From assembly GCA_023717605.1 (NCBI GenBank), contig JAMQPH010000536.1, positions 1 through 35,342 on the forward strand: a stretch of 35,342 nucleotides of DNA, in the 5' to 3' direction. Shown here piece by piece: positions 1-35,342 of the stretch. The number at the start of each line of letters is the position of its first letter. Within the stretch, counting starts at the first letter, position 1. The notes below the pieces were generated by a model that searched no databases, was not told where the DNA came from, and saw only the letters and a program-made list of their open reading frames with translations. The stretch comes from Pyrinomonadaceae bacterium. Its GTDB lineage: Bacteria > Acidobacteriota > Blastocatellia > Pyrinomonadales > Pyrinomonadaceae. Made by a program: the position numbers and the translations under genes.

Positions 1-3000
1 ACGTTCCGTTCAAATCAGGGCCAGTGCCGCCGGTGCCAACCGTATTATTTGCGACGATTGTGTTCTTGATGTTGACCGTGCCGGTGCTGATATTGAAGAT
101 GCCACCGCCGTCGGAGCTGGCCGTGTTCCCGCTCACGGTGCTGTTCGTCAGGGTCAGCGTGCCGCCGAAGTTGAAGATGCCGCCGCTGTGGCCGGCGCTG
201 GCGGTATTGCCGCTCACCGTGCTGTTTGTGAGCGTGACTGTCCCGCCTTGGTTGAAGATGCCACCACCGAAGCTGGCGCTGTTCCCGCTCACCGTGCTGT
301 TCATCAGAGTAAGTGTGCCGCTGAAGTTAAAGATGCCGCCGCTGTTTGAGCCGCTGCCACCAGCGGCGGCGTTGCTTCTCACTGAGCTGTTTGTCAGAGT
401 GAGCGTACCGCCGTTGCTGTAGATGCCTCCGCCTGAGCCGTCAGAGGCAGAGTTATTGATCAGAGTGCTCCTGGTGATGTTGACTGTACCGGTGTTGAAA
501 TTGAAAATCCCGCCGCCGAAGCCGCCGGGAGCAGAGTTGTTACTGAGCATGCTGTTGGTGACGTTGACTGTCCCTGTGCTGCCGTTGTAGATGCCGCCGC
601 CGCTAATAGCAGAGTTATTAGTAAGCGTGCTGTTCATGACCTCGACTGTGCCGGTGCTGTTGTTGAGAATGCCCCCGCCGCCGCCGCTATTCCCATTCGA
701 GATGGTCAACCCTGAGATTGTCACGGCTCCCGGACTCGCGACCGTCACGTTGAAGATGCGGAAGTTAGGCGTGCCCCCTGCGTTGCTGCGTTGCACCGTT
801 AGCAAACTCGCGCCCGGCCCATTGATGGTCATCGAAGTCGAAAGATCGGGTAGCGCATTTGACAGTGTGATTGTGCCAGTCAGCCCTGCCTGGAAGTTGA
901 TGGCATTGCTGCCGGCGTTCGAGTTGGCTTCCGTAATCGCCTGGCGCAGGCTGCCCGCACCACTATCAGCGGTATTTGTGACCAGGATGCTCTGAACTTC
1001 GTAGGCGCCGATGTCCACCGTGGCGGCGCCATCACCGTTCCCATCCATAGAACGGTTGAAGCCAGTGCCTCGCTGATCGAAAGGTGTGGCTTCAGAGGTG
1101 TTGCCATCTCCGTCCAGGTCCAATGTGTCTGGAGGCAGGTTGGCGTTACTGCCTGCATCAACAGCCGGACTGCCCGTCAGGAGCGAGTGTGTCAGGGTCG
1201 GACCGCCGTAGTTGGCGAGCGTGGCTAGCTTTGGATCCTCAACCCCAACCTGATTGTTATTCGTGCCGTTAGTTAGACCACCTGAGCCGCCGGTACCGAT
1301 GAGGTTGAATGAGCTGGATGCAGCGTTCACCGTCCCAGAAATGTCATCGGGTGTTGTGCTGGGACTTGCGCCAAGAAAATTACCTGCAACTACAGTATTT
1401 TTCAAAGTCAGATTACCGCTCTCCTGAAACAATCCTCCGCCACTAAGGTTGCCAACGCGATTAGCGGTAACGGTGACGTTTGTTAGCGTAGCGGTGTTGA
1501 AAGTAATGATACCGCCTCCAAAAAAGGTTGCATGATTGCCACTGATGGTGCTGTTGCTGAGTGTTAATGTACCGGCACACCAAATACCGCCCCCGCCCGT
1601 TCCGGCGGAACCAAAGCCAGTCGTATTCCCGCTGATCGTGCTGTTGAGGATGGTGAGCGCAAATGAACTCGAAATACCAGCGGCCGAACCGCCGCCCAAT
1701 AGGCCGTCGCCGGTGACGTTGCCGCTAATCGTGCTGTTGGTGATGGTTAGTGTGCCGAAATCGTAGATGCCACCGCCCTGACCACCCACACCGCTGGTTC
1801 CAATGCCGTCACCGGTCTGGTTACCACTGATGCTGCTGTTGCTCAGGGTCAACGTGCCTTCGCTAAAGATACCGGCACCGTAGCCCCCAAGCCTCCCATC
1901 GCCGGTGGAGTTGCCGCTGATAGCAACTCCCGTTAAGTTCAATGTGTCATTAAAACTGTTGAGAACGCCGCCGCCATGCTCACCCTCGACGCTGTCTGTC
2001 CCGTCCGCGGTGTGTCCATTGGAGATCGTCAATCCGGAGATGTTCACCGTGATTCCGCCGCCGAGGATCGTAAAGATGCGGAACCTCGGTGTCCCGCCGG
2101 CGGAGCTCCGCTGTACGCTTAGCGAGCTCGCTCCCGGACCGGCAATCGTCATATTGCTCGACAGATTGGGAAGAGCCGTCAAGAGCGAGATCGTCGCAGG
2201 TCCACCGGCAGTTAAGGCAGGCGCGAAGGTAATTAGCTCGCCCCCGGACTCGGCGTTAGACGCATCGATAGCCTCGCGCAAGGTACAGCCGTTTCCGGTG
2301 CCAACCGGCGTGCATGAGCCATCGCTTGAATCGTTGGTCGAATTTACCTGAAAGCTGTGTGCTTCATAAGCCCCGATGTCGCTGCCGTTACCTCCGGCGG
2401 CGTTGGTCGCAGTAGGGTCATCAACCGGGCGCAGCTCTCCCCGCTGGTCGTTTATCAGCGCAGTGTTGCCGGCATCGATGGCGGGGCTACCAAACAGAAG
2501 TGCATGAGTAAGCGTCGTGCCGCCATTTGCAGCGAGCGGGCCAAGCAAGGCGTTGACGTTGGTTATGTTGTGCGTGGTGTTACCCGTGAAGTTGCCGCCG
2601 CTCGTGTTGCCGATGAGATTGTAATCTTGAGAGTTAAGGTTAAAGCCGTTGCAATCAGGACCAGAGGGAGAAGTATTGCCAGCGATAATTGTATTGCCAA
2701 ACGTAAGAGTGCCAATGCCAGGGTTGTAAACACCTCCGCCGCTTGTGCTCCCGCTATTACCAGCGATAGTAGTGTTCGTTAGTGTCGCAGGGTTGACACT
2801 TGCAAGCCCCCCGCCTTGAACCGCAGCGTTAGCGGAAATAGTGGAGTTGGTAACAGAAGTATTACCGCCGTTGTAGATGCCGCCGCCGAGATTTCCGCAG
2901 TTGTTGTTCGAGACTGTGCTGCTATTAATCGACTGTGTGCCGACGCCAACGCTGCTAATGCCGCCCCCATTTGTCACTGCTGTGTTATGGGAGACGAGGC

Positions 3001-3616
3001 AGTTGTTCAACGTCATCGAACCGCTGCTACTTATGCCTGCACCGAAAGTTGCATGGTTACCAGTAACTACGCTCATGTTTACTATCAGCGTTCCTTGATT
3101 CAAGATTCCGCCTCCCGAATCGGATGGGAAGCTGGCGCCAGCTGCATTCCCGTTTGAGATCGTCAAACCTGACAGCGCTACAGTCTGGCCCGAATTGATC
3201 GTCAAGATGCGGAAGTTTGGTGTTCCGTCGGCAGCACTGCGCTGCACTGTCAGCGCATTCGCGCCCGGACCGTTAATAACGAGGTTGCCGTTAACGTCAT
3301 CGAGTGCAGTATTAAGCGTAATGATGCTGCCACCCGGCAAAGTAAAAATAATCGTGTCGTCACCCGCAATGTTATTCGCCTGCTGGATTGCCGCCCGCAA
3401 TGTGCACGCGCCCGTGCCATCGTTGCAAATCCCATCTGCCAGGTTGCTGTCCACTCCATCGCCTGTCGAGTTGACAGTGAAAAGGGTTGCGGCGCGGGCA
3501 ATTGGAAGAAATAGGTTTAGAAATTGGTTCGAGACAGCCGGCAAGCTTATTAAGACTAACAGGAGCAACAAAACCAGGAGGGGCGTAAGGGTATAGCGAT
3601 GGGCTGTGGGAGGCAT
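1..3616 (-). CDS. CSLREA / right-handed beta-helix / choice-of-anchor Q surface protein (partial)
   Basis: The reading frame is open from an ATG at 3616 to the left edge, so at least 1205 residues are present and the C-terminus is missing. A GGAAG ribosome site lies about 9 nt before the ATG. Residues 1-43 form a signal peptide (MPPTAHRYTLTPLLVLLLLL...). Three tandem modules follow, starting near residues 44, 424 and 869. Each opens with a CSLREA-type motif (CTLRAAI, CTLREAI, GSLRQAI), then a TVQRS..GTPNFRIF block, then many beta-helix turns of the type LTLTNSTVSGNTAS.GGGIFN. Modules 1 and 2 close with a choice-of-anchor Q block (GPLANGG..THALL.GSPAIDAG, then DIGAYE). By family knowledge this is a cell-surface or secreted beta-helix protein resembling polymorphic outer membrane proteins. 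Ligand and function are unknown. I checked the frame in many segments and found no stop. Confidence 0.9.
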   Translation of the reverse strand, partial: MPPTAHRYTLTPLLVLLLLLVLISLPAVSNQFLNLFLPIARAATLFTVNSTGDGVDSNLADGICNDGTGACTLRAAIQQANNIAGDDTIIFTLPGGSIITLNTALDDVNGNLVINGPGANALTVQRSAADGTPNFRILTINSGQTVALSGLTISNGNAAGASFPSDSGGGILNQGTLIVNMSVVTGNHATFGAGISSSGSMTLNNCLVSHNTAVTNGGGISSVGVGTQSINSSTVSNNNCGNLGGGIYNGGNTSVTNSTISANAAVQGGGLASVNPATLTNTTIAGNSGSTSGGGVYNPGIGTLTFGNTIIAGNTSPSGPDCNGFNLNSQDYNLIGNTSGGNFTGNTTHNITNVNALLGPLAANGGTTLTHALLFGSPAIDAGNTALINDQRGELRPVDDPTATNAAGGNGSDIGAYEAHSFQVNSTNDSSDGSCTPVGTGNGCTLREAIDASNAESGGELITFAPALTAGGPATISLLTALPNLSSNMTIAGPGASSLSVQRSSAGGTPRFRIFTILGGGITVNISGLTISNGHTADGTDSVEGEHGGGVLNSFNDTLNLTGVAISGNSTGDGRLGGYGAGIFSEGTLTLSNSSISGNQTGDGIGTSGVGGQGGGIYDFGTLTITNSTISGNVTGDGLLGGGSAAGISSSFALTILNSTISGNTTGFGSAGTGGGGIWCAGTLTLSNSTISGNHATFFGGGIITFNTATLTNVTVTANRVGNLSGGGLFQESGNLTLKNTVVAGNFLGASPSTTPDDISGTVNAASSSFNLIGTGGSGGLTNGTNNNQVGVEDPKLATLANYGGPTLTHSLLTGSPAVDAGSNANLPPDTLDLDGDGNTSEATPFDQRGTGFNRSMDGNGDGAATVDIGAYEVQSILVTNTADSGAGSLRQAITEANSNAGSNAINFQAGLTGTITLSNALPDLSTSMTINGPGASLLTVQRSNAGGTPNFRIFNVTVASPGAVTISGLTISNGNSGGGGGILNNSTGTVEVMNSTLTNNSAISGGGIYNGSTGTVNVTNSMLSNNSAPGGFGGGIFNFNTGTVNITRSTLINNSASDGSGGGIYSNGGTLTLTNSSVRSNAAAGGSGSNSGGIFNFSGTLTLMNSTVSGNSASFGGGIFNQGGTVTLTNSTVSGNTASAGHSGGIFNFGGTLTLTNSTVSGNTASSDGGGIFNISTGTVNIKNTIVANNTVGTGGTGPDLNGT

Positions 3617-4070
3617 TCTGTTCACTTCCTTTTTTGGGAACAAGCGTGGACGCGCTAACTATGAACGAGGAGAACTCGGACACACGCGGGACCCTAGCGG
3701 GGTGCCGCACCCTAACAAGTAGAACTTTGAATAGCTAATCTATCTCGTACTCGAGAAGTCTGCAGAGAGAAGCTCAGAGCACGATCCCCGGCCAGATCTA
3801 GACTCCAGAGGGGGGGCACAGGCTCTCCCTTGCAAGCTCATAAGAAATGGCAACATTGAGACAATCAGCTCTGATTTGGCACGGATTGAGCGTGACGGGT
3901 TGCCGGGCATTCTTAATCTTCCTGTTTTGCGGACGGAGCGGAAGTGCGCAGAAGTTCGTTGGGAGGGAGACCCCAAAGAACTGCGCAATACCTTACAGGT
4001 ACGCGCATGCTACGAGGGATCTGGCTCAATAGTCAATCGCCAGATTAGAAGCTTGGTCTGGTGACTACTA
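3617..4070. other. Intergenic region, 454 bp
   Basis: This gap separates the CSLREA gene from the G8 gene, both on the minus strand. Open frames inside it are short and do not look like protein. It holds a candidate minus-strand promoter (4007-4036), leaving a leader of nearly 400 nt before the ATG at 3616. I see no strong terminator behind the G8 gene. Confidence 0.6.
4007..4036 (-). promoter_or_regulatory. Candidate sigma-70-type promoter for the CSLREA gene
   Basis: On the minus strand TTGACT (4036-4031) is followed after 18 nt by TAGCAT (4012-4007). The -35 box matches consensus at five of six positions and the -10 at four. It lies about 390 nt upstream of the ATG at 3616, so the leader would be long. 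Prediction from sequence only. Confidence 0.35.
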
Positions 4071-7000
4071 TTAGGGCCCAAATCGTTGCCGGTACTCGCT
4101 GGAGATGATGAATGCTTTCACCATTTCGGCGTTGACGAAGTTGCCGTTGAACTGGTTTAGCTTGTTCAGCCAGAAATCGTAACCGGCGAAATTCAAGCCG
4201 GGCTCCGGCGCATCGTTTGGATTGCGACGCAGGTAGCCGAAGTACTGCATCAACACAAACGCTCTATTTGTTTCCTGCTGGGCCAAGGTTGAGTTTTCTG
4301 CCACCCGCCGCAACGCTCTTCCGCGCGCGGCTGTATCGGCCGTGTCACCAGTTCCGGCAAACTCGTTGATAGCAGCGTTTCGATCCATCGCTGAGGGCGT
4401 GACACCTGCGTTCATGAACAACGCGTCGACAAACTGCGTTGGCGTTAGCGTCGTCGGATGAGCGGTACTAAAGGGCGACCGCGTCACAAAGTCAGCCGCG
4501 AAGGCCTGCTTGTTATTCGACAGCGCCAGCTCCCAACCTGTCTGTCCTACAACTACTCCCTTCCCTATCTCCTGCGTGTCGGGAAGAAACTCCTCGAACC
4601 TTACGGGCACAGGCGTTCCCGGCAAATTGCCGTACGCAGCTCGATACATCCGGTGAACCAGATAGCCAGTCTCCTGGAATTCTATAGACAAGAAAAATGC
4701 GGCGGAAGTGTTAGCGCGCTTGAGATCAACGCATGCCGCGTCATTGCCGCATGAGGTGATCTGATTGGTCCAAAAGGCCAAACCTGGGGCGTCAGGCTGC
4801 CGGTTAAGAAAGTCATGGTATTGCTGACAGACAAACATGCCCGGGTCATCTATGACATTCCCCCCCGGCTCAGAGGCGTCGTCCAGGATTTCAACGGTCG
4901 CAGTGCTGAGCGTGCCCAGGTTTGCACCGGTTGGGTTGCTCAGCGTGATACTGGCCGTCTCTGTACCTTCGCTGCGCGAGTCTTCCGTGATCAGGACTGC
5001 GAAGTTTTTGACTGACTCACCCGGTGCGAAGCGAAGCGTACCGTATGCGGCGGTGAAATCGGCGCGGTCGGAGGCTGTGCCGCTCGACGTGGCGTAGCGG
5101 ACAGTTGACTCACTGGAAGTGTCACCAACGCGTGTCACTGTAATGCTGAGGCTCGTGCAGTCTTCGACGATGCTGTAGCTCGCCGCACTGAATTGCAACG
5201 TCGGAGCCGAACCCAGCGTCGTCCCATTCACGACGCTCGAGAACCCTGAGAGGTTCCCGGCGGCATCGGTTGCGCGGACTCGGTAACGGTAGCTCGTTCC
5301 GGCCGTGAGGCCCGTATCAGAAAAGGCAGTGGCCGTGGGGTTAGCGATCTGCGTGAAGGATGTGCAGGCGGCGCCCTGACAGCGTTCTACCCGGTACTCT
5401 GTGACTCCCACATCGTCCGTGCTCGCGCTCCACGAGAGGGTGATCTGCGAACTTGAAACGACGGTGGTGTTGAGGCCGGCCGGGGTTGAGGGCGACGTGG
5501 TGTCGGGAGGCGGAGGGGTGGTGGTGTTACAGGTAATGCCGGCAACCTCCGGTCGAGTGGTGGTGTCATTACAAGGGGCGAGGCCGCCGTAGATATTCTG
5601 TGTCGCTTGCGCGTTAAAGTACGCTTGGAAGTTGTTGCCCACTTGACCCTGGTAGTCGTAGACCTTCACTTCATAGTTGTCACCTGGCTGGTTATTCCCG
5701 CTCCCGGTGTTGTGATACATCTCAATCGTTTGTAGCGGCCGGCCGGGCCAGGCACGTATGGTGTTGTTCCGAAGGATCATTGTCACTCCGGAAGCCGGTC
5801 GGTCAGCGCCGGTGCCTGGAGTGGAAGGGGTTTCAAAGTTGAAGGCGTGACCGTAGGTAACAGCGTCGATATTCTCAAAACGGAAGGTACCCAGGGGATC
5901 GACGCAATTGCCGAACACGCTTCCCCCATGAATGCTACCCCCGCGAATGGTTATATCAATGTTGCGGTAATCGCCACATATGAAGGCGCCAGGCATGTAA
6001 AGAGAAATCGAGGGATCTGCGCGAGAAGTAAGGCCATCGATCGTTACGCGGTGAGAGGGATAATTCCAAACTGCTGACTCATAAACATTCCAAACGCGGA
6101 AGTCCTTTATCAAAGTTTCCTGGATTCCAGTTGGAACCTGATACCCATCGGTTCCGAGCTCCCAGGAAGTGAAACCAACAGAGGAACCGCCATAAACCTC
6201 ATTGCCCCGGAATTCAAGGATCGGCTGGTATTGAGGAGTGACCGCAATAGTCTGACTCGTATTCGTCATGTCAGCGCCGCGAACGATAGGATTTCGGGCT
6301 GTGTATGGTGCGGCCTGAACGATGAATTTCCAGCCCGGGCCGGTGGCAACCTGCTGGGATGGATTACGACAATCGGAGGCGACATTGTTGATGAAGCGGT
6401 TGTTAAAGCCGTGACTCCAATAGCACTCCGCTGCCGATCCGGGAGTAGAACCGTCTTCCGTACTAGGGCCGCTGTTTCTCGCGTTAATATTCCCTCGAAT
6501 GCTCGCCACGAAGTTCTCTTCAATGAGGTTCTCGGTTTCAGTACCATCCTCAATGGCAATACCGGAACCGGTAAGTTGGCTCCCGCCGAAGACAACATTT
6601 TGCTTTATGAGACCATAGTGACTTCCGTGTAACGCCATAGGCCATTTCAAGCTATCGTTTATCGCGTTGCCGACGAACTTGAATTGATATCCGGTGTTTG
6701 TCGGATTTGTCGGACCCCAGAGATGGTGCGCATGTAAAGGATAGCGGCCGATATGGTTGGTGGTGCGATCTAATTCCTCGGCTTTTGTTCGGCCCAGATC
6801 TTGAAACTGGACGTAAGCAATCTCGGCGTTGGTTCGATGAGTGAGCAGCGTGTGCCCGCGCGTGCCGGATGGGCTTTCGGAGCGGATAACAACATTCCTC
6901 GTTAGGTTACCCACATGTGGCAAGAGTTTGATGCCGTTCGAAAGTACCGTGGAGGTCCCATTGGCATCCCGTGCTCCGCGGTGATCAAAACTTAAGGCGG

Positions 7001-8066
7001 CAGACAAAGTGACCGTCCTACCGTCTGGTGAAATGCTCTGAATTGTTCGCTCATCGATTTGGAGAGCATAGTTTGCGTTAAACCAATTGTCAGGATGGAC
7101 CTGTCGTGTGTCCGGAACGAAGATCCTGTCTCCGACCCGCCATCCCGTTACTGGCTGCTCGAGCGTGAGAGTGGTATTTGCCGCTCTAGGTTCCGAGGCC
7201 GTGCGCACAAACGTTGGAGTCTTGACGGCTCCGTGCATTGTGACTATGCCGTCGATTGATATCAGACCCGTGCCATATTGGTCGGGATCCGAAGTGACGT
7301 TAAGCGATCGGTTGCGGATAATGATTTCTGCAGTAACCGCGGATGAGACGGGTTGTGAGGCAGTTCCGACTTCCAGGATGCCATTCGGCTGGACCAACAG
7401 CACCCCTACCTGGAGAAGGGTGTTAATGTCGGTGCGGAAGCGGAGCGCTCCTCCGGCGGCAATACCAATCACATCGGCGATGCCAATCGAGGACTCGTAT
7501 GTGACGGCATGATTCACGAGCACAATATCACTCGCCGTGGGAACGCGGCCGAGGTCCCAGGTAGAAGCGCTGGACCAGTTGCCGTTTGTTGCAGACACTA
7601 TGGTCGCGTTCTGGGCGAAGTTCGGGATGGTGTCATTGTGGGTGGTGAAAACTGGAGGTTGGGTTCCGCCCTGCATTGTTACGTGGGCCATCGTCGAGTG
7701 CGAACTGTGAGCGCTTCGGTATTCCGCGGAGTGGTCCTGGAGCTTTTCAATTGACTTACTACTACTAACGTCCCTCTTGCCGCTCAGCCAACCGCTCGAC
7801 CTGCCCTTCGTCAACGATGGGTCACCGTCAGCCGTCCCCGTGCCGTCGCCCCTGGTGACTGGAGCCGCGGCGATCCTGGCGCCGGCAAAAGCAGTGGTAC
7901 TACGCTCACTCAATGTTCCCGGCACCGATGATACCCGGGGATCAACTGTTTGTGACTTCGCTACAGCAAAACGCAGTAGCACCACTGCACAGGGCAGGAT
8001 CAACGCGGATAGCGTAAGCGCCAGAGCTAGACGTTTGAGAAAACCTGGGTAAGTTCGATCTCTCAT
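4071..8066 (-). CDS. G8-domain, CEMIP-like beta-helix protein with FN3, Calx-beta and DUF4214
   Basis: The protein has 1331 residues from the ATG at 8066. A longer TTG start at 8084 is rejected because its first codons contain the ribosome site AGAAGGAGAGG. An N-terminal hydrophobic segment (residues 10-37) is a signal peptide or anchor. A low-complexity linker leads to a G8 domain (about 154-255; NWSSASTWDLGRVPTASD), then a parallel beta-helix. The helix carries GRYPLHAHH (about 439-447), close to the GRYPIHFH signature of animal CEMIP/TMEM2 hyaluronidase-like proteins, and an IAIEDGTETEN segment (about 502-512). An FN3 domain (858-949), Calx-beta (955-1062) and DUF4214 (1074-1331) follow. 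The resemblance suggests binding or cleavage of an extracellular polysaccharide, but activity is an inference. The C-terminal cassette is shared with the next two genes upstream. Confidence 0.9.
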   Translation of the reverse strand: MRDRTYPGFLKRLALALTLSALILPCAVVLLRFAVAKSQTVDPRVSSVPGTLSERSTTAFAGARIAAAPVTRGDGTGTADGDPSLTKGRSSGWLSGKRDVSSSKSIEKLQDHSAEYRSAHSSHSTMAHVTMQGGTQPPVFTTHNDTIPNFAQNATIVSATNGNWSSASTWDLGRVPTASDIVLVNHAVTYESSIGIADVIGIAAGGALRFRTDINTLLQVGVLLVQPNGILEVGTASQPVSSAVTAEIIIRNRSLNVTSDPDQYGTGLISIDGIVTMHGAVKTPTFVRTASEPRAANTTLTLEQPVTGWRVGDRIFVPDTRQVHPDNWFNANYALQIDERTIQSISPDGRTVTLSAALSFDHRGARDANGTSTVLSNGIKLLPHVGNLTRNVVIRSESPSGTRGHTLLTHRTNAEIAYVQFQDLGRTKAEELDRTTNHIGRYPLHAHHLWGPTNPTNTGYQFKFVGNAINDSLKWPMALHGSHYGLIKQNVVFGGSQLTGSGIAIEDGTETENLIEENFVASIRGNINARNSGPSTEDGSTPGSAAECYWSHGFNNRFINNVASDCRNPSQQVATGPGWKFIVQAAPYTARNPIVRGADMTNTSQTIAVTPQYQPILEFRGNEVYGGSSVGFTSWELGTDGYQVPTGIQETLIKDFRVWNVYESAVWNYPSHRVTIDGLTSRADPSISLYMPGAFICGDYRNIDITIRGGSIHGGSVFGNCVDPLGTFRFENIDAVTYGHAFNFETPSTPGTGADRPASGVTMILRNNTIRAWPGRPLQTIEMYHNTGSGNNQPGDNYEVKVYDYQGQVGNNFQAYFNAQATQNIYGGLAPCNDTTTRPEVAGITCNTTTPPPPDTTSPSTPAGLNTTVVSSSQITLSWSASTDDVGVTEYRVERCQGAACTSFTQIANPTATAFSDTGLTAGTSYRYRVRATDAAGNLSGFSSVVNGTTLGSAPTLQFSAASYSIVEDCTSLSITVTRVGDTSSESTVRYATSSGTASDRADFTAAYGTLRFAPGESVKNFAVLITEDSRSEGTETASITLSNPTGANLGTLSTATVEILDDASEPGGNVIDDPGMFVCQQYHDFLNRQPDAPGLAFWTNQITSCGNDAACVDLKRANTSAAFFLSIEFQETGYLVHRMYRAAYGNLPGTPVPVRFEEFLPDTQEIGKGVVVGQTGWELALSNNKQAFAADFVTRSPFSTAHPTTLTPTQFVDALFMNAGVTPSAMDRNAAINEFAGTGDTADTAARGRALRRVAENSTLAQQETNRAFVLMQYFGYLRRNPNDAPEPGLNFAGYDFWLNKLNQFNGNFVNAEMVKAFIISSEYRQRFGP

Positions 8067-8465
8067 GAAACCTCTCCTTCTCAACGAAGGGTCCGAACGG
8101 ACGGCGGTGTCGGTGGCAATTTCACTGCCGAAGACCGGTCAAGCTGAAGTGAGGAGGCCGACGACAGCGAGCTTGGAGTCCGAGTAGATCTTGAACCCCT
8201 GTGCACGCGCAAACCGGTCAGAAACGGTGTGACCTAATCCTGCGACGGTCAGTCGATTGGGGGCAGTTCACCCCGGGGTAGCAATGATTGTTGAACAGTC
8301 GGTAAGGAAGGGGCAGCTCGAAGCGAGCCTCGATATGCAGTTGCAATTATAAGGGAGCGCGGAGATCTCGGTCAACGGTTTGCTCTCTTTCTTCGTTCCT
8401 ACCGCTCCGGCAAGTCACATCGAAGATTGCTGAAAGAATGGAGGGTTTTTGGGCATCGCCGTTCG
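8067..8465. other. Intergenic region, 399 bp
   Basis: This gap lies between two minus-strand giant genes. It contains a good candidate promoter (8346-8375) for the G8 gene and otherwise no convincing coding sequence. No clear hairpin terminator follows the stop at 8466. Confidence 0.6.
8346..8375 (-). promoter_or_regulatory. Sigma-70-type promoter for the G8/DUF4214 gene
   Basis: Minus strand: TTGACC (8375-8370), an 18-nt spacer, then a perfect TATAAT (8351-8346). It is the best promoter match I found in the window. Its position implies a 5' leader of about 275 nt before the ATG at 8066 and separate transcription of that gene from its upstream neighbour. Confidence 0.6.
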
Positions 8466-11400
8466 TTAGGGACCGAAGCGCTGCCGGTACTCACCAGAGA
8501 GGATAAATGCTTTCACCATCTCTGCGTTGATAAAGTTACCGTTGAACTGGTTAAGCTTGGCTAACCAGAAGTTATAGCCTTGAAAATCCAAGGTCGCTTC
8601 CGGCGGATCGTTCGGGTTTCTTCTCAGGTAGCCAAAGTACTGCATCAGTACGAAGGCTTTGTTTAACTCCTGCTGGGCAAAGGTTTGGTTCTCAGCAACC
8701 ATCCGCAGTGCCCTTCCCCGTGCGCTCATGTCCTGGCTTGTGGCCGCTGTGCCGAACTGACTAATGGCCGCCGTTAGCTCGGCTGCTGACGGTGTCACGC
8801 CAGCATTACTAAAGAGCGCGCTAACAAACTCCGCCGGTGTCAGCGTCGTCGGATGAGCACCGGCAAAGCGCGAACGGGCTACGAACGCTGCAGCGAAGGC
8901 ATTCTTGTTGTTCTCTAGTACCTCGTCCGAGCCTCCCTCTCCAATGATTAAACCCTGCCCAATCTCCTGTGCATCCGGCAGAAACTCCTCGAAGGTCAGC
9001 GGCACCGGAGCGTTCGGAAGGTCGCCGTAGCTCGCTTTGTATATCCGGTAGACAAGATAGCCAGTCTCTCGAAATTCTATGGAAAGGAAAAAGGCTGCTG
9101 AGACATTGATCCGCCTCAGTTCAACGCATGCCGCGTCACCTCCGCAGGAGGTAATTTGATCTCTCCAAAAGGCCAAACCCGCTGGATCCGGTTCGCGTCT
9201 GAGAAAGTCTACATAGTGTTGTCGGACGAACCATCCCGCGCCTGCAATTGGATTAGTCCCATCAACGTTCTCGTTATCCGTGATCGTCACGGTAGCGGTG
9301 CCATGGGAACCCATTTCCACTCCAGCAAGATTACTGAGACTAACTTCAAAGCGCTCGCTACCTTCAGCATAAGCATCATCGATGATGGGGACGAAGATCG
9401 TCTTCGACGTTTCACCAGGAGCAAAATGCACGTTACCGATTGAGGTTGTGTAGTCGCAACCCGAGGACGCCTCCTCCGTGCCAGGCGCGCTGCAATTGTC
9501 TAAGCCCGAGTCGTCGCTGGTTGAGTAAGTGGCAGTAGCCGGGTCGGACGAGTCGCCTGTGCGCACTACCGTAAGCACCAGGCTAGTCTCGCTCTCAACG
9601 ATCTGGTAGGTGGCTGCGCTGAACCCCAACCTGCTTATCTGTCTCGCGGCAAAATCGGCGATTCGACTGCCGTCCACGTCAACAAAAGTCGCGCTTGCCG
9701 GCGTGAAGAGGTACTCGGTTTTGGCTGGGACGACGATGTAAGTGCTTCCCGCCAAAACGCTAAAGGAGAACGTGCCGTTCGGGCCGGTTATTGCCGAACC
9801 CGACTCAGCACCCGAAAGCGATATGGTTACGCCAGCCAGAGCGACTCCGCCCGCAGTAGTAACTCGCCCTGTGATCGGGTATCGGTTCAGTGTCCCGGTG
9901 AAGTTGGCGGTCTGACCTTGACTGAGGTTGTTAAAAGACACACTGGGAGGAACGAAGGTGTGGTGCACCTTGATTACCGTTACCGTATAGCTGCCTTCTG
10001 CGGTTGCCACGAAGCTATAGTTACCATTCGCGTCTGTAGTTGCCGTGGCTGCCTGTGATCCCGAAAGTGTAACAGTAGTTCCGCTCATGCTTTGACCAGT
10101 AGAATTCAAAACTCGACCTGCAATTGAGTAGCTCCGAAGCGCACCTGTGAAATTCGACACCTTATTTGCCTCGAGATCATTGAACTGCCGAGTTGGCGGC
10201 GAAAAGTCGTAGTTTTGTTTCGTTAACGTGAGCGTGTAGTCACCTTCCGCCGGTAAGTTTAAGCTGTAGTTGCCAGTCGCATCTGTCGTAGTGGATCCGC
10301 TTTGGGAGCCTGAGTGAGTGACAGTGACGCCGCCAAGCGGTTGGCCTGTGGATTTAAGGACACGACCTGAAATCACGTAATTATTGAGAATGGCCGTGAA
10401 GTTAGCCACGCGGTCACCGCTCGGGGTCGTGGCGGTCCAAGTCGGAGAATTGAATGTATAGTGGACCCGCGTTGGAGTTAACGCGTACACCCCGCTGGTT
10501 GGCAGGCCCTCAAAGCGATAATTACCCTGGGCATCGGTTTGCGTTGCTATTGCCGGCGATCCGTTTACGCTCAGCGCCACTCCGGGCAGCGCCACGCCAT
10601 TTTCCTTCAAGATTCGGCCCGTGATGGAAAAGACGGGTGCAGGTCCGGTGCCGAGATAAGCTGACAAGTCCAGCCGCTTCGCGGCCAAGCAGGTTGCGTT
10701 TGTGCCACAGCCAAACAACAGGTTTGACCAATAGTCATGCCCTGCAGCGTCGGGTTCGTGGCCCAGCACACCCAGGTATTGTTGACGCACGTATTGGACG
10801 TGATCCTCGGCCTCCGTAACGGTCTCAATCACTTCGGTGATTTGCGCCTGCGAATCCAGGTGAGTGTAGATCGAGTTGATCACCCTAAGCCGCCCTGTGC
10901 CGGCGTTCGCCATGATTCGATTAGCGGCGAGCAGGCATTCCAGCCTATCTAAAGTGGCTTCGCCGACGTTAAGGAGATCGACCGCCGCAGCTGCTAAATG
11001 ACTCCATCCGAACCTCGAGCGCTCAATGAGTACTCGTTTAGCGCGATTGATATAGACGCCGGATGCATTGAGGTTGGACACATTCATCCGCAGATCGGAG
11101 ATGTAAACTAGGTCACTGGCAGCGCTCTGTGGATCGTAATAATCTGGAATAACCGAGACGCCAAGGAAACCACCCTCGTCGAGAAACACGTTGCGAATCG
11201 TCACTTCTCTTCTGGGCGAGAGATTACTGGTGGCAGATGAGTTACCGACCATAATCCACGAAAAGGGGGCCGCGAACCCAAGCTTACCGAAATAATTAGG
11301 TCGCTGGCCATAGTCAGCAAAAATGCTTTCAGTTACTGAAAGGTCTTTCCATGTGGTATTCAAGACAACAGGGCCGCGGACGCCGCTATTCGCCGTGCAT

Positions 11401-12053
11401 CCTAAAAACACAGTGCGGTCAATCGAAAGGCGGCTGCTGTCTGCGTGGACGATTGCCCCGCCCGCAACCAGACTGCTGAGACCATAGAACTCGCTGTGTC
11501 GAATTGTCGCGTTAGTTACAGCGTATATTCCGAGCGTTACCTTCGCGTCAGTGAGGGCCTCCTGCGTGCCGATGAAAACCATTTCTGCGACTAACAGATT
11601 TTCCAGCCCCCGCAGAGATAAGGCGGTCGCTGCGGCGCCCGTCCGGATTACAAACTCCGAAGTCAGATCTAGACCATGAGTAAGTTCCTGCCCGTTGCCC
11701 TGTGTGTTAACGGGCGTTGAAGACGGAACCCCGACAATGGTGAGCGACGCGCCACTACCTGAGAAGTCCTTCAGGACTGGTGTGATAATGGCGTAACGCC
11801 CTGCAGGCACGAAGAGTATCCCACCGCCAGCTTGTGCTATCGAATTTAGCGCGCTTTGCAGTGCCGGCCCGTCATCCGTCACTCCGTCGCCGACTGCGCC
11901 GAACGCCGTCAGGTCAAAAGTATTTTCGTCAGAAGGCGGGGCGGGCGTGCTATGAACGGTTCGTGTGGATCCAACAGGGCGGGCCGTACCGACCGTCTGT
12001 GTGAGTCCAGAGAGAGTCAAGAGTATGACCAGAATGAGGATGCTGCTTCTCAT
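8466..12053 (-). CDS. Pectate-lyase-like beta-helix protein with four CpD-regulatory-like repeats, Calx-beta and DUF4214
   Basis: The protein has 1195 residues with an N-terminal signal peptide (MRSSILILVILLTLSGL...). Residues 45-90 carry the pectate-lyase superfamily opening (FGAVGDGVTDDGPALQ, GGGILFVPAGRYAI), leading into a right-handed beta-helix to about 400. Residues 418-468 are a short, single DUF4214-like unit (YVRQQYLGVLGHEPDAAGHD). Four tandem repeats of about 83 residues follow (475-806), each with ITGRVL...G.AL.GVT, TDA.GNYSF and Y..TPT...F; they resemble carboxypeptidase-regulatory or SdrD-B-like folds. Calx-beta (about 808-925) and full DUF4214 (about 934-1195) end the protein. 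A secreted carbohydrate-related surface protein is likely; lyase activity is not established because I cannot place catalytic residues. The ATG at 12053 has only a weak nearby GGA as ribosome site. Confidence 0.9.
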   Translation of the reverse strand: MRSSILILVILLTLSGLTQTVGTARPVGSTRTVHSTPAPPSDENTFDLTAFGAVGDGVTDDGPALQSALNSIAQAGGGILFVPAGRYAIITPVLKDFSGSGASLTIVGVPSSTPVNTQGNGQELTHGLDLTSEFVIRTGAAATALSLRGLENLLVAEMVFIGTQEALTDAKVTLGIYAVTNATIRHSEFYGLSSLVAGGAIVHADSSRLSIDRTVFLGCTANSGVRGPVVLNTTWKDLSVTESIFADYGQRPNYFGKLGFAAPFSWIMVGNSSATSNLSPRREVTIRNVFLDEGGFLGVSVIPDYYDPQSAASDLVYISDLRMNVSNLNASGVYINRAKRVLIERSRFGWSHLAAAAVDLLNVGEATLDRLECLLAANRIMANAGTGRLRVINSIYTHLDSQAQITEVIETVTEAEDHVQYVRQQYLGVLGHEPDAAGHDYWSNLLFGCGTNATCLAAKRLDLSAYLGTGPAPVFSITGRILKENGVALPGVALSVNGSPAIATQTDAQGNYRFEGLPTSGVYALTPTRVHYTFNSPTWTATTPSGDRVANFTAILNNYVISGRVLKSTGQPLGGVTVTHSGSQSGSTTTDATGNYSLNLPAEGDYTLTLTKQNYDFSPPTRQFNDLEANKVSNFTGALRSYSIAGRVLNSTGQSMSGTTVTLSGSQAATATTDANGNYSFVATAEGSYTVTVIKVHHTFVPPSVSFNNLSQGQTANFTGTLNRYPITGRVTTAGGVALAGVTISLSGAESGSAITGPNGTFSFSVLAGSTYIVVPAKTEYLFTPASATFVDVDGSRIADFAARQISRLGFSAATYQIVESETSLVLTVVRTGDSSDPATATYSTSDDSGLDNCSAPGTEEASSGCDYTTSIGNVHFAPGETSKTIFVPIIDDAYAEGSERFEVSLSNLAGVEMGSHGTATVTITDNENVDGTNPIAGAGWFVRQHYVDFLRREPDPAGLAFWRDQITSCGGDAACVELRRINVSAAFFLSIEFRETGYLVYRIYKASYGDLPNAPVPLTFEEFLPDAQEIGQGLIIGEGGSDEVLENNKNAFAAAFVARSRFAGAHPTTLTPAEFVSALFSNAGVTPSAAELTAAISQFGTAATSQDMSARGRALRMVAENQTFAQQELNKAFVLMQYFGYLRRNPNDPPEATLDFQGYNFWLAKLNQFNGNFINAEMVKAFILSGEYRQRFGP

Positions 12054-12293
12054 ATCCTATCGTTGTTGGTTAGCAGTCTGTGTTTGGGGAGACGAATGGG
12101 CTTAGCGGGGGGTTGTCGTGGCGCTCCGGAGGAAAGCTTCAGCAATCCGGTCGGACACGGCCTATTTTAAGATGCTGGGAGACCTGCAAAAGTCTTAAAG
12201 TTTGGAGCATTTTGAAAAAAAAAGACTTGCTTTGAAATCGAGGACACTGTCGGGGGCGGACCGCATACTCATCGTTCGTTATCCTAACACAAA
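12054..12293. other. Intergenic region with T-run, 240 bp
   Basis: This gap lies between two minus-strand giant genes. On the minus strand a run of nine T (near 12223-12231), flanked by AAGTCTT/AAGACTT inverted heptamers, could help terminate the gene that stops at 12294, but the stem is weak. I see no convincing promoter for the gene starting at 12053. Confidence 0.4.
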
Positions 12294-15200
12294 TCATGGG
12301 CCAAACCGTTCCTTATATTCACCGGCGAGCAGAAATGCCTTGACCATTTCAGCGTTGACGAAGTTGCCATTAAACTGGTTAAGTTTGGCCAGCCAGAAGT
12401 TGTAGCCACCAAAGTCTGCGTCGGGCGCATCGTTAGGATTCCTCCTTAAGTAACCAAAATACTGCATGAGTACGAACGCCTTGTTGAATTCTTGCTGCGT
12501 CAATGTGGAATGCTCTGCAACCCTTCGCAGCACTCGAGCTCGGGCCCCCTGATCTACGCTCGTAAGAGCGCCAGCAAACTCGTTGATGGCAGCATTCCGC
12601 TCTGCCGTCGATGGTGTGACGACAGCATTAGCGAAAAGGGCATCAACAAACTGAGGCGGTGTTATTGTTGTTGGATGGGCAGCGATAAAGCGCGTTCGAG
12701 CTACAAAGTCCGCGGCATAGGCGTTCTTATTATTCTGTAACTGTAGCTCCCAGCCCGGCTGCCCGACCACCACTCCTTTGCCAATCAGCTGCGTGTCCGG
12801 CAAAAATTCATTGAACCTCAACGGGACAGGTGCACTCGGCAGATTTCCATAGCCCGCTTTATAGATCCGGTAGACCAGATATCCAGTTTGCTGGAACTCA
12901 ATCGATAGGAAGAAGGCAGCCGAGACGTTGACACGCTTCACTTCAATACACGCTACATCCGTCCCGCATGAGGTCAACTGGTTCGTCCAAAACCCAAAAC
13001 CAGGGGGGTCAGGTTCGCGGTTGAGGAAATCGAGGTAGTGTTGTCGCACAAAGAAGTTAGGCTGATCAATTGGATTGGCTCCATTCGTGCTCTCGTTGTC
13101 ATTGATCGTGATAGTGGCAGCCGTCGGTGGGCCAAGGCTGCTGCCACCAGGATTGGTAAGGCTGACTGTAAAGCTCTCACTGCCTTCCGCATAGGAATCA
13201 TCAACGATCAGCACTGAAATGGTCTTAGAGGTCTCACCGGCCGCGAACGTCACCGTCCCGACGGCTGCGGAATAGTCGCAGCGTGACGACGCGCTTCCAT
13301 TGAAAACATTGCAGCCATTCGAGCCTGAGCTGTCGCTCGTGGCATAGCCTACAGTGGCGGCAGCGGACGTATTGCCTGAGCGAGTCACCGTAAGGTTTAC
13401 AATTCCCTCCCCCTCACCGACACCGACGTTATTGGCGTTAAGCGCAACCACGCTGGCAGTAGGTGAACTCTGGAATTGTCCGCGAATCTCCCCACTGGTA
13501 AACATGCTGCTGTGAACATTGATGTAGTGCAATCCATTCTTCAGGTCCTGGACCTGGGGAGCTGTCAGGTTGATCTGAAAATCGTTGAGCTGACCTAATG
13601 GTAGTGGGACAACCGGAGGCGCGGTGACGCCAGGCGCCGCCGGCCCATGGATATGCGCGTCAGTCTGTTGACTCGACAAACCACTGAAGCTCAACGCCAG
13701 CCTCGCAGTTTTTTCGTCATGGCTTAGCACGAGCGTTGCCGTTCCGGTTGCGGTGGAACTGTTCGGCGGAACCTCCTGCATTCCATTCAGAGTAGCTACA
13801 AAGATCTGGCTTGGTTTTGATTTGATCTCGTAAATTGAGCCGCTCAACAGCGAAACGACGAAAACGTTTCCGTTGGGACCCGTTTGTATATCAGTCGTGA
13901 CGCCGAAGTCTCTCCCGATTGCCAGACTCTCACTCTCCGTAAGATCAAACTTGTCAGCGTTGTCGGCGACGAGATCGTCCAGAAGTGAATTGCCGAACGA
14001 GAAGTGCTGGCGGTTGGCGGTTAGCTTGAAACGAAATAGATAGCCATTGAGAAGGGTTGTTCGCGAGGCGCCAACGAACATGTCTGACTCGAATTGTGGC
14101 CCCAGCCCCCGGCCGTTTACGAAACCAAGTGCCGAAGGAGCAACTGCATACTTCCAACTAAACTCCGGGTCCGCATATTGCGCGCCTGGAAGCATGTACA
14201 TTCGCGCCAGCGCCGCCTGCGCCGTGTCGGCAATATTGCTCGGTGGCCAGCGCAGTTGTTGCAGGGTGCCGTTAGCGTAGGTCGATTCAATCGACTTGAA
14301 TTCATTAATGCGGCCGAGTGGGCCCATTGCCTGGATCCACCCACCGTTGAAACCAGGAGTTACACGATTCATTTCGTCAAAAGCATCGTCACCATTTTCC
14401 TGCGTCCACAGGAATCCGCTGATCGGATCAAACCCCATCCCAAATCCATTGCGAATACCATAGGCATAGATTTTTTTGATATTGGCTGCTGCCTGGCCAG
14501 TCAGTGGCGTGGTCGCATTGAAGAAGGGGTTATCAGTTGGGGTCGTGCCGTCGGCATTCAGGCGAAGGATCACACCCGTCATGTGTGCATCATCGGGCTC
14601 GGGTCCGCCAAACTGATCGTCGGGTACCGGACCGCCGCTGGTGATGTTCTGTAATAAACCGCGGCGTCCATTATCGCCAAAAAGGATGTAGAGCTTGCCG
14701 TCAGGTCCAAAGCGCAAGACGCCACCGTCGTGATTTCCCCGCGACGGCTGGCCAGCGTCCGCTTGCAAGGCGCGCAGGCTGATCAAGTTCCGATCAAAGG
14801 TCAAGGTTGATCCATTCCAGACGTAACGATCGACACGATTTCCGAGCAAAGCAATCGCGTCGACGTCCAGGGTATCTGCCCCGGTGTTGCTTTCAGTCCA
14901 GAAAAGATAAACCCATCCATTAAGGGCGAACTGCGGATGCAAGGCGATGCCGAGCAGCCCGCGCTCGGACGCTGAGTTCACATTGAGATCGAGCACTGGA
15001 CCTTGCAGCGTGCCGTTTGTCACTCGCTGTACTCTACCGCTCGCCTTCTCAAGCACCAGGATATCGCTCGGTCCAATAAACGCCATGGTTGTTGGCTGCT
15101 GCAGTCCGGAGACAACAGTGCTGACCATGAGATTGTCATCCAGCATTGTGGGCGAAGGAGCGGACGGCTGGATGAAAGTCGTGACGGTCGCCGAGTTGTT

Positions 15201-16472
15201 GCTGGTATCAAAGTCGGTCTCACCCGAACTGACCGTTGCTGTATTGATGATCGATCCGGTCGCCGACGGGTTAACGACAATGGTGATGACGGCGGTTGCG
15301 CCCACAGCCAGATTCCCCAACATGCAGGTTACCGGTCCGACGTTGGTGCACATCATGCCTTGAGAGGGCGTCGCCGAAACAAAACTTACTCCCGATGGAA
15401 GTGTGTCGCTCATACTCACATTCGTGGCGAGGGCAGGACCATTATTTGTTACCGTGACGCGATAGGAGAGGTTGAGACCCACCTGCCCCGGGTTCGGTGA
15501 AGCTGACTTGTTCAAGGAAAGATCAACGCTCGATGGACTAATCACTCTTAGTGTCACCGGAACTGAGTTCATTATCATTCCGGCCGTTCCCGTGATGTTG
15601 ACCGTGTAGTTCGCAAGAGGCGTGCTGGCGCTTGTGCTGATGGTCAATGTCGAAGTTTTCGAAGTTGCGTCGGTGATATTTATGGAAGCAGGATTGAAAC
15701 TTGCGCCCGCCCCCGACGGCAAGCCTGTCGTGCCGAGAGCAACTATTCCGGTGAAGCCAGCCAGTGGAGTGACCGTAACCGAATACACTGCACTGTCACC
15801 TGGGATCACCGACCTCGAGGATGGAGTCACCGTTAAGGAAAAGTTCGGCGTACTTGAGGCGGATGAAGAGGCAACGAAAGTCTTATAGATAAAGTCGCCC
15901 GAACTATTGCCATCATTATTCGCATGATTCCCCGCCGCGTAAAAGATCACCGTCCCGACATCCGTCGCCGGCGCCGTCCAATCAAAGGTCCAACTCGCAC
16001 TGTTCAGCTGTCCTATGAACGTGCCTGCCGGACTGTGCTCGATGTACTGGCGGGTTCCGCCGGGACCTCCATTGTTGAGCACTTGCGTCAGACCATCAGT
16101 ACTCTGCAGGTTGCCGGCTCTTTCATCAGAAGGATCGAGGGCTGTTAACTCGAAGCCCCAACGCGTTCTGGTGTTATCCGCATTGCTGTTGGTTACGGTA
16201 ATCGTATAGGTCTGACCGGGAACATAAGTCGGGGGAGCGGATATTGAGATTTGGCCCAGTGGCGGATCCCCAACCGGCACATGGCATTCGGCGCACGCCT
16301 CCGGCTCTTCTCTCGGCGCTCCGGTATAACCAGGTGGCGGCCCGTTGGAAAAGGCTTGTACAGGTGGGTTGGTATTGGTTGTCAGTAAGAATCCGACGAA
16401 AGCGACCAGGATAGACGGAAGTAGTATCAGTCGGGCTTTTTCGAATTTGTGGGTTGAGAGAGTGCCAGACAT
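12294..16472 (-). CDS. Choice-of-anchor V (CxxCH) / DUF11 / PQQ sugar dehydrogenase / CHRD / Calx-beta / DUF4214 protein
   Basis: The protein has 1392 residues. A signal peptide or anchor spans residues 12-40. A CAECH motif (60-64, a c-type haem-binding pattern) opens a Reeler-like choice-of-anchor V domain to about 200. An Ig-like segment (210-310) and DUF11 (315-435) follow. A glucose/sorbosone dehydrogenase beta-propeller spans about 445-886; GNHDGG (His581) and GIRNGFG (Arg674) match the catalytic His and Arg regions of soluble PQQ glucose dehydrogenase. CHRD (888-1001; DAHIHGPA, HSS.FTSGEIRGQ), Calx-beta (1006-1127) and DUF4214 (1136-1392) complete it. By family it would oxidise a sugar outside the cytoplasm using PQQ; substrate unknown. 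No clear ribosome site precedes the ATG, and a strong hairpin lies just upstream, so translation and promoter are unclear. Confidence 0.9.
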   Translation of the reverse strand: MSGTLSTHKFEKARLILLPSILVAFVGFLLTTNTNPPVQAFSNGPPPGYTGAPREEPEACAECHVPVGDPPLGQISISAPPTYVPGQTYTITVTNSNADNTRTRWGFELTALDPSDERAGNLQSTDGLTQVLNNGGPGGTRQYIEHSPAGTFIGQLNSASWTFDWTAPATDVGTVIFYAAGNHANNDGNSSGDFIYKTFVASSSASSTPNFSLTVTPSSRSVIPGDSAVYSVTVTPLAGFTGIVALGTTGLPSGAGASFNPASINITDATSKTSTLTISTSASTPLANYTVNITGTAGMIMNSVPVTLRVISPSSVDLSLNKSASPNPGQVGLNLSYRVTVTNNGPALATNVSMSDTLPSGVSFVSATPSQGMMCTNVGPVTCMLGNLAVGATAVITIVVNPSATGSIINTATVSSGETDFDTSNNSATVTTFIQPSAPSPTMLDDNLMVSTVVSGLQQPTTMAFIGPSDILVLEKASGRVQRVTNGTLQGPVLDLNVNSASERGLLGIALHPQFALNGWVYLFWTESNTGADTLDVDAIALLGNRVDRYVWNGSTLTFDRNLISLRALQADAGQPSRGNHDGGVLRFGPDGKLYILFGDNGRRGLLQNITSGGPVPDDQFGGPEPDDAHMTGVILRLNADGTTPTDNPFFNATTPLTGQAAANIKKIYAYGIRNGFGMGFDPISGFLWTQENGDDAFDEMNRVTPGFNGGWIQAMGPLGRINEFKSIESTYANGTLQQLRWPPSNIADTAQAALARMYMLPGAQYADPEFSWKYAVAPSALGFVNGRGLGPQFESDMFVGASRTTLLNGYLFRFKLTANRQHFSFGNSLLDDLVADNADKFDLTESESLAIGRDFGVTTDIQTGPNGNVFVVSLLSGSIYEIKSKPSQIFVATLNGMQEVPPNSSTATGTATLVLSHDEKTARLALSFSGLSSQQTDAHIHGPAAPGVTAPPVVPLPLGQLNDFQINLTAPQVQDLKNGLHYINVHSSMFTSGEIRGQFQSSPTASVVALNANNVGVGEGEGIVNLTVTRSGNTSAAATVGYATSDSSGSNGCNVFNGSASSRCDYSAAVGTVTFAAGETSKTISVLIVDDSYAEGSESFTVSLTNPGGSSLGPPTAATITINDNESTNGANPIDQPNFFVRQHYLDFLNREPDPPGFGFWTNQLTSCGTDVACIEVKRVNVSAAFFLSIEFQQTGYLVYRIYKAGYGNLPSAPVPLRFNEFLPDTQLIGKGVVVGQPGWELQLQNNKNAYAADFVARTRFIAAHPTTITPPQFVDALFANAVVTPSTAERNAAINEFAGALTSVDQGARARVLRRVAEHSTLTQQEFNKAFVLMQYFGYLRRNPNDAPDADFGGYNFWLAKLNQFNGNFVNAEMVKAFLLAGEYKERFGP

Positions 16473-16511
16473 TGCGACGATTGTAGTCTCAAACTCGATC
16501 AGGTTGGTTAA

Positions 16512-16542
16512 AAATAGCCTAGCGAAGATCGCTAGGCTATTT
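16512..16542 (-). terminator. Rho-independent terminator after the DUF1501 gene
   Basis: A perfect 14-bp inverted repeat (arms 16512-16525 and 16529-16542) with a 3-nt loop is followed on the minus strand by a T-run. It lies 32 bp past the DUF1501 stop codon and 40 bp before the ATG of the next gene, so it should separate the DUF1800-DUF1501 operon from the giant gene. Confidence 0.85.
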
Positions 16543-16573
16543 CATTTTCTAACGTAACCAGAACATCGGCCGT

Positions 16574-17968
16574 TTAGACGAAGCCCAGATTAGGAGTCGG
16601 GAATCGTCCGATCAGCGGAAATACGGCGGGTAGATCTGTGGGAGACAAACCGTACCAGGTCGCCAGCGTTGCCGCAAATTGTTCTACTGAGGTCGTCGGT
16701 ATCCAACGGCCACGTGGACTCGAACCACCATCAGTGTCATTTGGGCCGCCAAGGGCCAAGGTCGGATACGTGCCGTACAAGGTATTGCCGGCCACCGCAC
16801 CTCCGAGAACCAAATGGTTGTTGCCCCAGGCGTGATCACTGCCGGCCGCGGTGCCCGTGCCCGATGGCTGAAGCGTGCGACTGAAATCTGAAAGGGTAAA
16901 TGTGGTTATCTCGTTCTGTCGTCCCAACTCGACGGTTGCAAGGTAGAACGCATTCATCGCCTGACTGACTTGCTGCATTAACCCACCCTGACCTGCGATT
17001 TGGCTTGAATGCGTGTCAAAGCCTCCGATCTGGGCGAAGAAAATCTGTCGCTTCATGTTGATGCCGGCTGTCGGATCAGTACATGCCTTAATGAGTCGAG
17101 CAATCTGCAGGAGTTGGCGACCGAGTGACGTGTTTGGGAACGCCGTCGCCAGGACAGGGCTCACGGTACTGAGGGCGATGTCGGTCTGGATGGCGCTGGT
17201 TCGAGTGTCGCTGGCCGCCTTCACGAGTTTGAAGGTGTTGTCCAGAGTGCGTAGCTCGGTGAAGGAGGCATTGCGAGCGGCGTTGTCACTTGCGGAAGCA
17301 CCTGCCCCATTATTGAGCTGAAGTACGTTGGCTAGAGTGGTGTTTGAATCGGCAACGGCGAGCTGACGAGTGTCGATTCCAGTCAAGAGCAGATTGATTC
17401 CCGAGATAGAGACATTTGACGGGAAGGTAGCGAGCCCGTTCAGCGATCTTGTTAGATCTGCAACGCGACCACCCCAACCCGTTTGCGCGACGACGTTGGA
17501 GACCGCCGTTTGAAACAACCCTACCTGATCGGAATGCGAGAAAAGCTGCAGTGGTTTCTTGCCGGTGCCGTTCTGATAGGTTGTGCGGGTCAGCGGCTCG
17601 ACCAGCGGGCCGCTATTGCAAACCACGGCGAGCTTGCCCTGGTTGAAGAGGGCTTGCACCTCTGGCATGTTGGGGTGAAAACCAAATGATCCCCCGCCCG
17701 TCGGTGAAACCGGAAGGAGCTGCGCCTGGGGAATCGCTATGTCAACGCCACGCGCGGTGGCGTAGGAAGCGTACTGGTTCAGATCGACCAGTACATTGTT
17801 GCCGTCGTTTCCGCCGTTCAGGAAAATGCAAACGAGCGCTTTGTAGTCGGTGGCGGCCTGAGGCGTGAGGGCGTGGACTATGCCAAAGCTCTCGATGCTG
17901 GAAGCCATCGCCATGCTGCCGAGCGCGCACGCGCTCGTTCGAAGGAAGTCTCTGCGTGTTGTTGGCAT
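16574..17968 (-). CDS. DUF1501 family protein, Tat-exported
   Basis: The protein has 464 residues. The N-terminus TTRRDFLRTSACALGSMAMA is a twin-arginine (Tat) signal, so the protein should be exported folded. Family landmarks are FLNGGNDGNN (about 48-57), LFSHSDQVGLFQ, GWGGRVADL, QIGGFDTHS, TFTLSDFSRTL and GSDHAWGNNH. DUF1501 proteins are related to the sulfatase/alkaline-phosphatase fold, but their substrate is unknown. The gene starts 5 bp after the stop of the DUF1800 gene, the usual partner, and is followed by a strong terminator. The two therefore form an operon and probably act together outside the cytoplasm. Confidence 0.93.
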   Translation of the reverse strand: MPTTRRDFLRTSACALGSMAMASSIESFGIVHALTPQAATDYKALVCIFLNGGNDGNNVLVDLNQYASYATARGVDIAIPQAQLLPVSPTGGGSFGFHPNMPEVQALFNQGKLAVVCNSGPLVEPLTRTTYQNGTGKKPLQLFSHSDQVGLFQTAVSNVVAQTGWGGRVADLTRSLNGLATFPSNVSISGINLLLTGIDTRQLAVADSNTTLANVLQLNNGAGASASDNAARNASFTELRTLDNTFKLVKAASDTRTSAIQTDIALSTVSPVLATAFPNTSLGRQLLQIARLIKACTDPTAGINMKRQIFFAQIGGFDTHSSQIAGQGGLMQQVSQAMNAFYLATVELGRQNEITTFTLSDFSRTLQPSGTGTAAGSDHAWGNNHLVLGGAVAGNTLYGTYPTLALGGPNDTDGGSSPRGRWIPTTSVEQFAATLATWYGLSPTDLPAVFPLIGRFPTPNLGFV

Positions 17969-17973
17969 TGTGT

Positions 17974-20244
17974 TTATCTCTGTATGTCGTACTGCGACGA
18001 GGTTGCTACCAGGTAGACCGCTGTACGCGCTCGTTTCCGCGCACGAAGTGCCATGTCGGCGTCGTTGATGGCGCTCATTGCGGTAATCAGCGAGTTGCGC
18101 ATCTGCGTGGACATAGTGCCGTGCAGCATCAGCACATTGAGCTGATCAGCAACTCCCCCGGGGTTGGCGTTAGCGATTGTTTCCAGGTTCGTTAAGTCGA
18201 GTGAGGTTCCTCGGGGCCGGTCAGTGTTGGGAGCCGTCGTCACGTTCACGCCAGTGTAGACAAGCGTGTTGACGTTGTTAGCTCGTCGTAGCGTGGTCGA
18301 GGTCGAGAGAATGCCAAACGCCGGGCCCAACTTAAACAGACCGGGAACTTCGTAACCGGGCTGAAAATAACTAAAGACGGTCGGCGGCAGGATAATTCCC
18401 TGATCCAACGTGTTCGTGAAGTCGACCGACGACCGATTGCCCAGCACTCCATCGCTTGTAGTCGTCTTGTCAAAGGACTTCACACTATTGGCACGCAGGA
18501 TGTTGTTTATGTACTGCGCCGGCTCACGCAGCTTTCCAAAGTTAGGATCGGTTTTTACATCGCCGCGGGCTTCCGGGTCGAGAAGTATGGCTTGCACTAC
18601 TGCTCGCATGTTGCCGCGCACACCGGTACAGCTCTGCGGGTAAAGAGCATCACAGTCGTTATTGAACACGCGAGCTACCCGCGCCACGTAAGGTGGACTT
18701 GGGTTGCTCGTCACCAGATGTTGAATCATCTGCTTCCCGATAAAGGGTCCGACGTTTGGATGGTTGAAGATGTTATCCAGCGCCGCAGTCATGTCTGCTT
18801 GAGCGCAGGCTATGTTCACAGCTCCACTCGTACTAGCGCAGGCAGTGGTCGTGAAACCACTAAGAAGAGTCTTCGCGTTAAAGTCGTGGTTGGTTCCGCC
18901 ACGCGGAACCATCGGATCGCGATAGTTAGTAATGCCGGCCGCGATCGGAGCGGCAAAGTTCCAACCGGTGAACACGCGGGTGAACTCGTTAACTGTTGTC
19001 TGTGAGTAAGAGGCGATGGGACTGCCCTGAGCGTCCAGCTTGGGAGTACCATCGAGGTTCAACTCGACCGTTCCGATTGAGAAAAGCTGAAGGATTTCGC
19101 GAGCGAAGTTTTCGTTTGGATCCGTCCGCCTGCTTAAGCGCATGTCCAGGTACTCGCCCATGGCCGGATTCAAGGTGATCTCGTTCAAGAGCGTGCGATA
19201 GTTTCCGAAAGCTCCCCGGTCGAGCGCCTGAAGGTAAGGTGTCAAGCGGAATGGGATCGTGATATCGCGCCCTGACACGACCAGGATCTGGTGTAAGGCC
19301 CAGGCCACACGCTGCCGCAACTGATCCGGACCGTACAACGCGTTGTTGTAGTAGGTCCTATGCAGCGGGTACATCGTGTAGTTGTCACGCCCGCAGTCCT
19401 GCGGGCTTCCTGTCGGACACCCACCTACAGCATTCGGGTCATCAGTCAGGAATGCCATGTCCGGAAAGTTCGATCCCTTCGGAACATTGAGCGGCGAAAG
19501 GTTGAATTGCTCGTCAAGGTAAGCCTGGAAGCCCATTGCCTTGACGCGATTAACCTCGGCCGTTGTTGGACCCCATGAGGCCTGTTCAAGAAAACGCACC
19601 GTGTCCGCATCACTTGCCGGACCAGTGTAGGATTCCGGCACCAGCGGCACATCCGCAGGTGGCGGAGTCGCCGGGGCGGGTGTTGCAACTGCTCCAATGT
19701 CGTCCGGTGGCCCGCCTCCCATATGACCAATCGCTACGCGAACTCGATTGCTCGAGGTGCCGTGCAGGTTTAGACCCAGAAGTACGTCACCAACGTCTCC
19801 CATGTTATCAGCCAGTCGCACGATAATCATTGTGATGCCCGGGAAGCCTGGCACCAGACCCATATGCTCAATCCTAAGCGGATAGACTTTGCCAGCGGCA
19901 TCCTGTGCGTCGGCTGTAAAGGCAGTAGTTGCTTCTGTGGAGGTACTCAACCCATATGCGCCCAGCAGATCGAGATTCATCGCGAAAATGGCAATCCTGG
20001 TACGCGTGTCAGTGCTAAATGGAACCGAGGCGGTTAGCGGGAACGGCTCGGCTTTCATCGTGACCGCTTCGAAGGCAACAGCTCGGGTAGAAGAAGCCTG
20101 GCTCAACAACGTGGGCGGTCTACTCGTCGCCGCGCTGAGAGTAGTCGCACCACCGCTGATGCCAACTAGAAGAACAACCTGGGCAGCAAAATAGACGAGT
20201 CTAAGACAGCTCTTAGGCGTCCAACGCAGGAGACTGTTTGTCAT
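17974..20244 (-). CDS. DUF1800 family protein, secreted
   Basis: The protein has 756 residues with a Sec-type N-terminal signal (hydrophobic about 17-38). A low-similarity N-terminal region to about 210 precedes the DUF1800 domain (about 215-750). The domain shows RFLEQASWGPT, GFQAYLDEQF, MGEYLDMRLS, NENFAREILQLFSIG, EFTRVFTGWNF and HDFNAKTLL. DUF1800 is a helical domain of unknown biochemical role, nearly always encoded beside DUF1501, as here. It is the first gene of the pair; a candidate promoter lies about 100 bp upstream. The gene order supports a shared extracytoplasmic function, possibly in polymer or surface metabolism, but that is inference. Confidence 0.93.
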   Translation of the reverse strand: MTNSLLRWTPKSCLRLVYFAAQVVLLVGISGGATTLSAATSRPPTLLSQASSTRAVAFEAVTMKAEPFPLTASVPFSTDTRTRIAIFAMNLDLLGAYGLSTSTEATTAFTADAQDAAGKVYPLRIEHMGLVPGFPGITMIIVRLADNMGDVGDVLLGLNLHGTSSNRVRVAIGHMGGGPPDDIGAVATPAPATPPPADVPLVPESYTGPASDADTVRFLEQASWGPTTAEVNRVKAMGFQAYLDEQFNLSPLNVPKGSNFPDMAFLTDDPNAVGGCPTGSPQDCGRDNYTMYPLHRTYYNNALYGPDQLRQRVAWALHQILVVSGRDITIPFRLTPYLQALDRGAFGNYRTLLNEITLNPAMGEYLDMRLSRRTDPNENFAREILQLFSIGTVELNLDGTPKLDAQGSPIASYSQTTVNEFTRVFTGWNFAAPIAAGITNYRDPMVPRGGTNHDFNAKTLLSGFTTTACASTSGAVNIACAQADMTAALDNIFNHPNVGPFIGKQMIQHLVTSNPSPPYVARVARVFNNDCDALYPQSCTGVRGNMRAVVQAILLDPEARGDVKTDPNFGKLREPAQYINNILRANSVKSFDKTTTSDGVLGNRSSVDFTNTLDQGIILPPTVFSYFQPGYEVPGLFKLGPAFGILSTSTTLRRANNVNTLVYTGVNVTTAPNTDRPRGTSLDLTNLETIANANPGGVADQLNVLMLHGTMSTQMRNSLITAMSAINDADMALRARKRARTAVYLVATSSQYDIQR

Positions 20245-20346
20245 ATGGATGGCTCTCCGTCACAAGATCATTTGCGCAAGTCGCAAACTGTGAGGGTTCG
20301 CTTCTTTCGATGGCGGGGCACCCGGCCAAGACCCAGGTTAAACGTT

Positions 20347-20377
20347 AATATACCATGTTTGACAAACCCCAAGTCAA
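20347..20377 (-). promoter_or_regulatory. Candidate promoter of the DUF1800-DUF1501 operon
   Basis: Minus strand: TTGACT (20377-20372), a 19-nt spacer, then TATATT (20352-20347). Both boxes are close to sigma-70 consensus but the spacer is longer than ideal. It lies about 100 nt before the ATG at 20244. Confidence 0.45.
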
Positions 20378-20533
20378 CACCTTAGACGGGGGAAGTTGTG
20401 ATATAGCTGAAAAAAGATCCGCTGACTGGTCCAGTGGCTGGCCCAAAGGTGAAATTATTGGGGAATATGGAACTGTCCCCTGAGGGCGACAGTCATCGCT
20501 TGTCGCGATCGTCGGGGAAGAAACGGAAGCTAG

Positions 20534-21262
20534 TCAGGGTTTGGGGTTCGAAATGTGATCCTCAAGAAGTTTTTGGGCCTTAATACCGGGACTGATCAGG
20601 GCGAGCTTTTGTGACCAGTCATAGCCGCTAAAGACTCCTACAACTTCGGCATTCTGATTATAAATTGGGCTACCGGAATAACCATCCCGGCCCTCAATTC
20701 GCGCCGACAAGAACTCTTGTCCGCGGAAGGTATAAGAACCGTAAAGTATTCCCTGGCTGACGGTCTTATCGCCATGTGGTCTGGCAATTAAAAGAAGCCG
20801 CTCATCTTTGCTCGGAGTTGCTTGGAAGGACGGCGTTTTGACTTGTTTGCGCGAACCGCATATTTCCAGAAGCGCTAAATCGGCCTCTTTATCCACTCTA
20901 ATCACGGTCGCCTGGCAGCCGTTTACGAACACCTTGACCTGCAGTTGATCCTTTGGGCTGAACCCCAGTGCGATCTTTTTCGAGTCGCTTAACTCTCCGG
21001 AAACGACGTGATACGCGGTCATCACGAGTCCGTCACCAACAAGGAAGCCAGTAGCGTGACCATTGGGTCCCAGAGCGAGCAGGACAGACATGGCCCTTTG
21101 CAGGTTGTTGCGGTTCTTCTTGGAGAATTCCAGTTCCAAAGACAATGTGTAGCTCGATTGTTGTTTCACAACTTGAGCGGCGCTCTTTTGCCCCAGGCAC
21201 TCGGGCACAAAGATGCAGAGCGATACGACAACAAGAGCCAAGCCCGCAATCCTTCGGTCCAT
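20534..21262 (-). CDS. Secreted trypsin-like serine protease
   Basis: The protein has 242 residues with a signal peptide (about 1-24, ending ECLGQ). The trypsin-like fold is shown by a catalytic triad in order: His85 in TAYHVV, Asp128 in EADLALLE, and Ser196 in GRDGYSGSP. The spacing fits S1/HtrA-type enzymes, but there is no PDZ domain, so it is a bare protease domain. A good AAGGAG ribosome site lies 6 nt before the ATG at 21262. It appears monocistronic. A role in envelope protein turnover or processing is plausible but not shown by the sequence. Several bacterial trypsin-like proteins are inactive, but here the triad looks intact. Confidence 0.85.
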   Translation of the reverse strand: MDRRIAGLALVVVSLCIFVPECLGQKSAAQVVKQQSSYTLSLELEFSKKNRNNLQRAMSVLLALGPNGHATGFLVGDGLVMTAYHVVSGELSDSKKIALGFSPKDQLQVKVFVNGCQATVIRVDKEADLALLEICGSRKQVKTPSFQATPSKDERLLLIARPHGDKTVSQGILYGSYTFRGQEFLSARIEGRDGYSGSPIYNQNAEVVGVFSGYDWSQKLALISPGIKAQKLLEDHISNPKP

Positions 21263-21746
21263 CTGAGTCTCCTTTGGGGCAGATGAGATTGTTTTTAAGT
21301 GAATTGAGTTTTACTTGTTCTTTGCCCTGACGACTGAGGCGATCAACGCCGAGCTCCTGTTCCAGGATCGACGCAGTTGCTAACCAGATTCGACCTGCGC
21401 CAGGAAGAACGCCCCCGGCAAGCTAAAGCTACTTATGGAAGGAAATAGTCGCTTATGGTAATTGGAATTGGGGCGAGACGATTCGAACCTCCGACCTCAC
21501 GGACCCGAGTAATTCCCCTCCCTTACTATGAGCGACACAGAGTATCACTCAACCCCACAACGTCCAAGAGTTTATTTGCGGCTTTAGTTCATGGTGGCCC
21601 TCGATGGTAAGCAGGCGTGTCAGCGCGTAAATCGATGAGTGTGATTCATTTTATCAATGGCTGAACTGAGTATAGGATAGCTGCCGTCCATCAGTGCTCG
21701 ACAAGTCCTTGTTCTCAAACCGATAGCCGAATCAAGGAGAGCTAAC
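21263..21746. other. Intergenic region with tRNA-like fragment, 484 bp
   Basis: This gap lies between the divergent protease (minus) and cupin (plus) genes. It holds the tRNA-like 3' segment described separately and an AGCTAAAGCT mini-palindrome near 21421-21430. I see no protein-coding sequence. Confidence 0.5.
21468..21509 (-). other. Truncated tRNA-like 3' half (Pro-CGG-like)
   Basis: Read on the minus strand, the segment gives a possible anticodon loop CTCGGGT (anticodon CGG), stem strand CCGTG, variable AGGTC, T-arm GGAGG-TTCGAAT-CGTCT, acceptor strand CGCCCCA and a discriminator A. The T-stem has one G-G mismatch. No matching 5' half (acceptor strand, D-arm, CACGG) is found upstream, and CCA is not encoded. 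It could be a broken tRNA left by integration or deletion. A chance T-loop resemblance is also possible. Confidence 0.4.
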
Positions 21747-22250
21747 ATGAAAAACTTTATTTGGGTCGTTGCTTTAGTCATCTCGCTCGCGCCTCTCACA
21801 CGGGGTCAGCAAACAACTATGCCCGGCCACGACGACAAGACCACGGCGAGCGATATGCTAATCACTTCTCCGGAGAACGTTACGTGGAAGGATGGTCCAG
21901 CATCTCTGCCGGCCGGAGCGAAGATGGCAGTGCTGGAAGGAGATCCCAGCAAGGAAGGTTTCTTTACCATGCGACTGTTGTTTCCAGACGGTTTCAAGGT
22001 ATCGCCGCACTTCCACCCAAAGATCGAGCATGTCACCGTCATTAAGGGGACTCTAAATTTTGGAATGGGCGAAAAGTTTGATCAGTCCGCGACTCGTGCA
22101 ATGCCGGAGGGGACGTTTGGCTTTTGGGCTGCCGGGATGCGCCATTTTGCCTGGGCCAAAGGCGAGACCATCATCCAACTACATGGCATCGGACCATGGA
22201 TGATTACGTACATCAACCCATCAGATGATCCGCGAAATATGAAGGAATAG
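21747..22250 (+). CDS. Secreted cupin-domain protein
   Basis: The protein has 167 residues with a signal peptide (1-20, ending TRGQ). The cupin motif 1 is perfect: Gly82-X5-His88-X-His90-X3-Glu94-X6-Gly101, the usual metal-binding triad. Motif 2 is around AAGMRHFAW. It is a small single-domain cupin (DUF4437-like) of unknown substrate. An AGGAG ribosome site lies shortly before the ATG. The methyltransferase gene follows after 17 bp, so the two probably share a transcript. Confidence 0.85.
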   Translation: MKNFIWVVALVISLAPLTRGQQTTMPGHDDKTTASDMLITSPENVTWKDGPASLPAGAKMAVLEGDPSKEGFFTMRLLFPDGFKVSPHFHPKIEHVTVIKGTLNFGMGEKFDQSATRAMPEGTFGFWAAGMRHFAWAKGETIIQLHGIGPWMITYINPSDDPRNMKE

Positions 22251-22267
22251 ATAGCGCGAGAACGCCG

Positions 22268-23116
22268 ATGAGTCAGATTCAGGAAACAGAAGTTTTGCGC
22301 GAGTGGCGCCAATCCGCTTCGTACTGGCAAAAACACATCGGTACCATTCACACGATGTTCAGTCCTGTTACCCAGGCACTCATCGAGGACGCTGGTCTCA
22401 AGGAAGGGGATGCTGTGCTTGATGTGGCAGGTGGTCCCGGCGAACCTTCGCTGACAATTGCGGAGGCCGTTGGACCAACCGGATCTGTCACTTGTACAGA
22501 TGCAGTGGCGGAAATGATTTCCGCTGCCCAAAGTGAGGCACTTCGACGTGGCGTGAGAAACGTTACATTTCGGCAGTGCGCGGCTGACTCTCTGCCATTT
22601 GAGAGTAGGACGTTTGATGCCGTGGTTAGTAGACTCGGAGCAATGTTCTTCCCCGATCCTGCTGCTGCGCTGCGCGAAATGCTGAGAGTAACAAAGAGCG
22701 AGGGCGCGATATCCCTTGCTGTGTGGGACAAAAGCGAATTGAACCCATTCTCTTACGTAGTTACGAACGTCGTTTCGCGCTACATTGACGCCGCACCTGC
22801 TGATCCGAATGCGCCAGGCGCATTTCGCTTTGCCGAAGCTGGTGCTCTGGCGCAGATTCTGAAAGATGTCGGAGCCAGGGACGTCGAGGAGCGTGTCCTT
22901 AAATTTAATATCGCGGCGCCGATCTCGCCGAAGGAGTTTTGGGAGATGCGTTCGGAAACCTCCGGGACACTGCGAGAGAAGTTAGCAACGATTCCTCCTC
23001 ACCGATGCGAACTCATAGAACAAGAAGTGCAGGATGCGGTACGTGAGTTTTTTCCGAACAATCAAATGCAGTTTCCCGCGCAGATGATTATCGTTACCGG
23101 AAACAAAGCCAGCTAA
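22268..23116 (+). CDS. Class I SAM-dependent methyltransferase
   Basis: The protein has 282 residues. Motif I VLDVAGGPGEPSL (about 50-62) binds S-adenosylmethionine; the later CTDAVAEM, CAADSLPFESRTFDAVVSR and MLRVTKSEGAISLAVWD segments fit the Rossmann methyltransferase fold (UbiE/Methyltransf_11 type). The substrate cannot be told. It has no signal peptide and is cytoplasmic. Its ribosome site is weak, and with the 17-bp gap this suggests coupling to the cupin gene. It converges on the sigma-factor gene, whose stop lies 17 bp away. Confidence 0.88.
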   Translation: MSQIQETEVLREWRQSASYWQKHIGTIHTMFSPVTQALIEDAGLKEGDAVLDVAGGPGEPSLTIAEAVGPTGSVTCTDAVAEMISAAQSEALRRGVRNVTFRQCAADSLPFESRTFDAVVSRLGAMFFPDPAAALREMLRVTKSEGAISLAVWDKSELNPFSYVVTNVVSRYIDAAPADPNAPGAFRFAEAGALAQILKDVGARDVEERVLKFNIAAPISPKEFWEMRSETSGTLREKLATIPPHRCELIEQEVQDAVREFFPNNQMQFPAQMIIVTGNKAS

Positions 23117-23133
23117 CCTGTTGGAGAGCAGGA

Positions 23134-24387
23134 TCAAGCTGGCAAGGCGGACCTACGTTGTTGCAGGAAGCGACGGACCGCGGGGTCACGCTCGAGACCG
23201 ATTGCGATCTCGTAGGCGCTGCGGGCTTCGTCGGGTGAGGCTACCCTGGCCAGTAGTTCCGCGCGCGCAGCCCAGTAAGGTTGGTATTCAGCGAGCCGCG
23301 CATCGGGGGCTATCTGTTGTAGGGCCTCGAGAGCGGCGCTGGCACCCTGCATCTCCGCGATCGCCAGGGCGCGATTGACAGCAACCACCGGTGAGCCGAC
23401 GAGTGCGAACAGGGCGTCGTATAGCCGCACCACCTCTTCCCAATTGGCGTGCCCCGTGCGGCAGCGATAAACATGTGCCGACTGCAACGCGCTCTCTAAC
23501 TGATAGCGGCCAACGGATCCTAAAGCGCTGGCGCGTAGGATAAGCGCCTCGGCCTCCTCGATCATCTGCCAGTCCCACAGTGCCTGATCCTGATTGGTGA
23601 GCGGAACATATTCGCCGTCCCCGTTTCGTCGCGCGCGGCGCCGGGCTTCCGCGTGAAGGATGACTGCAAGCAGGCCCAGCGCCTCCGGTTCCTTCGGAAG
23701 CAGCTCGGTAAGCAGCCTGGCCAGAAAAATAGCTTCCTCAGTAAGATCGCGGCGGGCAACATCGGTTCCGCCAGGGTCGGTCCAACCTTCTGCGAACGCG
23801 GCGTAAATGGCGTCCAACACGGTGTCGAGCCTGTCGGGAAGCCCCTCGCGTTCAGGGATACTGAAGGGAATGCCGGCCTGCCGGATCTTAGCCTTGGCGC
23901 GTACGAGTCGCTTGCCCATGGCCGCGGGAGACATGAGAAACGCGGAGGCGATTGTCTTAGCATCCAGCCCCAGCACCACTTGCAGCATCAACGGTGCGCG
24001 GATGCCGGCCTCAATAGCAGGATGCGCGCAGACAAACATCAGTGCGAGGCGACGATCCGGGATGTCCTCGTCCGCCGCCGCGGCCGCTTCCAGCCCTTCA
24101 GCCAAAACTTGCAGCTGCTCGGTTGCGGTCTCGCTCGTGCGGCGTCGGCGCACCTGATCAATCATCTTTCGACGAGCGACGGTCAGCAGCCACGCTTCAG
24201 GGTTCGATGGACATCCATGCAAAGGCCAATCCGCAAGCGCCGCAGCGAAGGCCTCTGACAGGGCGTCCTCGGCAGCCACCACATCATGCGTGCGTGCCGC
24301 CAGAAAAGCGACGAGCTTGCCGTAACTGCGACGGGCAACCGCATCCGCCGTGTTACGCGACTGCGCATCGCCTTCGCGAGAGTTCAT
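23134..24387 (-). CDS. ECF42-type RNA polymerase sigma factor with C-terminal extension (DUF6596)
   Basis: The protein has 417 residues from the ATG at 24387; a GTG at 24423 would add 12 residues but has no ribosome site. Sigma region 2 (about 17-85; RSYGKLVAFLAART, EDALSEAFAAAL, PEAWLLTVARRKMIDQVRRRR) and region 4 (about 113-178; DRRLALMF, KTIASAFLMSPAAMGKRLVRAKAKIR) are followed by a long C-terminal extension with DUF6596 and TPR-like helices (QLESALQSAH, VAVNRALAIAEM). This layout is the ECF42 group, in which the extension replaces an anti-sigma factor and the neighbours are usually DGPF/YCII proteins. Such a neighbour is present at 25642-26028. The signal is unknown. Confidence 0.92.
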   Translation of the reverse strand: MNSREGDAQSRNTADAVARRSYGKLVAFLAARTHDVVAAEDALSEAFAAALADWPLHGCPSNPEAWLLTVARRKMIDQVRRRRTSETATEQLQVLAEGLEAAAAADEDIPDRRLALMFVCAHPAIEAGIRAPLMLQVVLGLDAKTIASAFLMSPAAMGKRLVRAKAKIRQAGIPFSIPEREGLPDRLDTVLDAIYAAFAEGWTDPGGTDVARRDLTEEAIFLARLLTELLPKEPEALGLLAVILHAEARRRARRNGDGEYVPLTNQDQALWDWQMIEEAEALILRASALGSVGRYQLESALQSAHVYRCRTGHANWEEVVRLYDALFALVGSPVVAVNRALAIAEMQGASAALEALQQIAPDARLAEYQPYWAARAELLARVASPDEARSAYEIAIGLERDPAVRRFLQQRRSALPA

Positions 24388-24479
24388 ACGTTTACCCAAG
24401 ACTTCGACTCGTTCGTACAACACATTTTGCGCTAGTGATGTTATCCCACTAACTATTGTGAATTAGGTATGGTATTCCG

Positions 24480-24860
24480 TCACGTTTTCCATTTCCCGTC
24501 CTCTTCGATACTCTCTCGAACGCGGAACGCCGTGATCTTACGGATGAGAGGTAGAGGTAGCGGCTTGTCCAGTGGAAATCGGATCGACGAACTGGCCGTG
24601 GAAAATTTCGAAAGATCCTTCGCGAAGGCTCTTACTGCTGACGGCGTGGGATAGAAGCCGATGTGACGTTCGAACGCTGCGAACGTGACCAGTATCCTCC
24701 GATAGGAGAAAGCGAGCATCCCCCACTTCAGGCTTTCCCTGGCCCCGGGTGCAGCTGCGCGAATACAAGCAAGCGTTTCACGCAGTTTCTTCCGAGCCCC
24801 CTTGGGGGCGGCATTGATGTATTCGGTGATGGTTTTAGGTTGCGCTTTCTTTGAAGTCAT
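24480..24860 (-). CDS. DUF1801 family protein
   Basis: The protein has 126 residues. It matches the DUF1801/YdhG fold in TITEYINAAPKGARKKLRETLACIR, ESLKWGMLAFSY, IGFYPT and AVRAFAKDLSKF. Members include a proposed iron-chaperone type; the function here is unknown. The start is the ATG at 24860, which overlaps the TGA of the upstream reductase (ATGA), a sign of translational coupling. An upstream TTG at 24881 would only extend the overlap. It is the third gene of the sigma-factor group and precedes the sigma gene by 92 bp. Confidence 0.82.
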   Translation of the reverse strand: MTSKKAQPKTITEYINAAPKGARKKLRETLACIRAAAPGARESLKWGMLAFSYRRILVTFAAFERHIGFYPTPSAVRAFAKDLSKFSTASSSIRFPLDKPLPLPLIRKITAFRVRESIEEDGKWKT

Positions 24861-25426
24861 AGTTTTATCGGTTCGTAGCAAAGGTACACATTCCCATTGC
24901 CGAAGGCCCGTGTCTTTGTAAGCTTCAGGTTCAGTTTCTCTTTGACGCCTTCGAACATCGTGCGCCCCTTGCCCAGAACGACGGGGTTCACCACGACCTG
25001 GTATTCATCGATCAAACCCTCCTGCGTCAATTGCGAAACAATGCTACCGCTTCCCATAATCGCCATGCCGTCTCCAGACTCTTGCTTCATCTTTCGTACT
25101 TCGGCCGCCATGTCGCCCTTTACCAGCTTCGTATTGTTCCACGACGCCTGGTCCAGTGTTCTTGAAAACACGACTTTCGGCATACTATTCATCCCTTCGG
25201 CCACATCCGGCATACTCTCGATCGCAGCCGGTGTCGGCCAGAAGCTTGCCATGAGCTCATAGATAATCCTGCCGAACACCAGCACGCCTCCGCCCTTTGC
25301 GTTGTCTGCGACAAATCCGTCCCACTCCGAATCCTGATGATCTGCTTTGGCCCAACTCATGTCGCCGTGGGCATCTACAAAATAGCCATCCAGCGACACG
25401 TGATTGAAGACGATTAATTTACGCAT
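24857..25426 (-). CDS. RibD C-terminal / dihydrofolate-reductase-like protein
   Basis: The protein has 189 residues. The start RKLIVFNHVSLDGYF, then GVLVFGRIIYELM, KVVFSRTL, AIMGSGSIVSQL and VVNPVVLGKGR, is typical of the DHFR/RibD-C family used as NADPH-dependent reductases. The substrate is unknown; such genes often sit beside DGPF proteins and ECF42-like sigma factors. An AGGGAAGAAG ribosome site precedes the ATG at 25426. The stop overlaps the next ATG by one nucleotide pattern (ATGA). Confidence 0.88.
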   Translation of the reverse strand: MRKLIVFNHVSLDGYFVDAHGDMSWAKADHQDSEWDGFVADNAKGGGVLVFGRIIYELMASFWPTPAAIESMPDVAEGMNSMPKVVFSRTLDQASWNNTKLVKGDMAAEVRKMKQESGDGMAIMGSGSIVSQLTQEGLIDEYQVVVNPVVLGKGRTMFEGVKEKLNLKLTKTRAFGNGNVYLCYEPIKL

Positions 25427-25472
25427 GCTTCTTCTTCCCTTCTTTACCTTGATTGCTTCTATATTTGACGCT

Positions 25473-25582
25473 TTTGAACTTTGTACTTTGAACTTTGTAC
25501 TTTGAGCTTTCCTCGCTTCGAGAATGGAAAAGTCAAGTTAGACGAACAAACAAGAACAAAGTACTAAGCACAAAGTACGAGC
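25473..25582. repeat. Tandem GAACTTTGTACTTT repeats with inverted AAAGTAC arm
   Basis: A 14-bp unit occurs twice in tandem (25476-25489, 25490-25503) plus a partial third unit. About 50 bp later an inverted relative follows (25557-25582, two AAAGTAC). Together they could form a long stem between the DGPF gene and the reductase gene. It may act as a terminator or processing site, or may be a mobile short repeat. Confidence 0.6.
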
Positions 25583-25641
25583 TAAAAGCACTGGCACCCA
25601 AAAAGTTCGGCGCACCTTCCGGTTTCTGCACTTGAGCCAGC

Positions 25642-26028
25642 TCACTGCGCTATGTAGTCGGCGATGTCCGTGGTCAGCAATGTGCCCTCCCGCACTGGAC
25701 GCACTTCGACGATACCGTGCAGTGCAGTTGGCGAGCGGGCTGCCCACGCAATTGCTGCATCGAGATCCGCCACTTCGATGATATGAAACCCACCCAGCTG
25801 TTCTTTCGTGTCGGCGTATGGGCCGTCCAGTACCTGGTTCTTGCCGTTCGCAACCCGCACGGTCGTCGCCGCCGAGGTGGGCTGCAGGCCCTTACTGTCT
25901 TTCAGCACGCCCGCCTTCGACATTGCCTCCATGTACGCTCTATAGGCGCCCAGCCAGTGTTCTTTCTCATCCCTCGTCAACTGAGGCCAGCCCGCCTCGT
26001 ACACATAGTCCATCAGGATGTATTTCAT
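25642..26028 (-). CDS. YCII-related DGPF-domain protein
   Basis: The protein has 128 residues. The core VLDGPYADTKEQLGGFHIIEV is the DGPF signature of the YCII-related dimeric alpha+beta barrel family. The N-terminus MKYILMDYVYEAGW and the central AYRAYMEAMSKAGVL also fit. The biochemical role of DGPF proteins is unknown, but they are the standard genomic partners of ECF42 sigma factors, present here three genes on. A GGAGGAGA ribosome site lies before the ATG. A candidate ECF-type promoter lies about 50 bp upstream. Confidence 0.88.
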   Translation of the reverse strand: MKYILMDYVYEAGWPQLTRDEKEHWLGAYRAYMEAMSKAGVLKDSKGLQPTSAATTVRVANGKNQVLDGPYADTKEQLGGFHIIEVADLDAAIAWAARSPTALHGIVEVRPVREGTLLTTDIADYIAQ

Positions 26029-26345
26029 TTGGAATCTCCTCCCTGGTTTGAGTGCGCCTCATGGGTCCGCTACTACAATGACGTTTGAAATCCGGCGATT
26101 TGGACAACCGCACCAAGATAAGATCTCCGGGCCTGAACAGCTGATGATAGCGACAGCGTCGGAAAGATGGCGACGATGAATAGCAATCGTGTAATAGTCT
26201 TCATGACTTATTCGTTGAACGTCTCTTTCGGCACTGTCTTGCAGTTACATGTTAGCGCAGGTTACATCGCCTGCACCTTTGCTGAGAGGTCATTGTCGAA
26301 CTTGGCAGCATTCGGTATCGTAATGGCCTTACGGAGGTAAAGAAA
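26029..26345. other. Intergenic region, 317 bp
   Basis: This gap separates the DGPF gene (minus) from the zinc-ribbon gene (plus). It contains the candidate ECF-type promoter at 26080-26106 and a strong ACGGAGGTAA ribosome site at its right end for the zinc-ribbon gene. I see no further gene. Confidence 0.5.
26080..26106 (-). promoter_or_regulatory. Candidate ECF-type promoter for the DGPF gene
   Basis: Minus strand: TGTCCA (26106-26101), a 17-nt spacer, then CGTC (26083-26080), about 50 nt before the ATG at 26028. From memory, ECF42 promoters have a TGTCGA-like -35 and a CG-rich short -10, so one base differs here. No equivalent was seen ahead of the sigma gene. Low certainty. Confidence 0.3.
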
Positions 26346-26837
26346 ATGTATTGCTCAGCTTGCGGCGTGGCTGTGGCCCAGGGCTTAACCTACTGTAATT
26401 ATTGTGGCGCAAGATTGAATGTGGTGAAAGGCAATAACCTTGAATCAGACTTCACAGAAGAAATCACGATGCGATCAGAAGTGAAACCTGAACTGCTCGT
26501 ATCCGCGATGGTGGCAGTCTTCGTCCTGGGCATTGCAGCTATCACGTGTCTAATCGGAGTGATGAAAGCCGTGCTCGACTTGAATGCAGGGCTGATTGTC
26601 GCTTTCACGCTCCTGAGCTTTCTTGTGATGCTCCTGGTTGAAGGCGTGTGCATTCGGCTGTTGTTCCGCCGTAATCGAGGTGCTGAAGAATCAGCCGCTA
26701 ACGCGCTATCGAAGGGTCAAGCTACGAAAGAGCTTGACGCGGCCCAGGCGCGAGTGCTGTTAGAACCTGTACCGAGCGTGACCGAGCACACTACCCGCGC
26801 GTTTGAGCCGCTCTACAACGAGCGAACACCAAAATGA
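26346..26837 (+). CDS. Zinc-ribbon membrane protein
   Basis: The protein has 163 residues. An N-terminal zinc ribbon has Cys3-X2-Cys6 and Cys17-X2-Cys20 (YCSACG, YCNYCG). Two transmembrane helices follow (about 50-72 and 81-106), then a charged tail rich in Glu, Arg and Lys (107-163). A strong ribosome site (GGAGGTAA) precedes the ATG. The function is unknown; such zinc-ribbon small membrane proteins are common and often uncharacterised. It stands alone between the DGPF gene and the GH16 gene. Confidence 0.85.
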   Translation: MYCSACGVAVAQGLTYCNYCGARLNVVKGNNLESDFTEEITMRSEVKPELLVSAMVAVFVLGIAAITCLIGVMKAVLDLNAGLIVAFTLLSFLVMLLVEGVCIRLLFRRNRGAEESAANALSKGQATKELDAAQARVLLEPVPSVTEHTTRAFEPLYNERTPK

Positions 26838-27000
26838 AGAATCGTCCTTAAGCCACGCCGCCCATAACTTGCGAAGGTACATATTGGCCATCCACAACAC
26901 CAGAAGCGTGGACGCTAGACCCAGGCGGACGTTAAAACTTCGCGACACTACAATTCGGTCACGATTTAATTCTGCACAGTAAATACGAAACAACTAATTC

Positions 27001-27849
27001 ATGCGCATCCTGTATTTATTCTTCACGCTTATCTTTGTCGCTGCCAGCGCATTCTTCGGATGCCAAAACCAGACAGCTTTGTCACAAGCCAATGGCGCAG
27101 TTGGCTGGCGCCTCGTTTGGTCAGACGAGTTCGATTACAGTGGGCTGCCTGATTCGGCGAAGTGGGAATACGATGTTGGTGGCCATGGCTGGGGCAATAA
27201 GGAATTGCAATACTATACAGAACGACGCAAAGAGAATGCGCGGATTGAAAACGGACATTTGACTATTGAAGCGCGGCGGGACGGTTCGGGTCGTAACAAG
27301 TACACGTCCGCGCGCCTGGTCTCTAAAGGCAGAGGCGATTGGACGTATGGGCGTTTTGAAGTGAGCGCGAAGCTACCTGCTGGACGTGGCACCTGGCCTG
27401 CGATATGGATGCTACCCAGCCTGAAGAGCTACGGAAATATGGGTTGGCCGGATAACGGCGAAATCGACATTATGGAGCACGTTGGATTCGATCCGAATGT
27501 TGTACATGGCTCGGCTCATACAAGGGCCTACCATCACTCCATTGGAACGCAGAAGAGCGCTAAGATTGAAGTGCCGGACGCTAGCACAGCATTCAATCTA
27601 TATTCGGTGGAGTGGACACCCAAAGAGATACGCTGGTACGTCAACGGCAAGCACTACTTCACATTCTTAAATGAGGGAACTACCCAACCGACTGCCGACT
27701 ATAAGCAGTGGCCATTCGACAAGCCATTTCACCTGGTTCTCAATCTGGCTGTTGGCGGCAAGTGGGGTGGTAAGCACGGACTCGACCAATCGATCTGGCC
27801 TCAACGAATGGAAATCGATTACATACGAATCTACCAACTAACACAGTAA
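27001..27849 (+). CDS. Glycoside hydrolase family 16, beta-glucanase-like
   Basis: The protein has 282 residues. An N-terminal signal ends AFFGCQ (Cys21), which could be a lipoprotein site though the box is weak. The GH16 domain spans about 36-282. The active-site motif GEIDIMEH has Glu154 as nucleophile, Asp156, and Glu159 as acid/base. Other family landmarks are WSDEFDY, YGRFEVSAKLP, GTWPAIWMLP, VEWTPKEIRWYVNG and LVLNLAVGG. By family it cleaves beta-1,3 or beta-1,3-1,4 glucans such as laminarin outside the cytoplasm; exact specificity cannot be read off. No ribosome site is visible before the ATG. Confidence 0.92.
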   Translation: MRILYLFFTLIFVAASAFFGCQNQTALSQANGAVGWRLVWSDEFDYSGLPDSAKWEYDVGGHGWGNKELQYYTERRKENARIENGHLTIEARRDGSGRNKYTSARLVSKGRGDWTYGRFEVSAKLPAGRGTWPAIWMLPSLKSYGNMGWPDNGEIDIMEHVGFDPNVVHGSAHTRAYHHSIGTQKSAKIEVPDASTAFNLYSVEWTPKEIRWYVNGKHYFTFLNEGTTQPTADYKQWPFDKPFHLVLNLAVGGKWGGKHGLDQSIWPQRMEIDYIRIYQLTQ

Positions 27850-27865
27850 CAAGGTCCGAAACTGT

Positions 27866-28990
27866 CTACTTTTGAGCAGGGTCGATCGCGGTTCGTTTAA
27901 TGAGTTTGGCAAACGCCTCATCTCGAGTGCCATGGCCGTCGAGATAAGGCTTCCAAAATTCTTCCAGCGCGACTTTCATCGGGCCCAGACCCCGCTGCCA
28001 TACGCCAAACTCTTCTGCATAAGGCACGTGCCCGGGCACCACACGTCGAACGGCTTCTCCTGCGGTAAAGCAAATCAGCGCATGCGACAGACCCCTCGGA
28101 GCCACCTTGTTCACTTTCCTCGCTTGTTCACGCAGAGCTTCGGAAACCTGGCCGTCCCACTGGTGCATTCCTTCATGAAAAACAGTTTCCAAACCATATG
28201 TCGCTTGAAGTCCGGGACTCTGGCTCGAGACTACAAGCAGGTCGCCCGTTGTTGAATACGCCCCCGCCCAATTCGAGTAGGCCGATACGTGTACCGGGAA
28301 ACCCGTCGCCGGCCACTGCAACATGTACGCGTTCGTAACGAATGCGAGAACGGTCGCACCATGTCGATCGACGAGCGACTGAATGGCCTTTTGCCAGTTC
28401 CGGTTTGCTTCGCGATGCTTCTTCCACCACGCTTTCCGATAAAGTGGGGCCGCGCGCTGAAGAATTGCTGCTATCCCCGGATCGACTTTTGATCCGGTCA
28501 GCGACCTTAAGTCATCCGCACGCGCTAAAGCATCGGTGAGCGCGGGTAGAGGATCGTCAAAAACAAGATCCTTCTTACTCGGCCCTGCCGCATACGAGGA
28601 AACGGCTCCACGCCAGATCGTTTGCTCTTTCGCGCTCAGCTTCTCGAAGCCGCGTTCCTGATCACCCGGAGCGCTCGCTACAGCCTCACGCGATGTATCC
28701 CTTTCCTTGTTTTCGGCGCGCCCCAGGACGTAGAGGAAGTGGTGCAGGTTTAGCCAGAACTCGTCGGTACGGAAAACGAAAATGGCGCCCCATTTTCCAT
28801 CGGTCGTGTCTGGCGTTTTTGCCTTCACGATTGGCATTGCGTTTGACGAAGCCGAGTAAAGCGCTGAACTATCGAAATATGCAAGCTTCCATTTCGAACG
28901 CAAGCCGAGTTGGGAGTGGGCGCAAGTTGAAAGCGACATCGTCAAGAAGACGGCGTTGATCCAAACAAGTTCGAGAACTCTTTGCTTCAT
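27866..28990 (-). CDS. Secreted HExxH putative metallopeptidase
   Basis: The protein has 374 residues from the ATG at 28990, preceded by an AAGGA site; a GTG at 29047 would add 19 residues and is less likely. A signal peptide spans about 1-26 (ending STCAHSQ). The motif VFHEGMHQWD (HEGMH, about 272-276) is a zinc-binding HExxH. Glu312 in FTAGEAVRR, 36 residues on, is a candidate third ligand. The rest (KWGAIFVFRTDEFWLNLHHF) I do not recognise. A secreted peptidase-like protein is the best description; peptidase activity is inference. It converges on the GH16 gene. Confidence 0.75.
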   Translation of the reverse strand: MKQRVLELVWINAVFLTMSLSTCAHSQLGLRSKWKLAYFDSSALYSASSNAMPIVKAKTPDTTDGKWGAIFVFRTDEFWLNLHHFLYVLGRAENKERDTSREAVASAPGDQERGFEKLSAKEQTIWRGAVSSYAAGPSKKDLVFDDPLPALTDALARADDLRSLTGSKVDPGIAAILQRAAPLYRKAWWKKHREANRNWQKAIQSLVDRHGATVLAFVTNAYMLQWPATGFPVHVSAYSNWAGAYSTTGDLLVVSSQSPGLQATYGLETVFHEGMHQWDGQVSEALREQARKVNKVAPRGLSHALICFTAGEAVRRVVPGHVPYAEEFGVWQRGLGPMKVALEEFWKPYLDGHGTRDEAFAKLIKRTAIDPAQK

Positions 28991-29370
28991 CGATGCATCC
29001 TTGTGGCGTGCGGTGTCATCTTTGCCGTAGCCAGCGGATGCTACCACTCACCTTAGCATTAACCTGAGAGGGGTGGGTGATTGCCTAAAGTAAGCAAGTC
29101 CGTCGGTTTCGCGGCAAGTGACATCCATGACTGCAGAGAAGTGATCTGATGCCCTACGACCGTGTCCTTACCATAATTGGGATTTGAGCAGTTTCGATAA
29201 TGTGAGAGCTAGCATCCGCTGGCTACGGCAAGCGGTTCTGTGACTTGAGTGCCCGTATCCGCGCAGCTACGACAATCCACGAACTGCCCGCAGGTGCTGT
29301 TGTCACATGGCGTAGACTTCAGTCTGTGATCTCGAGGAAACATACACAGACTAAAGTCTATGCTACATAC
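28991..29370. other. Intergenic region with REP-like palindrome, 380 bp
   Basis: This gap lies between the end of the broken hydrolase gene and the start of the HExxH gene, both on the minus strand. It holds the palindrome at 29313-29360 described separately. I see no gene. Confidence 0.5.
29313..29360. repeat. REPIN-like inverted repeat (TAGACTTCAGTCTGTG)
   Basis: Arms TAGACTTCAGTCTGTG (29313-29328) and CACAGACTAAAGTCTA (29345-29360) match at 15 of 16 positions in inverted orientation, with a 16-nt loop. Each arm holds its own mini-palindrome GACTTTAGTC or GACTTCAGTC. This is the layout of two REP sequences facing each other. It lies 11 bp beyond the hydrolase stop. Confidence 0.7.
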
Positions 29371-30678
29371 TCATGGCTGGGGGAAGGGCGGGGGCACGAA
29401 ACCGGGGACGAAGCCTAACGCTGCTGGGAAAGAGGCGGCGGTGGGCTTTGTGCCGTTGCGCACCCAGTTGTCGATCGCGCCGACGGCGGTCAGTAACTGC
29501 GGACCTGTGAAAGCACAATGGCCGTTGCCATTCGTGTAGGTCTGAAACAGGCGACTGGTTCTACCCGCCGTGGTCACAGTTTCCGCGTAAGCCGATTCGT
29601 TCGAGACTGCCACCAAAGGATCAATGATGGTGTGCATTGTCAGCACCGGGTTTTTGATCTTGCCTTTGAAGGTGGCGAGATGCTCGACGTAGTTGCGCGG
29701 CGCGGGCGGCGCCACAATGTTTGTGCGGGCATTCATCTGCGTTAGCCAACCGTCGATCACAACATTAGGAACACCCAGCGCATTCAAATATCCCCGCTCC
29801 GCAGGTGTCAGGCTGTAGCTCTGACTGACATTCTGCACATACGGACCACCGGCGCGACGTTGCAACTCGCCGCGAAACTCAGTGAGAAAAACCATATCTA
29901 TGAATACCCAGCCGGGGTAAAAATTCGGTGGCGGAGGCGGTGTAAGGCCGCGGCCCGGAACTCCTCCCACAAGTCGGAGAAACTCAAACTTCGGGAAGGT
30001 AGCTGGACTGCTCACCTCGGAAAAAAGTTTAGGAAAGACTTCGGTCTCGAAATCAATATCATTCCGAACTTGACCAACCGTACCCCAAGTTGGCAGTGTG
30101 CCAAACACAACGTCGTAAGCCAGTTAGAGTGCCAGCCCAGAGTCCCAGATACGAGTTGATCCGGCGCCGGGCCCACACATGCATAAGGCGCCGTCATAGA
30201 TGCCGCCAAAGCGTTCCATGCTCTCGAGCCCGATAATTGAACCCAGCGAAACACTCCAAAGGATGGTGCGATCAGGTTGGCCCACGAGGGAACGGAAAAG
30301 CACAGTCAGATCCTTCGTGTCGTGGATGCCTTCTTCAACTGCCCAGCCGTTGTCGCGATACGCTGAACCGGCGAGCGCGTAGCCCATCGCCAGCAGTGGC
30401 GCTTCAAGTGCGCCACTTGGAGCAATATCAGCGTTGCGGTTGTCTACTTCGCCTGGATGGTCTGCTTTGTCTCGATAACCATGTGCAAAAACCAAAAGCG
30501 TGCCGTTCCAAACTGCGGGCACGCGAATGCGGTAGGGCGCGCCATGCAACTCACCCGAAAGATCCAGAGGTCCAACCTGATGCGTGGCGTGACTCTCGGC
30601 GACAGACAGTGGAAGCGCGAGCGCAAGCACCAGAAGAGACGTGATACAAGAGAAGGCGATTAATCGGATCTTGTTCAT
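29371..30678 (-). pseudogene. Secreted alpha/beta hydrolase, broken by an in-frame TAA
   Basis: The frame opens at the ATG at 30678 behind a perfect AGGAGGT site and a signal peptide (about 1-27). It continues to a single in-frame TAA at 30126-30124 and resumes in the same frame to 29371. Around the stop it reads WDSGLAL-stop-LAYDVVFGTLP, which is continuous protein. The nucleophile region WSVSLGS (probable catalytic Ser) is before the stop; a likely Asp (IIDPLVAV) and His (NGNGHCAFT) are after it, so neither half has a full triad. The open frame is otherwise intact. This is a recent nonsense mutation, a sequencing error, or a rare readthrough case. No reinitiation site is evident after the stop. 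Confidence 0.75.
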
Positions 30679-31139
30679 GGGACCTCCTTTTACTAGGTAT
30701 TTTGAACTGATTATTCCGACAGGGGGACAACTCGGAACGCCGCGCTTTTCGTAAAGCGACGAGGTGGCATGCCTTGTATTACTGAGCGAGCGGAGACTAT
30801 CACGCTGTTGATAACACAGACAAGGGTGAAGAAGAATTTCGGATTTCGGAATTAAGAAATGGGCCGCGGATTTACGCGGATGAACGCGGACGGGAAACAC
30901 GGAGACACGGGGAAACGGAGACGCGGTGACACGTCATAGAGAAATCAAGAAACAACTTGCTCGGAAGATCTGCGACGACTTAGGTATTCCACGCCGTGTA
31001 CAGTGAACAGAGCCGTGGGGTGAATTTCGGATTTCGGATTTCGGAATTAAGTTCATTCCCGTCTGTGCGAGGCCTTCTGGCGAGCGAGCGCGAATGCGTG
31101 TTGGAATGCGGACTCCTGCCTTGTTGACGTCTCTCGCGT
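30679..31139. other. Intergenic region with short repeats, 461 bp
   Basis: This gap lies between the broken hydrolase and glgP, both minus strand. It holds two copies of a GAATTTCGGATTTCGG repeat and a CACGGAGACACGG-rich tract near 30860-30935. No protein gene is convincing. Confidence 0.6.
30834..31051. repeat. Two copies of an ATTTCGG repeat unit ending GGAATTAAG
   Basis: Copy 1 at 30834-30856 and copy 2 at 31022-31051 share GAATTTCGGATTTCGG and a GGAATTAAG end. Copy 2 has one extra 7-bp ATTTCGG unit. Low-complexity dispersed repeats of this kind often sit between genes. Confidence 0.65.
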
Positions 31140-33635
31140 TCAGTTGATCTCAACCTTTACGGGTTTCGTGTGCCAGATCCGATCGCAGTACTCCTGAATC
31201 GAGCGATCCGAAGAAAAATGGCCCATGCGGGCGACGTTCAGGATCGACATTTTCGTCCACCGCTCGGGATCGGAAAACGCCTGGCTCACCTGCTCTTGCT
31301 GATCTACATATGATTGGTAGTCGGCCAACAGAAGATACTCGTCGCGGTCGAGCAGTAAGTCCACGATCGGACGAAACAGGTCGCGGTTCCCGTTTGAGAA
31401 GGCTCCTGAACCGATCAGGTCAATCACTTCGCGCAGTTGGCCGTTGGAATGGTAGTAATCCCTTGGGTTGTAGCCTTGTGCTTTTAGTTCGCCAACTTCC
31501 GGAGCTGTGAGGCCGAACAGAAAGAAATTGTTCGCACCAACCGCATCGCGGATCTCAATGTTGGCACCGTCCAGAGTCCCGATGGTGAGAGCGCCGTTGA
31601 GAGCAAACTTCATGTTTCCGGTGCCTGATGCCTCTTTGCCCGCTGTCGAGATTTGCTCGGAGAGATCCGCTGCCGGATAGACCATCTGGCCATTCTTCAC
31701 ATTGAAGTCCGGTAGAAACACCACCTTCAGCCGATCCTCTGCCGCCTTATCATTGTTAACCACTTCGGCGACGGAGTTAATCAACTTGATGATCAACTTG
31801 GCCATCGCATAGCCGGGAGCAGCCTTACCACCGAAGATGAATGTTCGAGACGCGATTTGAAGAGAAGGATTGGCTTTCAACCTCCGATACAGAGTGATCA
31901 CGTGGAGGGCGTTCAGGAGTTGGCGTTTGTATTCGTGGAAACGCTTGACCTGTACGTCGAAGAGCGATTCGGGATCAACGACAATGCCGGTGCGTTCCTT
32001 GATCAACTTCGCCAGTGCTCGCTTGTTGAAACGCTTTACCTCACGCCACTGCTCCCTGAACTCGGCATCGTTGACGAACGCCTCAAGCTGTTTAAGTTGA
32101 TCCGTATGGCGAATCCAGTCATCGCCGATTCGCTTTGTGATTAACTCGGTCAGTCTCGGATTGCTAAGGACCATCCAGCGCCGCGGTGTCACTCCGTTCG
32201 TAACATTGTGAAACCTTTCAGGGTAAAGATCATAGAAGTCGTGCAGAACAGTTTTCTTTAACAGTTCGGAGTGAAGGGCCGCGACACCGTTGATGGCATG
32301 ACTGCCGACTGTTGCCAGATAGGCCATGCGGACATACTTCTCCCCGCTCTCATCGATTAGCGACATACGCCGGACCCTTTGGTCATCGCCAGGGTACTGC
32401 GCTCGTACCTGGTCAAGAAATCGCCGGTTAATCTCGTAGATGATTTCAAGATGTCTAGGCAAGAGGTCGCGGAAGAGAGGCAGCGACCATGCCTCGAGAG
32501 CCTCGGGTAATAAGGTGTGGTTGGTGTAGCCGAAGGTCTGTTGAGTGATGTACCAGGCCTGATCCCAATCCATCGCTCGAACGTCAACGAGCAGCCGCAT
32601 GAGTTCGGCAACTGCAATTGAGGGATGTGTGTCGTTGAGCTGCACGGCGAAGAATTCGTGGAATTGATCGGGCTGATTTCCAGACAGATCATTGATACGC
32701 AGCATGTCCTGAAGAGAGCAAGAGACAAAGAAGTATTGTTGTTCAAGTCTCAATTGCTTTCCCTTGTTGATCGTGTCGTTCGGGTAGAGGACTTTGGTGA
32801 TGGTCTCCGAAGCTATCTTGGCCTCGACGGCGCCGTAATAATCACCAACGTTGAAAGCCTCGAAGTCGAACGACTCAGCCGCTTCTGCTTTCCAAAGTCG
32901 CAACAGGTCGGTGGTGCCAACCTGGTAACCGACTACCGGGGTGTCGTAAGCCACACCTTTAACCACGCGGTGAGGAATCCATTGGACGCGGGAACCGTTT
33001 GGGTCGTTACGAATCTCGGTGTGCCCGCCGAGGTTGACCTCAAAGGCGATCTCCGGACGTGGAATCTCCCAGGGATTGCCTGGTTGCAACCATTTGTCCG
33101 TCACTTCAACCTGCCACCCATCGCGGATCTCCTGGTCAAAAATGCCGAACTCGTAACGAATCCCGTAGCCGATAGCCGGGATTTCAAGGGTTGCCAGCGA
33201 CTCCAGATAGCAGGCAGCCAGCCTGCCCAGCCCACCGTTGCCAAGCCCCGGTTCCTCTTCCTGTTCCAACAGTGCGTCCAGATCGAGTCCCAGCTCCGCG
33301 GTCGCCTGGCGGACCTGGTCGTAGATTCCGAGATTGATCAGGTTATTGCCCATCTGTGGACCAATCAGGAATTCTGCTGACAGATAAGACACTACCCGCA
33401 CGTCACCTCTCATCAGAGTGCGAACCGTCCTGATCCAATGATCCAGCAACCGATCGCGCACCGTATGGGCCAGAGCCATGTACCAGTCGTTGCGCGTTGC
33501 CATTTCGGGCAATCTGCCTTGAGTGTAGAAGAGGTGATCGAGAAGGGCAGTCTTAATCGACTGGAGTGCAGGTTCCGGGATTTGTTCTGGCTGTTGCCCG
33601 AGAACAGCACGCTTTTGGTTTTGATCCTTTTCCAT
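31140..33635 (-). CDS. glgP: Glycogen / alpha-glucan phosphorylase
   Basis: The protein has 831 residues, the normal length for the family. It catalyses phosphorolysis of alpha-1,4-glucan chains to glucose-1-phosphate using pyridoxal phosphate. The PLP lysine is Lys676 in ASGTGNMKFALNG. Other landmarks are LGNGGLGRLAACYLESLATL, QLNDTHPSIAVAELMR, FHNVTNGVTPRRW, VQVKRFHEYKRQLLN and IGTLDGANIEI. An AGGTT site precedes the ATG at 33635. It is cytoplasmic and stands alone; no other glycogen gene is in the window. Confidence 0.97.
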   Translation of the reverse strand: MEKDQNQKRAVLGQQPEQIPEPALQSIKTALLDHLFYTQGRLPEMATRNDWYMALAHTVRDRLLDHWIRTVRTLMRGDVRVVSYLSAEFLIGPQMGNNLINLGIYDQVRQATAELGLDLDALLEQEEEPGLGNGGLGRLAACYLESLATLEIPAIGYGIRYEFGIFDQEIRDGWQVEVTDKWLQPGNPWEIPRPEIAFEVNLGGHTEIRNDPNGSRVQWIPHRVVKGVAYDTPVVGYQVGTTDLLRLWKAEAAESFDFEAFNVGDYYGAVEAKIASETITKVLYPNDTINKGKQLRLEQQYFFVSCSLQDMLRINDLSGNQPDQFHEFFAVQLNDTHPSIAVAELMRLLVDVRAMDWDQAWYITQQTFGYTNHTLLPEALEAWSLPLFRDLLPRHLEIIYEINRRFLDQVRAQYPGDDQRVRRMSLIDESGEKYVRMAYLATVGSHAINGVAALHSELLKKTVLHDFYDLYPERFHNVTNGVTPRRWMVLSNPRLTELITKRIGDDWIRHTDQLKQLEAFVNDAEFREQWREVKRFNKRALAKLIKERTGIVVDPESLFDVQVKRFHEYKRQLLNALHVITLYRRLKANPSLQIASRTFIFGGKAAPGYAMAKLIIKLINSVAEVVNNDKAAEDRLKVVFLPDFNVKNGQMVYPAADLSEQISTAGKEASGTGNMKFALNGALTIGTLDGANIEIRDAVGANNFFLFGLTAPEVGELKAQGYNPRDYYHSNGQLREVIDLIGSGAFSNGNRDLFRPIVDLLLDRDEYLLLADYQSYVDQQEQVSQAFSDPERWTKMSILNVARMGHFSSDRSIQEYCDRIWHTKPVKVEIN

Positions 33636-33945
33636 ACTTGAACCTCAGCTGTTGATTATCTTGAACTGGCGATCGTATTTCTTTCTAACTTTTGAAGCAA
33701 AGCCAACTTATTCGTGTCGGTTCGTGTGATTTCGTGGATCGTCCCCTCGAAACCTAGAATCGTCCCCCTGCAGACCTTAAATATGCCTACCAAGAGTTTC
33801 CAAGTATTGACGAGCGTGACTCGGAACTGCTATACAGTCGGTAGCTCAAGCCCAGGAAGTGCTACTTGTAATTCAGTACGCACTCAAAGCACCACAAATT
33901 GTCGGCCCAGGCCTGAATAATCTCGTCAACAATCGTCGAGCAATC

Positions 33946-34069
33946 TCTCATTCGCACCTCCGCTTTAGCGCGGTGAGTGGCGGTTGCGGCCGTCGGGAAA
34001 CCTTTTAAAGGGTTTCTGATGATCGGACGATACGCGTGACACCGGGCTAAAGCCGCGGTGTGAATGAGA
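33946..34069. repeat. REPIN/MITE-like 124-bp imperfect palindrome
   Basis: The ends are inverted copies: TCTCATTC-GCACC...CGCTTTAGCGCGGTG on the left and its relative CACCGGGCTAAAGCC...GAATGAGA on the right, matching at about 25 of 29 positions after the first base. Each arm holds a CTTTAG mini-palindrome. A near-palindrome AAACCTTTTAAAGGGTTT lies in the middle (about 33998-34015). No gene is inside. Confidence 0.7.
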
Positions 34070-34160
34070 TGCCGACTCAAGTCGCAAGTGATCCGACGGC
34101 CCTCGTTCTCAAGTTTATGTCGCCCAGATGTCTAACCTCAGTTACTCCATCCCCCTAACC

Positions 34161-34176
34161 GGCCGACAATTCGGCC
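34161..34176 (+). promoter_or_regulatory. Hairpin directly before the ribosome site
   Basis: GGCCGA-CAAT-TCGGCC forms a perfect 6-bp stem that ends directly before the AAGGAG ribosome site (34177-34182) of the gene starting at 34187. It may affect translation initiation or mRNA stability. Structure only; no regulator is suggested. Confidence 0.4.
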
Positions 34177-34186
34177 AAGGAGAAAA

Positions 34187-35047
34187 ATGCGCAAAATAAT
34201 TCTTGTATCCCTAACGATACTACTGCTCTGCTGTGCTGCCGCTGGTCAACAGGCACAACCGAGCCCACAACCTCTCACCTTCTTCTACGACTATTCTGTC
34301 TTCCCCGGCAAGGAAGACGAACTCACGACTCTGATCAACACCGTCGGGGCGCCGGTCCGCGACAAGTTAATGGCCGACGGTGTAATTCTCGCATGGGGCA
34401 TGGAGACTCCCGTCCTGCGCCACCCGGGAGGCACCACCCACCTGATCTGGTTCAGCGTGGCGAACTGGGATGGGGTTGAGAAAGTCCTGAACGGAATGGA
34501 AGCACAACTCGCAAGGTTGGCTGCGGAAGATGCGAAAGCTAACGAAGCGGCGCGCGCCAGGAAGCAACAGCCAGCGAAGACCACTGCGGAGCGATCCAGG
34601 GAGGTTTTCGACGGGACCAAGACGCGCGACTGGCTGACGCGCGACCTGGTTTCGAACTATGGAGCACCACCGGCTGCCGGCGTGCTGCCTTTCACGCGAT
34701 ACAACTTCATTAAAGTGAAACCTGGAAAAGGCGCCGATTACCGGAGGGCATGGGAGAAGTACAACAAACCGGTCTATGACAAACTGCTAGCCGATGGTGT
34801 GGTCCTGGCTTATGGTCTGGCAGTGGAAGAGGTGAAGACTGATGGCGATTTCACGCATTTCGTTTGGGTCGCAACAGCAAACATGGGAGCCGCCGACAAA
34901 ATTGGACCAGCGTTTGCCGCCGATCGAAACCGGCGTTCCGAAGAGGAACGCAATGCCGTGGCTGAACTTTTCGCAAGTTTGACCGAACCGGATAAGGCCA
35001 GGTCGATAGTTACACGGTCACGGATTTTTCGAATGCCCGGAAGGTGA
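34187..35047 (+). CDS. Secreted protein with duplicated alpha+beta domain
   Basis: The protein has 286 residues with a signal peptide (about 1-20, ending AAAGQ). Two related halves are visible: YDYSVFPGKEDELTTLI then VRDKLMADGVILAWGM in the first, and YNFIKVKPGKGADYRRAW then VYDKLLADGVVLAYGL in the second. They are separated by a charged linker rich in Ala, Lys and Arg (about 110-150). Each half resembles a dimeric alpha+beta-barrel (NIPSNAP-like) fold, so the protein may fold as an internal dimer. I do not recognise a specific family. An AAGGAG site lies 4 nt before the ATG and a terminator follows. Confidence 0.8.
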   Translation: MRKIILVSLTILLLCCAAAGQQAQPSPQPLTFFYDYSVFPGKEDELTTLINTVGAPVRDKLMADGVILAWGMETPVLRHPGGTTHLIWFSVANWDGVEKVLNGMEAQLARLAAEDAKANEAARARKQQPAKTTAERSREVFDGTKTRDWLTRDLVSNYGAPPAAGVLPFTRYNFIKVKPGKGADYRRAWEKYNKPVYDKLLADGVVLAYGLAVEEVKTDGDFTHFVWVATANMGAADKIGPAFAADRNRRSEEERNAVAELFASLTEPDKARSIVTRSRIFRMPGR

Positions 35048-35076
35048 TTGCCTGTTAGTTGTTGTTCTAATGAATG

Positions 35077-35103
35077 AGGGCCGGCCTTTAAAGGTCCGGC
35101 CCT
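35077..35103 (+). terminator. Rho-independent terminator
   Basis: AGGGCCGGCC and GGTCCGGCCCT pair to a GC-rich stem with one bulge and a short AT loop, followed by TTATATTT. It lies 29 bp after the stop codon at 35047. Confidence 0.75.
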
Positions 35104-35136
35104 TTATATTTGGCTTTGCGGAAAAAGTCCAGAATT

Positions 35137-35246
35137 CCACCAACGGCAGTTGGTAGATCCTTCAAGTCCGGCCTACAAAAAAGCGCACACCAGAAACTCT
35201 CAAATCCCACCAACGGCAGTTGGTGGATGGTTCAAGTCCGGCCTAC
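35137..35246 (+). repeat. Two copies of a 40-bp tRNA-like repeat, 70-bp period
   Basis: Copies at 35137-35176 and 35207-35246 match at 37 of 40 positions. Each starts with CCACCAAC-GGCA-GTTGGT (perfect 8-bp stem in copy 2, 6 bp in copy 1) and continues to TTCAAGTCCGGCCTAC. CAGTTGGTAGA resembles a tRNA D-loop and GGTTCAAGTCC a T-loop, but there is no anticodon arm, so it is not a normal tRNA. Confidence 0.65.
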
Positions 35247-35342
35247 TCACTCAGCCACTTCTTAATCAGCGCCGTGGACACCTGACCACACGTTCCTGCA
35301 TATGCGGATGGCTGCCATAGTTGGTCCAGACCAGCATTTATC
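35243..35342 (-). CDS. C-terminal end of a possible gene (partial)
   Basis: On the minus strand one frame is open from the right edge for 32 residues to a TAG at 35245-35243, ending GTCGQVSTALIKKWLSE. The stop lies inside the second tRNA-like repeat copy. The stretch is too short to identify a family. It could be the end of a gene to the right or a chance open frame. Confidence 0.35.
   Translation of the reverse strand, partial: INAGLDQLWQPSAYAGTCGQVSTALIKKWLSE

Follow-up and report, generated by a model that had tools for sequence, protein, structure and literature searches.

A fixed C-terminal double-DUF4214 module on unrelated proteins as a candidate surface tag in Pyrinomonadaceae

Adjacent genes with a common C-terminal block

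The window, a 35,342-nucleotide stretch of a Pyrinomonadaceae genome (contig JAMQPH010000536.1), carries three adjacent open reading frames on the minus strand, designated P0001, P0002 and P0003, together with a probable fourth gene of the same kind and two genes directly upstream. Their features are as follows:

12294..16472, minus strand: P0001, with signal-peptide-like N-terminus, CxxCH and choice-of-anchor V, DUF11, glucose/sorbosone dehydrogenase, CHRD, Calx-beta and DUF4214 module, ending in RFGP
12294..13079, minus strand: DUF4214 tail module of P0001, 261 aa plus stop
13095..13454, minus strand: Calx-beta domain of P0001 (optional spacer), residues 1007-1126 (Pfam)
8466..12053, minus strand: P0002, with signal-peptide-like N-terminus, pectate-lyase-like domain, internal half DUF4214, CarboxypepD_reg repeats, Calx-beta and DUF4214 module
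8466..9257, minus strand: DUF4214 tail module of P0002
9273..9635, minus strand: Calx-beta domain of P0002, residues 807-927 (Pfam)
10659..10826, minus strand: extra half DUF4214 repeat in the P0002 cargo, about residues 410-465
4071..8066, minus strand: P0003, with signal-peptide-like N-terminus, G8 and CEMIP beta-helix, fn3, Calx-beta and DUF4214 module
4071..4859, minus strand: DUF4214 tail module of P0003, the closest match to the module carried by the P0002 orthologue in L071
4878..5207, minus strand: Calx-beta domain of P0003, residues 954-1063 (Pfam)
2..3643, minus strand: probable fourth tail gene (choice-of-anchor Q and CSLREA), truncated at the contig end
16574-17968, minus strand: DUF1501 gene, directly upstream of the tail genes
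17974-20244, minus strand: DUF1800 gene, directly upstream

Pfam places Calx-beta and then DUF4214 near the C-terminal end of all three proteins, and DUF4214 (PF13946) scored 37.3, 54.8 and 37.5 bits in P0001, P0002 and P0003, respectively, against a Pfam gathering score of 23.2. The fronts of these proteins were assigned to GSDH, DUF11 and CHRD (Pfam) plus choice_anch_V (NCBIfam) in P0001, to Pect-lyase and CarboxypepD_reg (Pfam) in P0002 and to G8, CEMIP and fn3 (Pfam) in P0003. Pairwise BLAST alignment of the C-terminal blocks, which all end in RFGP, gave 63, 61 and 60% amino acid identity over 387-390 residues (E 2e-148 to 1e-160) and 68-71% DNA identity across 719-938 bp. The remaining BLAST pieces among the three genes were short or weak, except for the internal half DUF4214 copy of P0002. 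The alignment proposed in a preliminary description of this DNA therefore bears out its claim that three adjacent genes with unrelated fronts share one C-terminal block.

An alternative start of P0003 is a TTG at 8084. The DUF1501 and DUF1800 genes lie within the stretch that is collinear with a relative, locus L071, and the counterpart of the fourth gene in locus L110 (3447-9896) encodes 2150 aa and carries the tail.

Composition, position and distribution of the module

While the preliminary description took Calx-beta, a linker and DUF4214 together as the fixed tail, only its DUF4214 part proved constant. Calx-beta (PF03160) is optional and was rejected as a constant part of the tail because it was found in only 17/28 tail proteins of the window's own genome and 30/55 of those from named metagenome-assembled genomes (MAGs). 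The fixed unit is therefore narrower than first claimed, a module of about 262 residues in which two DUF4214 repeats surround a middle segment. At an E value of 1e-5, PF13946 matched 26 of the 28 own-genome and all 55 named-MAG tail proteins.

The tail is not equally often internal or N-terminal, as 247 of the 252 full modules end at most 16 residues from the stop codon, a count that leaves out five modules that run off the 3' end of their locus. Of the 18 genera sampled, most had similar module ends; one count of these ends took only closed, distinct ORFs. Outside the full module, DUF4214 repeats were also seen internally, in the P0002 cargo and in loci L166, L168 and L169. At the other end of the proteins, signal-peptide-like N-termini were called, by a permissive home-made rule, in 20/21 own-genome and 69/81 named-MAG tail proteins compared to 108/181 control ORFs; this rule is weak because 60% of the control ORFs also pass.

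A pair of cysteines spaced 4-9 apart was present in the first repeat of 232/257 modules, as would be expected of an oxidised, exported fold, and none of 281 closed ORFs (duplicates included) had a transmembrane-like stretch in the last 60 residues. In genus g47, represented by one genome, a C-terminal extension carries one cysteine near the end and a second about 23 residues upstream. Both were present in 50/52, one in 1 and neither in 1, which suggests that the C-terminus stays on the protein. The cysteine-pair count used a cut at 22 residues from the end, so that L051 of the window's own genome, where the pair is 21 residues apart, was scored as having one. The extra cysteine was also considered as a MYXO-type lipid tag, which was rejected since a second cysteine accompanies it and there is no transmembrane helix.

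Searches of the PDB with a single sequence returned only Calx-beta domains of Na/Ca exchangers and an integrin, the DUF4214 part being without a relative, and searches with profiles of the module and of the DUF4214 repeat returned one chance match each (E 0.03 and E 1.2, respectively). A plasmid search by tblastn gave no match.

The window's own genome, an assembly of 909 contigs with 5.3% contamination, contains 35 tail ORFs or fragments, some of which are contig-edge fragments and possibly parts of one gene. Among 247 genomes of the phylum, the module was found in 5, all of which belong to the window's family. Within this family it is all-or-none by genus and present in 48/99 genomes; most of the genomes compared are MAGs.

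Cargo diversity and exchange

The 71 cargos grouped into 28 clusters, and enzyme-like cargos among the tail proteins include GSDH, subtilase, galactose-oxidase/Kelch and pectate-lyase-like domains. Moreover, some cargos belong by sequence match to families that are named for other anchors. P0001 matches choice_anch_V at 105.7 bits (cut-off 42), choice_anch_Q is matched by some tail-protein cargo, and TIGR03118 'PEPCTERM_chp_1' is matched by tail-protein cargo at 270.7 bits (cut-off 79.95).

Tail genes formed 40 adjacent pairs, which are not all independent because some lie in overlapping loci (L071/L110/L092 and L087/L101). In 18 proteins the best module match was at least 80%. The cargo was common to both partners in 9 of these proteins and different in 6; the other 3 were not classifiable, with one partner lacking a cargo in view. 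Several cargos in this comparison are cut by locus ends. In the syntenic relative L071, the P0002 orthologue follows the P0002 of the window up to the module and then carries the module of P0003, with the swap breakpoint near the Calx-beta/DUF4214 boundary (the binomial tests applied to this crossover treat sites as independent). The L071 locus thus preserves one crossover, placed at the boundary of the module. Together with the 6/18 proteins with different cargo, it supports the earlier proposal that N-terminal cargos are exchanged on a fixed tail.

P0002 homologues in genomes G014 and G006, compared in order to polarise the crossover, have their own diverged tails and added no polarity; the other genes of the window were unmatched in these two genomes beyond the tail. 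The P0003 cargo was found in 1/119 family genomes, with no other genome matching at E 1e-20.

Relation to known systems and possible role

The preliminary description knew of no such targeting role for DUF4214, a statement that is superseded by publications which name surface anchoring as the likely role of DUF4214 in segmented filamentous bacteria (PMC12780176) and link the domain to an S-layer-anchored enzyme in Dechloromonas (PMC11970703). What differs here from DUF4214 elsewhere is that two repeats form a fixed unit of about 262 residues at the extreme C-terminus, and that a genome may carry this unit on as many as dozens of proteins. No mention of DUF4214 was found in PMC12175726, and our searches found no literature linking Calx-beta, or PEP-CTERM and exosortase, with Acidobacteria.

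Substrates of PEP-CTERM/exosortase systems carry a C-terminal transmembrane helix. The tail proteins do not resemble such substrates, with 0/281 transmembrane-like ends and exosortase in only 41 of the 48 tail-bearing genomes; among the 7 in which it was not found is G012, which is 97% complete and has 21 module matches. In type IX secretion, diverse Sec-exported cargos share a constant C-terminal domain, and the cargos described here are presumed to be Sec-exported as well. Models with type IX-type names matched few tail proteins (T9SSA_dep_M6i 1/28, PorE 2/55, among the best 25 of 37 and of 56 families, respectively) and neither is a sorting-domain model; a type IX sorting model had no match in 13 tail proteins scanned singly. 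MYXO-CTERM and myxosortase also offer a likeness, since a single C-terminal sequence recurs there on dozens of surface proteins in each genome; P0001 also matches a MXYO-CTERM-anchored family, although far below its cut-off (28.9 bits, cut-off 200). According to PMC11980579, however, MYXO-CTERM consists of a short cysteine motif, a transmembrane helix and an arginine-rich end and is cleaved, whereas the tail module is a large domain without a transmembrane-like stretch. The tail proteins were therefore rejected as MYXO-CTERM substrates. The Caulobacter S-layer anchor, the N-terminal domain of RsaA, is described in PMC6978808 as a helical domain that is exported and attaches non-covalently to LPS O-antigen. 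This likeness is an analogy of role only, as the RsaA anchor is N-terminal and the tail module C-terminal; identity of the two domains is unsupported by sequence, with PF13946 silent in the Caulobacter vibrioides control and the DUF4214 part unmatched in the PDB.

Pairing of the tail with one export or sorting gene, as suggested earlier, gained no support from the few candidates tested (exosortase, secretin and SprA). SprA_N matched 0/99 family genomes, but control genomes were equally silent. A neighbour scan of 78 proteins (62/75 own-genome and 16/197 named-MAG neighbours) revealed no exporter or dedicated partner recurring near tail genes among the 25 of 101 families listed, which included DUF1800 (3), DUF1501 (3), DUF4331 (4) and TPR (5). 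This result argues against the module being a secretion signal, recognised by a type II-like or unknown exporter in the outer membrane, that does not itself act as the anchor. The extreme C-terminal position and conserved ends would fit such a signal, as would secretin-like matches in 98/99 family genomes; however, these matches do not track the tail and none is above the family cut-off, and a 262-residue unit that contains two repeats and a cysteine pair would be large for a pure signal. We therefore regard a secretion signal as unlikely. Somewhat less likely again is a module for ligand binding or oligomerisation directed at external targets such as substrate polysaccharide, matrix or other cells, on proteins that are released or adhesive instead of being held on their own cell. 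A common binding module would make sense for the several enzyme-like cargos, and internal DUF4214 repeats exist, but one shared substrate is hard to reconcile with such varied cargos, and carbohydrate-binding modules are not usually fixed at the C-terminal end. The tandem genes, the tail swaps and the finding of the module in a single family among the 247 phylum genomes could also reflect a domain without a common targeting role that spreads within genomes by recombination and gene conversion. This appears improbable, as it leaves unexplained the strict C-terminal position, the similar ends in most genera and the presence of the module on cargos whose families take their names from other anchors.

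Surface anchoring by the DUF4214 module is plausible, and we favour, with a probability of roughly 0.58, a folded, uncleaved C-terminal domain that would retain proteins exported by the Sec route on the surface of the cell. It would probably bind an outer-membrane or envelope glycan non-covalently, and this single, general tag would attach dozens of unrelated cargos. Counted in favour of a surface tag were the C-terminal position, the signal-peptide-like N-termini, the cysteine pairs, the absence of transmembrane stretches, the families named for other anchors, the exchange and the DUF4214 precedent; counted against it were the failure to find a partner gene or a PDB relative, the internal DUF4214 repeats, the weak signal-peptide rule and the lack of sequence support for RsaA, the obvious model. 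Because these genomes carry many copies of the tag, frequently in tandem genes of the same strand, we propose that homologous recombination inside the copies would exchange fronts and tails and thereby supply new cargos with a resident tag. More tentatively, and at somewhat under even odds, Pyrinomonadaceae-like bacteria may possess a separate, unrecognised display system in which a double-DUF4214 surface tag doubles as a recombination handle for the capture of new cargo genes ahead of resident tails, and the P0003 cargo may have taken the former tail of P0002.

Acidobacteria are common in soil and, to our knowledge, little is known about how they display proteins. Through the L071 crossover, the exchange of cargo on a fixed tail can be seen directly. 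If a single tag is indeed carried by dozens of extracellular enzymes and adhesin-like proteins, the surface proteome of these bacteria could be read from sequence; the tag could also be put to use in surface display, and what is now a common 'domain of unknown function' would become a testable anchor.

The double DUF4214 module at the C-terminus

The genes considered here are arranged in the window as follows.

16574-20244: DUF1800 and DUF1501 genes, directly upstream of the tail genes
12294-16472, minus strand: P0001
8466-12053, minus strand: P0002
4071-8066, minus strand: P0003
2-3643, minus strand: choice-of-anchor Q gene, a probable fourth tail gene, cut by the contig end

The preliminary description of P0001, P0002 and P0003 as three minus-strand genes with a common C-terminal block was borne out. 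Pairwise BLAST comparisons gave 60-63% amino acid identity across 387-390 residues (E 2e-148 or better) and 68-71% DNA identity across 719-938 bp, a likeness far above chance. Other BLAST pieces among the three genes were weak or short, except for half a DUF4214 repeat in the front part (cargo) of P0002 (10659-10826); a homologue of P0002 elsewhere (locus L273) likewise has an internal DUF4214 match. Pfam matches agreed, with unrelated fronts and Calx-beta and DUF4214 domains near all three C-ends. P0001 also contains a CxxCH motif (CAECH, residues 60-64; 16281-16295), directly after a signal-like stretch and inside its choice-of-anchor V match, which may bind c-type haem.

The observation is real, and broader than could be seen from the window. 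In the window's own genome, a tail query matched 43 places, which correspond to 35 ORFs, or fragments of ORFs, that carry some part of the module. By alignment, the module spans about 262 residues. It opens with a DUF4214 (PF13946) repeat, whose start bears two conserved cysteines, and closes with another DUF4214 repeat that reaches the stop, a middle segment lying between them; the two repeats align to each other. Since only 17 of 28 tail proteins from the own genome and 30 of 55 from named MAGs gave a Calx-beta match, the fixed Calx-beta plus DUF4214 cassette originally proposed holds for the DUF4214 module, whereas Calx-beta is an optional spacer.

The nearest named records (the best 80 of 452 relatives, representing 77 loci) were titled Pyrinomonadaceae, Blastocatellia, Chloracidobacterium or Acidobacteria; in these loci, 108 of 115 distinct closed module ORFs stop 0-2 residues past the module, and in 69 RFGP forms the exact end. 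Among all fetched loci, which were selected by likeness to the module irrespective of its position, 257 distinct full modules were found, 5 of them open at the locus 3' end. In the other 252, the stop lies at most 5 residues past the module in 195, 6-9 in 2, 10-16 in 50, 17-45 in 4 and 215 in 1. The 215-residue run-on (L146:3-2669, the same gene as L253) is possibly an error or a lost stop. No ORF among the fetched loci had two full modules, and in 17 sampled genera besides genus g47 most ends listed (at most six per genus) follow the pattern E-Y-x-x-R-F with 0-5 further residues. The expectation that the tail is always C-terminal thus holds strictly for full modules (247/252 within 16 residues of the stop) but not for partial repeats, which are sometimes internal (L166, L168, L169). 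L168 and L169 (G004:C41:1-18000 and G004:C17:1-16000) are arrays of ORFs whose internal DUF4214 repeats are of a different type and precede approximately 150-400 residues of varied C-terminal sequence. They represent a different use of the repeat.

The group with 10-16 trailing residues comes mostly from g47, sampled as 52 modules from a single genome (G066, estimated 100% complete; L157-L167 and L177-L195). Here, an extension of about 12 residues ends approximately in N-x-[ED]-C, with another cysteine about 23 residues upstream; both cysteines occur in 50 of 52 modules, one in 1 and neither in 1. Among the genera listed, the pair is rare elsewhere, seen in one g7 protein under this count and in L051 of the own genome, which the count's cut misses. 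The joint gain of the two cysteines suggests a disulphide and speaks against removal of the C-terminus.

Taxonomic range and cargo

The module was detected (E 1e-10) in 48 of 99 genomes of the window's family. Among genera with at least two of these genomes, it occurs in every genome of eight (g1, g3, g10, g11, g12, g20, g40, g44) and in none of seven (g4, g6, g9, g16, g17, g19, g21). Across the phylum, 5 of 247 genomes carry it, all from the window's family. Three genomes from another family of the class also have single DUF4214 repeats, as in a galactose-oxidase-like protein (L174) with two at its C-end.

Cargos of at least 150 residues, with Calx-beta masked, formed 28 clusters from 71 cargos, 18 of them singletons. 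Types include GSDH, subtilase, Kelch/galactose oxidase, TolB-like propellers, FG-GAP and CarboxypepD_reg. Three cargo families carry NCBI names that refer to other anchors: choice_anch_V (P0001, 105.7 bits against a cut-off of 42), choice_anch_Q (L041 and the cut-off window gene) and TIGR03118 "PEPCTERM_chp_1" (L034, 270.7 bits against 79.95). Elsewhere, families so named carry PEP-CTERM or other anchors, as the names also convey. This is most naturally read as the DUF4214 module occupying the place where other bacteria put a sorting tag.

Exchange of cargo and tail

Tail genes are often in tandem, with 38 of 40 adjacent pairs (partly non-independent) on the same strand. Among 18 proteins whose best module match has at least 80% identity, the cargo is common to both partners in 9 and different in 6; the other 3 were left unjudged, with one partner lacking cargo in view, and some cargos are truncated where their locus ends.

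One crossover is visible in the window itself. The relative L071 (JAMQPI010000402) is collinear with the window through DUF1800 and DUF1501 (both within L071:818-4503), P0001, P0002 and then the choice-of-anchor Q gene (75% identity across 236 bp at its start); the P0003 cargo is absent at the collinear position, and the DNA from the stop to the choice-of-anchor Q gene gave no match in the same comparison. The L071 P0002 orthologue tracks window P0002 across cargo and Calx-beta (in Calx-beta, 104 P0002-only vs 23 P0003-only sites), and about 727 nt before the stop it switches to the P0003 module (138 sites vs 64; 79% identity to P0003, 69% to P0002). Of 119 family genomes, 1, the window's own, gave a match to the P0003 cargo (E 1e-20), and a longer P0003 query matched the genus outside this genome only at the Calx-beta end, in 2 of 15.

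In the simplest scenario, a new cargo was placed before a resident tail and the older cargo gained another tail. Deletion in L071 through tail-tail recombination would give the same arrangement. Both genomes are MAGs, which leaves room for an assembly artefact, but this is unlikely because the tails share only about 70% identity. The proposed exchange of cargo on a fixed tail is supported by this crossover and by the six close module matches with differing cargo.

Candidate partners and a probable surface role

Under one permissive rule, signal peptide-like N-termini were found in 20 of 21 own-genome and 69 of 81 other tail proteins with 5' ends in view vs 108 of 181 control ORFs, weakly favouring export. 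Exosortase was found in 41 of the 48 genomes with the tail and in 35 of the 51 without it, and is therefore not required. In many family genomes, tail-bearing and in some cases tail-free, its matches come in two pieces (model approximately 2-189 and 183-254; e.g., G000:C119:4107-4949), as if the protein had an insert or divergent stretch. Secretin matches, none above the family cut-off, were obtained in 98 of the 99 genomes; SprA_N was found in 0 of 99, with controls likewise silent. No general recurring neighbour appeared among families listed for 78 neighbour proteins, so that a single paired sorting gene is unsupported within this short candidate list.

Position, copy number, cargo diversity and swapping are established here, as are the taxonomic limits within the genomes searched. 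The module is most likely an uncleaved, disulphide-stabilised C-terminal domain that holds exported proteins on the surface via an envelope glycan. Tail proteins would leave the cell interior by Sec export, and the module would then retain them at the surface by binding the glycan. O-antigen binding by the RsaA S-layer anchor (PMC6978808) serves as a model of role only; PDB sequence and profile searches and a search for PF13946 in Caulobacter vibrioides detected no homology to this anchor. PMC12780176 describes DUF4214 as a likely surface-anchoring domain in segmented filamentous bacteria, and PMC11970703 cites an S-layer-anchored enzyme role in Dechloromonas. The surface-anchoring reading is reasonable but unproved. 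While DUF4214 was already suspected of surface anchoring, the lineage-wide C-terminal variant is new.
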